64,000 nucleotides of DNA, from NCBI GenBank assembly GCA_947567625.1, contig CANONN010000003.1:25140-89139 (forward strand), given 5' to 3'. Positions within the stretch are counted from its first letter, which is position 1; every line of letters begins with the position of its first letter. A program made the translations under genes and the position numbers. The stretch comes from an uncultured Roseburia sp. Its GTDB lineage: Bacteria > Bacillota > Clostridia > Lachnospirales > Lachnospiraceae. The notes below the pieces were generated by a model. The model did not search any database, had not been told where the DNA came from, and worked only from the letters and a program-made list of their open reading frames with translations. This document shows positions 1-64,000 of the stretch, piece after piece.

Positions 1-1850
1 GAATTGACAATGGCCTTTGTCTTGTCGGGGTCTAACGTCAGATATGCCCCCTGCTCCGTCTGTTTTACTGAGGACATAATATCCTGCTCGACTTTTGGGT
101 CCAAGGTGATGACACTTGTCGTCTCATTGGCCGGGAAGTATTTGCTGGAAATCGCGCGCTTGAGATTCTGGCGCACATATTCCGTCAATACGTCCGTATC
201 TCTTGTAGCCGAGGCATGATCCGCCAGCGTTTCAAAGATACTGAGCAGATCGCGGATAGAGATACCCTCGTCCAAAAGATTCTGCAATACTTTCTGCACC
301 TCGCCAAGACCGAGCATCTTTGGCACCAGCTCGTCCACAAGCACAGGATTGCTCTCTTTCAAATTGTTGACAAGGTTCTGCACATCCTGTCTGGTGAGCA
401 GCTCTGCAATGTGGGACCTGATCACTTCGGTCAGATGCGTCGCGATGATGGACGGCGGATCTACCACCGTGTATCCAAGGCTCTCGGCGCGCTCCCTCTG
501 CGTCTCGGTAATCCAGATCGCCGGCAGATGGAACGACGGCTCAAACGTCGGGATACCGGTGATCTCCTCCTCCACGTATCCCGGATTCATCGCCATATAA
601 TGGTCAAAGAGAATCTCACCCTCCGTCACTTGAATCCCTTTTATCTTAATAATATACTGGTTCGGATTGAGCTGAATATTGTCGCGCAGGCGGATAATCG
701 GCACCACCGTACCGAGCTCCAGCGCAATCTGCCGCCGTATCATAACGACACGGTCCAGCAGATCGCCGCCCTGGTTGACATCCGCGAGCGGAATGATACC
801 ATATCCAAACTCCAGCTCGATCGGGTCCACCTGAAGCAGGGAAACCACGTTCTCCGGCTTGCGTATCTCTTCCGCCTCGGTCTCCGCCATGGCGACCTCC
901 TCCTCGATACTCTCGACGCCGATCGACTTGTCCACACTCTTTCCTACGATAATAAACACCAGTCCATAGATGAGGAACAAAAATGTATTGAGCGGCGTCA
1001 GAAAACCGAGCATCATCAGAGCCACACCGACGATATAGAGCACCTTCGAGATACCGAACAGCTGTCCCACCAGCACATCGCCAAAGTCGGCCTCCTTAGA
1101 ACCCTTGGTCACCAGAATACCGGTGGCGAGCGAGATACAAAGGGACGGAATCTGGGAACAAAGGCCGTCACCGATCGTTAAGATACCGTAATGCTGCAGG
1201 GCATCCACCGCCTCCATACCGCCGCGCGTGACACCCATAATCGTCCCGCCGATCACATTGATAAACGTGATGATCAAACCTGCGGTTGCGTCTCCTTTTA
1301 CATACTTGGTAGCACCGTCCATGGAACCGAAAAATGCCGATTCCTCCTGAATCTTATTGCGTCGCTCAATCGCCTCTTTGTCCGTGATCGCACCGGTATT
1401 CAAATCGGCGTCGATCGCCATCTGTTTACCGGGCATGGCATCCAGGGTAAAACGCGCCGTCACCTCAGACACACGCTCGGAACCTTTATTGATTACAATA
1501 AACTGAATCAAAACCAGAATAATAAAGACAATCACACCTACGATAATGTCATTGCCGCCCACGAACGTACCGAACGTCGCAACGATATTTCCGGGATCAC
1601 CGGTGGTAAGAATCAATCGCGTGGAGGATACGTTCAAAGATATCCTGAAAATGGTTGTGAACAATAACAGCGTCGGATAAAAGGACAGATCTAACACCTC
1701 TTTCACAAACAGTGTGTCAAAGAGTACGATCAATCCTATGGAAATGTTTAAAGCCAGCATTACATCTAGCAGAGTGGAGCTAACGGGCACTATTAAAAAT
1801 ATAATTGCAGCCAGAAGATAGATCGCCACACCTATATCCGCTTTCTTCAT
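1..1850 (-). CDS. flhA: Flagellar export gate protein FlhA (3' end outside window)
   Basis: Core inner-membrane component of the flagellar type III export gate. The start is the ATG at 1850 and about 616 codons are visible; the C-terminus is cut by the window edge (family usually near 690 aa). The N-terminal half has several hydrophobic helices, with the family signature DAMPGKQMAIDADLN at about residues 137-151. A soluble domain begins after about residue 330 and would dock export chaperones and substrates. It follows flhB with a 25-nt gap, the usual clostridial order. Identity is near certain. Confidence 0.97.
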   Translation of the reverse strand, partial: MKKADIGVAIYLLAAIIFLIVPVSSTLLDVMLALNISIGLIVLFDTLFVKEVLDLSFYPTLLLFTTIFRISLNVSSTRLILTTGDPGNIVATFGTFVGGNDIIVGVIVFIILVLIQFIVINKGSERVSEVTARFTLDAMPGKQMAIDADLNTGAITDKEAIERRNKIQEESAFFGSMDGATKYVKGDATAGLIITFINVIGGTIMGVTRGGMEAVDALQHYGILTIGDGLCSQIPSLCISLATGILVTKGSKEADFGDVLVGQLFGISKVLYIVGVALMMLGFLTPLNTFLFLIYGLVFIIVGKSVDKSIGVESIEEEVAMAETEAEEIRKPENVVSLLQVDPIELEFGYGIIPLADVNQGGDLLDRVVMIRRQIALELGTVVPIIRLRDNIQLNPNQYIIKIKGIQVTEGEILFDHYMAMNPGYVEEEITGIPTFEPSFHLPAIWITETQRERAESLGYTVVDPPSIIATHLTEVIRSHIAELLTRQDVQNLVNNLKESNPVLVDELVPKMLGLGEVQKVLQNLLDEGISIRDLLSIFETLADHASATRDTDVLTEYVRQNLKRAISSKYFPANETTSVITLDPKVEQDIMSSVKQTEQGAYLTLDPDKTKAIVN

Positions 1851-1875
1851 GCCATTTCCTCCTTACTTAACTTAT

Positions 1876-3000
1876 CTAATGTTTATTATTATACACCATA
1901 GCGAGGATTTCCGCTACTGCCTGATATAACTCCGGCGGTATTTCGGAACCGATATCCACATTTGCATACAGCATCCGAGCCAGCGGCTTATTTTCAACAA
2001 TCTGGATATTATGCTCCTTTGCGGCCTCACGGATTCTCTGCGCAAGGTGGTCCTCACCTTTTGCCAGCACAACCGGCGCACGCTGCTTCTCGGCGTCATA
2101 CTTGACTGCCACCGCAATATGCGTCGGGTTGGTGATCACGACATCCGCTTTGGGCACATCCTGCATCATACGTCTGGCCGAAGCCTCACGCATACGCTGT
2201 CTCTGTTTGCCCTTGATCTGCGGATCTCCCTCTGTGTTCTTGTACTCATCTTTGACCTCCTGCTTGGTCATCTTCATATCCTCGTTAAAACGATATTTTT
2301 GAAAGACCCAGTCGGCAATACCAATCACGAGATACACAATGCTGATTTTTAATCCGGTATCGAGAATAATGTCACCGCACATTGCAAGCGCCTGATTGAG
2401 ATGGATATCATACAAAATAAATATATCGTTTGCCTTATCCTTAATAGAAGTATAAGTGATAATGGCAATCAAAACAATCTTTAAAATGGATTTTAACAGT
2501 TCAAACAGAGAATCTTTTGAAAAAATACGCTTAAATCCATTGACCGGATTGAATTTATCAAATTTGGGCTTCATCGGTTTGGCGGAGATTTTCCACCCGA
2601 CCTGTACAATACTGATGATCAGCGTGATGGCAAAACCGAAGATAAAAAACGGCGCCACGAGCACGAGCATCTTCTGTATAACTACCAAAAACAGGCTGGA
2701 AATCGCCTGTGTGGACAAATCTTTTGCATTGATACTGATAAAATCGGGTATCATATTGAATACATAGTGAAATACTTCCAAAAAACCGGTGCCGACGTTG
2801 CCAATAAATATCTTTAACACCAGAAAAAGGACAATCAAAGAAAAAGCAGCCGTCAACTCCTTGCTTTTTGCGACCTTGCCGTCCTCCCGCGCCTCGCGGA
2901 GCTTTTTGGCTGTCGCCGGCTCTGTTTTCTCGCCGCCCGGTCCGTCCTTGGCAAACCATTGTAGATTATATTTTATTAGCAATTCTTTTCTCTGTCTCAA
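1876..3000 (-). CDS. flhB: Flagellar export switch protein FlhB
   Basis: Export-gate protein that switches substrate class from rod/hook to filament by self-cleavage. It has four hydrophobic segments (about residues 50-210) and a cytoplasmic C-domain with the autocleavage site NPTH at residues 291-294; cleavage falls between N and P. Length 374 aa fits the family. The assigned start is a TTG just after the fliR stop; a second TTG six codons in is possible and neither has a strong ribosome site. The N-terminal stretch YNLQWFAKDGPGGEKTEPAT resembles other clostridial FlhB proteins as I recall them. Confidence 0.96.
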   Translation of the reverse strand: MRQRKELLIKYNLQWFAKDGPGGEKTEPATAKKLREAREDGKVAKSKELTAAFSLIVLFLVLKIFIGNVGTGFLEVFHYVFNMIPDFISINAKDLSTQAISSLFLVVIQKMLVLVAPFFIFGFAITLIISIVQVGWKISAKPMKPKFDKFNPVNGFKRIFSKDSLFELLKSILKIVLIAIITYTSIKDKANDIFILYDIHLNQALAMCGDIILDTGLKISIVYLVIGIADWVFQKYRFNEDMKMTKQEVKDEYKNTEGDPQIKGKQRQRMREASARRMMQDVPKADVVITNPTHIAVAVKYDAEKQRAPVVLAKGEDHLAQRIREAAKEHNIQIVENKPLARMLYANVDIGSEIPPELYQAVAEILAMVYNNKH

Positions 3001-3001
3001 C

Positions 3002-3781
3002 TCAATACAATCCTTTTATCACGGAAACCATCATCCGCTGGATCTCCCTGAAAATAAAATTACCCACATCGCCCAACAGCACGGAGGTAATAAACAGTAC
3101 GGCAAATCCCAGCACAATTTTCATCTGCATACCGACCGCAAAGATATTCATCTGCGGCGCCACCTTTGCCATGATACCAAGAATACAGTTTAGTATCATA
3201 ATACAGACAAAAATGGGGAGTACGATACGAAATGCAATGACAAACATATCCCCCATAAAATTAGTCATCGTCGTCATCAGGCTGTCCCAGCGAAAAATTT
3301 GTCCGTTGACCGGAATCACTTTAAAACAGTCCATGATTGCCCGCAGGACATAGTGGTGCATATCCGTGGCGAGAAACAGCAGCAAAATAAAATAGTTATA
3401 CAGATTACCGCTGATCGTAACCTGGGAATTGGTGCTGGGATCAAACATGGTTGCCATAGATAACCCGATATCCATATCAATGATATTGCCTGCAAATAAA
3501 ATAATGGAATTACAAATGTTGGCAGCTAGTCCTATCATCAACCCTGTAATTCCTTCTTTTAACACAATCAGAGCATATCCAATCATCCCGGTATATTCTA
3601 CCTGTGACATATCAATCATGCCGCCGACTAAAATGGAAACAAATACCGACAACCCGATTTTCATTCTGGACGGCACCCCTCTCTGATTAAAAGGAGGAGC
3701 GATAAACAGAAAACTGGCTATGCGCACGACTATTAATAGAAATTTTTCAAAATCGTATAACGAAAACGTAACATTGACCAT
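3002..3781 (-). CDS. fliR: Flagellar export gate protein FliR
   Basis: Integral membrane subunit of the FliP-FliQ-FliR export channel. The 259-residue protein is almost entirely hydrophobic helices, with the conserved N-terminal stretch of FliR (RIASFLFIAPPFNQRGVPSR near residues 20-40) and a C-terminal GDVGNF segment. The ATG start at 3781 has an AGGATG ribosome site. It lies between fliQ (8-nt gap) and flhB (1-nt gap), so translation of the block is probably coupled. Confidence 0.96.
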   Translation of the reverse strand: MVNVTFSLYDFEKFLLIVVRIASFLFIAPPFNQRGVPSRMKIGLSVFVSILVGGMIDMSQVEYTGMIGYALIVLKEGITGLMIGLAANICNSIILFAGNIIDMDIGLSMATMFDPSTNSQVTISGNLYNYFILLLFLATDMHHYVLRAIMDCFKVIPVNGQIFRWDSLMTTMTNFMGDMFVIAFRIVLPIFVCIMILNCILGIMAKVAPQMNIFAVGMQMKIVLGFAVLFITSVLLGDVGNFIFREIQRMMVSVIKGLY

Positions 3782-3789
3782 ATGTCATC

Positions 3790-4059
3790 CTAACGAATAT
3801 AGGCCGCGAAATTTGACCATAACCTCGTCATATATTCAACCAGATTATTCAAAATCCACGAGCCAAACAACATCAGCCCCAAAAACACGCAGATGATCTT
3901 GGGCACAAATGTGAGCGTCTGCTCCTGAATAGAGGTAACCGTCTGAAAGATACTGACGATTAATCCCACTACCAAAGACACCAACAATAACGGTATGGAC
4001 GTAATTAAAATCGTATAGAGTGCTTCACGCACAATATCAAGAACCTCACCCTGTGTCAT
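3790..4059 (-). CDS. fliQ: Flagellar export gate protein FliQ
   Basis: Small two-helix membrane protein that completes the FliPQR export channel. Length 89 aa is typical. Two hydrophobic helices (about residues 13-37 and 50-73) flank the conserved SIFQTVTSIQEQTLTFVPKI segment of the family. It lies between fliP (31-nt gap) and fliR (8-nt gap). Confidence 0.97.
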   Translation of the reverse strand: MTQGEVLDIVREALYTILITSIPLLLVSLVVGLIVSIFQTVTSIQEQTLTFVPKIICVFLGLMLFGSWILNNLVEYMTRLWSNFAAYIR

Positions 4060-4090
4060 ATCCTCACCTTCTTCACTGTCAGCTCCGCCG

Positions 4091-4939
4091 TCAATAGAAC
4101 GTTCGCATCAAACTGCCAATCACCAGATTCCAACCGTCTGCCATAATAAACAGCAAAATCTTAAAGGGCAGCGAAATGGTCGTCGGCGGTAGCATCATCA
4201 TACCCATAGACATCAGCACCGAAGCCACAACCATGTCGATGACGATAAACGGGATATAGATGACAAATCCCATAATAAAGGCATAACGCAGCTCACTCAG
4301 TATAAATGCCGGTATCAGCATCACCATCGGAACCTCTTCCTCCCTGTTATAGGATTCCCCTGCGATATCAATAAACAGCGCCAGATCCTTATCAAGCGTC
4401 TGTCCCTCCATAAACGTGCGAAGCGGCGCTTCGGCCTCCTCCATCGCCTGTTCAAATGTGATCTCACCATTGTCAAGCGGCACAATCGCTTTCTCGTTGA
4501 TCTCCTGAAACGTGGGCCACATAATGAAAAAAGTCATAAACAAAGCAAGACCAATCATCACCTGATTGGGCGGAGAGCTCTGCGTACCAATTGCTGTACG
4601 GACAAAATGCAGTACGATAATAATGCGGGTGTAAGACGTCAACATAATCAGCAAAGACGGCGCCAGCGCAATGATCGTGAGTACTAACAAAGCGCGCACC
4701 GGTGTTGACAGCGACCCCGTATCGTTATTGTAGTTGACGGAGAAACCATTCGTACTATCACTTTTGGCATCCAACAATCCTTCATTTTCAGCGGGCGGCG
4801 TCAACCCTTCAATCCCCTGCAGATCGCCGGACGCTGCGTACACCTGGGTATGAAACCCCATAAAAATCAATGCCGACATAAAAATAAGCACAGCCGCCAG
4901 AAATGATATTCTACAATATGCTTTTTTTAATCTTGTCAT
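4091..4939 (-). CDS. fliP: Flagellar export gate protein FliP
   Basis: Membrane subunit of the export channel. The reading frame opens at a GTG at 4954, but the ATG at 4939 has an AAAGGA ribosome site five bases upstream and is preferred, giving 282 aa. A cleavable-type signal peptide (KKAYC then a hydrophobic stretch ending near VYAAS) precedes a periplasmic linker, as is usual for FliP. The core helices include the family segment LTSYTRIIIVLHFVRTAIGT. It sits between fliO and fliQ. Confidence 0.96.
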   Translation of the reverse strand: MTRLKKAYCRISFLAAVLIFMSALIFMGFHTQVYAASGDLQGIEGLTPPAENEGLLDAKSDSTNGFSVNYNNDTGSLSTPVRALLVLTIIALAPSLLIMLTSYTRIIIVLHFVRTAIGTQSSPPNQVMIGLALFMTFFIMWPTFQEINEKAIVPLDNGEITFEQAMEEAEAPLRTFMEGQTLDKDLALFIDIAGESYNREEEVPMVMLIPAFILSELRYAFIMGFVIYIPFIVIDMVVASVLMSMGMMMLPPTTISLPFKILLFIMADGWNLVIGSLMRTFY

Positions 4940-4954
4940 AATATTCCTTTGCAC

Positions 4955-5341
4955 TTAATCCTTCTTTTTCGGGAAGCGCTCCTTTACCTTGGATAAAATC
5001 TCCTGAAAGCTTTCCGTTTTTAAAACGCTCTCCGAATGATCCACAGACAACGACGAAATCTGTTCTGCCGTCAGCTGTGTCAAGAGACTGACTTCGTCCT
5101 TGCCGACAGCAATCACAAGATACACGTCGCCTGTTTTGATAATCTGAATAAATTTGTTGTTCGCTATTCTGGCTGTCTCGACCACCTCGATATTACGTCC
5201 TGTCATCTGCCCTTTCTGATAACCAGCCAGCCACCTCGTCACGATATATGTGATAAAGAGGACAAACAAAAAAATAAGTAAAACACCGACGAGCTGGATA
5301 AAACTGCTCAAAGAAGAACTAAGCAATATATGTTTAACCAA
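4955..5341 (-). CDS. fliO: Flagellar biosynthetic protein FliO
   Basis: Small single-pass membrane protein that assists FliP assembly in the export gate. It has one N-terminal transmembrane helix (about residues 14-37), then the FliO-type core with GRNIEVVETARIANNKFIQI and a charged tail; 128 aa. The only workable start is TTG at 5341, overlapping the cheY stop by 8 nt, so translation is probably coupled to cheY. Assignment rests on the TM-plus-core pattern and position just before fliP. Confidence 0.9.
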   Translation of the reverse strand: MVKHILLSSSLSSFIQLVGVLLIFLFVLFITYIVTRWLAGYQKGQMTGRNIEVVETARIANNKFIQIIKTGDVYLVIAVGKDEVSLLTQLTAEQISSLSVDHSESVLKTESFQEILSKVKERFPKKKD

Positions 5342-5693
5342 CTACTTTCTTTACGGCTTCGAGTACGCGCTCTGCCTGGAACGGCTTCACGATAAAGTCT
5401 TTTGCCCCTGACTGGATTGCCTCGATTACCATCGCCTGCTGTCCCATAGCGGAACACATAATGATATTTGCGCTGGCGTCAATCTCTTTAATTTTCTTCA
5501 GAGCCTGAATACCATCCATCTCCGGCATGGTAATATCCATCAATACCAAATCCGGCTTTGTCTCGGGATATTTCTCTACCGCAATCGCTCCATTCTCTGC
5601 TTCAGCAGCAATCTCATAACCGTTCTTGGTCAGAATGTCCTTAATCATCATTCTCATAAATGCTGCATCATCACAAATCATTATCTTTGCCAT
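5334..5693 (-). CDS. cheY: Chemotaxis response regulator CheY
   Basis: Single-domain receiver that carries the chemotaxis signal to the flagellar switch. All receiver landmarks are present: acidic pair D8-D9, phospho-acceptor D53 in LVLMDITMPEMDG, S81 at the switch threonine/serine position, and K103 in IVKPF. Length 119 aa has no room for an output domain. Its place between fliY and fliO is the usual Firmicute arrangement, so it most likely acts on FliM and FliY made from the same transcript. Confidence 0.96.
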   Translation of the reverse strand: MAKIMICDDAAFMRMMIKDILTKNGYEIAAEAENGAIAVEKYPETKPDLVLMDITMPEMDGIQALKKIKEIDASANIIMCSAMGQQAMVIEAIQSGAKDFIVKPFQAERVLEAVKKVVG

Positions 5694-5735
5694 AATATTC
5701 TCTCCTATTCCTTTACATTTTTCTTGGTTTTTGGA

Positions 5736-6893
5736 CTATTTTACTATCTCAGTAATACGGATACCATAGCTCTCTTCTATGATGACTACCTCGCCCTTGG
5801 CAACGTATTTCCCGTTTACTAACACGTCAATTGGTTCACCAGCGATACGATTTAATTCTATAATAGTTCCTGGTGCAAAATCAAGGATTTCTTTTATGGA
5901 TTTTGAAGTTCTTCCAAGCTCCACCGTCACCTCAAGGGGCACATCCATAATTAAATCGATATTTTCCGGCCCGAAGCCCATCGGCATGTTGCCCGAAAAA
6001 GCCTGAAACTGTGCAGGCTGCACGTTTACCTGTTGTCCATACATCTGTGACATATCCATCCCCATCATCGGCTGACCCATCATCGGCTGTCCCATCATCA
6101 TCGGCTGACCCATAGGCTGTTGCGGCATCGGCTGTGGTGCCGGCATCGGCTGCGGCGCTACGGCCGGGGCCGGCTCTTTTTTTCTCGCTCCTGCGGTAGA
6201 ATTTGTATCTTCCTCCATATTCTTTGAGACACTCGAGCACATCTCTTTCGCGAAAGATACCGGATACAACTGCATAATCTCACTGTCGATCAGGTCTCCA
6301 ATTTCCATCCGGAAAGAGATCTTGACAAACTCTCCCGACAAAAACTCGTCGATCGTACTCTCATCGACCGTATCCTGCAAATCAACCAGATCGGCAGTCG
6401 GCGGACTGATATCGATCACTTTATTTAACATGGATGATAACGACGTGGCCGAAGAACCCATCATCTGATTCATGGCCTCACTGATGGCGCTCAAATGCAA
6501 TTCTCCAAGCTCCTGTTCGGTGTTTGTACCGTCACCGCCCATCATCAAATCCGTGATAATCTTTACATCATTTTCCTTTAATACAAGGATATTGCTGCCA
6601 TCCAGACCTACCGTATACGCTATGCGGATAAACACACATGGGCGTTCGTAGGCGTCGCATATATCACTCCAAGTTGCAAATGATACTACCGGTGTGGAAA
6701 TCTCTACCTTTCTGTTTACCAGAGAAAACAAGGTAGTAGCTGCTGTTCCCATACTGATATTGCCAATCTCACCGATGGCGTCCTTCTCATCACTGCTCAG
6801 TAATTCCCCAACAGACGCAGACGTCGTCTCGTCATCGCCGGAACTATTTAACAGAGCATTGATTTCTTCCTGGGACATTACTCCTCCATCCAT
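5736..6893 (-). CDS. fliY: Flagellar switch phosphatase FliY (CheC-FliN fusion)
   Basis: C-ring protein that in Firmicutes combines a CheY-P phosphatase with a FliN-type switch domain. The N-terminus MSQEEINALL matches the FliM/FliY CheY-binding peptide. A CheC-like region with paired phosphatase signatures (EIGNISMGTAATTL near residue 40 and a second ISEAMNQMMGSSATSL) occupies roughly residues 30-220, and the FliN domain residues 310-385. Between them lies a Met/Gln/Pro-rich low-complexity linker (bases 6057-6152). Two starts are plausible: ATG at 6893, or ATG at 6878 behind GGAGG. It directly follows fliM. Confidence 0.95.
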   Translation of the reverse strand: MDGGVMSQEEINALLNSSGDDETTSASVGELLSSDEKDAIGEIGNISMGTAATTLFSLVNRKVEISTPVVSFATWSDICDAYERPCVFIRIAYTVGLDGSNILVLKENDVKIITDLMMGGDGTNTEQELGELHLSAISEAMNQMMGSSATSLSSMLNKVIDISPPTADLVDLQDTVDESTIDEFLSGEFVKISFRMEIGDLIDSEIMQLYPVSFAKEMCSSVSKNMEEDTNSTAGARKKEPAPAVAPQPMPAPQPMPQQPMGQPMMMGQPMMGQPMMGMDMSQMYGQQVNVQPAQFQAFSGNMPMGFGPENIDLIMDVPLEVTVELGRTSKSIKEILDFAPGTIIELNRIAGEPIDVLVNGKYVAKGEVVIIEESYGIRITEIVK

Positions 6894-6894
6894 T

Positions 6895-7875
6895 CTACTG
6901 CTCCTCTCTAATTACTGATGTAATTCTTACTGCATAATTGTCACCGGAAGCGCCCGGCAGCGCAGTAAACTTTCGCAAATTACCAACAAATATATTTAAC
7001 TCCTCATTTACCTTGGTATCTAAACGTATAATGTCACCTAACTGCAAACCGATGAAATCGTTTACCGATATGCTGCTGTTGCCGAGCACCGCTTTGATCG
7101 GCATCGGCGCCTTGGAAATCAAAGCCTCCACCGTATCCGTATAAACTTTCTCATCCTTATCCTGCAAACTCGAATACCAGTACTTGGTATTTAACTTATC
7201 CATAACGTCTTCCAGCGTCATATACGGAAGACAGATATTGATGAGACCCTCCACATCGCCAATCTTAATGTTCAATGTCAGAAGCGCGATCATCTCAGTC
7301 GGGGATATAATCTGCGCATACTGCGAATTCGTCTCGATACGCTCCAGACGCGGTGTCAATTCATGCACACTGCTCCACGGCTCGATCAAAAGCTCCACGC
7401 AGACATTATAGATTCGCTCGATAATCAGCAGCTCGATCTCGGAAAACTCACGCACTTTATCAAGCGGTGTTCCAATACCGCCCAACATCCGGTCTACAAT
7501 CGAATAACCGATATTATTTGCCATCTCGATAATAATACTGCCGGAGAGAGGCGCAAAATTGACAATCCCCAGCAGTACCGGGTTCGACAACGCGTTGGAG
7601 AACTCAGAATAGGTGACAGCCTCCGAACTCATCACTTCCACCTGCACAGACTTTCGCAAATAAACCGGTAAATTGGCTGATAACAGCCGCCCATAATGTT
7701 CAAAAATAATCTCAAGCGTGCGCAAGTGCTCTTTCGAGAACTTAGCAGGACGTGCGAAATCATAATTTTTTATTTGTTTTTCTTTCTTTTCTTCGATATT
7801 TTCCACATCGAGCTCACCGCTGCTCAACTGTTTCAATAATCGATCAATCTCATCCTGCGATAAGATATCACTCAT
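6895..7875 (-). CDS. fliM: Flagellar motor switch protein FliM
   Basis: C-ring protein that binds CheY-P and sets rotation direction. The N-terminal SDILSQDEIDRLL peptide is the CheY-binding motif, the middle domain (about 45-230) is CheC-like, and the C-terminal domain (about 250-320) is FliN-like. Length 326 aa is normal. It ends two bases before fliY begins. Confidence 0.97.
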   Translation of the reverse strand: MSDILSQDEIDRLLKQLSSGELDVENIEEKKEKQIKNYDFARPAKFSKEHLRTLEIIFEHYGRLLSANLPVYLRKSVQVEVMSSEAVTYSEFSNALSNPVLLGIVNFAPLSGSIIIEMANNIGYSIVDRMLGGIGTPLDKVREFSEIELLIIERIYNVCVELLIEPWSSVHELTPRLERIETNSQYAQIISPTEMIALLTLNIKIGDVEGLINICLPYMTLEDVMDKLNTKYWYSSLQDKDEKVYTDTVEALISKAPMPIKAVLGNSSISVNDFIGLQLGDIIRLDTKVNEELNIFVGNLRKFTALPGASGDNYAVRITSVIREEQ

Positions 7876-7912
7876 CCTTTTTCACCACCCAATCGCGTCT
7901 CATGTATGACTC

Positions 7913-8440
7913 TTATTCTGCATTTACACTTGAGAAATTGACACCTACGATAAAATCTTTCCCTTCAAACATAGACTGCATCGAGGAAAGAATCTCTTCC
8001 TTTACCGCCTTATGGCTGTCGGCTTTAAACTCGTCTATCGTATAGTTAGCCACTATGGTGTTGATCTCATTGCGGATAATCGTCTCTTTCTCTGCCAAGC
8101 CCTCGCTTCCCTTGTATGTGGAGTAAGCATCGCTCTTTGTATTCAGCGACAATCCCACGGAGAAGATTGCATAATGGTCTTTCTCATCGCCCTCGACAGG
8201 CTTCAGAGAAACCGTGAAATTATCTGCAATATTATATACTTCAATATCCGCAATCGGAACCTGTGTGAGATCCTTGTTCTGCCCGCCTTCCAGTTCCAGA
8301 TCAATAGCCGAGCACACCTCGTCGATGAGCGCGTTTGATTTCTTGGTCTGCGGAATCACCGTAAACACAAGAATAGCCGTTAAAACAAGATTTGCCAAAA
8401 CCAGTGTAAGTATAAGTACCGATATCAGATTCTTTTTCAT
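7913..8440 (-). CDS. fliL: Flagellar basal-body-associated protein FliL
   Basis: Single-pass inner-membrane protein that surrounds the stator and supports torque generation. It has an N-terminal TM helix at about residues 5-27 followed by an extracytoplasmic FliL domain; 175 aa. The sequence is a divergent FliL, so the call leans on size, topology and position between motB and fliM, where Firmicutes keep fliL. Confidence 0.88.
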   Translation of the reverse strand: MKKNLISVLILTLVLANLVLTAILVFTVIPQTKKSNALIDEVCSAIDLELEGGQNKDLTQVPIADIEVYNIADNFTVSLKPVEGDEKDHYAIFSVGLSLNTKSDAYSTYKGSEGLAEKETIIRNEINTIVANYTIDEFKADSHKAVKEEILSSMQSMFEGKDFIVGVNFSSVNAE

Positions 8441-8452
8441 ATGCTTTCCTTC

Positions 8453-9280
8453 CTATTCATTAACATTGTCATTTAGATTAGAATAATATGAATTATAGAT
8501 TTTGATCTCAACGCGCCTGTTTCTCGCTCTTCCCTCCGGGGTGCCGTTGTCGGCGATTGGAAGATATTCTCCCCTTCCCGAAGACTTAAAATGAGCCGGT
8601 ATAATATCCGTCACTTCCCGCAGATAATCCGTCACGGTTAAAGCCCTGTACATCGAGAGGACATTGTTATCCTCATATTTGGATGAGTGTATCGGGACAT
8701 TATCCGTATGTCCTTCCACCTCAATGACATTCTCGCTGTATATGCCGATCACCTGACCGATCTTCGCAATCAGGTCATATGCCTCGGAGCGCAGCTCGGA
8801 CTTTCCCGAATCGAACAGCAGCGCACCGTTCATATTGATGATCACATACTCTGCATTGAAGTCGACTTCTACCTTATCCTGCAGGCCATGCCACTCGACC
8901 TGCTTCTCAATCTCCTCCGCCATCTCCTCGGACTCTTTTAACGCCTGCTCCTCATACTCCTCCATAAGCTCCTGGTTCGCTTCCAAGTCATTGGACTCGG
9001 TATCGGCCGTGTTGGCCTCCTCATAATAGCTGTCAAGCATTTCCAACTGACTGACCCCGGAGGAAATCATCATGCCGTCGCTGATCGAAGCGCCGCCCGC
9101 CGGCAAAATGCTGAATGCGCTCTGTAAAGATGCCACCACTTTCTGAAACTTTTCGGCATCCACGCTCGACATGGCGAACAGCAAAACGAAGAAGCAGAGC
9201 AACAGATTCATCAAATCGCTGAATGTCGCCATCCACGCAGGGGAACCCTTTGGCGGGTCTTCCTGTTTCTTTCTCGCCAT
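8453..9280 (-). CDS. motB: Flagellar motor stator protein MotB
   Basis: Proton- or sodium-channel stator subunit anchored to peptidoglycan. The N-terminal helix carries the essential ion-binding Asp as D22 in TFSDLMNLLLCFFVLLF. A plug/linker region is rich in Glu (about 75-120), and the OmpA-like peptidoglycan-binding domain (about 140-265) shows EGHTDNVPI and GRARNRRVEI. It starts immediately after the motA stop, which implies coupled translation. Length 275 aa is typical. Confidence 0.97.
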   Translation of the reverse strand: MARKKQEDPPKGSPAWMATFSDLMNLLLCFFVLLFAMSSVDAEKFQKVVASLQSAFSILPAGGASISDGMMISSGVSQLEMLDSYYEEANTADTESNDLEANQELMEEYEEQALKESEEMAEEIEKQVEWHGLQDKVEVDFNAEYVIINMNGALLFDSGKSELRSEAYDLIAKIGQVIGIYSENVIEVEGHTDNVPIHSSKYEDNNVLSMYRALTVTDYLREVTDIIPAHFKSSGRGEYLPIADNGTPEGRARNRRVEIKIYNSYYSNLNDNVNE

Positions 9281-10075
9281 TTACTCTTCACCGCCTTCAT
9301 TGGCTCCTGTACGCTGTGACGGAGCTAAGAATGATTTCAATTTTTCTTCTATCACACGTGGGTTCTCTCCCGCCTGTATCGAGAGAATACCTTCCACCGT
9401 AATTTCCTTAATCTGCATTTCCACTGCGTTGTTTGCGCTGAGCTTTGATGCGATCGGATTACACAGCCAGTTCGCAATCAGAGAACCGTACAATGTCGTA
9501 ACCAACGCAACGGCCATGTTTGGCCCGATCGATGCCATATCGTCCAAAGCTCCAAGCATCAGAATCAAACCGATCAGGGTACCGATCATACCCCAGGCAG
9601 GGCCAAGCTCCGCCCACTTTTCCCAAACACCGATACATTTTTTATGTCTCGCCTCCACACAGGAAAGATCTGTATCCAAAATCCCTCTCACCAGCTCGGG
9701 GTCGGTACCGTCGACCACCAGCATAATGCCCTTCTTTAAGAAGTCATCTTCAATACCGTTGGCCGCCTCCTCCAACGCCAAAAGCCCTTCCTTTCGCGCC
9801 GTGTTGGCCAATTCTATAATATGCGTAATCACTTCTGAAGGGTCCTGTACGGTGCTTTTAAAGAACAGTTTGATCGCCTTTAATCCGTTGAGGAAGTCCG
9901 GCAGCTTGTTAGAACCGAGCGTACCGGATATAGAACCACCGATTGTAATAATGACAGACGCAGTATCCCACATCGCCTTCAAACCGCTGGGGCCGGCATT
10001 AGAAATTACCCCGACCAAAAACATTGCCACACCAAGTAAGATACCCAATAAAGAAGCTATATCCACTTCATCCAC
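9281..10075 (-). CDS. motA: Flagellar motor stator protein MotA
   Basis: Four-helix stator subunit that pushes on FliG. It has hydrophobic helices near residues 7-25, 35-50, 150-172 and 184-205 and a cytoplasmic charged loop between the second and third; 264 aa is typical. It is the first gene after the transcription terminator and candidate promoter at 10149-10270, so motA-motB-fliL and the downstream switch/export genes may be expressed partly apart from the hook genes. Confidence 0.96.
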   Translation of the reverse strand: MDEVDIASLLGILLGVAMFLVGVISNAGPSGLKAMWDTASVIITIGGSISGTLGSNKLPDFLNGLKAIKLFFKSTVQDPSEVITHIIELANTARKEGLLALEEAANGIEDDFLKKGIMLVVDGTDPELVRGILDTDLSCVEARHKKCIGVWEKWAELGPAWGMIGTLIGLILMLGALDDMASIGPNMAVALVTTLYGSLIANWLCNPIASKLSANNAVEMQIKEITVEGILSIQAGENPRVIEEKLKSFLAPSQRTGANEGGEE

Positions 10076-10148
10076 CTACCAATCTCATTTTCTCTGACAT
10101 AAAATGTAAAATTAGTCAGACTACCACATAAAATAGTCTCTCCGTATG

Positions 10149-10177
10149 ATTTTACTAAATTTCTCTCTACTTGTCTA
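10149..10177 (-). promoter_or_regulatory. Candidate sigma-A promoter for motA block
   Basis: On the minus strand, TAGACA (10172-10177) and TAAAAT (10149-10154) are separated by exactly 17 bases. This lies between the terminator at 10211-10270 and the motA start at 10075, giving a leader of roughly 65 nt. Supported by motif match only. Confidence 0.45.
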
Positions 10178-10210
10178 CTTTCTTTTACAAATTTTTTTGC
10201 TTCCGCTATC

Positions 10211-10270
10211 AAAAAACAAAAAATCCGTGCAGCCTGTTCCATATCCTGTATGTTTGAAACAGGCTACACG
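10211..10270 (-). terminator. Rho-independent terminator after flgE
   Basis: A 13-bp stem with one mismatch (arms 10226-10238 and 10258-10270) is followed on the minus strand by a run of T residues (10211-10223 as A on the plus strand). It lies about 70 bases past the flgE stop and splits the flagellar operon before motA. Confidence 0.8.
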
Positions 10271-10342
10271 CAGATTATACCACATATAGTAGAACGTGTG
10301 AATACATTTTACTATATATTTTATTTTAAAAATGTCAAAAGA

Positions 10343-11995
10343 TTACCGCTTCAGATTGACAAGCTCCTCAAGCAGCGTGTCGGATGTCGTGATGACACGC
10401 GAATTTGCCTGGAAACCACGCTGTGTGATAATCATCTGTGTAAACTCTGTGGAGAGATCTACGTTTGACATCTCCAGCTCGCCAGACGTCATCTTGCTTC
10501 CGTCCGCTGAAATCTCAATACCGATACCGTCGAAATCACCAGAGTTTAACGTCGTCGTATAACAGTTGTCTCCCACTTTCTCAAGACCGGACGCGTTGGC
10601 AAACTGCGCCACTGCGATCTGTCCCAAAAGCTCGGTGTTGCCGTTGTCGTATGTACCAAAGATCTTGCCGCCGTTGTCTACGGAAAGACCGATCAACGCA
10701 CCTAGCTTCTTACCTTTTCCAGTCGTACCGTCAAGCATACCGGAATCCATGCCCGCCGTAGATTTTCCAAGGTTATTGGAATCTTTCAGCTGAGAAAAGT
10801 CAATGGAAATATTGGCAAACTGATCGCCGAACAGATTCATGTTGAGCGATACCGCATCGGCCCCCTGGCCGCCGCGCGTGCCCACGCCCTGGAACGTACC
10901 GTCCCCTGTGCTGAAGTTAATATCATAATTGATGGTATCGCCCGTGATTATCAGCTCACCCTTTGAACCGAAACCAACATCAACGCTATCATCATTTTGG
11001 ATTTTTTCCAGCATGGTGTCGCCGATATTTTGATAAACCTGTTTCAGGTTATAGGTGGTCTCGGGATTGCCGCCATCCGTAAATACTTTTCGCGTCCTAT
11101 CCCATGTAAGCGGGTTCTGCTGCGGATCGTTGCCCAAATGCACGCTGCCGTCCGAGGCCAGGCAGAATCCTTTATTTACCTTGTCATAAGTGCCAATCAC
11201 CGCGTCCTGATTTAAAGAACCGAACAGCTGCTGCAGCGCCGGCGTTGCATTTTCCGCCTTGGGATCGTAGAATGTCGTCCCGTCGCTGTTTAAAATCTTT
11301 TCCAGCTCCACGGTATACTGCCCCTTGGTTCCAGTCGACTTGATCGCAAAGCGCGCTGTGTAGGAATATCCCAGATTATCATAGAATGTCAAGGTATTGT
11401 ACAGACCAGTATCGCTCATCACATCGGGATCATTGCGGTCCAATACGCCCGTGCAGATACCGTTCGTCGTACACTCAGGCGGTGAGGTGAGATTCTCCGT
11501 CGCCATAATCTGAAGCGGAGATACTGTATCCTTCTTGATCTGCTGTGTTTCCGGGTCTACCTGCCATCCCATTACCGTGTAACCGGTGGATGTCATACAG
11601 AGATTGCCCGCACCGTCGACATAGAACGAACCGGAACGGGTAAAGAGATTCTCTGAACCGTTGTTTACTACGAAAAAGTTGGTAGAGTTTGCATCCGTCA
11701 GACGGATATCAAACGGGTCTCCGGTGGACTCAGCCGCACCGGACGAAGTGATCGTGATCTTCGTGGATGCCATACCCACGCCGAGACCAATCTGTTTTTG
11801 GTTCACACCGCCGGTTCCCATCTCCTGGTTTGCACCGGACGCCTGCGAAGTGGTTTGGTATAAGATATCCTGGAATGTTGTCTTGGATGCTTTAAATGCT
11901 ACGGTGTTGACGTTGGCGATATTGTTACCGATAACGTCCATCTTTGTCTGATGGGTCTTCAAACCAGACACCGCAGAGTACAATGATCTCATCAT
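10343..11995 (-). CDS. flgE: Flagellar hook protein FlgE
   Basis: Structural subunit of the hook. The N-terminal rod-type motif (SLYSAVSGLKTHQTKMDVIG then NNIANVNTVAFK) and the C-terminal FlgE/basal-body motif (FTQMIITQRGFQANSRVI) mark it clearly; the 550-residue length fits a hook protein with large central D1-D2 domains. An AGGAGGTCA ribosome site precedes two adjacent ATG codons, of which the first is taken. It follows the DUF3766 gene and flgD as in other clostridia. Confidence 0.96.
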   Translation of the reverse strand: MMRSLYSAVSGLKTHQTKMDVIGNNIANVNTVAFKASKTTFQDILYQTTSQASGANQEMGTGGVNQKQIGLGVGMASTKITITSSGAAESTGDPFDIRLTDANSTNFFVVNNGSENLFTRSGSFYVDGAGNLCMTSTGYTVMGWQVDPETQQIKKDTVSPLQIMATENLTSPPECTTNGICTGVLDRNDPDVMSDTGLYNTLTFYDNLGYSYTARFAIKSTGTKGQYTVELEKILNSDGTTFYDPKAENATPALQQLFGSLNQDAVIGTYDKVNKGFCLASDGSVHLGNDPQQNPLTWDRTRKVFTDGGNPETTYNLKQVYQNIGDTMLEKIQNDDSVDVGFGSKGELIITGDTINYDINFSTGDGTFQGVGTRGGQGADAVSLNMNLFGDQFANISIDFSQLKDSNNLGKSTAGMDSGMLDGTTGKGKKLGALIGLSVDNGGKIFGTYDNGNTELLGQIAVAQFANASGLEKVGDNCYTTTLNSGDFDGIGIEISADGSKMTSGELEMSNVDLSTEFTQMIITQRGFQANSRVITTSDTLLEELVNLKR

Positions 11996-12083
11996 AAGTC
12001 AAGTGACCTCCTAATAATTATGCTATCGTGCTGTATTCCCCTCTATCAGTCAGAGAATAATGCGCTTCCTTAAAAAGGTCCAG

Positions 12084-12479
12084 CTACATAATTACAGCAC
12101 CATCAATGTTTGTGTAAATGTTATCGTCTGCACCCGCCCGATCCATTGCCGTCACCACCGTCTTATTCGGCACATTGACAATAAACGCAAGGGAATCAAC
12201 GATAACAAGTGATTCTCGAATTCCTTTTTCGTCTGCCTTTATCACGCCGGTCTCTAAACGCTCGCTCTGCTCTTCGGACAAACTGATATTTCGGTCTGCC
12301 AGCCGCATCGCGGCATGTTTGGAAAACTTAAGCGCCAAGCTTCCGGTAACATCCTGTTTCCGTTTTAAAATCTCTTCAAAGGATACTCCCTGGGATTGTG
12401 GCATTTCACTGGGTTTGCCAGTCAAATATCTGTCAGCTGCCTGCTCGATAGAAACAAACTGGTTACTGATCTTATTCAT
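12084..12479 (-). CDS. Flagellar operon protein of the DUF3766 / TIGR02530 family
   Basis: Small conserved protein found between flgD and flgE in Firmicute flagellar operons; its exact role is not established. The signature C-terminal half, with LKFSKHAAMRLADRNI and VDSLAFIVNVPNKTVVTAMD, is recognisable. Length 131 aa fits. No signal peptide or membrane helix is seen, so it probably acts in the cytoplasm, perhaps in hook assembly or its control. Confidence 0.88.
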   Translation of the reverse strand: MNKISNQFVSIEQAADRYLTGKPSEMPQSQGVSFEEILKRKQDVTGSLALKFSKHAAMRLADRNISLSEEQSERLETGVIKADEKGIRESLVIVDSLAFIVNVPNKTVVTAMDRAGADDNIYTNIDGAVIM

Positions 12480-12493
12480 ATTCCCATCCTCCC

Positions 12494-13273
12494 TTATTTT
12501 GTCTCGGTAGTTCCCCCTGAACCCTCTGCTCCGCCGGTTCCTTCTCCTCCACCGGAACCTTCTGTTCCTCCTGTGCCTTCTGTTCCGCCGGAACCTTCTG
12601 TTCCTCCTGTGCCTTCCGTCTCGTCTTTATCGCCGCCCGAACTGTCACCAACCAATTTGTTGGCCTGTTCTAACAGTTCATTGTATTTCTTCAAGGTATC
12701 CGAACTGATATACTGCTTTTGGTAAGCGCTCAGACTCTGATATACCGTTGCAAGTTTCTTGACTGCATCCACATCTTTCACCGTAAGCTTTGACGGATCA
12801 GGCAGTTTCGCCACGGCCGCCTCAAATGCGCTCGCCAGTGTGACTGCTTCCATATAATCTCCATCAATTACCTGATATACATCTGACACGGAGTACTTGT
12901 TGCCGTTGATATACAGGTACTGCTGACCGTTATCGTACTCCACATAATCCACATAACCCTCGGCCACATTGATGCCGTTCGTTCCGGAATCTTTAATGAG
13001 GACATATTTGCCGACCAAATCATTTGCCATGCTGCTCTGCAAAGCGTCCTGCATATTTAAAGTCGCCTCCACCTGGGAGAACGTTGCCAGCTGTGCTACA
13101 TAGTCTGTATTGCTCGTCGGTTCCAATGGGTCCTGATACTGCATCTCGGCACAGAGTAACTGTAAAAATTGGTCGTAACCAAGTTTTCCTTTCTCCTCGG
13201 CCTCTTTTTCTTTCTCGGATGCTATCTTATCGTTTTGAATGGTACCATCCTGTACAGGTGCTATCAATGCCAT
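12494..13273 (-). CDS. flgD: Flagellar hook-capping protein FlgD, atypical C-terminus
   Basis: Scaffold that caps the growing hook. The FlgD N-terminal signature is clear (LGYDQFLQLLCAEMQYQDPL, residues about 31-50, then TDYVAQLATFSQVE). After a short conserved region (to about residue 135) the chain does not look like the usual Tudor/FnIII tail. It is instead a helical stretch with SLSAYQKQYISSDTLKKYNE (about 170-200), followed by a tail of six G(T/S)GG(T/A/G)E hexapeptides. Length 259 aa. It follows fliK. Confidence 0.93.
   Translation of the reverse strand: MALIAPVQDGTIQNDKIASEKEKEAEEKGKLGYDQFLQLLCAEMQYQDPLEPTSNTDYVAQLATFSQVEATLNMQDALQSSMANDLVGKYVLIKDSGTNGINVAEGYVDYVEYDNGQQYLYINGNKYSVSDVYQVIDGDYMEAVTLASAFEAAVAKLPDPSKLTVKDVDAVKKLATVYQSLSAYQKQYISSDTLKKYNELLEQANKLVGDSSGGDKDETEGTGGTEGSGGTEGTGGTEGSGGGEGTGGAEGSGGTTETK
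12506..12613 (-). repeat. flgD: Tandem 18-bp repeats encoding Gly-rich FlgD tail
   Basis: Six in-frame 18-bp units encode G(T/S)GG(T/A/G)E. Units alternate between GTGG and GSGG, which gives a 36-bp higher-order period. They end three codons before the flgD stop. Such units are prone to copy-number change by slippage. Confidence 0.85.
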
Positions 13274-13303
13274 GTTTTCACTCTCCTTTCATGTTGCGGC
13301 CCG

Positions 13304-14881
13304 CTAAGCCGTAAAATCTATGGAATTGCCGTTGTCCGCCATGATTCTGGCTACCAGAGCCTCCTCCTCGGACATCAGGCCGCTAAGGCCGTCCAGGTCA
13401 TCCATATCGTTTAAATTGATCCTGCGGTTTGTCCTAGTGTTCTTTTCCCGCTCCTGTGCCTGCTGTTCCTCCTGCTTGGCCTGCTGTTCAAGATTGTGCT
13501 CAAACGCATGCGGCTCCGCCGAAATCTCAACCGCCTCCACCTTGATGCCTGCCTGGCTCATATTAACTTTCAGGTCAGCCATCTGCGCTTCCAACGCTTC
13601 ACGCACCAGTTCATTTTGCGTATAGATCTTGGCTGTCACATTGCCTTCCCGTGAGGTCAGCTCCAAATACAGCTTTCCAAGGTGTTCCGGGTTGAGCTGC
13701 ATCTCTAAGGTAGTGGCGCGCTCTGCGGTGTGCAGCTGTGTGAACTCCACGATCTGACGGATTACATCTGCCGTGTTGATCGGATTGGTGTAACCTGACA
13801 TCTGCCCGGTCTGCTCCGGGACAAACGATACGCTGTTGTCCATATTTGCCGCCGCAGCCGCATGTACTTCGTGTCCTGCGTGCTGCGCCGCCTGGCCGAA
13901 TGTCTGTTTTTGCCGCCCCGCAAAATCTCCCTGATCTAAGAGCTGTTCCCCGTCATTGTCCACGGAGACTACGGTCTTCACCAGCGCGCTCTCCACGCCC
14001 GCATCCTCGTCGGAACCTGCTGGCTCCTCTGCCATGGGCTTTATCTCGGACTTCATCTCCGCGGCTCTGTTCTCCAAAACGTCTCCCTCTTTGCCCGCAA
14101 GCTCAGCCTGCGCTCTGTCGGGGCGCTCCTTTGTCACAGGCACGGCGTTCTCCGCCGCCTGCTGTTCGGATTGCGTAAGCACGGTCTCCTCCTGCGCCAA
14201 GCCATCCGCGGCTTCCTCCGTATCCGGTATGATCGGAATCTCTTCCGGCGCTGTGACTGCCTGCTCCGGCAACTGTACGCCGGACGCATCTGTCAAAAGA
14301 TCACAAAGATGCTCCGCCGGTATCTGAAGCTTTTGCGCAAGCTCCGCCGTAAGACTGCCCACCTCCTGCATCAACTGCAGAAAGTCTGCGTGGAACAGGA
14401 CGTCTCCCACATCGTCCGCACCGATCAATCCCGCCGTGAGCGCGGCAAGATTAGCCGGATTTGCAAGATCAAGCACGCCCAAGCCCAACTCTGCCATCAC
14501 GGCTTCCAGTTCCTCTTTTGTCACGCCAAGGCGGTCACAAATGGCCTCTTTTACTTCCTGGCCGTATGCTTCCACTTCCTCAGCAGCCATCTTTTGGTCT
14601 GGAGTGGTCTGTCTCTCTTCACAGGTCGCTACCCTGGTGTGTTGGTGTGAATAACGGTCATATTCCGACGCGTCCATTTTCACTGGCTCCTCTGTCTTTC
14701 CCACCACATCCGTATTCGTCTCTGCCGGCCCCGCCGATACCATCTGGTTTAACTGCGAAGACATCTGCTGCATACAATTTGCAAAGGCTTCGTCCAGCTT
14801 CTCCTTTTTGGTATCCACGCCGGCAGCGGCATTGCCCTGTGGCAGCATGCGATTAAACGCTGCTATTGTGGTACTTCCCAA
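13304..14881 (-). CDS. fliK: Flagellar hook-length control protein FliK
   Basis: Secreted ruler that sets hook length and triggers the FlhB substrate switch. The long N-terminal part (about 1-360) is acidic, low in order and poorly conserved; the C-terminal FliK core (about 380-470) carries the family pattern LEMQLNPEHLGKLYLELTSR. Length 525 aa is within the wide family range. The position between motE and flgD agrees. Confidence 0.92.
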   Translation of the reverse strand: MGSTTIAAFNRMLPQGNAAAGVDTKKEKLDEAFANCMQQMSSQLNQMVSAGPAETNTDVVGKTEEPVKMDASEYDRYSHQHTRVATCEERQTTPDQKMAAEEVEAYGQEVKEAICDRLGVTKEELEAVMAELGLGVLDLANPANLAALTAGLIGADDVGDVLFHADFLQLMQEVGSLTAELAQKLQIPAEHLCDLLTDASGVQLPEQAVTAPEEIPIIPDTEEAADGLAQEETVLTQSEQQAAENAVPVTKERPDRAQAELAGKEGDVLENRAAEMKSEIKPMAEEPAGSDEDAGVESALVKTVVSVDNDGEQLLDQGDFAGRQKQTFGQAAQHAGHEVHAAAAANMDNSVSFVPEQTGQMSGYTNPINTADVIRQIVEFTQLHTAERATTLEMQLNPEHLGKLYLELTSREGNVTAKIYTQNELVREALEAQMADLKVNMSQAGIKVEAVEISAEPHAFEHNLEQQAKQEEQQAQEREKNTRTNRRINLNDMDDLDGLSGLMSEEEALVARIMADNGNSIDFTA

Positions 14882-14911
14882 TGTTGCTCCTCCTTTCTTT
14901 TCTTAATTATA

Positions 14912-14937
14912 TTATAAAAAGCTGCTGCTTCTTATAA
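14912..14937 (-). terminator. Hairpin with short T-run between motE and fliK
   Basis: Eleven-bp arms with one mismatch and a 4-nt loop overlap an A/T-rich stretch in the 65-nt gap between fliK (upstream) and motE (downstream) on the minus strand. It could be an attenuator or RNA-processing site that lowers motE-distal expression; a full operon stop is unlikely here. Confidence 0.35.
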
Positions 14938-14946
14938 CCAAACATA

Positions 14947-15771
14947 TTAAGGTTTCATAATTTCTGTCACTTTCGCTGCCGTCTCCGCGTCCATTTTCCC
15001 TAAAATATCGGCTCTCGACTGTTCATCCATCTCTTTTAATATTCTGGCGACCAGCTTGAGGTTCTTCGTCATGGTATTGAAGATCGCCGCCGCTTCCTTC
15101 GGCTTCATGTTGGCGTATGTATTGACATAGCTCTTAATCTCGTCATCCGCCTCCGTCTGTTCTACCACCTGGCGATAAATCACCTCGGCGGTCGCAGGGT
15201 CGATACTCTCATAAAACTCTTTATATTGTTCTATATCGGGCGCCTGATCGGAAAAGACAACCTCCTCGTAGAACTTTTGCTTCTCCGCCTCAAAGGCCGC
15301 CTCCTCTTGTTTATATCGCTGTAGCTCCGCCGCCTGGCTCTCCAGTTCGGCAATATAGGCGGCATTGTCCGTGGACGTATTCTGCGCTTCGGCCAGGGCG
15401 ATCTCCAGGGCCTTGATGCGTTCCACCGCTAAATCCATGGAATCGAACGCGTATTCGTCATTTTCCGTGGAAAGCTCTTCCAGGTAAGAATCGGGAAGAA
15501 TCTGATTGACATAGGGAACATCCTTAAGCACAGGGCCAAGCACCGTGGAGCCAAACTCTCCCACATCCCATTTGATCAGAAGAAGAATGATCGCCAGCCA
15601 GATCACGATAATGATAATCGTCACAAAAAATATGGCAATTTTTCCGCCTACGGTCTCCTCCCCGGCATCGAGGTCGTCTCCCTGCTTCATGGCTTTGGCT
15701 TTTTTCTTTTCTTCTTTCTTTTTTGCCTTTTGTGCCTTTTTATCTACAACTTCTTCATCGATATCAGCCAT
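14947..15771 (-). CDS. MotE-family flagellar protein (MgtE N-domain like, YlxF)
   Basis: Membrane-anchored protein between fliJ and fliK in Firmicute flagellar operons, thought to help stator or export assembly. It has a very basic N-terminus (Lys/Glu repeats, residues 10-30), one TM helix (about 44-66), a long coiled coil (about 110-160) and a C-terminal MgtE-type helical domain (KPKEAAAIFNTM, MDEQSRADILGKMDAETAAK). A strong AAAGGAGG ribosome site precedes the ATG. Length 274 aa. Confidence 0.88.
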   Translation of the reverse strand: MADIDEEVVDKKAQKAKKKEEKKKAKAMKQGDDLDAGEETVGGKIAIFFVTIIIIVIWLAIILLLIKWDVGEFGSTVLGPVLKDVPYVNQILPDSYLEELSTENDEYAFDSMDLAVERIKALEIALAEAQNTSTDNAAYIAELESQAAELQRYKQEEAAFEAEKQKFYEEVVFSDQAPDIEQYKEFYESIDPATAEVIYRQVVEQTEADDEIKSYVNTYANMKPKEAAAIFNTMTKNLKLVARILKEMDEQSRADILGKMDAETAAKVTEIMKP

Positions 15772-15785
15772 TTGAAACCTCCTTT

Positions 15786-16265
15786 TTATGTCAAGCCGGC
15801 AACGCCGCTTTCTGTGCTGCTCTCCGCGTCATTGTTGTATGTGTAACTTACCAGCTCATCAATCTCTTTCCCCTCGGCCGCCAAAAGCTCCTGTTTAAAC
15901 AGCTCAAATGCCTTTTCGCGCAGTTTCTCGTGTGTCTTGCGCTCTATCATCTCCTCGTTCAGCTTCTGCCTCGCGGCCTCGACGTCCTTTTCCGCCATAT
16001 GTACCTGCATCATCTGCGTGCGCTGCAAGCTCTTCATGACATCGACGGCCCGCTTGCACTCGCGGATCGCCTGCACGTCAATCGCGCCGCTCACCAGCTC
16101 CTTAGCCTGATTCTCATACACGGCGCGGCGCAACAAGATCTCCTGAAGCTTCTGCTGCTCCTCCGTCAGACGGGCATTGGCGAGACTGTAAGCAATTTTC
16201 GCCTGGTTTTCCATCTTTAACTTGACATTTAGAATATTCTGCATTCGATAGACAAACTTTGCCAT
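15786..16265 (-). CDS. fliJ: Flagellar export chaperone FliJ
   Basis: Coiled-coil stalk protein of the flagellar export ATPase that escorts empty chaperones. The 159-residue sequence is nearly all heptad-like helix (about 5-140) with FVYRMQNILNVKLKMENQAK at the N-terminus, the typical FliJ opening. It lies directly downstream of fliI. Low-complexity coiled coil limits sequence proof; position and start motif carry the call. Confidence 0.92.
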   Translation of the reverse strand: MAKFVYRMQNILNVKLKMENQAKIAYSLANARLTEEQQKLQEILLRRAVYENQAKELVSGAIDVQAIRECKRAVDVMKSLQRTQMMQVHMAEKDVEAARQKLNEEMIERKTHEKLREKAFELFKQELLAAEGKEIDELVSYTYNNDAESSTESGVAGLT

Positions 16266-16307
16266 AATGATGATAATTCCCTTCCGGCACGATGGGGCAC
16301 TCCGCTA

Positions 16308-17615
16308 TCATGCAAACAGACGACGCAGCAGATCAATCTCCTCGTCAAACTGAAACTTCTCGTCCGTCTGCTGACACAAAAAGGCATTTACCTCGTCGAT
16401 CTTTTGAATTGCATAATCAATTTCTTTGTTGGAGCCCCGCTTGTAGGCTCCGATATTAATCAGATCTTCTGCTTCATTATATGTGGCAAGCACGTTTTTG
16501 AGCCTGCCCGCCAGCTCCTTGTGCTCTTTCGTCGCAATGGAACTCATGACACGGGAAATGCTCTGCAGTACGTCGATCGCCGGATAATGGTTTTTGTGTC
16601 CGAGCTTACGGTCAAGCATGATATGACCGTCTAAAATACTGCGGGCGGTATCGGTAATCGGCTCGTTGAAATCGTCGCCGTCCACCAAAACGGTGTAAAG
16701 ACCGGTGATCGAACCCTTTTCGGCCGTCCCGGCCCGCTCTAAGAGCTTTGGCATCTCAGAGTACACGCTGGGCGGATATCCTCTTGTCACCGGCGGCTCG
16801 CCGGATGCTAAGCCAATCTCCCGCTGTGCCATAGAAAATCGTGTCAGCGAATCCATCATCAACAGCACGTCTCTTCCCTGCGCGCGAAAATACTCTGCGA
16901 TCGCCGTCGCCGTTTTCGCCGCATTCTTGCGGATTAACGCCGGTTTGTCGGAAGTGGCGACAATCACGACGGAGCGCTTCATTCCCTCCGGGCCTAAGTC
17001 GCGCTCGATAAACTCCCGCACCTCTCTGCCTCGCTCCCCAATGAGGGCAATGACATTGATATCCGCCTTTGTATTGCGGGCGAACATGCCAAGAAGCGTA
17101 CTTTTTCCCACACCGGAGCCGGCGAAGATACCGATACGCTGTCCTTTTCCGACGGTGATCAGCCCGTCCACCGCCTTGACCCCCAGCGGAAGCGCCTCTG
17201 AAATGATCTCGCGCGCCATAGGGTCGGGCGGCTGTGCCTCCACCGGATATTCCTCGTTTGACGCGATGCTCTCCACATCCGTCGGCCGCCCGATACCGTC
17301 TAAGGTATGGCCCAAAAGGCCGTCCCCGACCGGCACCGTCAGCGGATGCCCGGTATTCTCCACGACACAGCCCACGCCGATGCCCTCCACATTGTCGAGA
17401 GGCATAAGCAGCAGACGTTTGTCACGAAATCCCACGACCTCCGCCATCACCGTAATATTGTCTGCCGCATCAATCACGATGCGGCACAAATCGTTTAATT
17501 TAGCATCGGGCCCCACCGATTCGATCGTCAGGCCCACTATTTTTACAACTTTTCCCAAACGGTTGAAATAAGTCTTTTCGGCAAGCTGTAAATATTTCTC
17601 AACCTCATGTGTCAT
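16308..17615 (-). CDS. fliI: Flagellum-specific export ATPase FliI
   Basis: Hexameric ATPase that energises flagellar export. Walker A is GIFAGSGVGKSTLL and Walker B is VLLMMDSLTR, with the F1-beta-type ATPase core filling about residues 140-370. The frame opens at a TTG at 17636 overlapping fliH, but the ATG at 17615 has GGAG six bases upstream and gives 435 aa, the normal length. FliH upstream and FliJ downstream are its partners. Confidence 0.96.
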   Translation of the reverse strand: MTHEVEKYLQLAEKTYFNRLGKVVKIVGLTIESVGPDAKLNDLCRIVIDAADNITVMAEVVGFRDKRLLLMPLDNVEGIGVGCVVENTGHPLTVPVGDGLLGHTLDGIGRPTDVESIASNEEYPVEAQPPDPMAREIISEALPLGVKAVDGLITVGKGQRIGIFAGSGVGKSTLLGMFARNTKADINVIALIGERGREVREFIERDLGPEGMKRSVVIVATSDKPALIRKNAAKTATAIAEYFRAQGRDVLLMMDSLTRFSMAQREIGLASGEPPVTRGYPPSVYSEMPKLLERAGTAEKGSITGLYTVLVDGDDFNEPITDTARSILDGHIMLDRKLGHKNHYPAIDVLQSISRVMSSIATKEHKELAGRLKNVLATYNEAEDLINIGAYKRGSNKEIDYAIQKIDEVNAFLCQQTDEKFQFDEEIDLLRRLFA

Positions 17616-17629
17616 GGCAAACTCCATCA

Positions 17630-18424
17630 TCAACAACTCAATGAGCGAATATCTTTAATCAAGTTCTCCAGCTGGACCCCAAGGCTGCACTCAAATACCC
17701 CGGCGTCGGTCTCAATGATACAATCACTGCCTGCCAATGTGGAATCCGCCACGACGTCCAAGCCGATATCATGGCCCACGCGCTCTAAGATGCTCTCTTT
17801 GTGATTCTCGACAAACTGTACATTGTCCCCTGCCACTCTGATGCGAAAGCTCTTCTCTCCCTCAATATGCAATATGGTATTATTGATGAGAGAAAGCAGT
17901 ATTTCTTTTTTATCGCTAAACTGTATCTGAAATACCTTGTCAAACACTTCAAGGATCGCGTCTACCAGATCGTGTTCCATCCGCTCCCGCTTCCCGCAGT
18001 AATCGCTTTCGAGGGCCTGCTGTCTCTTAGCATAATCGGCTTCAAGCTGCTCTTTTTGTTCGGCGAGCTCCTTGCAATACATCTCTTTGCCATTTTGGTA
18101 GCCCTCTTCCCTGGCGCTTTCAAACACTTCGTCTCTCTGTTCATTGGCCTGGGCTACGATACGTTCCGCACGGCTTTTGGCCTCCTCTAAAATCTGTTCG
18201 GCCTCCTCTTTGGCGAGTGCGACATAATCCACTTCCTCCTGCTCGAAATCAGCGGCGTCCTCCGCAAAGATTCCCGGCGCAAAACCGTCCGGGTCTACCA
18301 GACGTCCCGAGGTTGCGGCAGATTTTTTTATCTCCTTGCGAATCAGATCCTGTGCATACACATCCGAATCGATGACCCTAGCGTTCTTATTGTTGATGAG
18401 CCACGGCTTATAAAGATTAGACAA
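17630..18424 (-). CDS. fliH: Flagellar assembly protein FliH
   Basis: Stator-like regulator of FliI. I place the start at the TTG at 18424: the sequence GGAGGTGAT lies seven bases upstream inside the last codons of fliG, and the resulting N-terminus MSNLYKPWLIN fits clostridial FliH proteins as I recall them. A longer frame reaches 18475 but would put the ribosome site inside the gene. Residues about 60-150 are acidic coiled coil and the rest is the FliH/V-ATPase-E-like domain. The 8-nt overlap with fliG implies translational coupling. 264 aa. Confidence 0.9.
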   Translation of the reverse strand: MSNLYKPWLINNKNARVIDSDVYAQDLIRKEIKKSAATSGRLVDPDGFAPGIFAEDAADFEQEEVDYVALAKEEAEQILEEAKSRAERIVAQANEQRDEVFESAREEGYQNGKEMYCKELAEQKEQLEADYAKRQQALESDYCGKRERMEHDLVDAILEVFDKVFQIQFSDKKEILLSLINNTILHIEGEKSFRIRVAGDNVQFVENHKESILERVGHDIGLDVVADSTLAGSDCIIETDAGVFECSLGVQLENLIKDIRSLSC

Positions 18425-19424
18425 CGATCTCATCACCTCCGCCTCTGGAGATAACAATCTCGCCTGCGTCCTCAAGTTTACGGATTACACTTACAATCTT
18501 CTGCTGTGCCTCCTCAACATCCTTCATACGAACAGGTCCCATAAATTCCATGTCTTCCTTGATCATAGCGGCAAGACGTTTGGAGAGGTTCTTGAAGATC
18601 ACATTCTGAACCTCCTCGTTGGCGCCCTTTAGGGCGATACCAAGATCGGAATTCTCCACATCGCGGAGAACACGCTGAATCGCGCGGTCGTCCAGCAGGA
18701 GAATATCCTCGAATACGAACATTTTCTTGCGGATCTCGTCTGCCAACTCCGGCTCTTCAATCTCAAGAGATTCCATAATATGTTTTTCGGTAGAACGGTC
18801 TACGGTATTTAAGATATTGACGATCGCATCCACGCCGCCGACGATCGTGTAATCCTGATTGACTAAGGATGCCAGCTTTCTCTCCAACACTTTCTCCACT
18901 TCTTTGATGACATCCGGCGAGGTGCGGTCCATCATGGCAATACGCTTTGCGACGTCCGCCTGCTTTTCCGGCGGCAGGGCGCCGATTACCATAGCAGCCT
19001 GCGCCGAGGTAAGATAAGACAAGATCATTGCGATTGTCTGCGGGTGTTCATCCTGTATGAAATTGAGCAGCTGACTCGGATCTGTCTTTCTGACAAACTC
19101 AAACGGCCGCACCTGCAGGGAAGCGGTAAGCTTCGTGATAACCTCCTGCGCTTTGTCCGCTCCCAGCGCTTTGTCGAGCAGCTCCTTGGCATATCCGATA
19201 CCGCCCTCTGCGATATACCGCTGTGCAAGACAGATCTGATAGAACTCCTCCAGCACATCTTCTTTAATCTGCGGCGATATACTTCTGGTATTGGCAATCT
19301 CCAGCGTCAACTCTTCGATTTCATCTTCTTTTAAGTGTTTAAACACATCGGCTGAACGCTCCGGTCCCAACGCAATCAATAAAACTGCCGCTTTCTGTAC
19401 CCCATTTAATCCATCTGTTGCCAT
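18417..19424 (-). CDS. fliG: Flagellar motor switch protein FliG
   Basis: C-ring protein that receives torque from the stator. The three-domain layout is clear: N-domain (LNGVQKAAVLLIALGPERSA), middle EHPQTIA motif in FIQDEHPQTIAMILSYL, and the torque helix MFVFEDILLLDDRAIQRVL near residues 238-256 with its charged residues. Length 335 aa is typical. It starts 3 bases after the fliF stop. Confidence 0.98.
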   Translation of the reverse strand: MATDGLNGVQKAAVLLIALGPERSADVFKHLKEDEIEELTLEIANTRSISPQIKEDVLEEFYQICLAQRYIAEGGIGYAKELLDKALGADKAQEVITKLTASLQVRPFEFVRKTDPSQLLNFIQDEHPQTIAMILSYLTSAQAAMVIGALPPEKQADVAKRIAMMDRTSPDVIKEVEKVLERKLASLVNQDYTIVGGVDAIVNILNTVDRSTEKHIMESLEIEEPELADEIRKKMFVFEDILLLDDRAIQRVLRDVENSDLGIALKGANEEVQNVIFKNLSKRLAAMIKEDMEFMGPVRMKDVEEAQQKIVSVIRKLEDAGEIVISRGGGDEIVV

Positions 19425-19427
19425 AGT

Positions 19428-21032
19428 TTATTCCCACTCCTCATTCAGCCAGTTACGCAGTAATGCCGCTGCGGCTTCCGGATTTTCTTCTACAAACTTC
19501 TCAATGAGAAGCCTTGTCTCTGATTTCTCTGTAAATCCAATATCCTCCAAGCCTTCCTCCGACTCCTTGGTGGATTCTAACAAGCTCTCAACAGAAAGCT
19601 CCGCCTCGACCTCCTCGGCCTCTTTCTCTTTCCTGGTGCTGCGGAATACCACAAATCCCAAGAGCAGGAATATCAATACGGCAAGAATAATCTGCAGGTA
19701 ATCGGACAGTCCCCTGCCGCCTGCGGACGCCTGGAAGATCGGCTCGTTCTGCGCGATGATCGAGATATTCTCCACCGGAAATCCCGTCGCGTTGGCTACC
19801 ATCGTGTAGTAGCTCTGATCTACCTCTACCTGGACCGGCGCACTGTTGGCCGCGATATATTCGTCAAACGACATGCCGTCGAGCGCTCCGGCTGCCCGAA
19901 GCGCATCTTCGCTGTGTATCACATAATTGGTCGCCACTAAGGAAACGGACGAGGTGTCATAATTGATCTTGCCCACAGCCGACTGCCGGTCGGTCACCTG
20001 CTCGTTGTTCTGATATCTGATTGAACTATCGCTGATCGTCGAGGAGGTAATCTCGCCGTCCTCTAACATATAAGCGGTGTCATCATTGGTATCCGTACCG
20101 GGCACGCCCGCATATGTACCGGTGCTCTCCGCCTCATACTGGCTCTGCTCACCGATCATACCGTTGGTCTGCCCGTCCGGCGCGTAATATTCTCTAGTGG
20201 TTGTCCGCACGGAATCAAAGTCCATATCCAGCTTGATGCCGACCTCCACATGGTCAAACAGGGAGGACCCTACCATAACATCCTTGACTTCACTCTTAAT
20301 GCGGTTCTCTGACTTGGCCCGGTAAGAAAGCTGGCTGCTTGCCGCCCCCACGGAAGTGGAGGAATCCCCTCCGGAAAACAACACGTTGGAATTGGAATCC
20401 AGAATCAAGATGTTGTCCGTCGTTTCATTGCCGACCTGCGTTGCGATGTACTGCGCGATGCCCACCGCTTTCTCATCGTCCATCTCCTCGTTTAACGTCA
20501 GGATTACGGCCGCATGGGCCTCCTCCTCCCTCGCTAGGATGGTTCCGTCATCGTTGGGCAAATCCACGGTAACCGAGGCAAAATCGACGTTGGAGAGCGA
20601 CATCAGCTGCTCTGCAAAGTACACCTGCAAATAATCCTTATAGCGTTTTGTCTTGTCGGCCTCGGTGGAACTGAAGCCTCCTGCAAAAACGCTCTCCAAA
20701 TCAAATCCCTTCGTCGGGATATCGTTCGTTCCAAGCAGAATCGACGCCGTAGCGATATCGTCTCTGTCCACATAAAAAATCAGCCCGTCCTGAGACAGCT
20801 TGTATTTGACCGAATTGTCTCCGTCCAAAACCTCTTTTACTTTTCCTGCTTCCGCCGTGGAGGTACACTCCACCAGCACTTCCATATGCGGCCTGCTGAC
20901 TACAAAGGCGAGTATTCCCAATGCCAACAAAATAACCGCAGCAATACTGATCAGCAGTGTCTTTTGTTTCGTATTATACTTCTTCCACCAATCCTGCACC
21001 TTGGTCAGGATATTCTGTAATTGTTCCGGCAT
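19428..21032 (-). CDS. fliF: Flagellar MS-ring protein FliF
   Basis: Forms the membrane ring on which the basal body is built. TM helices lie near residues 25-46 and 443-463; between them are the ring-building YscJ/FliF domain (about 47-220) and the FliF C-domain, and the cytoplasmic FliG-binding tail ends in EAAAALLRNWLNEEWE. Length 534 aa is normal. Confidence 0.97.
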   Translation of the reverse strand: MPEQLQNILTKVQDWWKKYNTKQKTLLISIAAVILLALGILAFVVSRPHMEVLVECTSTAEAGKVKEVLDGDNSVKYKLSQDGLIFYVDRDDIATASILLGTNDIPTKGFDLESVFAGGFSSTEADKTKRYKDYLQVYFAEQLMSLSNVDFASVTVDLPNDDGTILAREEEAHAAVILTLNEEMDDEKAVGIAQYIATQVGNETTDNILILDSNSNVLFSGGDSSTSVGAASSQLSYRAKSENRIKSEVKDVMVGSSLFDHVEVGIKLDMDFDSVRTTTREYYAPDGQTNGMIGEQSQYEAESTGTYAGVPGTDTNDDTAYMLEDGEITSSTISDSSIRYQNNEQVTDRQSAVGKINYDTSSVSLVATNYVIHSEDALRAAGALDGMSFDEYIAANSAPVQVEVDQSYYTMVANATGFPVENISIIAQNEPIFQASAGGRGLSDYLQIILAVLIFLLLGFVVFRSTRKEKEAEEVEAELSVESLLESTKESEEGLEDIGFTEKSETRLLIEKFVEENPEAAAALLRNWLNEEWE

Positions 21033-21050
21033 TTTCGATTACTCCCATCC

Positions 21051-21368
21051 TTAAATCTGCATATTCATCAATTCTCTGTAAGCTTCCAGTATCTTATCTT
21101 TGACAGCCGTCGTGTACTGAATCGCGCTCAATGCCTTAGATGCCGCAATCTGCATGTCGTGCGGGTTGTCCGCCAATCCCAGTGCAAACTGCATCTGCGC
21201 AGCCTCCGCCTGATTTTGCAGCGTGTTGGTCTCTCCGACCAAATCCATCGCGGCGGACAATACCGATGCGAAATCATCGCCCGCAGCCTTACCGCTGCCG
21301 AGCAGCGTATTTTCCGTAACTATATTCATATAATCCGGCGTAATACCGGTCAACATTGAAACATCCAT
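21051..21368 (-). CDS. fliE: Flagellar hook-basal body protein FliE
   Basis: Small rod protein that joins the MS ring to the proximal rod. The family C-terminal pattern ALGLADNPHDMQIAASKAL and a helical C-terminus are present; 105 aa. It lies between flgC and fliF, the usual order. Confidence 0.95.
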   Translation of the reverse strand: MDVSMLTGITPDYMNIVTENTLLGSGKAAGDDFASVLSAAMDLVGETNTLQNQAEAAQMQFALGLADNPHDMQIAASKALSAIQYTTAVKDKILEAYRELMNMQI

Positions 21369-21426
21369 CTCTTGACTCCTTATCTTATTGAAAAATGAAA
21401 TTCAAGCCTGCTGCACCGGCAATCGC

Positions 21427-21867
21427 TTATGAACCGATCTTTAACGCCGCCTGCACCATGCTCTTTGACGAGTTAAAGGCCGTGGTGTTGGCCTCATAAG
21501 CCCTTGTGGCATCAATCAGATTGGTCATCTCGGTTACGGTATTGACATTTGGATAGCGCACATAGCCGTTTTCGTCCGCGTCGGGATGCGCCGGATCATA
21601 ATCCATGATAAAATCCGTCTCCATATCGCTTCTCACAGAGGTAACCTTCACGCCGTTCCCAACCAGACGCTCCCTGGAAGTGGAATAATATGTACTAAAC
21701 GGCGTCACCTGCTTCTCCTGAAACGTGACGATCTTGCGACGGTACGGTTCCCCGTTCTCCGTCCGCGTCGTATTGATGTTGGCAATATTCTGCGCAATCG
21801 TGTCAATGCGGAAACGCTCTGCCGTCATACCGCTGGCGCTGATATTAAAGCCCTGAAATAATCCCAT
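21427..21867 (-). CDS. flgC: Flagellar basal-body rod protein FlgC
   Basis: Proximal rod subunit. The N-terminal rod motif (GFNISASGMTAERFRIDTIA then QNIANINTT) and the C-terminal VTEMTNLIDATRAYEANTTA motif define it. Length 146 aa is typical. It follows flgB after a 64-nt gap. Confidence 0.96.
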   Translation of the reverse strand: MGLFQGFNISASGMTAERFRIDTIAQNIANINTTRTENGEPYRRKIVTFQEKQVTPFSTYYSTSRERLVGNGVKVTSVRSDMETDFIMDYDPAHPDADENGYVRYPNVNTVTEMTNLIDATRAYEANTTAFNSSKSMVQAALKIGS

Positions 21868-21931
21868 ATTCTGTCATCCTCCTTAAGAAAAACCGTTTGA
21901 CCGCTAATGGCCTGCATATCGATCCGACCGT

Positions 21932-22327
21932 CTACTTGATCGCCGCCTGTATTCTCTGGAACTCTGAGTTAATCGCGGAAGTCAGGAGTTCGTATCGCAG
22001 TTCCTCGGAAGCCGACTCCACCTGCTCCGTGTCAATATCTACGTTATTTTTGTCCAGACGATAAGAAAAGAAAGCGGAGTCATCATAGACCTCAGGGGAG
22101 AGATCGCTAAGATGCGTGTTGAGCCCGCGCACCTTTTTATCCAAAGACTCATACTTAGAAGCCCCCATCTCCCGCTTTAACACACTCTGAAAATCTATAT
22201 CCTGCCGCTTAAAACCAGGTGTATCATAGTTGGATATGTTATTGTTGATAATCTCTTTCCTCAGCCAGCTCGCATCGGCCGCCTTATCCAACACATTGAT
22301 ATAGTCGAACCCGTTCGTTGTAAACAT
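21932..22327 (-). CDS. flgB: Flagellar basal-body rod protein FlgB
   Basis: Proximal rod subunit and first gene of the flagellar operon. It has the motif NNNISNYDTPGFKRQDIDFQ near residues 28-47 and a helical C-terminus; 131 aa fits. It lies 218 bases downstream of codY, separated from it by the terminator at 22488-22537 and served by the candidate promoter at 22377-22404. Confidence 0.95.
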   Translation of the reverse strand: MFTTNGFDYINVLDKAADASWLRKEIINNNISNYDTPGFKRQDIDFQSVLKREMGASKYESLDKKVRGLNTHLSDLSPEVYDDSAFFSYRLDKNNVDIDTEQVESASEELRYELLTSAINSEFQRIQAAIK

Positions 22328-22376
22328 ATCTTAGCCCCTTTCTTCACAGTACACAATACTAAGAATACCTTACTTT

Positions 22377-22404
22377 ATTATAAAAGATATTTTCAAAAAC
22401 ACAA
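22377..22404 (-). promoter_or_regulatory. Candidate promoter of the flagellar operon
   Basis: On the minus strand a perfect TATAAT (22377-22382) lies 16 bases from a weak TTGTGT (22399-22404), about 45 bases before flgB. The region is strongly A/T-rich. No clear SigD-type motif was seen. Confidence 0.45.
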
Positions 22405-22487
22405 GTGTTTTTTGTCGTTTTTTACATCATATTGTATTTTTTTGTGACATTATCCACAAGATATTAGCTTTTTCTACCAATTTCTGC

Positions 22488-22537
22488 AAAAAAATACCAC
22501 GGATTCCAGTTTCTCTGATAATCTATGGTATTTTGCG
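22488..22537 (-). terminator. Terminator after codY
   Basis: Just past the codY stop, minus-strand arms AATACCA / TGGTATT enclose a loop with a further short stem, followed by a T7 run (A at 22488-22494 on the plus strand). It separates codY from the flagellar operon. Confidence 0.65.
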
Positions 22538-22545
22538 GTTTATCC

Positions 22546-23328
22546 TCAGTGACTCAGATTCTCGTTTTTGATTTTCTCTAGCTCCTCAAAGACCACGTCG
22601 TTGAGGACTTTGATATAAGTGCCTTTCATGCCGGAAGAGCGGGATTCGATGACGCCGGCGCTCTCAAATTTGCGCAGCGCATTGACAATCACGGAGCGCG
22701 TGATTCCTACCCTGTCCGCGATCTTGCTCGCCACAAGGATTCCCTCTTTGCCGTCCATCTCGTCAAAAATATGTGTAATCGCTTCCAGCTCCGAAAACGA
22801 CAGTGTGCTAATCGCAGATTTTACTATCTGAATTTTGCGCGTCTCCTCGGCGTTTTCCTCGTTGACCGAGCGCATCATCTCCAGTCCGACAACGGTAGTG
22901 CCGTACTCGCTCAAAATGATATCGTCGATATCGTACAGCTGTTCCCTGCGGTAGACAAACAAGGTGCCCAGCCTCTCGCCCGCGATATCGATCGGCGTGA
23001 TAATCGCCGTGTAAGACTTTACCCCATCCATAAAACCAAGGGTCTCAAGATTGACGTTTTCTTTTGTGGACAGTATGCCAAGCAGCCGTTCGTTTAACAG
23101 TGGATCAATAAACCCCCCGACTTCATCCACGATCAGTTCGCCGATTTCTTCGATCCCCGCAGCCAGACCGGTTCCCAGCACTTTGCCTTTCTTGCTGATC
23201 ACCAGGATATTGGAGGAAAGGATGTCCTTTAACACATCACAGATATCGTTGAATATCACTTTGGAAGAGCTGTTATTGTGGAGCAGTTTGTTGATCTTTC
23301 TTGTCTTATCTAATAATTGAACACTCAT
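22546..23328 (-). CDS. codY: GTP- and BCAA-sensing pleiotropic repressor CodY
   Basis: Global nutritional repressor of Firmicutes. The N-terminal GAF domain (about 1-155) binds branched-chain amino acids. The C-terminal winged helix has ASKIADRVGITRSVIVNALR (about 203-222) followed by FESAGVIESRSSGMKGTYI. Length 260 aa is normal, and a GGGAGGAATT ribosome site precedes the ATG. It lies directly upstream of the flagellar operon as in Bacillus, where CodY represses motility genes; the same control here is inference. Confidence 0.97.
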   Translation of the reverse strand: MSVQLLDKTRKINKLLHNNSSSKVIFNDICDVLKDILSSNILVISKKGKVLGTGLAAGIEEIGELIVDEVGGFIDPLLNERLLGILSTKENVNLETLGFMDGVKSYTAIITPIDIAGERLGTLFVYRREQLYDIDDIILSEYGTTVVGLEMMRSVNEENAEETRKIQIVKSAISTLSFSELEAITHIFDEMDGKEGILVASKIADRVGITRSVIVNALRKFESAGVIESRSSGMKGTYIKVLNDVVFEELEKIKNENLSH

Positions 23329-23372
23329 GTGAATTCCTCCCGCTTTGCAAACAAGTTTCTGTGCTGGTATCT

Positions 23373-23401
23373 ACTCTAACACATTTATTCTGATAATTCA
23401 A
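23373..23401 (-). promoter_or_regulatory. codY promoter with CodY-like box
   Basis: Minus-strand TTGAAT (23396-23401) and TAGAGT (23373-23378) are 17 bases apart. A sequence matching 11 of 15 positions of the CodY consensus AATTTTCWGAAAATT lies across the spacer at 23384-23398, where a bound repressor would block polymerase. This suggests autorepression. Confidence 0.45.
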
Positions 23402-23449
23402 CATATAACCGTTATTTTTGCAATATTTCTAATTATTTTGCAAAACAGT

Positions 23450-25549
23450 TCAGATACCTTCACGATCGCCTTCGGCGTCTTTTTCCTTGTTTTCGGCCAG
23501 ATAACCACATTGTTCATTTGCGCAGACAATTTTGCTGCCTTTGACTACCATATAACCGCCGCACCGGGGACATTTATCGCTGACAGGTTTTGCCCAGCTC
23601 ATAAAATCACATTCTGGATTGTCCTCACAGCCATAATATTTCCTGCCTTTTTTTGTTTTTCTCAGCACGACCTCTTTCCCGCACTTGGGACAGGCAACGC
23701 CGATCTTCTCCAGATAAGGCTTGGTGTTGCGGCACTCGGGAAAGCCCGGACAGGCCAAAAACTTCCCGTGCGGGCCGTACTTGACTACCATATAGCGGCC
23801 GCAGAGATCGCAGACCACATCCGTCACCTCGTCCTCGATCTTGACCTTTTCCAGGTCCTTTTCCGCCGCCTTTACCGCCTCGTCAAGATCGGGGTAGAAG
23901 TTGCGCACGACCGTCTTCCAGGGAACGTTGCCATCTCCCACACTGTCCAAAAGAGACTCCATATTGGCGGTAAAGTTTTCGTCCACAATCGTCGGAAACG
24001 ACTCTTTCATGATCTGGTTCACCACCTCGCCAAGCTCGGTGACATACAGGTTTTTTGCCTCTTTTACGATATAACGCCTGCCAAGAATCGTCGTGATCGT
24101 CGGCGAATAGGTACTCGGGCGCCCGATTCCCAGCTCCTCCAAAGCCTTTACCAAAGATGCCTCCGTATAATGCGCGGGCGGCTGGGTAAAATGCTGTTTT
24201 TCCTCCAAAGACTCCCTGGTGAGCACCGTATGCTCGTCGATGCTTTTCAAGAACACGTTGGAATCTCCCTTCTCGTCCTCCTCACTGGTGTACACGGACA
24301 TAAATCCGTCAAATGATATCCGGGAAGCTGAGACGGAAAACCGATAAATACCGGCCCCGATTTTGACATTGGTCGTCTCATAGATCGCGGATGACATGCG
24401 GCTGGCCACAAAACGCTTCCAGATCAGCTGATACAGGCGGAACTGATCTCTGGAAAGCGAATCCTTCACTGCCGCCGGCGTCCTTGCGATATCGGACGGG
24501 CGTATCGCTTCGTGTGCGTCCTGAATCTTTGCCCCGCTCTTTTTCTGCGCCGGCGCATCCGCCGTATAGCGTTCGCCATATGCACCGGAAATATATTCCC
24601 TCGCCAGCACATCCGCCTCCTCGGAGACGCGCACGGAGTCCGTTCTCAGATAGGTGATAAGACCTACCGTTCCCTCGCCCTTGACGTCGATTCCCTCATA
24701 TAACTGCTGCGCAATCCGCATGGTCTTTGCGAGCGGAAAATTGAGCGCTTTTGACGCCTCCTGCTGCAAGGTACTGGTAGTAAACGGAAGCGGCGCCTTC
24801 TTGGTGCGCTCTCCCTTTTTCACTTCGAGCACATGAAACGTTTCATTTTCTAACGCCTTAAGTACCTGCTCCATCTCTTCGCGCGAGGAAATGGCAAGTT
24901 TCCCCTGTTCGGTTCCCTGTAGCTTTGCCACAAGTTGCTTTTTCTCCCCCTTGACGGAGAGCTTTGCCTCCAGGGTCCAGTATTCCTCGGGGATAAAGGC
25001 GTTGATCTCCTCCTCCCTGTCGCAGATGATGCGCAGCGCCACAGACTGAACTCTGCCCGCGCTAAGCCCCCTCTTTACCTTGGCCCAGAGCACCGGGCTA
25101 ATCTGATACCCCACCATGCGGTCTAAGATACGCCTCGTCTGCTGGGCGTCCACCATATTCATATCGATCGCGCGCGGCTCTTTTAACGAGGCTTTCACCG
25201 CACTCTTTGTGATCTCGTTAAACGTGATGCGCCGCATATTTTTGTCCGTCAGCTTGAGCGCCTGGCTCAAATGCCAGGAAATCGCTTCTCCCTCGCGGTC
25301 CGGGTCGGTTGCAAGATAAACTTTTTCCGCTTTCTTTACTTCCTTGCGAAGCTTTGCCAGAATATCTCCTTTCCCCCGGATTGTAATATATTTCGGCTCG
25401 AAATCATGCTCAAAGTCAATCCCCATCTGACTTTTGGGAAGATCTCTCACATGCCCGTTTGAGGCGACCACCTCATAATTTTTCCCTAAAAACTTTTTAA
25501 TTGTCTTCACCTTGGCAGGCGACTCGACAATCACAAGATATTTTGCCAT
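23450..25549 (-). CDS. topA: DNA topoisomerase I
   Basis: Type IA topoisomerase that relaxes negative supercoils. The Toprim domain (YLVIVESPAK at the start, ATDPDREGEAISWHL near residues 80-94) is followed by the core with catalytic Tyr300 in GLITYLRTDS. Three C-terminal four-Cys zinc ribbons are visible (CDLCG, CPKCG and CPRCG starts). Length 699 aa is typical. dprA lies upstream in the same direction, with a 26-nt gap, so the two are probably co-transcribed. Confidence 0.98.
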   Translation of the reverse strand: MAKYLVIVESPAKVKTIKKFLGKNYEVVASNGHVRDLPKSQMGIDFEHDFEPKYITIRGKGDILAKLRKEVKKAEKVYLATDPDREGEAISWHLSQALKLTDKNMRRITFNEITKSAVKASLKEPRAIDMNMVDAQQTRRILDRMVGYQISPVLWAKVKRGLSAGRVQSVALRIICDREEEINAFIPEEYWTLEAKLSVKGEKKQLVAKLQGTEQGKLAISSREEMEQVLKALENETFHVLEVKKGERTKKAPLPFTTSTLQQEASKALNFPLAKTMRIAQQLYEGIDVKGEGTVGLITYLRTDSVRVSEEADVLAREYISGAYGERYTADAPAQKKSGAKIQDAHEAIRPSDIARTPAAVKDSLSRDQFRLYQLIWKRFVASRMSSAIYETTNVKIGAGIYRFSVSASRISFDGFMSVYTSEEDEKGDSNVFLKSIDEHTVLTRESLEEKQHFTQPPAHYTEASLVKALEELGIGRPSTYSPTITTILGRRYIVKEAKNLYVTELGEVVNQIMKESFPTIVDENFTANMESLLDSVGDGNVPWKTVVRNFYPDLDEAVKAAEKDLEKVKIEDEVTDVVCDLCGRYMVVKYGPHGKFLACPGFPECRNTKPYLEKIGVACPKCGKEVVLRKTKKGRKYYGCEDNPECDFMSWAKPVSDKCPRCGGYMVVKGSKIVCANEQCGYLAENKEKDAEGDREGI

Positions 25550-25575
25550 CTCCCACTCCTTTTAACCGCAGCAAA

Positions 25576-26655
25576 TTATAATCTTTTTACATAATAATTT
25601 TTAAAATTTTCTGCAATCAGCTCTTTTTGTATGAGACCATCCAGCAATACTGCAAGCTGCTGCATGGAATACTGTGTTTTCTCCAGAAGTTCTTCCAGAC
25701 TTTTCGGTTGTAAATCCAGACAACTATACACCAAGCGTTCTTCTTTTTCAAGTGAAAAATTATTTAAATTTTGGGTATGTGCGTCGGAAACCGGCGACAA
25801 GTTCAGATCTTTCGCCAATAATTCCACATCAAAAATAATTCCCGCCCCCTGGGAAATCAAATAATTGCACCCCTCGCCAAGCGCGTCATGTATCCTGCCC
25901 GGAACCGCATAGATATCTTTGCCCTGCTCTAGGGCCAGGTCGACCGTGATCAAAGAGCCGCTCTTTTTTCTCGCCTCCACGACGATCACCACGTCGGAAA
26001 GCCCGGCGATAATACGGTTTCTTTGCGGGAACTGCCCGGCGCGCGGTTTTGTGCCCGGCGGATACTCCGACAAAATGCCGCCATTTTTCTCTAAGATCGC
26101 CTGGTAAAGATTCCTGCTGGTGGACGGATAGCAGACATCGGCGCCGCAGCCTAACACCGCGTAGGTAGTTCCTCCCGCCTTAAGCGCTCCCCACTGTCCG
26201 CCGGCGTCGATGCCTCTGGCCATCCCGCTTATTACCACGGCGCCGCAGGCGGACAGCGCGCCGCCGATCTCTTTGGCCACGGCATAGCCGTACTCCGAGC
26301 ACTGCCTGGCCCCCACAATGGCAACGGTCTTTTTCGCCGCCGAAAAGGGCTTTCCCCTGCCGAAAAGAACAAACGGGGGATTGGCAATGTCGCGCAATCT
26401 CTGCGGATACGCTTCCTCCTCCATCGAACAGACGTACATCCCGCTCTCGATCAGTTTATGATACTCCCGCTCATGGTCCCCATTTTTGCTGGCAAGGATG
26501 CACTCGACCTCCTCCGGCCGAAAAAGATGCGTTTTTTCTAACTGTTTTTTGGATAAACCATACACTTCCCTCGCACATCCTGCCATCGCGAGCAGGCGCA
26601 AAATTCTCAGATTGCCGATTCCGGGAATCGTTGTAAGCCAATACGCATAGTTCAT
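25576..26655 (-). CDS. dprA: DNA processing protein DprA (Smf)
   Basis: Single-strand DNA-binding loader of RecA in natural transformation. The Rossmann-like core runs from about residue 95 to 300 with VAIVGARQCSEYGYAVAKEI, ISGMARGIDAGGQ and FPQRNRIIAGLSD; a small winged-helix-like domain ends the protein. The frame extends to a TTG at 26679, but AGAGGA lies just before the ATG at 26655, giving 359 aa. The longer form would translate the hairpin leader at 26656-26688. It lies between comM and topA. Confidence 0.95.
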   Translation of the reverse strand: MNYAYWLTTIPGIGNLRILRLLAMAGCAREVYGLSKKQLEKTHLFRPEEVECILASKNGDHEREYHKLIESGMYVCSMEEEAYPQRLRDIANPPFVLFGRGKPFSAAKKTVAIVGARQCSEYGYAVAKEIGGALSACGAVVISGMARGIDAGGQWGALKAGGTTYAVLGCGADVCYPSTSRNLYQAILEKNGGILSEYPPGTKPRAGQFPQRNRIIAGLSDVVIVVEARKKSGSLITVDLALEQGKDIYAVPGRIHDALGEGCNYLISQGAGIIFDVELLAKDLNLSPVSDAHTQNLNNFSLEKEERLVYSCLDLQPKSLEELLEKTQYSMQQLAVLLDGLIQKELIAENFKNYYVKRL

Positions 26656-26688
26656 GTATCCTCTCATTCCGCCGCACAAGCGGCATCA
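26656..26688 (-). promoter_or_regulatory. Hairpin leader before dprA
   Basis: A 5-bp GCCGC/GCGGC stem with a 4-nt loop (26671-26684) is followed by GGAnTGAGAGGA and the ATG. The same arrangement precedes spoIVB at 48973-49003. The stem ends about ten bases before the ribosome site. Confidence 0.5.
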
Positions 26689-26774
26689 CTCTCCAGTGTT
26701 TTGATTCACTTCATCTATCTCACTTTAACTCCTTCACTTTAACCTTAGGCAGCGTTTCAGTGTATGCCGACGCA

Positions 26775-28310
26775 TCAATCTCTCGCCGCTTCCCAGAACT
26801 GTCTGTCCACGCTGCGGTAACAGACCGCCTCTTTCAGGTGCGCCATGGAAATATCCCTGCTCTGCTCGAGGTCGGCCAGCGTGCGCGCCACTTTCAGCAC
26901 TTTATGATAAGACCGCGCCGTAAGGTTTAATTTCTGGTAGATTTGCCCCATGTAGTCCTCCTGCTTTTGGGAAAGACAACAGTATTCTTTGACTTTGACG
27001 CCCGTGATCTGGCTGTTGTAAGAAAAATCTTCCCCGCGGTAGCGCTCCCGCTGCAACTGCTGCGTTTCCAACACCCGCGTGCGTATCTCCTTTGAGGTCT
27101 CTTCCGCCTGCGTCTCATTGAGCTCCCGGAATAACAGCTGCGGCGCCTCCACACAGATGTCAATGCGGTCTAACAGCGGCTTGCTGATTTTTCCGATATA
27201 GCGGCTCACCGACTGTGCGCTGCAACGGCACCGCTGCATATCGGGATAGTAACCGCATTTGCATGGGTTCATGGCCGCCACCAGCATAAAATCTGCCGGA
27301 AAGTCGTAACTGCCGTGCAGGCGTACCAGACGCACCGTCTTTTCCTCCATCGGCTGCCGCAGCACATCGAGTGCATTTTTCTGAAATTCCGCCAGTTCGT
27401 CCAAAAAAAGGACCCCTTTGTGCGCCAGCGATATCTCGCCCGGCTTTGGCACCACGCCGCCGCCCGACAGCCCCTGCATCGTGATCGTGTGATGTGGCGC
27501 CCGGAAAGGCCGCTCCTGCATCAGATGTTCCCGTTTGCGAAAGAGGCCGCTGACACTGTAGATTTTTGACAGTTCCATCTGTTCGTCTGCGGTAAGCGGC
27601 GGCATGATCGTGGGAATCCGCGCGGCGATCATGGTCTTGCCGGCTCCCGGCGGCCCCATCATCAAAAGATTGTGCATCCCGCTCACCGCCACCTCGCACG
27701 CGCGCTTTAGCAATTTCTGGCCATGAATATCCGCAAAGTCGAGCTTATGCTCCTCGCCAGTCTCTTCTATATTAATAGGCGGCCCGCAGATTCCACCCGG
27801 CTCTCCGCGCAGGATAGCAAGCACCGCGCCCAGGCTGTCAGCCGCAAAAATCTCGATGCCGGACACCAGTCCTGCCTCCCGCACATTGTCCGGCGGCACA
27901 ATGCAGCGGCCGATTCCCTGACGCTTGGCCTCCGCCACCATCGGCAAAATACCGGATACCGGCTGCGTCTTTCCGTTTAATCCCATCTCTCCGATCAGAA
28001 AAGTGCCCGCAAGCGACTGCGGCGCCACCACTCCCATCGCCGCCAAAACGGCTACGGCTATCGGTATATCAAACCCGGAACCGCTCTTACGGATATTGGC
28101 GGGCGAAAAGTTCACCGTAATGCGCTTGGCCGGCAGCACATATCCCGCGTTGCGCAGAGCGGTGCGCACTCTCTCCTTAGATTCCTTGACCTCCGCCGCG
28201 AGAAATCCCACCATCTCAAACACCGGCAGACCGTCGCAAACGTCCGCCTCCACAAAAACGGGAATACTCTCGATTCCGTGAATAATTGCTGTTGAAACAA
28301 CACTATACAA
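26775..28310 (-). CDS. comM: YifB/ComM-family Mg-chelatase-like AAA+ ATPase
   Basis: AAA+ protein of the ComM family; in transforming bacteria ComM is a helicase that aids branch migration of incoming DNA. The N-terminal Lon-protease-like fold (about 1-170) is followed by the AAA+ core with Walker A MGPPGAGKTMIA (about 217-228) and Walker B VLFLDELAEF, and a C-terminal Mg-chelatase helical domain. A Cys-rich insert (NPCKCGYYPDMQRCRCS) is typical. Length 511 aa. It precedes dprA. Confidence 0.93.
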   Translation of the reverse strand: MYSVVSTAIIHGIESIPVFVEADVCDGLPVFEMVGFLAAEVKESKERVRTALRNAGYVLPAKRITVNFSPANIRKSGSGFDIPIAVAVLAAMGVVAPQSLAGTFLIGEMGLNGKTQPVSGILPMVAEAKRQGIGRCIVPPDNVREAGLVSGIEIFAADSLGAVLAILRGEPGGICGPPINIEETGEEHKLDFADIHGQKLLKRACEVAVSGMHNLLMMGPPGAGKTMIAARIPTIMPPLTADEQMELSKIYSVSGLFRKREHLMQERPFRAPHHTITMQGLSGGGVVPKPGEISLAHKGVLFLDELAEFQKNALDVLRQPMEEKTVRLVRLHGSYDFPADFMLVAAMNPCKCGYYPDMQRCRCSAQSVSRYIGKISKPLLDRIDICVEAPQLLFRELNETQAEETSKEIRTRVLETQQLQRERYRGEDFSYNSQITGVKVKEYCCLSQKQEDYMGQIYQKLNLTARSYHKVLKVARTLADLEQSRDISMAHLKEAVCYRSVDRQFWEAARD

Positions 28311-28516
28311 TCTCTCTCTCCTTATTTATTACGGTTGGAAATAAAATATTCCATTCCTTGCTGCACACATTTTAAATGACATTGAAATTTGGGTACATAT
28401 ATTCCTTTGAAATAGGGAAAACACATATAAAACTTGAAAGAAACACACAAAAGAATTGTTTTGATTTGAAAGAATTAAAAGAAATCTGCTGATTCTTAAC
28501 ACCTTGTCTGCACAAA

Positions 28517-28608
28517 AGCCCTCTGCCCGCGGGCTATACTGCCAATAGAGGCGGCGGACCATCTGCGCCGCCACCAATATTATACCATACATTCATCACA
28601 GGAAACAA
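28517..28608 (-). promoter_or_regulatory. 298-base gap between sigK-like gene and comM: promoter-like site and hairpins
   Basis: Just after the sigma-factor stop, minus-strand TTGTTT (28603-28608) and TATAAT (28579-28584) are 18 bases apart. They are followed by a GC-rich hairpin (arms 28550-28555 and 28567-28572) and a palindrome GCCCGCGGGC (28525-28534) with a short T-run, which may be a weak terminator or part of a long comM leader. The rest of 28311-28608 is A/T-rich and shows no convincing gene. Confidence 0.4.
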
Positions 28609-29232
28609 CTATTCTTCAAATATTTTTTTTAATTTTCCCAGTGCCTTTTTCTCGATTCTCGACACATAGGAGCGGGATATCCCGACTTCCATGGCGATCT
28701 CACGCTGCGTCATCGGCTCATATCCGCACAGCCCATAGCGGTGGACAATGACATAGGTTTCCCGCTGGTTGAGCGTATCGGCCAACATCTCCCGCAACAG
28801 CTTAATCTGCCCTGCCAGCTCCATATGCTCGAGCACATCGGGTTCGTCGTTCACCACCACTTCCAGCAGGTTGACCTGATTTCCCTCCTTATCTGTACCG
28901 ATCGGTTCATAGAGTGAGACTTCTTTGGAGATTTTGCGCCGCGCCCGAAAATACATCAGCAGTTCATTGTCGATACACCTGGCTGCGTATGTGGCGAGCC
29001 GGCTTCCGTGACCCTCTTTGTAAGTGCCGATCGCCTTGATGAGGCCGATCGTCCCAATGGAGATCAAATCTTCCATTTCCTCGTCGGAATTTTGGTACTT
29101 TTTGGCGATATGCGCCACAAGGCGCATGTTGTGAAGTATCAGATCATTTTTTGCTTCAAGGTCGCCTTTTTTCATTTTATTTAGACAATCATTTTCCTGT
29201 TCTGGCGTAAGTGGAGATAAAAAAGTTTTCAA
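28609..29232 (-). CDS. sigK: SigK-like sporulation sigma factor, no pro-sequence
   Basis: Sigma-70 family factor closest by eye to the late mother-cell factor SigK. Region 2 has LVAHIAKKYQ and EDLISIGTIGLIKAI; region 4 ends in QREIAMEVGISRSYVSRIEK. The start is a TTG at 29232 behind AAAGGTG. The N-terminus MKTFLSPLTPEQEN begins about where mature Bacillus SigK begins, so the membrane-tethering pro-peptide is absent, as in some clostridia. 207 aa. A flagellar or general-stress factor is less likely because the region-4 ending is SigK/SigE-like. Confidence 0.82.
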   Translation of the reverse strand: MKTFLSPLTPEQENDCLNKMKKGDLEAKNDLILHNMRLVAHIAKKYQNSDEEMEDLISIGTIGLIKAIGTYKEGHGSRLATYAARCIDNELLMYFRARRKISKEVSLYEPIGTDKEGNQVNLLEVVVNDEPDVLEHMELAGQIKLLREMLADTLNQRETYVIVHRYGLCGYEPMTQREIAMEVGISRSYVSRIEKKALGKLKKIFEE

Positions 29233-29307
29233 GAACGCACCTTTAAAGCTTTGTTACATCCATTCTATGTGAAGTACAAGCTTTCTGTGCTTTTCCAGCT
29301 TTTTTTT

Positions 29308-30321
29308 CTACCGTATTCTCTCGGTCAGGCCCACCTTCTTTTGCACTTTGCGCAGTGTCTTCTCCGCAAAATACCTTGCTTTGCCGTCGTTTTCTTTGAT
29401 GCGCGAATCGATATAGCTCTTGTCGGCGACAAGCTCCCGGTAACGCTCCTGGAGCGGTTTTAACCGAGCGGAAACCGCCTCCCCGACGGCCAGTTTAAAG
29501 TCGCCGTAGCCCTTGCCGGCGAACTCGTGCTCTGTCTCCTCCCTGGTCTTACCGGTGACAGCTCCATATATATCGATCAGGTTGCTGACGCCGGGCTTGG
29601 ACTGGGCGTCATAGCGCACCTCGCTCCCGGAATCCGTCACTGCGCGCTTGAATTTGCGCATAATCGTGTCCACATCATCCAACAGATAAATCGTCGCGTT
29701 TGCGTTCTCGTCCGATTTGGACATCTTGCGCTCCGGCTCCTGTAAACTCATGACTTTGGCGCCGGACTTGCCGATATACGCCTCCGGAATCGTAAAGACA
29801 TCCCCGTAAATATTGTTAAAACGCAAGGCGATGTCCCGGCAGATCTCCAGATGCTGCTTTTGGTCGATGCCCACCGGAACCACATCGGTCTGATAGAGCA
29901 GAATATCGGCCGCCATCAGAACCGGGTAAGTGTAGAGACCGGCATTGATGTTGTCCGCATGCTTCGACGCCTTGTCTTTAAACTGTGTCATACGGTTGAG
30001 CTCACCCATATAGGTAAAACAATCCAATATCCAGCCGAGCTCGGCGTGCGCCGAAACATGGGACTGAAAGTAGATGCAGTTCTTCTCCGGGTCCAAACCG
30101 GCCGCCACATAGAGCGCGTACAGATTTCTGGCATTTTTGCGAAACTCTGCCGGATTCTGGCGCAGTGTCAGAGAATGTAAATCCATGACGCCGTAAAAAC
30201 GCTCATACGCGTCGTCGTCGGACAGATCGACCCAGTTCTTTAACGCGCCCAGATAATTGCCAAGGGTCAGCGTCCCTGTCGCCTGCATACCGCTGTATAA
30301 TATTTTCTTCTCGCCTATCAT
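29308..30321 (-). CDS. trpS: Tryptophan--tRNA ligase
   Basis: Class I synthetase charging tRNA-Trp. The HIGH-type motif is seen as TLGNYLGA near the N-terminus and the KMSKS loop as ERKMSKSDENANA. The frame extends to 30360, but AAGGAG lies nine bases before the ATG at 30321, which gives 337 aa beginning MIGEKKILYSGMQATG, the usual TrpRS start. It lies downstream of the DUF5662 gene with a 43-nt gap. No T-box leader is visible upstream. Confidence 0.97.
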   Translation of the reverse strand: MIGEKKILYSGMQATGTLTLGNYLGALKNWVDLSDDDAYERFYGVMDLHSLTLRQNPAEFRKNARNLYALYVAAGLDPEKNCIYFQSHVSAHAELGWILDCFTYMGELNRMTQFKDKASKHADNINAGLYTYPVLMAADILLYQTDVVPVGIDQKQHLEICRDIALRFNNIYGDVFTIPEAYIGKSGAKVMSLQEPERKMSKSDENANATIYLLDDVDTIMRKFKRAVTDSGSEVRYDAQSKPGVSNLIDIYGAVTGKTREETEHEFAGKGYGDFKLAVGEAVSARLKPLQERYRELVADKSYIDSRIKENDGKARYFAEKTLRKVQKKVGLTERIR

Positions 30322-30364
30322 CTCTTCTATCTCCTTTTTCCCGGCGCACCGCCTTTCCAAACGG

Positions 30365-30988
30365 TCACGCCTCCGCTTCCATCTTCTCTCTCACATGGTC
30401 AAGACGCTTTTTATTGTAGGGCACCGTACCGCGCAGAAGACGTCTGCGGATAAACTGAAATGTCGCTTCCTCGCCGCGCTTTGCAAGCATGGTGAGAAGG
30501 AGCTCTAGCAGCGCTCTGGTGTCCTCATGCATGATATAGTGATCGCAGCCCTTTTTGTAGTATTCGAGCGGGCTGCTGTCTGTATACCGCTCCTGCTGAT
30601 AGATCTTGGAGGCGGACATACGGTCAATCAACATCTCCACCACATACTTTACCGGCATCTTCATACCGCACATGCCGGAATGTTCTAACTTTCCATCCAC
30701 CTTCTTTGGGACACCGTAATCAATCCAGTATTCCAGATGGTGCCGGTTGCGCCCTTTATGGTGAAGCCACGCGGACGAATAGCCCACAGCCGCGCGCTCC
30801 GCATTATTCGGGCTCATCGTACCCCGGTAATATTTGCAGCCGACCCAAAATTCTGCCGGCGAATATTTTGACAAATCATGCATAAGCCCCTGCCGATAAA
30901 GCCCCACGCGAAAACAGCCCTGCATAACCAGCTTCTTATGCCTGGTAATCGTCAAAAGATGCTCTTTTATTTTCATTTGACCATTCAC
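30365..30988 (-). CDS. DUF5662 family protein
   Basis: Cytoplasmic protein of unknown function common in Clostridia. Conserved His/Asp-rich segments are visible: LMHDLSKYSPAEFWVGCKYY (about 35-54) and HHKGRNRHHLEYWIDYG (about 76-92). They look like a metal-binding helical fold, possibly HD-like, though that is inference. 207 aa. Its start overlaps the end of the GlgX-like gene by 4 nt (ATGA), so translation is coupled. Confidence 0.85.
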   Translation of the reverse strand: MNGQMKIKEHLLTITRHKKLVMQGCFRVGLYRQGLMHDLSKYSPAEFWVGCKYYRGTMSPNNAERAAVGYSSAWLHHKGRNRHHLEYWIDYGVPKKVDGKLEHSGMCGMKMPVKYVVEMLIDRMSASKIYQQERYTDSSPLEYYKKGCDHYIMHEDTRALLELLLTMLAKRGEEATFQFIRRRLLRGTVPYNKKRLDHVREKMEAEA

Positions 30989-32901
30989 CCTTTCCGTTTC
31001 TTAGAACTTTTACTCCCCGCGGCTTCTTTTCCGGCGCTTTTGCCCGTTAATATGGCAATAGACTGGGGATCAACCTGAAGCTGATACTGGTTTTTTGCCC
31101 GCTCCGGCGTCTCCAAAAAAGCTTCTTTCCCCCGCGAAGTATCGATCACAAGATACCAGCACTTTTTTTCCGGCAGCTTCGGCAGCGCCAGCGTTTCCAT
31201 GCCATTGTGAAATTTATATGCGATATAGACAAAATCTTCCGGGCAATCGTCGCCATAACACCCGTAATACATTAGCCCCACCGCCTCCTTTGCCGCAGAG
31301 ACTGAAAGCACCCACGGGTGCAAACTGTGATAGGACAGATCGGGGAATCCCCTGTGCATATCATCCCGCATCTGCATCGGCGTCTCCTTGCAGATGATCG
31401 GGTGCGCGCCGCGAAATTCTGCCAGCTTTCTCACGGCCTGCGTCAGCCAGGCAAATTTTTCCCCTTTTTTCCAATTCAGCCAGCCGGTGCGGTTATCCTG
31501 GCAATAGGCGTTATTATTGCCACCCTGGGAATTGCCGAACTCATCCCCCGCCATCAGAAGCGGAACGCCCTGCCCCATCATGAGAATCACCAGGGCATTT
31601 AACAACTGCCGCCGGCGCAGCTCGTTGACTGCTTTTCTACCACTTCTGCCCTCACAGCCGCAATTGCTGCTGAAGTTCCAGTCGCTCCCGTCCCGATTGT
31701 TCTCTCCGTTCGCCTCGTTGTGCTTATCCTGATAGGCGAAGAGATCATAGAGCGTAAACCCGTTATTGCCGGCAACATAGTTGACAAACCCCTGCACGTC
31801 GTGCTGCTTGCGCTGCTGGCATAAAAACTGGTTCATGTCCGCCGAAATATGGTTGAGCGCTCTGCGCACCGGATAAAGGTACTCATCCTTGTATACAAAT
31901 AAGCGCGGAAACGCACTTTTGCGCTCAAAGAGTATCGGCTCAAATCCGCCGGAAAATAACTTTGTCCTGCTCAAAAACATATCCTGCGCGGCAGCCGTCA
32001 CCGGAACGGAGGCCCCGAGCAGATGAAAGCCGTCCACATGGTATTCCCTGACCCAGAAGCGCAGGGCGTCCAAGATGATGTTTTGGTTCATATTATCATC
32101 AAAATACATCTCCATCACGGCTTCCATGCCGTTTTTGTGCAGCTCCAGTATCAATTCTTTTAATTCCATGGAAGGATGATCGGTGCTGCCGTAGGAAGCT
32201 TTTACGGCAAAATAGTTGCCCTGCACATAGCCCCAGCAGTTGACGCGCTCCACATCATGCTCTCTCGGCGGCACAATGAGATCGCCTTCCTCCTCTTTCC
32301 ACTGTATATTAGGGGGCATCTGCGGCGCTCCCGCAAATACCAGTTCCTCAAACTCATAGATCGGCATAAACTCTACCGTAGTAACCCCCAATGATTTTAA
32401 ATAGGGGATTTTTCGCTTTACTGCGGCAAAAGTCCCCCGTATTTTCCCCTGCAAGCCAGCATCCATGGAAAATGACCGCACATGGAGCTTGTAGATAAAC
32501 ATCTCTCCTTTGGGAACTTCCGGCTTGCTGTCTAACGCCCAGTCAAAGTGCTCCGACAGGCAGCCCCCATATATGCGGTAATGGTGTTTCTCCCGGCTGA
32601 GGTCATGCCACTTCTCCCTGCCTATAATACGCCTGGCATAGGCATCCGTGCGGATTTCACCGTTGATCTCATAGTTGTACATCAGATTCCTCGCAGAAAG
32701 CCCCTCGATGCGCACAGAGCGCACAGACCCCATACAATACTCTGCCGGGACCACCAGCCTCTCCGCGAGCCGATGGTCTTTACGGTACAAAAGTATTGCA
32801 CAATCGTCCTCTTTCTCCCCTTCAAAGGTAAAAACCAGCGCGTTATTGTCTATCTGCACACCGAGTTTTTCGTAGTTTCCTTCTTTTAAAGTATATCCCA
32901 T
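30985..32901 (-). CDS. GlgX-like GH13 protein lacking catalytic residues
   Basis: Homologue of glycogen-debranching enzymes of the GlgX/isoamylase group: N-terminal beta domain (about 1-125 of the long frame), then the GH13 barrel. Family segments persist, such as HNEANGENNRDG and LLMAGDEFGNSQGGNNNAYC. All the usual catalytic motifs are altered: DVVFNH reads EMYFDD, GFRxD reads GFHLL, and CHDGFTL reads GNNGFTL. The region holding the acid/base Glu is not recognisable. The ATG at 32901 has an AAGGTGG site; an earlier ATG at 32952 overlaps a TATAAT. Likely a non-catalytic glucan-related protein; function unknown. 638 aa. Confidence 0.85.
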   Translation of the reverse strand: MGYTLKEGNYEKLGVQIDNNALVFTFEGEKEDDCAILLYRKDHRLAERLVVPAEYCMGSVRSVRIEGLSARNLMYNYEINGEIRTDAYARRIIGREKWHDLSREKHHYRIYGGCLSEHFDWALDSKPEVPKGEMFIYKLHVRSFSMDAGLQGKIRGTFAAVKRKIPYLKSLGVTTVEFMPIYEFEELVFAGAPQMPPNIQWKEEEGDLIVPPREHDVERVNCWGYVQGNYFAVKASYGSTDHPSMELKELILELHKNGMEAVMEMYFDDNMNQNIILDALRFWVREYHVDGFHLLGASVPVTAAAQDMFLSRTKLFSGGFEPILFERKSAFPRLFVYKDEYLYPVRRALNHISADMNQFLCQQRKQHDVQGFVNYVAGNNGFTLYDLFAYQDKHNEANGENNRDGSDWNFSSNCGCEGRSGRKAVNELRRRQLLNALVILMMGQGVPLLMAGDEFGNSQGGNNNAYCQDNRTGWLNWKKGEKFAWLTQAVRKLAEFRGAHPIICKETPMQMRDDMHRGFPDLSYHSLHPWVLSVSAAKEAVGLMYYGCYGDDCPEDFVYIAYKFHNGMETLALPKLPEKKCWYLVIDTSRGKEAFLETPERAKNQYQLQVDPQSIAILTGKSAGKEAAGSKSSKKRKG

Positions 32902-33039
32902 GCTGTCTTCCACCTTTTTCTCTTCCTGCAAACCAAACATATCTGCTAACATTATACAGTTTCAACCGTTCTTTGTATAGCTCTTTTTACCGTTCTGCCG
33001 CCTATCTGTTACTATATTCCTAGTAAAATAATAAAAATT

Positions 33040-33263
33040 GTAACCATTCAGCCTTCGGCTTCCCTGCTATTTGGCACTACCGGCTGCTAACTGCGCAGCA
33101 AGTGCACAGTTGCAGGCAAAACTATTCCGCCTTCGGCTTCATAGTTACGGAATCCGGCTCATTTAAAGGTTGTCTTCGACAAAGAGCCGGATTCCCGCTT
33201 GGCTAGATATACGCGTTCTTGCGGACTTTGCAGCGAGTGCAAAGTCCTGAGCTGAACTGTTAC
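33040..33263 (+). repeat. Dispersed palindromic repeat, copy A (longest)
   Basis: This 224-base element fills most of the 449-base gap 32902-33350. Its ends are inverted (GTAAC-n-TTCAGC at the left, GCTGAACTGTTAC at the right). Inside are a 12-bp stem GGAATCCGGCTC / GAGCCGGATTCC (33149-33160, 33184-33195) with an inner TTGTC/GACAA stem, and a 10-bp stem GGACTTTGCA / TGCAAAGTCC (33223-33232, 33238-33247). The left part (33060-33120) is absent from copy B. No coding capacity. Confidence 0.85.
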
Positions 33264-33310
33264 TTGCAGGCCAAACTATTACCAAAAATCGCTGTTCTTT
33301 TGGACAGGTT

Positions 33311-33321
33311 TATGTTAAAAT
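33311..33321 (+). promoter_or_regulatory. Extended -10 promoter for DUF1292 gene
   Basis: TGTTAAAAT (33313-33321) is an extended -10 element 30 bases before the ATG, with only a poor -35 match (TGTTCT) 17 bases upstream. AAAAGGAG provides the ribosome site. It lies about 50 bases past repeat copy A. Confidence 0.4.
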
Positions 33322-33350
33322 AGAGACAAATAACGAAAAGGAGATCATCT

Positions 33351-33665
33351 ATGGCAGATAACACAAATATAAACGAAGAAGAAGATATCGTTGTAACGTT
33401 GGATTTGGACGACGGTACCCAGGTAGATTGCGCGATCTTGACCATCTTTGGCGTAAACGGACAGGACTATATCGCCCTGCTGCCGCTCGACGAGACGGGC
33501 GAGCCAAACGAAGAGGGCGACGTCTATCTCTACCGCTATTCCGAGGATGACGACGGCAATCCCGAACTCGACAACATTGACAATGACAATGAGTACGAAA
33601 AAGTTGCCGCCCGCTTTGATGAGCTTTTAGAAGAAGCCGATATCGAAGAACTCTTAGACAACTGA
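33351..33665 (+). CDS. DUF1292 (YrzB-like) family protein
   Basis: Small very acidic cytoplasmic protein of unknown function, conserved in Firmicutes. The DUF1292 core is visible as IVVTLDLDDGTQVDCAILTI and QDYIALLPLDE, with YLYRY in the middle and a Glu/Asp-rich tail. 104 aa. AAAAGGAG lies before the ATG. It is the only plus-strand protein gene in the window and ends one base from the helicase gene it faces. Confidence 0.9.
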   Translation: MADNTNINEEEDIVVTLDLDDGTQVDCAILTIFGVNGQDYIALLPLDETGEPNEEGDVYLYRYSEDDDGNPELDNIDNDNEYEKVAARFDELLEEADIEELLDN

Positions 33666-33666
33666 T

Positions 33667-35502
33667 CTAACCGTTCTCCCCTCTCGCTTCCCGGATAAAT
33701 CTTGAAACTTCTGCATCTTTATGATTCAGCTGTCTGACTGAAAAAAGATGCAGATTTTTTTTGGCGCGCGTCATCCCGACATAGAACATACGGCGCTCCT
33801 CCTCGAGCTCATGCTCCAAAACAGCTTTTTTGTACGGCATAATGCCCTCATTGACATCCACAATATAGACGCGCTCAAACTCCAGTCCCTTGGCGCTGTG
33901 CAGCGTCGCAAGCAAAACACTGTTACTGTTTTCGGCCATCTTAAGGCGCATCTGCTCCAGCTCCTTGGCATAAGACTCTATATGGGCAAACCAGGCGTCA
34001 AATGTCCGATACTCTTTTGCGCTCTCCGCAAGTTCGTCCAGCACTTCAAACAGATCATCGGCCCTGATGCGGCGGTAATCCGCATATTCCTCACAAAACT
34101 CGTCGTAGCCGATGCCTTTGCGGATATATTGTATCGCCGCAAACGGGCTTAAACGTGACAGCCGTTTGATATCCTGCGAAAGCTGTTCCACGCGCCGCCG
34201 CATCCACGGCTGTTCGTCATAATACCACTCCAGCACATCCAGGCTTACCGTGTCCGAATCCAGCGCGCTTCGGCTGATATAGCGCTTGGGCCTGTTGATG
34301 ATCTGCAAAAAATCCCCTCTGGCGCGGCTGCCCTTGGCTATGCGCAGGTAGGCGAAGAGATCTCTGGCAATCCAGTGCTCGTAGAGATTGGGAATATTGT
34401 CTTTTGTGCGGAACGGAATATTATATTCGAGCAGTTGTTCCATCAATAAGCGCGGCTGTGTATTGGTGCGGAACAATATCGCGAAGTCACAAAACGCCCC
34501 TCCCCGCTCCGTCACTTCCTGCATATCACGAATGATGCGCAGATTTTGTCTTTTCTGGTCGGGAAACAGCCCGTATTCCACCGCCGCTCCCGGCGGCCCG
34601 GCCGCTTTGATGGCCTTGTCGTAGCGCGCCTTGTTGCAGCCGATTAAGCGCAGCGCCGCAGTCACAATCTGCGCGTCTGAACGATAATTGGTGTCTAATA
34701 GTACCTGCGCCGCGTCGGGAAAGCTGTCGCGAAAATGCAGCATAATCTCCGGTTTTGCGCCGCGAAAATGGTAAATCGACTGATCGTCATCGCCCACGAC
34801 AAACAGATTTTTCGTCTCCCCCGCCAAAAGCTTAATCACATCAAACTGTACCTTATTGATATCCTGAAACTCATCAATCAAAATATACCGGAATCTGCGC
34901 TGCCATCCCTGTAAAATATCCTTTCTCTCGCGAAACAGCTCATAAGTATAGACGAGCATATCGTCAAAATCAATCCATCTGCCCCGATAGAGATATTCCT
35001 GATATTCCGAGAAAATTTTGCGGAACGTGTGCTCCGCACAGTTTTTCGCATAGTAATTGGCAATCTCCACACCGGTATTTTTCACCATACCGATCTCCCC
35101 CAGGATGGACGCTATCAATTCGTTTTCATCTTCGTATTCCAGCCGATATTTGCTGATGATCTCCCGCAAAAACTGATATTTTTGCTCCTCACGGATAATA
35201 TTGTCCGCGGTATAATGATATGCCTGCTTTAATACAGAAAAATAGACCGCATGAAATGTGCCGAAAGTAACCCGCCCGGCGTTCCCCTGCATACGGTGCA
35301 TAAAGCGCTGCTTCATCTCCCGCGCCGCCGCCTTGGTAAACGTGATCACCAGAATGTGCTCCGGGGCAATCCCATAATCCGCGATAAGAGTGCGCGTCCG
35401 CTCCGTAATGACAGTGGTTTTGCCGGAACCCGGCCCTGCCAGGACCAGCATAGGGCCATCCTTATGCCGGATGGCCCGCTGTTGTGAATCGTTTAATTCC
35501 AT
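33667..35502 (-). CDS. UvrD/PcrA-family ATP-dependent DNA helicase
   Basis: Superfamily 1A 3'-5' helicase for repair or replication restart. Motifs appear in order: I AGPGSGKTTVI (about 22-32), II ILIDEFQDINKVQ, III GDDDQSIYHFRGA, IV NYRSDAQI, V TLHSAKGLEFERVYIVDVNE and VI RRMFYVGMTRAKKNL. At 611 aa it is shorter than PcrA/UvrD (about 720), so it may be a second paralogue and not the main PcrA. Its start shares a base with the gltX stop (TAATG). Confidence 0.93.
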   Translation of the reverse strand: MELNDSQQRAIRHKDGPMLVLAGPGSGKTTVITERTRTLIADYGIAPEHILVITFTKAAAREMKQRFMHRMQGNAGRVTFGTFHAVYFSVLKQAYHYTADNIIREEQKYQFLREIISKYRLEYEDENELIASILGEIGMVKNTGVEIANYYAKNCAEHTFRKIFSEYQEYLYRGRWIDFDDMLVYTYELFRERKDILQGWQRRFRYILIDEFQDINKVQFDVIKLLAGETKNLFVVGDDDQSIYHFRGAKPEIMLHFRDSFPDAAQVLLDTNYRSDAQIVTAALRLIGCNKARYDKAIKAAGPPGAAVEYGLFPDQKRQNLRIIRDMQEVTERGGAFCDFAILFRTNTQPRLLMEQLLEYNIPFRTKDNIPNLYEHWIARDLFAYLRIAKGSRARGDFLQIINRPKRYISRSALDSDTVSLDVLEWYYDEQPWMRRRVEQLSQDIKRLSRLSPFAAIQYIRKGIGYDEFCEEYADYRRIRADDLFEVLDELAESAKEYRTFDAWFAHIESYAKELEQMRLKMAENSNSVLLATLHSAKGLEFERVYIVDVNEGIMPYKKAVLEHELEEERRMFYVGMTRAKKNLHLFSVRQLNHKDAEVSRFIREARGENG

Positions 35503-36965
35503 TATGCTTCATCCTTTTGTAAGAGGGAGATTCCCATTCTAATCCGCTTAAGGGACTCCTCCTTGCCGAGAATTTCCATAAGCTCCGTGGCTCCGCCCGG
35601 CGTCATCTGCTTCCCGGAAACCGCGGTGCGCACCGGCCACATCACATAGCCGTTTTTCACGCCCTTTTCCTGCACATAACCGGTAAGAAGCGCATAGAGC
35701 GCATCGTTGCTGTAATCCTCCTGCGCCTCTAAGAGCGGCAGAAGATCGTTTAGCACCGTGAGCGAAGTCTCCTCCGTCGTCTTCATCTTCTTATGGGCGT
35801 ACATGGAAGTATCGTACTTTGGCAGCGACGCAAAGAAGTCGATGTGACCGGCGATATCGGGAAATACCTCGATGCGCGTCTTAACCATGGCCGCAATCTT
35901 TCTAAGATCGAGATCGCTTGGAATGACCTCTTTTATATAAGGCTCGGCCATCTCATAAAATGCCTCAAAGTCCATCGCTTTGATGTATTCCCCGTTCATC
36001 CACTTAAGCTTGCCATAATCAAAAACTGCCGGTGATTTGCTGATCCTGTGGTAATCAAACTCCTGCACCAGCTCCTCGAGCGAAAAGATCTCACGGTTGT
36101 CCTCCGGGCTCCAGCCAAGGAGCGCGATATAATTGACCACGGCTTCGGCCAAAAAGCCCTGCTCCAACAGATCTTCAAATGAGGAGTGGCCGCTACGCTT
36201 GGACAGCTTTTTGTGGTTTTCGTCGGTAATTAACGGCAGGTGGATATAAACCGGAGACTGCCAGCCAAACGCGTCATAGAGCCTCTGGTATTTGGGGGAA
36301 GAGGAGAGATATTCGTTGCCCCGAACCACATGCGTGATATGCATGGTATGGTCGTCCACCACATTGGCAAAATTGTAGGTCGGATAGCCGTCGGATTTGA
36401 TGAGTATCATGTCATCGAGCTCTGCGTTCTCCACCGTGATATCTCCGTAGAGCTCGTCATGAAATGTCGTTGTCCCCTCGTTCGGTATATTCTGACGGAT
36501 GACAAACGGCGTGCCTGCGGCAAGCTTAGCCTCCACCTCTTCCCTGCCAAGGCCAAGACAGTGCTTATCGTAGATCATGATCTCTTTGCCGTCCACCACT
36601 TCGGTGCGCAAAGACTCCAGGCGTTCCTTATCGCAGAAGCAATAATATGCCTCGCCTTTCTCGATCAGCTCTTTGGCATACTGCATGTAGATTCCCGTCT
36701 TTACGCGCTCACTCTGCACATAAGGACCGTATCCGCCGTCCTTGTCCGGTCCCTCGTCATGGCAAAGACCGGTCTTTGCCATAGTACGGCGAATGATATC
36801 GACCGCCCCCTCCATCAGTCGCTCCTGGTCGGTATCTTCAATGCGCAGCATAAAGTCCCCGCCGTCGTGTTTTGCAATCAGATACTCATACAATGCAGAA
36901 CGCAAATTTCCCACATGCATTCTGCCGGTAGGGCTCGGCGCAAATCTTGTTCGTATTTTACTCAT
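35502..36965 (-). CDS. gltX: Glutamate--tRNA ligase
   Basis: Class I synthetase charging tRNA-Glu (and perhaps tRNA-Gln for later amidation). [18 protein letters not shown] holds the HIGH-type motif (about residues 8-25) and [10 protein letters not shown] is the KMSKS loop. Length 487 aa is normal. It overlaps the helicase gene start by one base. Confidence 0.97.
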
Positions 36966-37008
36966 TCTAAACTCTAATCTCCTTCTAATTTATGGGGTTC
37001 TTTTCAAC

Positions 37009-38742
37009 CTATAGCTTGGTGAAAATAGCCGTCTCTTTCTTTAAGTCTCCCGCAATCTCAAAATTTTCATCCATGCGCTTGGAAATATTGTCCATATCGG
37101 AAACCAGCTCCTGGGTGCTGTCCGCCGCGTTTGCGACGCCGTTGACGCCCTCCTCGATGGCATGGGCAATCGTGTTGATGGCCGCCGCAATCTCGCCCAT
37201 CGTTTCCTTCAAAGAATCCGTCTTGTTCTCAAACTCGTCCATACTGCGCTCAATGACAGACGCTTTTTTCTTATACTCGCTGCCCGACTCTACAAACGTC
37301 TCAAATTCCGGCAATATCGCGTCGTTCATATACTGTACCAGGCCGTTGGCATGCTCCGCCAGGTTATGTACGGCGCTGATGACAATTTTATTGATCTGCT
37401 GGATATGGTTGGCAGCCTCCTGGCTGGCCGACGCCAGCTGGCTGATCTCCGTCGCCACTACGGCAAAACCGCGCCCTGCGTCCCCGGCTCTGGCCGCCTC
37501 GATGGAAGCGTTAAGCGCCAGCAGGTTCGTCTGGCTGGCAATATTTAAAATATCCTCGGTCAGGTTATTGACCTGGTTGACACTGTTGCTCTCCTCGATT
37601 GCCTTGTTTAAAACGGCGAGAATCTCATTGACTTTCATGCTCGTGGACTCCATATTGGCGCGGGCCGACGCCTCTAAGAGATCCGCGTGTTCTTTCATTT
37701 CTTTGGTATAGTTGCTGATATCTGTCGTGCGGTCCGCGATCACATCCACCTCCTGCTTGACCGCCTCCGTGTTTTGGTTGATCACCGCGACATTGCCCGA
37801 CATCTCCTCCATCGTCGCCGAAAGCTCCTGCGTCAGCGCCGACAAATCCGAAACGCTGCCGTTGGAGGTCATGACGCTGTCACGCACCTCGTTTACCACC
37901 TGTTCCATACGGTTGGAATTGTTGATGATAATCTTAAAGATATCCTGCAGCTTTCCCATAAACAGATTGATACCGCTGCCGACGGCCGCAACTTCCCGGT
38001 TGGAAAGAATCGTCACCCTCCTCGTCAAGTCGCCCTCGCGATTGTCAATATCCTTAATGATTCCTGTGATCTCTCTCTCCGTCTTTGTCAACGGCTGTAT
38101 CACAAATCCAAGTACGCTGAGCAGCGCCGCAATCAGCGCCACGACACAGACAACGATCGTGATCACCGTAAACATGAGCGAATTGGCGTACACCTTGGAC
38201 AGCTGTCCTTTCGCGCTGTCCGCCCGCTCATTTATCTTATCCTGTATCTGGGCAATACTGTCCTCCATGGCCTTGGCATATTCGGAGATGGCACCGTTTG
38301 CAAGGGCATACGCCTCCTCGCTCTTGCCCGCCGCCGAGTATGCCATCAGATTGGCAATCTCGTACTTCATTCCCTCATATCCGGCCACCAATTGGTCATA
38401 CGCGCCTTGATTTTCCCCGATCACATATTTTTGAAACTGTTCCAGGTATTCCTCCAATACCGCCTCTTCCTGCCGTATACTGTCTACAAGTGAGATCATC
38501 GAATTCAGATCTGTCGATACAATATGTGACAGGCCCAGCTTGTGAATCGACTGCGTCTCTTTTTGTATATTGGCCAGCTCCGCAATGCAGCTCATATAGC
38601 CGTTGGCGATCTGGTTGGCATTTGCGTTGACGCTGCGCACATTGCGGACCGCCAGAATATTGGAAAAGATACTGACAATGCCCAAGATAAACACCGGCAG
38701 CAAAATAATAATCTTTGTACTGATACGTCCCTGCTTTTTCAT
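37009..38742 (-). CDS. Methyl-accepting chemotaxis protein with 4-helix sensor
   Basis: Transmembrane chemoreceptor. TM1 (about residues 9-31) and TM2 (about 190-212) bracket a helical extracytoplasmic sensor of the four-helix-bundle type; a HAMP-like segment follows, then the signalling domain with tip [20 protein letters not shown]. The start at 38742 is set by GGAGGT six bases upstream; a frame to 38781 exists. 577 aa. It is the downstream partner of a solute-binding lipoprotein gene 47 bases away. Confidence 0.94.
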
Positions 38743-38789
38743 CCCTGTACCTCCATGCCGCGGCCCTGCCGCAGCCAACATCCGCGCCC

Positions 38790-40088
38790 CTACTGCACGG
38801 TAGAAGCCGTGACCCCCGTCACCAGCTCATCCATCAGCTCCTGCAGATCTTTGCCGTCAGGATTTCCCGCGGCCATTGCGTTGCCAAAATCTGCGAACGG
38901 CATCCAGAAATTATTGCCCACACGCTGCAATTTACCGAACTCTCCCTGCGCAATGACCGCCTGTATCGCCGGCACCTGTTTGACCGCGTCGGATGCGGCC
39001 GCCTTGATATTGGACGGCCCCTGATCTCTCTGTTCAAAACGGATGGTCTGATTCTGTTCGTTTGTCAGCCAATCGGCCAGCTCAAGCGCCCACTCCTTAT
39101 GTGCGGAATAGGCATTGACCCCCATCATCTTATAGCCGGTAAAAGAGGACATCTGAATCTGCTGACCGCCGCAGGTGTAGGTCGGCAGCTTGCAGGCGCC
39201 GTAATCCTTACCCCAGGTATTTTTGACTTCGATCGCGTTCCACACGCCGCTGACCCCGGCAATCACCTGACCGGACGCGATCGCGGCCGGAAATTCACTG
39301 TCCGACTGCGATAAAAATCCCGGACTGGCAGATATGGCAAGCAATGCCTGCGCGATATCTACTCCCTTTATGGCGCCCTCCGTCGTGTTCCAGTTGCAGT
39401 AATTGGTCACCCCGTCATCATTGATGCCGAATTCCAGGCCGGTATTGCCAAAAAAGGAATACAGATACCAGCCGGAAGCCCACTCCATGGAAAACTGCTT
39501 GCCGTTGGCCTCGCAGACCGCAAGTATGCCATCCATCGTCTTGACATCCTCTTCCGTGAAATAGTCTTTGTCATAATACAAAAAATAGCCGTTGTCCGCC
39601 GTCATGGGATAAGCGTAAACGATATCATTGATCGTGGCCGCCTCCACCGCCTCCTCCAGATTGGCCGTCCTCACGGCCTCCTGGTCTTTCACAGGCTCTA
39701 ACGCGCCCGCCGCTACCAGTGCAGACAACTGGTCGTCGGCAAACGGAAAGATATCCGCCGCATTGTGAATATCGCCCAGCACCTTGTCTTTGGAAGCACT
39801 GTCGGCGCTCTCCTCCAGCACAATTTCAAAATCCGCTTCTCCCTTGTGCGCCTCTTTGAACGAATCGATCATCTTCGTCATCATCTCAAAGTTGGCCTCC
39901 TCGGCCCAGACCTTCAGTGTGACTTTGCCGTTATCCGCTTCCTGTTTGCCAGAAGCGTCTGCCGCCGGCTCCCCCGGAGAAGTTTCCGTCTCGCTTTTCA
40001 CAGCCTCCTGTCCGCCGGTACCGCAGCCCAAAAGCAACCCTGGGACCACCGACATGCACAATAATACCGCTAACGCTTTTTTCTTCAA
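38790..40088 (-). CDS. Extracellular solute-binding lipoprotein (MalE/family 1 type)
   Basis: Periplasmic-type binding protein tethered as a lipoprotein: basic start [10 protein letters not shown], hydrophobic stretch and lipobox LLLGC, then an Asp/Glu-rich linker. The core begins [20 protein letters not shown] and contains [19 protein letters not shown], typical of sugar or oligosaccharide binders. GGAGGT seven bases upstream favours a TTG start at 40088 over the ATG at 40103. No ABC permease or ATPase gene is adjacent; the next gene is a chemoreceptor. Confidence 0.92.
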
Positions 40089-40188
40089 GTTTCGTACCTC
40101 CATATCCCGCCGTCTGCCAAACCTCCCTCTGCTTTAACAGAATAGGCAGGCCGCTCATTTTTAATCCGAACCGTTACCTCTTCTAGTT

Positions 40189-40217
40189 ATTCTACTATAT
40201 TCTGGAAATGAAAACAA
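40189..40217 (-). promoter_or_regulatory. Candidate promoter of binding protein-chemoreceptor operon
   Basis: Minus-strand TTGTTT (40212-40217) and TAGAAT (40189-40194) are 17 bases apart. The -35 sits in the T-run of the upstream feo terminator. Motif match only. Confidence 0.35.
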
Positions 40218-40247
40218 GCATGGTCTTTCGCTCCATGCCTGTTTTTT
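40211..40247 (-). terminator. Terminator after feo operon
   Basis: Arms GCATGG / CCATGC, extended by AACA / TGTT with one mismatch, enclose a short loop and have T-runs on both strands, so it may act in both directions. It lies about 35 bases past the Cys-rich protein gene. Confidence 0.7.
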
Positions 40248-40280
40248 GTCCCACAATGAATTTGCCGCCGCAGGCTTCCT

Positions 40281-40457
40281 CTACCTGACATCATCCTCAT
40301 CCCTGCACGCACACGAGCAGGAACGGCAGTCACGCGCAAAACCGCAGCCTCCGCCGCAATGGCCGCATTTCCCCGTGTTCCGTGAACACCAGCCCCTGAC
40401 CGCCAGAAAGAGCCAGAGAAACATCAACCCCGTAATCATATAATCCGCTATACTCAT
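40281..40457 (-). CDS. FeoB-associated Cys-rich membrane protein
   Basis: A 58-residue single-pass membrane protein with one TM helix (about 6-22) and a cytoplasmic tail rich in Cys and Gly (CGHCGGGC, CRSCSCAC). Such proteins follow feoB in many Firmicutes and are thought to help FeoB handle Fe(II), the role FeoC plays elsewhere. The ATG at 40457 has GGAGGT upstream and overlaps the feoB stop by 4 nt, which rules out the longer frame reaching 40544. Confidence 0.9.
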   Translation of the reverse strand: MSIADYMITGLMFLWLFLAVRGWCSRNTGKCGHCGGGCGFARDCRSCSCACRDEDDVR

Positions 40458-42460
40458 AGGAACCTCCCACCAATCTGATAGACAAGACAGGCCGCCAGCC
40501 ACGCGACCACACACTGCAGCAGCACGATTCCCGCCGCCTTCCATCCACTGCCAAGTTCACGCTTTACCGCCGCCACCGCCGCCACGCAGGGCGTATACAG
40601 GAGCGTAAAGACCAAAAAGCTCACCACGGAAAGGCCGGAAAACAGCGTAGGAAGCACGGTGTTTAACTGCGACACCGGCGTCCCAAGCAGTACGCTAAGC
40701 GTGCTCACCACGGCCTCCTTTGCCGTGAATCCGGTGATCAGCGCCGTTGAAATGCGCCAGTCCGCAAAACCGAGCGGTGCAAACACCGGCGATATCCATT
40801 TGCCGACGAGCGCCAAAAGGCTCTCGCTGCCATCCCCTACCACATTAAAGCGGGGATCAAATGTCTGCAAAAACCAGATGATAACCGTCGCCACAAAGAT
40901 AATCGTAAACGCGCGCTGCAAAAAATCCTTTGCTTTGTCCCAAATCAGCCGCGCCACGCTTTTTGCCGAAGGGAAACGGTAATTGGGCAGCTCCATGACA
41001 AACGGAATCGGATTGCCGCGAAAGGCCGTGCGGCGCAGACAGGCGGCAGACAAAATGCCGACCGCAATGCCTGTCACATACAAAAGTATCATCACAAGCG
41101 CCTCCCTGCCCGGAAAGAACGTCATAGCAAACACGGAATAGATCGGTATTTTGGCCGAACAGCTCATAAACGGCGTCAACATGATCGTCATCCGCCGGTC
41201 CCGCTCGGAGGAGAGCGTTCGCGTCGCCATCACCGCAGGAACGGTACATCCAAAACCGATTAACATCGGCACAAAGCTTCTGCCGGACAAGCCGATCTTG
41301 CGCAGCGGCTTATCCATCACGAAGGCGACGCGCGCCATGTAGCCGGAATCTTCCAGAATAGACAGGAAGAAAAATAAGACTATAATGACCGGCAGAAAAC
41401 TTAGGACACTGCCCACTCCCGCAAACACGCCGTCTATGACCATGCTATGTACCACCGGATTGATACCGTAGCGCGTAAGCCCCCTGTCGCTGAGCGCCGA
41501 CAGGCTGTCAATGCCAAGCGACAAAAGGTCGCTGAGCGCCGCGCCGATCACGTCAAAGGTGAGCCAAAAGATCAAAAGCATGATCACCAAAAAAGTGGGC
41601 AGCGCCAGATATTTGTTGGTCAGGAAACTGTCAATCCTGACACTTCTGCGGTGCTCTCTGCTCTCCTGGCACTTTTTAACGGTACTGCCGCAGACCTGCT
41701 CAATAAAGGTATAGCGCATATCGGCCAGCGCCGCGTTGCGGTCCAATCCGCCGTCGTGCTCCATCTCAGCGATGCTGTGCTCCATCATATCCAGCTCGTT
41801 CTCGCGCAGCGCCAGGCGTGCGATGATATCCGCATCCCCCTCCACGATCTTGGTCGCCGCAAACCGGGGCGACATGCCGATATTGACGGCGTGATCTTCC
41901 ACTTGATGGGAAAGAGCGTGCACGCAGCGGTGCACCGGCCCCTTGGCGCAAAAATCCATGACCTGCGGATAAATCTTATTTTTTGCGACATATACAATAT
42001 TCTTAATCAGCTCTTCGATGCCTTCATCTTTGGCCGCGCTGATCGGAATCACCGGAATCCCGAGCTGTTTTGACATCTCCCGGTAGTCGATAGAACCCCC
42101 GTTTCCGCGCACTTCATCCATCATATTGAGTGCAAGCACCATGGGCGTATGCATCTCTAAAAGCTGTAGGGTCAGATAGAGGTTACGCTCAATGTTGGTG
42201 GCGTCGACAATATTGATAATGCCGTCCGGCCGCTCATTTAAGATAAAATCTCTGGTGACAATCTCCTCGTTGGTATACGGGCGGATGGAATAAATTCCCG
42301 GCAAATCCACAACCGAGCAGTCTTTGGCGGAGCGAATCTCACCGATTTTTCGGTCAACCGTCACACCGGGAAAATTGCCCACATGCTGATTGGAGCCGGT
42401 AAGCTGGTTAAAAAGCGTCGTTTTGCCGCAATTTTGATTCCCTGCCAGTGCAAATATCAT
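40454..42460 (-). CDS. feoB: Ferrous iron transport protein B
   Basis: Fe(II) transporter with an N-terminal G-protein domain: G1 GNQNCGKTTLFNQL (about 7-20), G3 DLPG, G4 as ALNMMDE in place of NKMD-type. Helical spacer to about residue 270, then a polytopic membrane domain with Gate motifs around FLPVIIVLFFFLSILEDSGY and LIGFGCTVPAVMATRT (each with the family's conserved Cys/Gly). Length 668 aa is typical. It overlaps feoA by 4 nt. Confidence 0.97.
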   Translation of the reverse strand: MIFALAGNQNCGKTTLFNQLTGSNQHVGNFPGVTVDRKIGEIRSAKDCSVVDLPGIYSIRPYTNEEIVTRDFILNERPDGIINIVDATNIERNLYLTLQLLEMHTPMVLALNMMDEVRGNGGSIDYREMSKQLGIPVIPISAAKDEGIEELIKNIVYVAKNKIYPQVMDFCAKGPVHRCVHALSHQVEDHAVNIGMSPRFAATKIVEGDADIIARLALRENELDMMEHSIAEMEHDGGLDRNAALADMRYTFIEQVCGSTVKKCQESREHRRSVRIDSFLTNKYLALPTFLVIMLLIFWLTFDVIGAALSDLLSLGIDSLSALSDRGLTRYGINPVVHSMVIDGVFAGVGSVLSFLPVIIVLFFFLSILEDSGYMARVAFVMDKPLRKIGLSGRSFVPMLIGFGCTVPAVMATRTLSSERDRRMTIMLTPFMSCSAKIPIYSVFAMTFFPGREALVMILLYVTGIAVGILSAACLRRTAFRGNPIPFVMELPNYRFPSAKSVARLIWDKAKDFLQRAFTIIFVATVIIWFLQTFDPRFNVVGDGSESLLALVGKWISPVFAPLGFADWRISTALITGFTAKEAVVSTLSVLLGTPVSQLNTVLPTLFSGLSVVSFLVFTLLYTPCVAAVAAVKRELGSGWKAAGIVLLQCVVAWLAACLVYQIGGRFL

Positions 42461-42693
42461 GTCGTCTCTTCCTCCGGAATAATCTCTATCTTTGCCGCAT
42501 CCTCTTTGCGGATGGTAAGCTCATAACCGCGTATCCGCAGTTCTATCGGATCCCCCATCGGCGCCACTTTCTGTATCTGTACTTTTGTGCGCGGTATCAG
42601 TCCCATGTCAAGCAGCCTGCATCTTAACGCGCCCTCGCCGCCGACCGCCGTAATCGTCGCCGATTTTTTGATCTGTAACTCGTCCAGTGTCAT
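42457..42693 (-). CDS. feoA: Ferrous iron transport protein A
   Basis: SH3-like cytoplasmic partner of FeoB. The FeoA core is clear: LRCRLLDMGLIPRTKVQIQK followed by DPIELRIRGYELTIRKEDA. A GTG start at 42702 is possible, but the ATG at 42693 lies a better distance from AAGGGA; 78 aa. First gene of the feo operon, behind the strong promoter at 42737-42764. Confidence 0.95.
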   Translation of the reverse strand: MTLDELQIKKSATITAVGGEGALRCRLLDMGLIPRTKVQIQKVAPMGDPIELRIRGYELTIRKEDAAKIEIIPEEETT

Positions 42694-42736
42694 ATATTCC
42701 ACGTCCCTTGCTAAAAAGTTATACCTGTTTCTATTT

Positions 42737-42764
42737 ATTATACAAATACACGCGGCAATGTCAA
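42737..42764 (-). promoter_or_regulatory. Promoter of the feo operon
   Basis: Perfect TTGACA (42759-42764) and TATAAT (42737-42742) are separated by 16 bases, about 40 bases before feoA. I did not find a convincing Fur-box palindrome over it. Confidence 0.7.
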
Positions 42765-42805
42765 TCCACTTCCAGAAAAAAGTTAGTCGTCTTTAACTCA
42801 AACGT

Positions 42806-43219
42806 TCACCAGGATACGCCGATGACATTGATATACAGCACATGTACGATGATGATAAACAGCGCCGCATAAAGATACCACCCGTGAAACCGCATACCCT
42901 TTATGTGCGGCACATGCAGGCGCTCCAGCAGATGGCTCCCCATAAAGAGAACATACAACCCAACGCCGTACGGCACCACCGGATGATAGCGGAAGGACTG
43001 CACAAGATCGCCGTGAAGCAGTGCAAGTACCGCTCTGGTACCGCCGCACCCCGGACAATAGAATCCCGTCACGGCGTGAAACATACAGCCCGCAAACGGC
43101 ATACGCGGCACAAAGAATCGAAGATACCATAACAATGCAATGCACCCCAGCAAAAAGCACCATATGCCCGCCAGGAATAATTGATCTTCCAAACTGCTGT
43201 TTTTATTTTTGTGATTCAT
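42806..43219 (-). CDS. DUF2752 membrane protein
   Basis: Small membrane protein of unknown function with the DUF2752 signature FYCPGCGGTRAVLALLHGDL near residues 53-72, holding a CPxCG motif, and three hydrophobic helices. The ATG at 43219 has GGAGG upstream; a longer frame to 43381 would translate a set of hairpins and is rejected. 137 aa. Probably one unit with the DUF2085 gene and the two-helix protein upstream. Confidence 0.85.
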   Translation of the reverse strand: MNHKNKNSSLEDQLFLAGIWCFLLGCIALLWYLRFFVPRMPFAGCMFHAVTGFYCPGCGGTRAVLALLHGDLVQSFRYHPVVPYGVGLYVLFMGSHLLERLHVPHIKGMRFHGWYLYAALFIIIVHVLYINVIGVSW

Positions 43220-43252
43220 AGGAATCCTCCATGTCGAAACGATGCGCCAAGT

Positions 43253-43277
43253 AAAAAGAATCACTTCGTGATTTTTT
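43253..43277 (-). terminator. Terminator-like hairpin after DUF2085 gene
   Basis: AATCAC / GTGATT arms with a 3-nt loop (43259-43273) and T-runs on both strands. A second palindrome (CAAGCTG / CAGCTTG, 43279-43297) is next to it. Both lie in the 171-base gap before DUF2752. Confidence 0.5.
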
Positions 43278-43390
43278 GCAAGCTGCTGCGCAGCTTGAGA
43301 ATTGATGCGTCTAGCGGCGCAGTTTCCTACTATAAAGTAAAAAATGGAGACTATGCCAAGAATCCTTAACATAACCTCCATCTTCCTATT

Positions 43391-43807
43391 TTACAAAAAC
43401 ATTTCCATTGCTCTGTCTATCTTGGTCGGATCATCCCAAAACTGCTTTAATATCCATCCCGCAATATGTATACATCCACGATGAATATAAATCAGCGTAA
43501 AATCAAAAGCCAGCCCGAACAAGATTCCAGTAAACAATCTGCGCAGATTACCGCTCTCATAGGATGTCAGTAGCTGAAGAAAGCCGTCAACCAACAATGG
43601 CACCATCATCAAAAATACATACGGTATCCTGGGAAACCCAAAAATAATCGCCGTCGGTATCCCTGCCAAAATGCCAATCAGCTCTCCCGTGCACCTGGCA
43701 CATATGGGAAACTGCTTCCCCCGAAAGAAGAAAGAACGCTCCGGCCTAGCATGACAGCCAAAGAGAATCTGCAAAAATCTGCCAAGCTTATGAGTAAAGC
43801 GCTGCAA
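43391..43807 (-). CDS. DUF2085 membrane protein
   Basis: Membrane protein of unknown function with the DUF2085 pattern: CHARPERSFFFRGKQFPICA (about 18-37), then RCTGE, with conserved Cys/His and several hydrophobic helices. 138 aa. The start is a TTG inside the end of the preceding small-protein gene (20-nt overlap), with GGTGTGAG as a modest ribosome site. Confidence 0.85.
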   Translation of the reverse strand: MQRFTHKLGRFLQILFGCHARPERSFFFRGKQFPICARCTGELIGILAGIPTAIIFGFPRIPYVFLMMVPLLVDGFLQLLTSYESGNLRRLFTGILFGLAFDFTLIYIHRGCIHIAGWILKQFWDDPTKIDRAMEMFL

Positions 43808-44018
43808 GGCTCACACCAGCGATAGCCATTATGATGTAGAATACAACATAAGCAACTACACAGACAAGTGCACCGATTCCGGCTGCTTTTGCTGTTCTTG
43901 GCTTGCTGTCTTTCCATACAAGGAATAAGATCAAACCTACGATCGGGATACAGCATCCAAGCAATCCCCATAAAAAGCCACCCTTGTCGTCAACATTTGT
44001 GTTCAAATTATTATCCAT
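43788..44018 (-). CDS. Small two-helix membrane protein
   Basis: A 76-residue protein with an Asn/Asp-rich N-terminus and two hydrophobic helices (about 14-34 and 45-70) joined by the charged loop WKDSKPRTAKAA. I do not recognise a named family; it resembles small membrane proteins common in Clostridia. A strong GAGGAGGTCG ribosome site precedes the ATG. It heads a likely three-gene membrane set with DUF2085 and DUF2752. Confidence 0.75.
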   Translation of the reverse strand: MDNNLNTNVDDKGGFLWGLLGCCIPIVGLILFLVWKDSKPRTAKAAGIGALVCVVAYVVFYIIMAIAGVSLAALYS

Positions 44019-44035
44019 CTTGCGACCTCCTCTGC

Positions 44036-44086
44036 TAGAAAACGATTGATTTAAAAACCCATACCATCCAGCTTATTCGTTTTCTA
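44036..44086 (-). promoter_or_regulatory. Leader stem-loop before two-helix membrane protein
   Basis: A perfect 10-bp stem (44036-44045 with 44077-44086; arm TAGAAAACGA) closes a 31-nt loop and ends a few bases before the ribosome site of the gene starting at 44018. With the promoter at 44144-44173 the leader would be about 120 nt. Confidence 0.5.
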
Positions 44087-44143
44087 AAATAAATATGAAC
44101 TTTATTAATTTTTCATGAATCTAACGCGTTAAAAATCTTAATA

Positions 44144-44173
44144 AGTATATCAAATAAATCTCCGATTTGTCAA
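44144..44173 (-). promoter_or_regulatory. Promoter of the small membrane-protein set
   Basis: Perfect TTGACA (44168-44173) and TATACT (44144-44149) are separated by 18 bases on the minus strand, downstream of the chemoreceptor gene. Confidence 0.6.
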
Positions 44174-44220
44174 GATATATTTTGTGAATTGCAAATGATT
44201 TCCATTCATAATCCAATATT

Positions 44221-45588
44221 TTAAGCTCCTGCTATGCGCTGCAACGCTTCCAGGTCGGCGATCAATTCCTGCGAATATACGGCGGCTTCATTGTAAATCT
44301 GCTGCGCTTTTTGATGATTTCCGCTCTTTAAGGCGCGAATCACTTCCTCGCCGAATTGATGGAATCTCTTGTGCTTTTCATCGAGCGCTCTCCAGATCGG
44401 TATCGCTGCAGGCATTTTGGGTTTCATGGCGTAATAAAAATGACCGAACCCGCATTTGGTAGCATCCAGCTGCAACGGCATAAGCGTATCAGTGTCCACC
44501 ATGTTTTTGAGATTGCCAAGCCATGTGTGGTGCGCCGCTACTGCGCTCTTAAGATACTGGGCAAACTCGTTGTTTTTGAGGTGAAAGAACGGGTCTTCCG
44601 CCATGCTGCCCATCTGTTTTACCGTATCATCCAGCGTAGATTCGATTACCACCACCGGTTCCACCGCTTTTTTCAAATCGACACTGACCTGATTCATAAA
44701 ATCGGTACTGTCGCGCAGATGATTTTCCATCTCGGTCATGGAACTGCTGAGCTCCTGACTGACCGCGGCAATGGAGCTGACGGATTCGTTGACGTTTGAG
44801 ACATGTCGCTGGTTTTCGTTATTTAATTCCCACACGTTTTTGATCTTTTCCGTCATCCCTTCCAAGGCACTGATCGTATTTTCGGCACTTTTGACACTCT
44901 TTTGGGATGCGTTCTTGATACTCTCCACAAAATCGCCCATATCCCCGGTCAGCTTCTGCGTCTCCTCCGCCAGGGCACGAATCTCATTTGCGACCACGGC
45001 AAAACCACGTCCGGCTTCGCCTGCCCTGGACGCCTCGATCGAAGCGTTTAACGCGAGCAGGTTTGTCTGGAGGGATATGGAGTCAATCCCCGCAATAACC
45101 TCGTTCATGCGATTGATAATCTTAAACAGATTATCCATATCCTGCTGCATCTCCCTAGAGCCCACAATTGTCTGATTGGAGAGCTCTTTGATCGTTGTCA
45201 GCTCCGCCTGACTGGTCTCTATCTTCTGATATACTTCCTCCGTCTGTGAGGAAACCTCAATGATGGTATTGGCCAGCTCCTCGTGCTGGCTGTTCGCCCT
45301 GCCCGACGTTACTTCTTCCCCCGACGCAGCGCCAAAAATCGACTCGGTAGCCTTGGCCACATCCTCCGCTATGTTTACAATCTTTTCCGTCTGATGCTGC
45401 ATCGTTAGATCAAGGGAGCTGATCTGCATCACCGCTTTCATATTTTTCTCAAATATCTCGGCAAACTGCTCTCTTCCGCTTGCCAGTCTCTGATAAATCT
45501 GATAAAGCTGTGGGTCCTTTGAATAATTTGCCTCTTTTAGTTCTGAAAGTGCTTTTACAAGTGTAACATTCTTCCTTCCTATTGCCAT
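44221..45588 (-). CDS. Soluble chemoreceptor with C-terminal CZB zinc-binding domain
   Basis: Cytoplasmic methyl-accepting protein: no TM helix anywhere. The signalling tip [20 protein letters not shown] lies near residues 173-192. The C-terminal CZB domain (about 325-440) shows the His/Cys set [17 protein letters not shown] and [11 protein letters not shown] domains bind zinc and can sense oxidants such as hypochlorous acid. 455 aa. An AGAGG site precedes the ATG. Likely tunes swimming to redox or zinc state. Confidence 0.93.
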
Positions 45589-45737
45589 TTACATACCTCT
45601 TTCCAATTTTATGTTGTGCTTTTATCTGCTGCAATCAGGACTGCGCATTCTGTGGCATATTATATTTTTCTACACTATATCATAAAGTATTTTTTACTTT
45701 TTGCATAGCCCTATTTTTATTTTCAAGCGCAATTCAT

Positions 45738-45884
45738 GTAACTGATTCAGCTTTCGGCTTCATAGTTACGGAATCCGGCTCATTTAAAGTTTGTCTTCGA
45801 CAAAAAGCCGGATTCCCGCTCGGCTGGATATACGCGTTCTTACGGACTTTGCAGCGAGTGCAAAGTCCTGAGCTGAACTGTCAC
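45738..45884 (+). repeat. Dispersed palindromic repeat, copy B
   Basis: 147-base relative of copy A with the same ends (GTAAC...TTCAGC and GCTGAACTGTCAC) and both internal stems, lacking the extra left segment of copy A. It lies in the 449-base gap 45589-46037 between cotJC and the CZB receptor gene. The rest of that gap holds the cotJC terminator and a perfect CATGCCGGCATG palindrome (45956-45967). Confidence 0.85.
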
Positions 45885-45909
45885 CAATTCATACACTTTT
45901 TACAAAATA

Positions 45910-45947
45910 AGCCGCTGCTCTGCGGTTTACACCACAAAGCAGCAGCT
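45910..45947 (-). terminator. Terminator-like hairpin after cotJC-like gene
   Basis: Sixteen-bp imperfect stem (arms 45910-45925 and 45932-45947) followed on the minus strand by a T-rich stretch, about 90 bases past the stop at 46038. Confidence 0.45.
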
Positions 45948-46037
45948 CTTTTAAACATGCCGGCATGCTTAAACAATAAACAAAACACGCTGCAAACTGT
46001 CGTTACGCTCCGTAACACAAGCCTCCGTATACTGGGA

Positions 46038-46592
46038 TCAACAGTTTGGTTTCCCGCAATTTGTGTCAAACTCAGGATTGCAGATATAGAAGTTTTTGCT
46101 GTCCAGCTCATCCTGCACCATGCGCAGACCTTCACCGAAACGCTGGAAATGAACAACTTCGCGCGCGCGAAGGAAGCGAATCGGATCGCAGACTTCCGGG
46201 TCTTTTACCAATCGCAGTATATTGTCATACGTGGTGCGGGCTTTCTGCTCTGCTGCCATATCCTCAAACAGATCGGTTATGGCGTCGCCCTTAGACTGAA
46301 ATTCACAGGCATTGAACGGGATGCCGCCCGCGGCCTGCGGCCAGATTCCCGCTGTATGGTCAACGTAATACGGCGCAAAGCCTGCGGCTTCCAATTCCTC
46401 AGCGCTAAGGCCCTTTGTGAGCTGCCGCACAATCGTCGCCACGATCTCAAGATGGGCCAATTCTTCCGTACCGATATCGGTCAAAATACCTGCTACTTTG
46501 CGGTATGGCATACTGTAACGCTGCGAGAGATAGCGCATAGAAGCTCCCATCTCACCGTCAGGTCCTCCGTACTGCATGAGTTGATAAATCAC
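46038..46592 (-). CDS. cotJC: CotJC-type manganese catalase-like protein, 5' truncated
   Basis: Spore-coat/Mn-catalase family protein. Metal-ligand segments are intact: DGEMGASMRYL, GTEELAHLEI, MAAEQKARTTY and REVVHFQRFGE. The family's first 20-25 residues (starting like MWVYEKKLQYPV) are missing: the frame begins with GTG at 46592, preceded at once by an in-frame TAG and by no good ribosome site. No cotJA or cotJB is adjacent. The chain is 184 aa and may not be translated well. It follows the broken hydrolase gene by 10 bases. Confidence 0.8.
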   Translation of the reverse strand: MIYQLMQYGGPDGEMGASMRYLSQRYSMPYRKVAGILTDIGTEELAHLEIVATIVRQLTKGLSAEELEAAGFAPYYVDHTAGIWPQAAGGIPFNACEFQSKGDAITDLFEDMAAEQKARTTYDNILRLVKDPEVCDPIRFLRAREVVHFQRFGEGLRMVQDELDSKNFYICNPEFDTNCGKPNC

Positions 46593-46602
46593 ACCCTATG
46601 TT

Positions 46603-47553
46603 TCATACATAACGGTTCAGCCACTCGGTAGACGCGTCCATGGCGGTACGGCAGGCATTGGTCTGATCAAGCGCATGGAGCATCACAAAATCATGTATCG
46701 TACCCTGTATCCGTACAGCGGTAACATCGACACCGGCACATCGCAGTTTTTCTCCAAATGCCTCTCCCTCGCTGCGCAGTACATCTGCCTGCCCGTTGAT
46801 AATCATCGTCTGCGGAAAACATTTCAAACAATCTATGCCCGCTCGCAGCGGGGAGGCCGTGATCTGATTTCGCTCCTCCGCAGAGCATGTATATTGCTGC
46901 CAGAACTATTTCATCCCTTCCCGATACAGATAATAATCGACCGCAAATTGGCGGTAGCTCGGTGTGTCAAAGCAGGCATTGGTCACCGGATAATACAACA
47001 GCAGCTTGTGAATATCAGGACCACAGCGCATCAATGACATAAGCACCATGGCAATCGCCATATTTCCGCCAACACTGTCGCCTGCAATGGTAAGTGCCGT
47101 CCCGTTATCAATTGAAAAGCGATTTCCGATTATTTCTTTTAGATGAGTGAGGATAAAATAGCACTGTTCTATCGCCGTCGGATATTTTGCCTCGGGTGAG
47201 CGGCTATATTCAGGGAATACAACCAGTGAATCTGTCCTCGCCGAGAGCTCTCTAACCAGCTTCTCGTGTGTATGGAAACTTCCGAATACCCAGCCCGCCC
47301 CGTGAATATAGAATATAATATTTCTAATCTTTTTGTCCCTGGGAACAACAAAATATACCGGGATACTGCCCCATTTTCCCGTGCTTATGCAAGCGGAGGA
47401 TATGTTTGCAGGGTATTGATATACAGGGGTATCCTGCATTTCTTCCAATACCCTTCTGCCTTGCTCGGGCGGCAGCTGAAAGATCAGCGGCGGCACGGCG
47501 CTTTGGTTGCAGATCTCTTCTGCAGCCGGTTCTAAGGGAACGCATCGTTTCAT
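46603..47553 (-). pseudogene. Alpha/beta hydrolase interrupted by one amber codon
   Basis: Hormone-sensitive-lipase-type esterase. The oxyanion motif HGAGW, nucleophile motif GDSVGGN, acid region ADVLRSEG and catalytic-His region IHDF are all in a single frame. A lone TAG at 46904-46906 follows EGMK and stands where relatives usually have Trp (TGG). No frameshift: the 100 codons after it continue the family. ATG at 47553 has GGGAG upstream; a start at 47571 is also possible. Full length would be about 316 aa. Confidence 0.85.
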
Positions 47554-47686
47554 CCTACGTTCTCCCTTCATACGATTCTTGTTGCTTATATCATATGCAG
47601 CTCATTGCGTTTCAAACTCTTTCTGCAATAAAATCTCATAAAAACCAAAGGCGCTTTCCCTGCATGTTTTTTACCCCCTTTCCTGC

Positions 47687-47788
47687 TTACGGTTCGTGAT
47701 TTATGTAGGGAATATATTTATCTATCCATTCATAATCCTCTTTAGAGATCGCATATATATCTGCGCAGAAATGACGTCCTATTCTCGG
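47687..47788 (-). pseudogene. Orphan coding-like fragment after spoIVB
   Basis: A 33-codon stretch open from stop to stop, without a start codon, reads like the C-terminus of a real protein (includes GRHFCADIYAISKEDYEWID). I do not recognise the family. It lies in the 291-base gap 47572-47862 between the hydrolase pseudogene and truncated spoIVB; nothing else is evident in that gap. Confidence 0.3.
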
Positions 47789-47862
47789 TCAATGAATCAG
47801 GAAAACCACCAGAAACGCCCTGTTTATCAGCTTTTTCTGTGTTTGTCCTTATTATAACTCAC

Positions 47863-48972
47863 TCACATCCCCTGCACAATTCCTCCCGTCAGATCAATGA
47901 GTTCTCTGTCCGTCACCTGAAATAAGATGCCTTTGTTGGCTTCCCTGCCGCTGTAATCAATATTTTCGATCGAAATTTCATAGCTTTTTGTCTCTCCCGA
48001 AATTGAGGAAATCACGTAGGCGGTTCCGGTGCGGATATCCTGCTTATACGCCACCTCATAGCTGAGAGCCGCCGAGAGATGGTCGAGGTTCCCGTCGAGA
48101 TTGCCATATATGCCTATGCCGGTATTTTCCGAAATTCGACCCATGCAGCAGCTTTTGTTATAGTTTATGACGCCGGAGAGCTCTCCCGGATTTCCGTTTT
48201 CCCCTTTTCTGATTCCGATAATATTGGTCAGATAAATCCAACCCTCACTCACCTGCATCATCGTTCCCGTATCTCCGTCACTGACGGCGTGTCCAAGCGC
48301 TCCGAAATCTCCATCGCCGTCGTAATAGGTCATCGTGCCGACGCCTGCCAGATCGTCTCTGACCCAAATGCCCAGTTTATACATACCGTTATCGCTCATG
48401 ATCGGCTCGATGGCCACCTCGATGTATTCGCCGTCGCGGCGTATCCCCAAGATTTCCTTTTCCCCGCCATAGAAATCTATCTTTTCTATCAGACTTTCTT
48501 TCTCCGTCACCTTCTCGCCATTGATGCTGACAATATAATCTCCGCTTTTTACACAATTTTCCGCGGGTTTTACCAGCTCACCCGACTGGGAAGTGAACTC
48601 TCCGGCCGCGATCACGAGCACGCCGTTCGTCTTTACATATATGCCGATCGGCATACCGCTGGCATAGACCTCGCCTGCGTCGAGCACCGTCACCGCGATA
48701 TCTTTGATCGGAATCACGCCGAACAGTTTACAGGTAACCGTATATGTGATGCGCTGCTCCATGGGATTGCCCGACAACTGTTTCAACACTTCCCTGCTGT
48801 CCTCTTTTAACACAACGCGTACCGGCAGAGAATAGTCATATTTAATCTCCTCCCCCGCATTGATGTACATGACATCGGGGATGGAATCGTAAAAAGTGCG
48901 CACTGCAAAAAACGCGACGATCATCAATCCCAAATATGTGATTTGCTGCATGATGTGCTGTAATTTTCCCAT
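47863..48972 (-). CDS. spoIVB: SpoIVB serine peptidase, truncated before catalytic Ser
   Basis: Sporulation signalling protease of the SpoIVB (S55) family. It has an N-terminal TM helix (about 10-27), a PDZ domain (about 100-190) and the peptidase domain with catalytic-His motif FGALGHAVSD. The C-terminus reads TDRELIDLTGGIVQGM then stops (TGA at 47863-47865). Relatives continue with SGSP, which holds the catalytic Ser, and about 45 more residues. The ATG at 48972 has AGAGGA upstream. 369 aa. Probably inactive. It follows recN as in other spore formers. Confidence 0.88.
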   Translation of the reverse strand: MGKLQHIMQQITYLGLMIVAFFAVRTFYDSIPDVMYINAGEEIKYDYSLPVRVVLKEDSREVLKQLSGNPMEQRITYTVTCKLFGVIPIKDIAVTVLDAGEVYASGMPIGIYVKTNGVLVIAAGEFTSQSGELVKPAENCVKSGDYIVSINGEKVTEKESLIEKIDFYGGEKEILGIRRDGEYIEVAIEPIMSDNGMYKLGIWVRDDLAGVGTMTYYDGDGDFGALGHAVSDGDTGTMMQVSEGWIYLTNIIGIRKGENGNPGELSGVINYNKSCCMGRISENTGIGIYGNLDGNLDHLSAALSYEVAYKQDIRTGTAYVISSISGETKSYEISIENIDYSGREANKGILFQVTDRELIDLTGGIVQGM

Positions 48973-49003
48973 GATTCCTCTCAATCCGCCGCATTCGCGG
49001 CAT
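48973..49003 (-). promoter_or_regulatory. Hairpin leader before spoIVB
   Basis: A GCCGC/GCGGC stem with a 4-nt loop (48988-49001) is followed by GGATTGAGAGGA and the ATG, near-identical in layout to the dprA leader at 26656-26688. Confidence 0.5.
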
Positions 49004-49022
49004 TTTCATCGGTGAAAAAGAA

Positions 49023-49076
49023 AATAAGAAGATTCTGCCTGCATGTCTTGTCCGCAGCGGCAGATATCTTCTTATC
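49023..49076 (-). terminator. Terminator after recN
   Basis: Long imperfect stem (about 16 bp, arms starting ATAAGAAGAT and ending TCTTCTTAT) followed on the minus strand by TTTTCTTTTT. It separates recN from spoIVB, so spoIVB probably needs its own promoter. Confidence 0.7.
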
Positions 49077-49139
49077 TATTATGTGGATATTTTATTTTTT
49101 CAATCATTTTGTCTTTGGCATATTTTGCCATTTATGCAG

Positions 49140-50825
49140 CTAAGACTGCCGCTCCTTTTTTTGCCGCGCCAGCTCTTTCATCTCTCCCGCGCTCTTTAAC
49201 ACGGTATCGGTAATCTCCACTCCTCCGAGCATCCGCGCAAGCTCCTCTACACTCTCCTCTTCCTCTAATCGGCGAATGTGGGAAACGGTCGACTGATTTT
49301 CCACCGATTTTTGAATGAGGTAATGAGCGTCGGCCATCGCCGCAATCTGCGGCAGATGCGTGATACAGATGATCTGGTGATTCTTTCCCAAAAAACTCAT
49401 TTTCTCGGAAACCATCTGTGCCGTCCTGCCGCTGATACCGCTGTCAATCTCGTCAAATATCAACGTATCAATGGCGTCCTGGCCGGCTAAAATCGTCTTG
49501 ATCGCCAGCATAATCCGCGAAAGCTCACCGCCGGAAGCCACCTTGCCCAAGGGCTTAAGCGGCTCTCCCGGGTTGGTGGAAATCAAAAATTCGGCATCGT
49601 CGTAACCGTTTGCCGTGTAATGCTCGGTCTGCTTAAATTCCATCTCAAACCTCACATCCAAAAAATTCAAATCTTTCAAAGACTCCGTGACATCCTCCGC
49701 CAGCTTTAGAGCCCTGCTCTGCCTGATCTTTGACACTTCCCCGCAGAGCTTTTGCAGTTCCGCCTCCGCGGCTTTGACGTGTTCTTTTAAATCGGCAAGA
49801 TAGGTATCGTAGTTCGCAAGCTTCTTCAGCCGCTGCTCTTTTTCCTGCGCGGCTTCCATCACTTCCTCAATGCTGCCGCCGTATTTGGCTTTTAAATGAT
49901 TGAGCAAATCCAGCCTTTTTTCGATCTCATAAAACGTAGCTTCATCAAACTCCGTCCCTTCGATATAGTCCGCCATCTCCCGGTTAAAATCGTTGAGCAG
50001 ATTATCGATCTCGGCCAGCTGGCTCTCACAGTTTTTGACTTTGTCATCGTATTCCGACACGGACATCAGTTCCCGCAGCGCACGGCCGAGAAGCTCCGTA
50101 GCGCTCTCCATGCCACCCCCGGTGCATCCGTAGGCCGCAGCCATGGCTTCCATGATGCGCTTGCCGTTACAAAAACGGCTGTATTCTGCTTCCAGCTCTT
50201 CATCTTCTCCGACTCTCAGCCTGGCCTCCTCGATCTCGTGGAGCTCATATTCGAGGAAAGAAATCTCGCGCACGCGGTCTTCGCCGTCTCTGTCCGCCTC
50301 CGCAAGCTCTTCCACAAGCTTGCGGTATTGGCGGTAAGTCTCTGCCAGGGCTTCCTTCCTGCTGCCAAGCTCCTCCCTGCAATAATCGTCCAATATCTCC
50401 AGATGCTTCTTCTTCGACAAAAGCGACTGATGCTCATGCTGTCCGTGAATGTCGATTAAAGAGGCCGCAATCTCTTTCATTCTGGAGGCGGGCATACTCT
50501 CCGCATTCACTTTGCAGGCGCCCCGACCGTTTGTAATCTTGCGGCTGATGATGACCTCGTCATTCTCCGCAATGACGCCAAAGCGTTCCAGCTGCTCTTT
50601 CACCCGCGCGTCCGTCACCGTAAACACCAGCTCAACCAGCGCGTAATCCGCGCCCTCGCGCACCATCTCCTTAGGAATCTTTTCCCCCAGCGCGAGATTA
50701 ATAGAACCGATAATGATAGATTTGCCGGCTCCCGTCTCGCCGGATAAAATATTAAGCCCCCGGGTAAACTCCACCTCAGACTCGTCGATCAATGCCAGAT
50801 TTTTCACATGCAGACTTTCTAACAT
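49140..50825 (-). CDS. recN: DNA repair protein RecN
   Basis: SMC-like ATPase acting early at double-strand breaks. Walker A is LSGETGAGKSIIIGSINLAL (about 28-47), coiled-coil arms span about 150-380, and the C-terminal half has the signature VASGGELSRIMLAIK and Walker B LIFDEIDSGISG. Length 561 aa is typical. It follows argR by 16 bases. Confidence 0.97.
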   Translation of the reverse strand: MLESLHVKNLALIDESEVEFTRGLNILSGETGAGKSIIIGSINLALGEKIPKEMVREGADYALVELVFTVTDARVKEQLERFGVIAENDEVIISRKITNGRGACKVNAESMPASRMKEIAASLIDIHGQHEHQSLLSKKKHLEILDDYCREELGSRKEALAETYRQYRKLVEELAEADRDGEDRVREISFLEYELHEIEEARLRVGEDEELEAEYSRFCNGKRIMEAMAAAYGCTGGGMESATELLGRALRELMSVSEYDDKVKNCESQLAEIDNLLNDFNREMADYIEGTEFDEATFYEIEKRLDLLNHLKAKYGGSIEEVMEAAQEKEQRLKKLANYDTYLADLKEHVKAAEAELQKLCGEVSKIRQSRALKLAEDVTESLKDLNFLDVRFEMEFKQTEHYTANGYDDAEFLISTNPGEPLKPLGKVASGGELSRIMLAIKTILAGQDAIDTLIFDEIDSGISGRTAQMVSEKMSFLGKNHQIICITHLPQIAAMADAHYLIQKSVENQSTVSHIRRLEEEESVEELARMLGGVEITDTVLKSAGEMKELARQKKERQS

Positions 50826-50841
50826 CTTAAACCTGCCTTTC

Positions 50842-51297
50842 TTACTTTTCTCTCACAATTTTCATTAACCGCTCCTTCACGGCAGCGGTGTCTTCTACGG
50901 TGCGGACCGCACACATAATCGTATCGTCCCCGGCGATGCAGCCCACCACCTCGTACAGATGCATGGCATCGAGAGCCGCCGCCACCGCCATCGCCATACC
51001 GGAAACCGTCTTGACCACCAGAATATTCTGCGCCGTATCCATGGAGACAACGCCGTCCCGAAACACGCGCTTATACCTTTCATCAAGCTCCCGGGCCTGC
51101 CCGGACAAAGGCGCATATTTTTGCCTGCCGTCTTTTGTGGCGACCTTAGTCAGCTTTAATTCGCGGATATCCCGACAGATCGTCGCCTGCGCCGCCTGAT
51201 ACCCCTCACGCTCCAGATAAGCGGAGAGCTCCTCCTGGGTCTCAATGTCATGGTTGCCGATTACTTCCAAAATTTTTTCCTGACGCTTCGATTTCAT
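50842..51297 (-). CDS. argR: Arginine repressor ArgR
   Basis: Arginine-responsive hexameric regulator. The N-terminal winged helix includes TQEELSAYLEREGYQAAQAT and ICRDIRELKL (about 21-50); the C-terminal core, with MAVAAALDAMHLYEVVGCIA and GDDTIM, binds arginine at trimer interfaces. 151 aa. It lies between nadK and recN, the usual Firmicute neighbourhood. Confidence 0.96.
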   Translation of the reverse strand: MKSKRQEKILEVIGNHDIETQEELSAYLEREGYQAAQATICRDIRELKLTKVATKDGRQKYAPLSGQARELDERYKRVFRDGVVSMDTAQNILVVKTVSGMAMAVAAALDAMHLYEVVGCIAGDDTIMCAVRTVEDTAAVKERLMKIVREK

Positions 51298-51312
51298 TGC
51301 ACGCTCCTATAC

Positions 51313-52173
51313 TCATCCATAGGTTTCCATCTTCCTGCGCAAGATCTCGAGAAAGCTTTCATTGCGCAGCTTTAAAATCTGTGTGGTCTTCTCCGCCTTT
51401 CGTATCGCAAACTGGTCGCCGACCTTAAGCTTCACCGCGTTATCGCCGTCAAAGCTGACTTCGACCGTCTCATCCTTCTGCGAGCGGCGTCTGCCGATCT
51501 CCACCACGACCTCGTCCTCATCCCCGATGACGATGCTTCTGGTGCCAAGATTATGCGCATTGATCGGTGTAATCAAAATAACGCTCGCCTTCGGGTCCAC
51601 AATCGGCCCGCCGGCCGACATATTATATCCGGTTGACCCAGTGGGAGTAGAAATGATGATGCCGTCCGCATGAAATGTGTTCAGATACCGTCCGTTGACA
51701 GAAAGAATTAAATTGACAATCGAAAGGGAACCCGTGCGGTGAATGACAATATCGTTAAAGGCAATCTTGGGCGCCTCCCGCTCTCCTCCCCTGATGCCGC
51801 ACCCAACCAGCATCATGCGCCGCTCGATCATATACCGGTTGTCCATCAGCTGATCCAGCGCCCAGAACACGCTGTTCTCCTCCAGCTCACAGAGATAACC
51901 GAGCGTGCCGAGATTCACGCCGATGAGCGGAAGTCCACTTTGCATCATATGATCCGCCGCGCGTATCAGCGTACCGTCACCGCCCAAAACGATCACCCCC
52001 TGGGTTTCCGCTGGAATCTGCTCCGGTTTGGGCGCCGCCGCATCCTCGTCCTCACCGTTGCTGATATAGTAAGTACAACTGCCGCCCCTCTCTTCGATGT
52101 AAGATTTGATCTCCCCTGTCAGGCGCAGATTGGCATCCTTAAAAGAGTTCACAATAATCAAAAAATGTTTCAT
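51313..52173 (-). CDS. nadK: NAD kinase
   Basis: Makes NADP from NAD. The GGDGT motif is in VIVLGGDGTLIRAADHM (about 61-77), and the second family motif appears as TPTGSTGYNMSAGGPI. Length 286 aa is typical. It sits between tlyA and argR. Confidence 0.97.
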   Translation of the reverse strand: MKHFLIIVNSFKDANLRLTGEIKSYIEERGGSCTYYISNGEDEDAAAPKPEQIPAETQGVIVLGGDGTLIRAADHMMQSGLPLIGVNLGTLGYLCELEENSVFWALDQLMDNRYMIERRMMLVGCGIRGGEREAPKIAFNDIVIHRTGSLSIVNLILSVNGRYLNTFHADGIIISTPTGSTGYNMSAGGPIVDPKASVILITPINAHNLGTRSIVIGDEDEVVVEIGRRRSQKDETVEVSFDGDNAVKLKVGDQFAIRKAEKTTQILKLRNESFLEILRRKMETYG

Positions 52174-52229
52174 ACCAATTCTCCCTGCCGCTGTGTATGA
52201 TAAATGATCCGTTCCGTTCGCCGGGGGTT

Positions 52230-53036
52230 TTATTGTTTATCCAGCGCTCTGTGGGCGTCTTCCACCACGCCGGAGACATTCACATGCTCTGCCATCTCTC
52301 CAAGCGTGTCCATGCGCAAATGAACGAGATATTCGATATTGCCCTCCGGCCCCTTGATCGGGGAATAATCCAGATGCAGCACAGAAAACCCCAGCTCGCG
52401 CGCAAAAGAGATCACACGCTCCGCGACCTCTATGTGAACGGCCTTATCGCGCACAACGCCCTTTTTGCCGACTTTTTCCCTGCCCGCCTCAAACTGCGGC
52501 TTGATCAGGCAGACCATCTCCCCGTTTTCACGCAGCAGACCTGCCGCAGGTCCCAACACCTTTGTCAGGGAGATAAACGACACGTCCACGGAAGCGAAAT
52601 CCAGACGGTCGGCGATATCCGCCTGCGTCACATAGCGGATGTTGGTCTTCTCCATACAGACCACACGCGCATCCTGACGCAACTTCCATGCAAACTGACC
52701 GTACCCGACGTCCACCGCATATACTTTAACGGCGCCGTTTTGCAGCATACAGTCGGTAAAGCCGCCGGTGGAGGCCCCGATATCCATACAAACAAGCCCC
52801 TCCAGCGAAACTTCAAACTGTGCCAGCGCCTTCTCGAGCTTTAAGCCGCCGCGGCTGACATATTTGAGCGTGTTCCCCTTTATCTCTATGCTGACATTAA
52901 CATCGAAAGCGGCTCCCGCCTTATCCTCCCGCTGGTTTTGCACAAAGACATTGCCTTCCATGATCATGGCTTTGGCCTTCTCTCTGGAGGGAGCCAGCCC
53001 TCTGTTTACCAACAAAATATCCAATCGTTCTTTCAA
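52230..53036 (-). CDS. tlyA: TlyA-family rRNA 2'-O-methyltransferase
   Basis: S4 RNA-binding domain (about 1-60) followed by an FtsJ-type methyltransferase with SAM motif MDIGASTGGFTDCMLQNGA (about 85-103). The catalytic Lys-Asp-Lys-type residues include DVSFISLTK and LIKPQFE. Family members methylate ribosomal RNA ribose. 268 aa. It follows dxs by 4 bases. Confidence 0.93.
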   Translation of the reverse strand: MKERLDILLVNRGLAPSREKAKAMIMEGNVFVQNQREDKAGAAFDVNVSIEIKGNTLKYVSRGGLKLEKALAQFEVSLEGLVCMDIGASTGGFTDCMLQNGAVKVYAVDVGYGQFAWKLRQDARVVCMEKTNIRYVTQADIADRLDFASVDVSFISLTKVLGPAAGLLRENGEMVCLIKPQFEAGREKVGKKGVVRDKAVHIEVAERVISFARELGFSVLHLDYSPIKGPEGNIEYLVHLRMDTLGEMAEHVNVSGVVEDAHRALDKQ

Positions 53037-53040
53037 ATTG

Positions 53041-54921
53041 TCAACGTTTCCTCTCTGCTGATTTTTCGTATGCCTCTATCGTCCGGGCAATAATGGTATC
53101 GGCGTCGATTCCCACCTCACGGCGCAAAATATCGACATTGCCGTGCTCGACATATTCATCCGGTATGGCAATGGGCAGCACCGAAATCCCCATCCCCTTT
53201 TGCAGATAGTGCATCACGACATGCTCTCCCATCCCGCCGTTGATAACGTTTTCCTCCATGGTCACCACCAGCGTATGGTCTGTCGTAAGCTCCTCTAAAA
53301 TCTCTTCGTCCAACGGCTTTGCAAAACGCGCATTGATAAGGCTACAATGATAGCCGTTTTGTTTTAGCCCGTCTCTGACCTGTTCCGCTGTCTTCACCAT
53401 AGAGCCAAGGGCAAACAATGCGATCTGCTCCTCCCGGTAAATCCATTCGCTCTTGGCAAGGGAAATCGGCTGTCTGTATTCTTTTAAGCCGTCGTAAGCT
53501 TCCCCCCTTGGATAGCGGACAGCGATCGGCGTGGGAAAATTGACCGCATATTTAATCATATCCGAAAGCTCCCATTTGTTTTTGGGCGCCATAATCGTCA
53601 TATTCGGTATCGTGGAAAGATAAGAGAGATCAAAGATGCCCTGATGCGTCTCCCCGTCGCTCCCGACCAGTCCCGCCCGGTCAATCGCAAACACCACCGG
53701 AAGATTTTGGATACAGACGTCATGCAGAATCTGATCGTACGCCCGCTGCAAAAAGGAGGAGTATACGGCAAAGATCGGTTTCAATCCCGCTGCCGCCAGG
53801 CCCGCCGCAAACGTCACCGCATGCGCCTCGGCGATGCCGACATCAAAAAACCGCTCCGGGAACATATTGTGGAAACGCTTCAATCCCGTGCCGTCGGTCA
53901 TCGCCGCCGTGATTGCCACAACCCTGTCATCCCTGTCCCCCAGCTTTCGCATCACGGTCGAAAAAATATCGGTATAGTTGGCCTTTACCCTTGGATGCCT
54001 GGGCAAACCGGTCTCAATCTCAAACGGCTCCGTACCGTGAAATCGCGCGGGGTGACGCTCCGCCGGGGCATACCCGGCCCCCTTATGCGTCAGCACATGT
54101 ACAAGGACCGGGCCGTCAATGTGCGAAGCTTCCCGCAGCAGCCGCAGGATGCCCTTGATATCTCCGCCGTCCACCGGCCCCAGATAGACGATGCCCATCT
54201 CCTCAAAAAACATACCCGGCACAAAAAGCTGCTTGATGCTGCTCTTGGTCTTGCGCAGCTTATTGACCATTTTATCCCCGTATACCGGAATTTTGTTGAG
54301 GGAATTCATGACGCCGATTTTCAAATCCAGATAGGCATTGGCCGTGCGGAAACTGGTAAGATAAGTAGAGAGTCCGCCCACATTCTCGGAGATAGACATA
54401 TTGTTATCGTTCAATACAATGATAAAATTCGTTTTGAGCATCCCAGCATTGTTGAGCGCTTCAAACGCCATGCCTCCGGTCAAGGCCCCGTCGCCTATGA
54501 CCGACACCACGCGGTAATCCTCCCCCGTGACCTCCTTGGCGAGCGCATACCCAAGCCCCGCTGAAATCGAAGTAGAGCTGTGCCCCGTGTCAAAGCTGTC
54601 GCAGTCGCTCTCCTTGCGCTTGGGGAAACCGCTCATACCGCCATATTTGCGCAGCCCGTCAAATCCCTCGCGCCTGCCGGTCAAAATCTTGTGCGTATAT
54701 GCCTGATGGCCAACATCCCAGATCAGCTTGTCCTGCGGAAAATCCAAAAAAAGATGCAGCGCCATGGTCAGCTCCACAACACCCAGATTGGAAGCGAGAT
54801 GACCTCCGGTGACAGAAATCTGTTCAATCAAAAACTGTCGAATCTCATCGGCCAACTGCTTTAACTCTTCCTCGTCAAGCTCCTTTATGTCGTTTTCCTT
54901 TTTTATTTTATCCAGCACCAT
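53041..54921 (-). CDS. dxs: 1-deoxy-D-xylulose-5-phosphate synthase
   Basis: Thiamine-diphosphate enzyme that opens the MEP isoprenoid pathway from pyruvate and glyceraldehyde-3-phosphate. The ThDP motif starts at IGDGALTGGMAFEALNNAG (about 144-162) and the transketolase-type Pyr and C-terminal domains follow. Length 626 aa is normal. ispA upstream uses the products of this pathway. Confidence 0.97.
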   Translation of the reverse strand: MVLDKIKKENDIKELDEEELKQLADEIRQFLIEQISVTGGHLASNLGVVELTMALHLFLDFPQDKLIWDVGHQAYTHKILTGRREGFDGLRKYGGMSGFPKRKESDCDSFDTGHSSTSISAGLGYALAKEVTGEDYRVVSVIGDGALTGGMAFEALNNAGMLKTNFIIVLNDNNMSISENVGGLSTYLTSFRTANAYLDLKIGVMNSLNKIPVYGDKMVNKLRKTKSSIKQLFVPGMFFEEMGIVYLGPVDGGDIKGILRLLREASHIDGPVLVHVLTHKGAGYAPAERHPARFHGTEPFEIETGLPRHPRVKANYTDIFSTVMRKLGDRDDRVVAITAAMTDGTGLKRFHNMFPERFFDVGIAEAHAVTFAAGLAAAGLKPIFAVYSSFLQRAYDQILHDVCIQNLPVVFAIDRAGLVGSDGETHQGIFDLSYLSTIPNMTIMAPKNKWELSDMIKYAVNFPTPIAVRYPRGEAYDGLKEYRQPISLAKSEWIYREEQIALFALGSMVKTAEQVRDGLKQNGYHCSLINARFAKPLDEEILEELTTDHTLVVTMEENVINGGMGEHVVMHYLQKGMGISVLPIAIPDEYVEHGNVDILRREVGIDADTIIARTIEAYEKSAERKR

Positions 54922-55010
54922 ACAGAAATACCTCGGTTTCTATCCTTTCCGATCACAGCGCAAACAAACCAGTCTGTTACTTTTCTATTGGTATACAGAT
55001 GTTTTGTCTT

Positions 55011-55901
55011 TTATTTTTCACGATAGATCAGATATCGCAGCAGCTCCGTCAAAAATTCATTTTTGACTACCAGCGCATCCATGCAGGCAACCGCCTCCGT
55101 GGACAACCGCTCCACCGCTTCTTTTGACTTCTCAAGCCCCTCGAACGTAACATAGGTAACCTTATGATTTTTCTCGTCGCTGCCGATCGGCTTTCCCAAC
55201 ACTTCCATCGTACTCGTCACATCCAAAATATCATCCTGTATCTGAAACGCAACCCCCACCAGGCCGGCCGCCTGCTCGATCTGCTTTTGTTCGTTCCTGG
55301 TGGCGCCGGCCAGTATCGCGCCGATCACCATGGACGCCTCGATCAAAGCCCCTGTCTTAAGACGGTAGATAAAATCCAGTTTTTCTTTCGTCAGATCGCC
55401 GTCCTCCTCCGCCAGAACATCCACCGTCTGGCCGCCTACCATGCCGTATATTCCCGCTTTGCGTGAGAGCACCTGAAGCGCCTTTGCGATTCTGATATGC
55501 TCCGACGACATATCGAACGCCCGCAGCGCCGTCTCAAAAGCGTAATTGAGCAAAGCATCCCCGGCCAGTATGCCCATCGCCTCGCCGAACCTGGCGTGGG
55601 TTGTCTTTTTGCCCCTGCGGTATTCGTCGTTATCCATGGCCGGCAAATCGTCGTGGACAAGAGAATAGGTATGTATCATCTCGATCGCCGCCATAAACGG
55701 CTCCACCACTTCCCCTCTGCCGCCAAACAGACGGTAGGTCTCTTGCATTAACATAGGGCGCAGCCTTTTTCCGCCCGCCCGCACACTGTAATTCATCGCC
55801 TCCATAATCCGGCTCTGATAATTCTCCTCCGCTGGAAGATACGCGTTTATCACTTTTTCGATTTCAGCTGTACGCTTTTCGATCTCTGCTTTGATCTCCA
55901 T
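55011..55901 (-). CDS. ispA: Farnesyl (polyprenyl) diphosphate synthase
   Basis: Prenyl transferase that joins C5 units. The first Asp-rich motif is VHDDLPAMDND (about 82-92), the second FQIQDDILDVTST; KRLRPML precedes them. The short-chain type is inferred from length (296 aa) and position between xseB and dxs. Confidence 0.94.
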   Translation of the reverse strand: MEIKAEIEKRTAEIEKVINAYLPAEENYQSRIMEAMNYSVRAGGKRLRPMLMQETYRLFGGRGEVVEPFMAAIEMIHTYSLVHDDLPAMDNDEYRRGKKTTHARFGEAMGILAGDALLNYAFETALRAFDMSSEHIRIAKALQVLSRKAGIYGMVGGQTVDVLAEEDGDLTKEKLDFIYRLKTGALIEASMVIGAILAGATRNEQKQIEQAAGLVGVAFQIQDDILDVTSTMEVLGKPIGSDEKNHKVTYVTFEGLEKSKEAVERLSTEAVACMDALVVKNEFLTELLRYLIYREK

Positions 55902-55924
55902 ACCTTAACGCTCCTTGTCCCACA

Positions 55925-56164
55925 CTACGCAAAATCCTCGGTCTCTCCGCCGCTTATCACCTGCATCTTTTTCTCCACGGTATCCAAAAGACGGTGACAG
56001 TCTTTTAACCGCTCCATGCCCTGCTGATACAGGGCAAACGCCTCCTCGAGCGAAATGTCCTGCTGCTCCATTTGCTCCATCATTTCCTCAATCTGTGAAA
56101 AGTTTTCTTCTATGGTAAAAGTCTTTTCTTCAGAATCTGTCTTTTCTATTTTCTTCTCACTCAA
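55925..56164 (-). CDS. xseB: Exodeoxyribonuclease VII small subunit
   Basis: Small helical partner of XseA in the nuclease that cuts single-stranded ends. The family core ALYQQGMERLKDCHRLLDTV is near residues 45-64. 79 aa. It overlaps the xseA stop by 8 nt. Confidence 0.93.
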   Translation of the reverse strand: MSEKKIEKTDSEEKTFTIEENFSQIEEMMEQMEQQDISLEEAFALYQQGMERLKDCHRLLDTVEKKMQVISGGETEDFA

Positions 56165-57359
56165 GATGAACCTCCGTAACCGCGGCTTTTACTGTTCCGT
56201 TCTGTAAATGTACCGCAATGACATCATGCTTTTTTACGCGCAACGCATCCCGTATGGCACGTCCGCTCTCATCCGCCACAAAAGCGTAGCCCTGGCAAAG
56301 CTTTTTGGCCGGCGAGAGTCCGTCGAGCCTTTCTGCGAGCAATCGCATGTGATGCTGCTTTTCTCTCAAAACGGCCTCCATTTTTGCGCACAGCTTTTCT
56401 TCCAGATCCAGCGCGTATTTTCTGTTCTCCCGCAGTCTGTAAGACGGGCCGGAAAGCTTCACGCGCGCGTCAAGATGCTCCAACCGCAGCCGCAGCGCGA
56501 CGATTTTTTGCCGCATCAGATGTTCTAAGCGCTCATGCATCTGGTAGAGCTGCACCTGTGCCGCGCGGTAATCGTACACCGCCAGCTCCGCGGCGGCAGA
56601 AGGCGTCGGCGCGCGCAGGTCGGCCACAAAATCGGCGATCGTAACATCCGTCTGATGCCCCACAGCCGAGATCACAGGCGTCCGGCAGGAAAAAATCGCA
56701 CGCGCGACAATCTCCTCATTGAATGCCCAGAGGTCTTCAATCGATCCGCCGCCCCGTCCAATAATCATCACATCCACACCCAGCTCGTCCAGCGCGCGTA
56801 TCCCCTGCGCAATGCTCTGCGCCGCCCCGTCTCCTTGCACCAACGCCGGGTACAGGATTAGCTGGACATACGGATTGCGCCTGGCGGCGATATTGCGGAT
56901 ATCCTGCACGGCGGCCCCGGTAGGCGCGGTCACAACGCCGACCCTGGCGGCAAACTTTGGAATCGGCTTCTTATACGCCTCGTCAAACATGCCCATTTCT
57001 TCCAGTTCCTGTTTTAAAGCTTCAAAACGCAGGTAGAGGTCGCCCGCACCGGAATGCTCGATTTCCCGCGCATAGAGCTGGTATTTCCCGTCCCGCTCGT
57101 ACACCTCAACGGAACCGGTCACCACGACGTTTTGCCCCTCTTTCATCTGGAACCTAAGCCCTTTACGGTTTCCCGCAAACATGATGCACTGCATCACGCC
57201 TCCCGCGTCCTTGATCGTAAAATAGATGTGGCCGGAACTGTGATACTTGCAGTTGGATACCTCGCCCTTGACGCTGATCTTTTGCAGCATAAAATCCTGT
57301 GCAAACATATTTTTGATATAAGTATTGACCTGCCCCACGGAATATATATTTTTCATCAT
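56157..57359 (-). CDS. xseA: Exodeoxyribonuclease VII large subunit
   Basis: Catalytic subunit of exonuclease VII. N-terminal OB fold (about 20-100), then the nuclease domain with GVVTAPTGAAVQDIRNIAAR and IIGRGGGSIEDLWAFNEE, then a long coiled coil. 400 aa. It overlaps nusB by 4 nt (ATGA). Confidence 0.96.
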   Translation of the reverse strand: MMKNIYSVGQVNTYIKNMFAQDFMLQKISVKGEVSNCKYHSSGHIYFTIKDAGGVMQCIMFAGNRKGLRFQMKEGQNVVVTGSVEVYERDGKYQLYAREIEHSGAGDLYLRFEALKQELEEMGMFDEAYKKPIPKFAARVGVVTAPTGAAVQDIRNIAARRNPYVQLILYPALVQGDGAAQSIAQGIRALDELGVDVMIIGRGGGSIEDLWAFNEEIVARAIFSCRTPVISAVGHQTDVTIADFVADLRAPTPSAAAELAVYDYRAAQVQLYQMHERLEHLMRQKIVALRLRLEHLDARVKLSGPSYRLRENRKYALDLEEKLCAKMEAVLREKQHHMRLLAERLDGLSPAKKLCQGYAFVADESGRAIRDALRVKKHDVIAVHLQNGTVKAAVTEVHLE

Positions 57360-57751
57360 ACTAATTTGGCCAGAATCCCGTTAATAAACGCGGGGGAATC
57401 CTCCGCGCCGTATATTTTTGCCAGCTCTACCGCCTCGTTGATCGCCACGCCCACCGGCACCTCTTCGTCATATTTCATCTCATAGACTGCGAGGCGGATG
57501 ATGGTTAAGTCTACCTTGCCCATGCGCGTGGTTTTCCAGCCCTGCGCCACGTCATTGACCATCGCGTCGATCTCAGCTATCTTCTCTGCCACCTTGCCAC
57601 ATTTATCCGTAATATACTGCTCGTCCGCTACATCCCACACGGCTTCCGCCTGCTGGTACAGTTTCATCTGTTCCGAAAGCTCATCCTCCCCGTGAAACAA
57701 AGTCCCGAACAGCATTTTAAAAATCTGTTCTCTCAATTCTCTTCTCGTCAT
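57356..57751 (-). CDS. nusB: Transcription antitermination factor NusB
   Basis: RNA-binding protein that, with NusE, supports rRNA transcription. The helical fold ends in the family segment VPVGVAINEAVELAKIYGAE followed by FINGILAKL. 131 aa. It heads the nusB-xseA-xseB run; folD, which sits between nusB and xseA in Bacillus, is absent here. Confidence 0.95.
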   Translation of the reverse strand: MTRRELREQIFKMLFGTLFHGEDELSEQMKLYQQAEAVWDVADEQYITDKCGKVAEKIAEIDAMVNDVAQGWKTTRMGKVDLTIIRLAVYEMKYDEEVPVGVAINEAVELAKIYGAEDSPAFINGILAKLV

Positions 57752-57796
57752 CTAGTTCTTCCTCTCTCACCCGCAGGACGCCGTTTTGCAAATGGT

Positions 57797-57820
57797 AAAA
57801 AAGAATCACTCTGTGATTCT
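57797..57820 (-). terminator. Terminator 2 between asp23 and nusB
   Basis: Perfect 8-bp stem AGAATCAC / GTGATTCT with a 3-nt loop followed on the minus strand by T6. Second of a tandem pair. Confidence 0.75.
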
Positions 57821-57827
57821 GTAAGGT

Positions 57828-57855
57828 AAAAAAGGATGTCGCTATGACATCCTTT
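57828..57855 (-). terminator. Terminator 1 after asp23
   Basis: Perfect 10-bp stem AAAGGATGTC / GACATCCTTT with a 5-nt loop and T-run on the minus strand, starting about 30 bases past the asp23 stop. Confidence 0.85.
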
Positions 57856-57884
57856 ACAATAACTGCACATATACCCGGCCAGGT

Positions 57885-58262
57885 CTACTTGCCGCTTCCC
57901 ATGTCAACACTTGCGATACGGATGTTTACGCCGGATACTTCCAATCCCGTCATGTTCTCAATAGCGCTCTTGATGCGCTCCTGTACTTTGGAAGAAACAG
58001 CAGGGATGGAATATCCATATGCAATATTCAGTGCAACGTCTACACTGACGACACCCTCGAGCACTTCCACACGCACGCCCTTGGACAGATTTTTCATGCC
58101 AAGCTTACTAACCAGTTCATTTGTGATGTTGCCAGCCATAGAGGCCACGCCCTCGATCTCAGTAGCGGCAAGCCCGGCAATGATAGCAACCACTTCATCT
58201 GCAATCTTCACTTCTCCTAAATTACCATCCTTTATTTTAAATGTTTTTCTATCCTCACCCAT
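57885..58262 (-). CDS. Asp23/Gls24 family protein
   Basis: Small alkaline-shock-type protein, here the YqhY-like copy kept next to nusB in Firmicutes. The family core includes IADEVVAIIAGLAATEIEGV (about 20-39) and VDVALNIAYGYSIP. In Bacillus, loss of YqhY disturbs fatty-acid synthesis control, so a role near membrane lipid balance is possible. 125 aa with a TTAGGAGG ribosome site. Confidence 0.93.
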   Translation of the reverse strand: MGEDRKTFKIKDGNLGEVKIADEVVAIIAGLAATEIEGVASMAGNITNELVSKLGMKNLSKGVRVEVLEGVVSVDVALNIAYGYSIPAVSSKVQERIKSAIENMTGLEVSGVNIRIASVDMGSGK

Positions 58263-58295
58263 TGCTAAATGCCTCCTAAGTGATATTATGTGTCT

Positions 58296-58323
58296 ATTAT
58301 AACAGACTATTCCCTATTTGGAA
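58296..58323 (-). promoter_or_regulatory. Promoter of asp23
   Basis: TATAAT (58296-58301) with an extended TGn, 16 bases from TTCCAA (58318-58323), about 34 bases before the asp23 start. Confidence 0.55.
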
Positions 58324-58345
58324 ACCAAAAATGTATGATTTTTCC

Positions 58346-59266
58346 TTAAAAATTTCTGTTCGTAAAACCATAGGGCGTATCCTGGTACACATAGTAATTG
58401 AGCCAGTTGGAATAAAGGATATTGCCGTGGGAGCGCCACTGTAAGCGCGGCCGTTTTGTGACGTCATCCTGGGGATAATAATTGACCGGCAGGCCAATCG
58501 GCAGCCCCTTTTCTTTATCCCGCTTATATTCGATGTCAAGCGTCACTCTGTCGTACTCCGGGTGCCCCATCACAAAGATACGGCTACCCTTGTCGGCCAT
58601 GCCCAAAAAGAATCCCGCCTCCTCCGATTCGGCGAGCACCGTAAAGCCCGGCACCGCTTTGATATCCGCGATCCTCACCTCCGTGTGCCTGGAATGGGGC
58701 GCCATAAAATCATCGTCAAATCCGCGCACCAAAGGCACCTTGCGATTCATGACATGGTGTTCAAAGACGCCGAAGAGCTTTTCGGGCAGCAAATATTTTT
58801 TCAGACCGTAATAATAGTACAATCCGGCCTGCGCCCCCCAGCACAGATGCAGGGTGGAGGTAACATGCGTATCCGTCCACGCAAAAATCTCACACATCTC
58901 CGGCCAGAAATCCACTTCCTCATACCCCATCTGCTCGAGCGGCGCCCCGGTGATGATAAGGCCGTCAAAATACCTGTCCTTTACCTCGTCAAACTTCTGA
59001 TAAAACTGATTGATATGGCTGCGCGACGTGTTTTTGGACTGATGGCTGGACACCGTGATAAACGTGATATCCAGCTGCAGCGGCGTGTTGGATAAGGAGC
59101 GCAAAAGCTGCAATTCCGTATCCTCTTTCAACGGCATCAGATTTAAGATGCCGATCGACAGCGGCCTGATATCCTGGTGCGTGGCGCGTATTTCATCCAT
59201 CAAAAATATATTTTCCGTCTCCAAAATCTCCCTGGCGGGAAGATCGCTCTGTACTTTAATTGGCAT
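58346..59266 (-). CDS. metA: Homoserine O-acetyltransferase (MetA family)
   Basis: First committed step of methionine synthesis. Catalytic Cys142 lies in STLHLCWGAQAGLYYYYG, and the His-x-Glu pair in VMGHPEYDR. Residue 111, after ITGAPL, is Glu; in this family Glu at that place marks acetyl-CoA users and Gly marks succinyl-CoA users, so acetyl transfer is predicted. 306 aa. It follows ligA by 15 bases. Confidence 0.94.
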   Translation of the reverse strand: MPIKVQSDLPAREILETENIFLMDEIRATHQDIRPLSIGILNLMPLKEDTELQLLRSLSNTPLQLDITFITVSSHQSKNTSRSHINQFYQKFDEVKDRYFDGLIITGAPLEQMGYEEVDFWPEMCEIFAWTDTHVTSTLHLCWGAQAGLYYYYGLKKYLLPEKLFGVFEHHVMNRKVPLVRGFDDDFMAPHSRHTEVRIADIKAVPGFTVLAESEEAGFFLGMADKGSRIFVMGHPEYDRVTLDIEYKRDKEKGLPIGLPVNYYPQDDVTKRPRLQWRSHGNILYSNWLNYYVYQDTPYGFTNRNF

Positions 59267-59281
59267 ATGTTATCCCTTCTT

Positions 59282-61321
<2,040 letters not shown>

Positions 61322-61324
61322 TTA

Positions 61325-61384
61325 ACCGTTACGCGTTCTTACGGACTTTGCAGCGAGTGCATAGTCCCGGGCTGAATAGTGACA
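61325..61384 (+). repeat. Dispersed palindromic repeat, copy C (partial)
   Basis: Keeps only the right part of the family: ACGCGTTCTTACGGACTTTG onward, the GGACTTTGCA stem with one change in its right arm, and an end resembling GCTGAAyAGTGAC. It lies between ligA and rluF. Confidence 0.75.
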
Positions 61385-61391
61385 TTAAGCT

Positions 61392-62123
61392 CTATATGCC
61401 GGACGAATCATTTAGCAGCCTTGCCAATGTCCCATACTCTTCCTTTGTCACATCGCGGCACGCACCGTAAGGCAGTTCGCCCAATGAAATATTCATGATG
61501 CGGGTGCGCACCAGCTTTTCCACCCGATAATCAAAATATTCGCACATGCGGCGAATCTGGCGGTTTAATCCCTGTGTCAATATAATGCGGAATTGTCTTT
61601 TGCCCACACGCTCCACGAAACATTTTCTCGTGGTGGTATGTAATTCTTTCAGCGGCACGCCGCCCGCTATCCCGCGCAAAAAGTAATCGGTCAGCGGTTT
61701 ATTTACCGTCACCAGATATTCTTTCTCATGACGGTTTCCGGCACGCATGATCTTGTTGACAAGGTCGCCCTGATTCGTAAGCAGCAGCAGGCCCTCCGAT
61801 TCCTTATCCAGCCTTCCGACCGGGTAGACACGCTTGGGGTAATTCAAATAATCTATGACATTATCTTTCTCCCTCTTTTGCGTCGTGCAGACGATTCCCC
61901 TTGGCTTATGCAGGGCTAAGAGAATAATCTCCTCCTCTTTGCAAAGCGGCCTGCCCTCATAGAGCACATTCTGGCCCGGCATAACTTTTGCCCCCATCAC
62001 GGCCACAACTCCGTCTATGGTGACTTTTCCCAGCTCTATGGCCCGGTCTGCCTCTCTTCTCGAACAGACTCCGGCTTCACTCAAAAATTTGTTGATACGA
62101 ATTCCGTTTTCATCCATGTTCAT
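61392..62123 (-). CDS. rluF: RluF-type 23S rRNA pseudouridine synthase
   Basis: S4 domain (IRINKFLSEAGVCSRREADR at the N-terminus) followed by an RsuA/RluB-type catalytic domain with the active Asp in PVGRLDKESEGLLLLTNQG. The ending GLNRQIRRMCEYFDYRVEKL and RTRIMNI points to RluF more than to RluB or RsuA. The ATG at 62123 has GGGTGA six bases upstream; a TTG at 62138 is less likely. 243 aa. Confidence 0.88.
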   Translation of the reverse strand: MNMDENGIRINKFLSEAGVCSRREADRAIELGKVTIDGVVAVMGAKVMPGQNVLYEGRPLCKEEEIILLALHKPRGIVCTTQKREKDNVIDYLNYPKRVYPVGRLDKESEGLLLLTNQGDLVNKIMRAGNRHEKEYLVTVNKPLTDYFLRGIAGGVPLKELHTTTRKCFVERVGKRQFRIILTQGLNRQIRRMCEYFDYRVEKLVRTRIMNISLGELPYGACRDVTKEEYGTLARLLNDSSGI

Positions 62124-62150
62124 TCTTTTCACCCGCAAAGATAAGCAACA

Positions 62151-62187
62151 GAGCCGCGGCGCCCATTGTCCATGTGCGCGGCGGCTC
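62151..62187 (-). terminator. GC-rich hairpin after SH3-domain gene
   Basis: Twelve-bp arms with one mismatch (62151-62162 and 62176-62187) between the SH3-domain gene and rluF. The T-run that follows is broken, so termination strength is uncertain. Confidence 0.45.
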
Positions 62188-62221
62188 GATCTTATCTGAT
62201 TTGCATTTTATTTCGTTGTCG

Positions 62222-63502
62222 TTAATCTAAAAGGTCGGTTTTGATATATCCTGTCTTACCGTTCCAGCTTACTTTAGTCCATCCCTCTGCGTAACTCATG
62301 ATCACCGTAACTTTTTCGCCCGGGTAAACCGAACCGATCTTTTCGGATGTCTCGCTCATACTCGCGCGGACATTGACGGTATCATTGATCGTTATTACTT
62401 TTCCCTCGGCGAGAGCCGCTCCCGTATTGTCGGAGGGCTGTTCTGCCTGGCCTCCCGATGCCTGGGTATCTAAAAACTCACTTTTGACATAGCCGGTGCC
62501 GCCGTTGTACTCTATCTTACTCCATTCGCCCTCCGTACCGATTCTGGTAACGGCCTGTCCCATCTCGACTGCGCCGAGCCGATCGGAATCCGTGCTGGCA
62601 GACGCACGCACGTTGACACGCTCCTTGGCATAGAGAGTCTCCGACGTAGCGGCCGGCTGTTCGGGTTCTTGCGGCTGCTCGGTTGCGGGCGGTGTCTCCG
62701 TCTCGGGCGGCGCCTCCACATTCTCTGTATCGCCGGCCGCTTCGGACGCCTGGGTCGTCGTCTTCCAATCCTGCACTGCGACTGCAAGTGTGGAGGAAAG
62801 CAGATTCTCAAGATCTGCATCCGCAGCTCTCGCCGCACTGTACTTTTCGGCTACCTCCTGCAATAACGCTACCACATCCGGTTCATTCTCAAACTCGCTC
62901 ATGCGGGCCGTGACCGCCTCATCCTCCGGCAGCTCCTTTTTCGTGTCGTTGTATGGACTGTAAAGATTGTCAATATAAATCGTCCCGTGCTCGTCCGTCC
63001 TCACATAGAAGAAGTCAAGACTCGGCACAACTGTCTCAATACCCGCAAATTTTACTTCGACATAGGCGTTCACCAGATAGGAATTCTCCTCGAGTCCGCT
63101 CTTCGTGTAGCATTTCAGATTGCGGTACTCCTCCACATACTGACTGAACATCTGGATATAGCTCTTCTCATTTTCGGAGATCGGCGCCGCTATTGATGCC
63201 ATCGCCTCCAAATCTCCGGCCGCATAAGCCGCATAATAGCGGGTGATCACATCATTGACCCCCGGAAACGCGTCAATCTGATATGCCTCCGGCTCCTTCG
63301 CCTGTGTATCCGTAACCTCACTCGAGATCTCGGTATCGGGGACATCCGGCCCAGGCTCTGCCGGTGCGGCGCATTTCACCAAAACCACTACAAGAGCGGC
63401 CAGCAAAACGCCAGCGGAAATGTAACGGATGTTCTTCTGTAAGAACGCAACAATCTTCTGTGCCCCTTCATTCGGAGTTGTATTTTTATCGGAATTTGCC
63501 AT
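62222..63502 (-). CDS. Membrane-anchored protein with two bacterial SH3 domains
   Basis: An N-terminal cytoplasmic stretch, one TM helix (about 26-43), an extracytoplasmic domain of unknown family (about 70-250), a Pro/Glu/Thr-rich linker (about 255-292) and two SH3b domains (about 293-342 and 365-426, each with VNVRAS). SH3b domains usually bind peptidoglycan, so it probably acts at the cell wall. 426 aa. Substrate unknown. Confidence 0.85.
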   Translation of the reverse strand: MANSDKNTTPNEGAQKIVAFLQKNIRYISAGVLLAALVVVLVKCAAPAEPGPDVPDTEISSEVTDTQAKEPEAYQIDAFPGVNDVITRYYAAYAAGDLEAMASIAAPISENEKSYIQMFSQYVEEYRNLKCYTKSGLEENSYLVNAYVEVKFAGIETVVPSLDFFYVRTDEHGTIYIDNLYSPYNDTKKELPEDEAVTARMSEFENEPDVVALLQEVAEKYSAARAADADLENLLSSTLAVAVQDWKTTTQASEAAGDTENVEAPPETETPPATEQPQEPEQPAATSETLYAKERVNVRASASTDSDRLGAVEMGQAVTRIGTEGEWSKIEYNGGTGYVKSEFLDTQASGGQAEQPSDNTGAALAEGKVITINDTVNVRASMSETSEKIGSVYPGEKVTVIMSYAEGWTKVSWNGKTGYIKTDLLD

Positions 63503-63620
63503 TTGTATTCACCAAACCTTTCTAAAAATGCGCAATCTAAACACAGACGCGCCGTCGAATGTCTGTCCAACGAAACCCAAGCCCACAGTAGGAAAATGGA
63601 CTATCTGCAACAAAAACAAC

Positions 63621-63667
63621 AAGCATACGATTTGCTGCCCAAAACTTCATCACGCTGCCGTATGCTT
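63621..63667 (-). terminator. Hairpin upstream of SH3-domain gene
   Basis: Perfect 9-bp stem AAGCATACG / CGTATGCTT with a 29-nt loop, followed on the minus strand by GTTGTTTTTG. It may end transcription coming from the tRNA side. Confidence 0.4.
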
Positions 63668-63741
63668 TCCTGCACTGTAAGAATACAGACTTATCCTACA
63701 GTCTCTGAATATTATCAGTATTCCACTGATCTCAAAAAAAA

Positions 63742-63813
63742 TGCACCCGGCGGGAATCGAACCCGCATTGCTGGAGTCGGAGTCCAGTGTTCTATCCATT
63801 AGACTACGGTTGC
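63742..63813 (-). tRNA. tRNA-Arg (anticodon CCG)
   Basis: Cloverleaf on the minus strand: acceptor GCAACCG / CGGGTGC (one mismatch), anticodon stem CTGGA / TCCAG with loop CTCCGAC giving anticodon CCG (reads CGG), T-arm GCGGG-TTCGATT-CCCGC, discriminator A. CCA is not encoded. An unbroken T8 run follows at once and may end transcription. Confidence 0.9.
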
Positions 63814-63916
63814 CTCTCGAAACACTTACAAAAAAATCCTATATAAGCTACGTTTTTTATGCTAACACAAAAAAACCTACTTGTCAAACCAGAATTTGCA
63901 TCAATAAAAAATTTTA

Positions 63917-64000
63917 GTAACCGTTCAGCTCAGGACTTTGCACTCGCTGCAAAGTCCGTATGAACGCGTATATCTTGCCAAGCGGGAATCCGGCTCTTTG
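63917..64000 (-). repeat. Dispersed palindromic repeat, copy D (runs off window)
   Basis: Inverted relative to copies A-C. It begins GTAACCGTTCAGCTCAGG, keeps the perfect 10-bp TGCAAAGTCC stem and the ACGCG segment, and enters the GGAATCCGGCTC stem where the window ends. Confidence 0.8.

Follow-up and report, generated by a model that had tools for sequence, protein, structure and literature searches.

Various sporulation genes are interrupted by intervening elements that encode their own recombinase of the large serine type, and the targets named below are mother-cell genes, as is described for sigK and gerE. In the passages cited here (PMC10747680, PMC5025042) the named elements (skin/sigK, spsM, vfbin, gerE and yin/yabG) interrupt sigK, spsM, spoVFB, gerE and yabG, and none of them resides in spoIVB. 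According to a passage of the latter source, insertion in genes of a terminal cell line ensures vertical transmission, the Listeria comK prophage being cited as an exception (PMC5025042). Another class of described systems is formed by the Streptococcus ICEs that carry a triplet of serine integrases at mutT, hsdM and traG; excerpts of the same paper describe triplet elements as disrupting their target genes (PMC4701971). SpoIVB itself is made under sigma-G in B. subtilis, where a spoIVB null mutant does not produce fully formed heat-resistant spores. C. difficile SpoIVB retains the three catalytic residues of the B. subtilis protein, and SpoIVB2 with a Ser-to-Ala substitution is dead (all from portions of PMC11392383). 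The element described below is of the known serine-recombinase-triplet kind, on a target, spoIVB, that was not found for such an element in the open-access PMC literature searched.

The window, a stretch of 64,000 nucleotides from the genome of an uncultured Roseburia sp. (G000; 3.42 Mb in 110 contigs), contains a spoIVB gene that is cut short (Table 1). The encoded protein ends in TGGIVQGM, directly followed by TGA, and its match to the Pfam profile Peptidase_S55 covers positions 2-175 of 210 (2-176 in the whole-genome search), so that the last 35 profile positions are lacking. The protein is 74% identical to that of the same-genus genome G032. A spoIVB match was found in 51 of the 60 relatives searched. 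Among the 29 of these 51 whose loci were compared (L007-L035), 28 continue in frame with the SGSP motif after the GGIVQGM site (26 by script and two added by a second check), and the single locus without this continuation, L032, has a contig end nearby. Because the 5' half stops at the codon after Met, one codon before this motif near the C-terminus, it lacks the Ser of SGSP, which we take to be the catalytic Ser of SpoIVB. The truncated protein, devoid of the motif and of the C-terminal part, should be inactive, with a predicted loss of protease activity. Elsewhere in the genus, spoIVB frames of odd length between stops were seen at L082 (G010; 561 aa) and L084 (G014; 488 aa).

On the recN side of spoIVB the gene order (recN-argR-nadK-tlyA) is conserved in relatives. 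The other side is taken up by a hydrolase frame with one in-frame TGA, which has no counterpart in the other loci compared. The main statements of the preliminary description, that spoIVB stops at the position of the catalytic Ser and that spo0A is not adjacent to it, are both borne out. Gene names, among them FeoB, GroEL, AddAB, RecN, GlgA and the transposase of L085, were assigned by eye.

Table 1. Features of the split spoIVB locus; positions are those of the window unless contig C31 is indicated
Feature	Position	Strand	Basis or remark
CotJC-like manganese catalase, first gene of the chromosomal block with feoA/feoB	46038..46592	-	domain and locus comparison; adjoins the left end region of the element
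Alpha/beta hydrolase (Abhydrolase_3), one in-frame TGA	46603..47571	-	Pfam
Left end of mobile element	47757..47865	-	shares 87% identity across 109 bp with its counterpart in the ~115-kb element of Schaedlerella arabinosiphila (G062)
TATAAT, -10 half of the proposed circle-junction promoter	47851..47856	-	9 nt after core
spoIVB 5' half (373 aa; S55 peptidase domain without SGSP motif and C-terminal part)	47863..48984	-	frame and Pfam
2-bp crossover core TG of attL	47866..47867	-	last two bases of the Met codon, TGA next
recN	49140..50825	-	adjoins spoIVB as in relatives; names by eye
LSR1, LSR2 and LSR3, three tandem co-oriented large serine recombinase genes	C31:25465-27183, 27184-28893, 28856-30487		domain search
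spoIVB 3' half	C31:30519-30649		S55 profile 175-210 matched at C31:30518-30625

The missing half of the gene, which encodes the SGSP motif, was located on another contig, C31. The window gene and this part are the only S55 matches in the whole genome (E <= 10), so that a second spoIVB, as considered in the preliminary description, is absent at that threshold. The 3' half resembles those of the same-genus genomes G022 and G032 (by eye). The contig also holds an intact spo0A (C31:37110-37937; Spo0A_C E 2.8e-46), which begins 6.5 kb downstream of this part of spoIVB and in order with it; the interval holds FecR, CHASE2-cyclase and HD-domain genes and an isomerase-like gene (the last by eye). A second, weak Spo0A_C-like match in this genome (L002, C85:1452-1661) remains below the curated cut-off. 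Because the 3' half and spo0A are both present on C31, no part of spoIVB has been deleted. Of the two possibilities raised earlier, deletion is therefore wrong, nothing being missing, and a move to another place is right. In this genus a gap between the two genes is by itself no anomaly, since adjacency varies among the twelve genomes compared: spo0A follows spoIVB at ~0.2-5.3 kb in six of them (G004, G006, G019, G020, G032 and G035), lies after the spoIVB 3' end on a second contig in G003, did not turn up in the 6-13.5 kb downstream of spoIVB that were retrieved for G010, G014, G016 and G023, and in G054 is near one of two spoIVB copies. G054, the genome with this second spoIVB, belongs to another family; there, at L071 (C21; 9273-11973), spoIVB and a serine recombinase gene are convergent.

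Directly before the 3' half on C31 lie three recombinase genes, each of which encodes Resolvase, Recombinase and Zn_ribbon_recom domains; all three frames are whole, and the end of LSR3 is separated from spoIVB by 31 bp. At the window junction spoIVB reads ...CAGGGGA-TG, then TGAGTGAGTTATAATAAGGACAA; on C31 the sequence is TTGTCCCTATATTGACACAAGCG-TG, then AGCGGCAGTCCC. The core TG is common to both junctions and the outer arms, TTGTCC and GGACAA, are inverted repeats; the two sequences therefore match the half-sites expected from a serine integrase. Seven left ends and twelve right ends have half-sites that agree in their arms and in the position of the core; five of the elements (G061-G065) are near-copies. 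In the alignment of the seven left ends, the first ~87 bp inside the element (window 47780-47865) are strongly conserved and a hairpin is possible in some; folding of three left ends singly gave z values of 0.64, -1.76 and -3.68. No RNA family reached gathering score at window positions 40000-52000. A small DUF6870 protein is encoded just upstream of the triplet (C31:25021-25323; 10021-10323 in L037). It is conserved in G000 and G062-G065, also occurs beside a different recombinase set in G015, and is a candidate recombination directionality factor.

We consider it highly probable that spoIVB was split by the site-specific integration of an ICE-type element with a 'triplet of serine integrases'. 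The recombinases would join the attP of the element to an attB that consists of spoIVB around ATG-AGC-GGC-AGC (Met, then the SGSP motif). Crossover would take place at the 2-bp TG, upon which the 5' half would stop at the next codon and the 3' half would come to sit behind the recombinase end. A later rearrangement in G000 would then have removed or displaced the interior of the element, leaving the left end (109 bp) in front of the cotJC-feoAB block and the recombinase end behind the groEL block, with the three recombinase frames and both half-sites persisting.

Elements that would represent the full-length state are found in other species. The spoIVB halves are ~115 kb apart on a single 6.35-Mb contig of S. 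arabinosiphila (G062) and ~108 kb apart on one contig of Eubacterium sp. 14-2 (G064); in G063 and G067 they reside on different contigs. Most frames of at least 130 aa in the S. arabinosiphila element point away from its left end, towards the recombinases. Seven of the ten proteins scanned have Pfam matches, including NlpC/P60 and RecD2, and the element encodes a T4SS coupling protein (T4SS-DNA_transf 1.6e-55) and a TraG-type P-loop ATPase; no relaxase was identified among these ten. The S. arabinosiphila element fits the serine-triplet ICEs described from Streptococcus (PMC4701971). In the flanks inspected beside either junction of G000 no conjugation genes were recognised.

The association between LSR3 and the spoIVB 3' half recurs. 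A peptide-pattern scan of one genome each of 84,980 species, which detects close relatives only, yielded seven LSR3 relatives at 60-71% identity. The spoIVB 3' half comes next in five of them. The contig of another, L085 (G061), stops exactly at the crossover core (...CTCATG, 11679), and L091 (Eubacterium sp. An11, G067) is located away from spoIVB. Two separate parts of the S55 gene and no whole copy are present in S. arabinosiphila, G063, Eubacterium sp. 14-2 and G067. For G061 the S55 search gave the 5' part only, the 3' half not being found in that assembly; that its contig breaks off just where attR and attP sequences would branch may be a sign of a mixture of integrated and circular molecules. 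At L085 4606-8208 LSR2 is preceded by a transposase-like frame (by eye) and an oppositely oriented spo0A, and LSR1 is missing, a rearrangement of the same element. The core of G067 is AG, not TG, and no recombinase gene was found within the 6.3 kb read before its right junction, the LSR3 relative being on another contig. G065 and G066 have an intact spoIVB plus an extra 3' part behind the recombinase, a configuration that is not explained by simple integration. In the present assembly of G065 (L099, C16:66000-85000) the intact gene is at 3385 and the second 3' end at 16059, 12.7 kb apart; the two 3' copies are identical over 128 bp and then diverge.

Within a sample of 397 genomes of the family, LSR3 relatives were found in four (G000, G203, G210 and G288; E <= 1e-110), all of which precede a spoIVB 3' part, that of G288 comprising the first dozen residues before the contig end. 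The left junction was found in two (G000 and G109), and signs of a split spoIVB thus extend to at least five of the 397, a lower bound; at most three candidates were scored per genome, and for G203, G210, G288 and G109 one of the two junctions was read. A human faecal contig (MT836038.1) has a 49.5% identical relative of LSR3, also upstream of a spoIVB 3' part. LSR3 relatives down to this level of identity thus occupy the spoIVB site, with one exception. In a tree of 53 recombinases, from which identical sequences (including L145, a copy of L144), frames below 300 aa and frames lacking the N-terminal motif were left out, LSR3 falls in a clade of 11 with support 100/100. Nine members of the clade are followed by the spoIVB 3' half, one is cut by a contig end at the core, and one is located elsewhere in a genome where spoIVB is still split. 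None of the 42 recombinases outside the clade has a spoIVB 3' part downstream; some of these rows offered less than 400 bp to inspect and the LSR1 and LSR2 rows precede the next recombinase. A plasmid home for the recombinase was rejected, two plasmid records being found at E <= 1e-60 with a best identity of 32.7%. The same holds for a phage home: the best of seven 'phage' records is MT836038.1, which looks like bacterial DNA because the spoIVB 3' half is present.

The G000 geometry itself calls for an additional step. The order in the window is the 109-bp left end, the hydrolase with its in-frame stop, and then cotJC-feoA-feoB. On C31 the recombinase module, whose homology with the other elements begins near C31:25059, is preceded by groEL and its neighbours. 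The groEL block is present in all seven groEL loci compared, and feoA and feoB follow cotJC in three of the five cotJC loci (one of the others has later genes of the block only and one reaches a contig end). Since chromosomal blocks adjoin both ends, the interior of the element would have been lost or displaced. The outer boundary of the recombinase module is marked by a dispersed repeat of 90 bp (C31:24981-25069, with another copy at 5940-6029), which may be the exchange point of the rearrangement. A prior adjacency of groEL and cotJC was rejected as the source of this geometry, as it was not seen in the loci fetched; in G035, which alone among these genomes is complete, 0.5 Mb separates the two, and the other genomes have them on different contigs. 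If a single inversion created the present state, the half-sites would now be inverted, and recombination would invert the intervening segment and rejoin spoIVB. The window also holds a dispersed repeat of up to ~145 bp (45741-45885, 33120-33263, 61330-61376 and 63914-64000), of which one copy is at the contig end.

The ends of the element carry what appear to be two halves of a promoter. In 11 of the 12 right ends TTGACA precedes the core by 6 nt (by 7 nt in MT836038.1), and in all seven left ends TATAAT follows the core at 9 nt, counts that are partly dependent because G061-G065 are near-copies and G109 was found via a pattern holding most of the -10. Joining right and left ends in silico yields TTGACA-N17-TATAAT. 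In the attL of the window the -35 slot (47874-47879) reads TTGTGC; in the seven integrated left junctions this slot is occupied by spoIVB sequence, never by TTGACA, and no promoter-like match at 9 of 12 was obtained at the window junction as integrated. The promoter would form only in the circle, and after excision would read into the left side of the element. A scan of IMG/VR with one exact pattern for circular attP gave no matches, and the circular junction was seen in none of the assemblies examined. Upstream of LSR1 a conserved TTGACA-N17-CATAAT resembles a vegetative-type promoter (by eye).

Two readings that dispense with an integrated element can be compared directly with these data. 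The two halves might stem from chimeric contigs, an assembly or binning artefact for which the 110 contigs of the genome and the odd geometry with chromosomal genes at both ends could be taken to speak. Both junctions, however, are inside contigs and have matching cores, congeners have a 3' half similar to that of G000, as noted, and the junctions are matched in separately assembled genomes, among which the S. arabinosiphila contig with both halves; we regard such an artefact as very improbable. The same observations bear on a base or assembly error at the TGA, which the preliminary description had named as a way to refute its reading: the junction is precise and of the attP x attB type, is accompanied by recombinase genes and occurs at the same place in other genomes. 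Because the junctions are reciprocal at the core and recurrent, an error of this type is strongly disfavoured. A deletion of the spoIVB 3' end together with spo0A would account for the absence of both beside the 5' half, but as the two are found on C31 it has next to no probability. Site-specific integration is left as the explanation that we favour.

What the integration means for sporulation is a separate matter, and here two views compete. The split could be a developmental, skin-like switch, in which the element, or the rearranged segment, is recombined out during sporulation and spoIVB is rejoined. In line with such a switch, both spoIVB halves are open and well conserved in G000, its three recombinase frames are whole, full-length spo0A matches are present in the carriers looked at (G000, G061, G062 and G063), and SpoIVA was found in all 13 genomes tested, 11 of which have a cut or recombinase locus; moreover, the elements in sigK, spsM, spoVFB, gerE and yabG offer precedents (passages of PMC10747680, PMC5025042). 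The forespore expression implied by sigma-G control in B. subtilis (PMC11392383, in part) argues against it, since upon excision in the forespore the element would be lost from the spore line unless reinserted, and it is terminal-cell targets that are said, in the passage cited, to ensure vertical transmission (PMC5025042). The vegetative-type site before LSR1 does not favour a switch either. Two stops interrupt the LSR3 frame of G203, and G061 lacks LSR1, where it has a transposase-like frame (by eye) instead; with recombinases broken or missing, rejoining is unlikely in these two. Finally, the LSR3 proteins of G061-G065 are 99% or more identical, which points to recent spread, so that the intactness of the halves needs no selection. 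We hold a switch to be unlikely. A plain knock-out, in carriers that do not complete sporulation and in gut lineages for which it is dispensable, seems somewhat more likely than not. The truncated SpoIVB lacks SGSP, and loss of spoIVB blocks heat-resistant spores in B. subtilis (PMC11392383, in part). The split has a low frequency in the family (at least 5 of 397), and triplet elements elsewhere disrupt their targets (PMC4701971, in excerpt). In addition, five of the 36 same-genus genomes have no spoIVB match at E <= 0.001, including G031 and G036 (96% and 100% complete), for which a loss of sporulation is possible. Together with the broken or missing recombinases of G203 and G061, these genomes support plain loss of sporulation in some members. 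The retention of SpoIVA in 11 of 11 carriers tested, and of spo0A where seen, counts against a knock-out.

An apparently broken sporulation gene can thus be explained as the target of a mobile element, and the two half-sites provide a simple marker for gut bacteria in which sporulation is perhaps switched or blocked by such an element; S. arabinosiphila DSM 106076 and Eubacterium sp. 14-2 are carriers that have been named as strains. A forespore-expressed target would contradict the advantage that is stated for terminal-cell genes in the passage cited (PMC5025042). The predicted excision-dependent promoter, if true, would link sporulation competence to the element's own genes. A more far-reaching proposal, which we put forward as a speculation with a small chance of being right, is that a conjugative element specialised on the catalytic-Ser codon of a forespore gene acts as a reversible sporulation switch: integration would turn sporulation off, excision would rebuild spoIVB and assemble the attP promoter for the left-side genes, and in G000, whose half-sites border chromosomal DNA, these recombinases could restore the gene through inversion (or splitting) of much of the chromosome.

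The proposed circle-junction promoter has parallels in other mobile elements. In the IS911 type, junction promoters are assembled from the element ends in the circular form, and circles of Tn4451 and Tn4453 reportedly form a promoter for TnpX, as the title of a study by Lyras and Rood from 2000 has it. The spoIVB element would resemble both in having a promoter made from its two ends in the circular form only. Unlike in Tn4451/Tn4453, the promoter, as predicted from the nucleotides, reads into the left side and not into the recombinase genes. The element shares with skin/sigK, SPbeta/spsM, vfbin/spoVFB, gin/gerE and yin/yabG the possession of its own large serine recombinase and the precise split of a sporulation gene. 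It differs from the prophage-like skin type in that its S. arabinosiphila relative is ICE-like, and from the elements in the mother-cell genes sigK and gerE in that spoIVB is under sigma-G in B. subtilis (according to the portion of PMC11392383 cited). Excision of skin-type elements is regulated; excision of the spoIVB element during sporulation is hypothetical, with the Listeria comK prophage as a possible precedent for such an event in a non-terminal cell (passage of PMC5025042). The spoIVB element is unlike the serine-triplet ICEs of Streptococcus in its target, at the SGSP motif, in its hosts, which are mostly Lachnospiraceae, and in that only the element ends remain in G000. Like those ICEs, it has at one end a co-oriented tandem of three large serine recombinase genes, disrupts a protein-coding target with a 2-bp core (TG, or AG in G067) where those have junction repeats of 2-8 bp, and, in its full-length S. 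arabinosiphila relative, carries conjugation genes.
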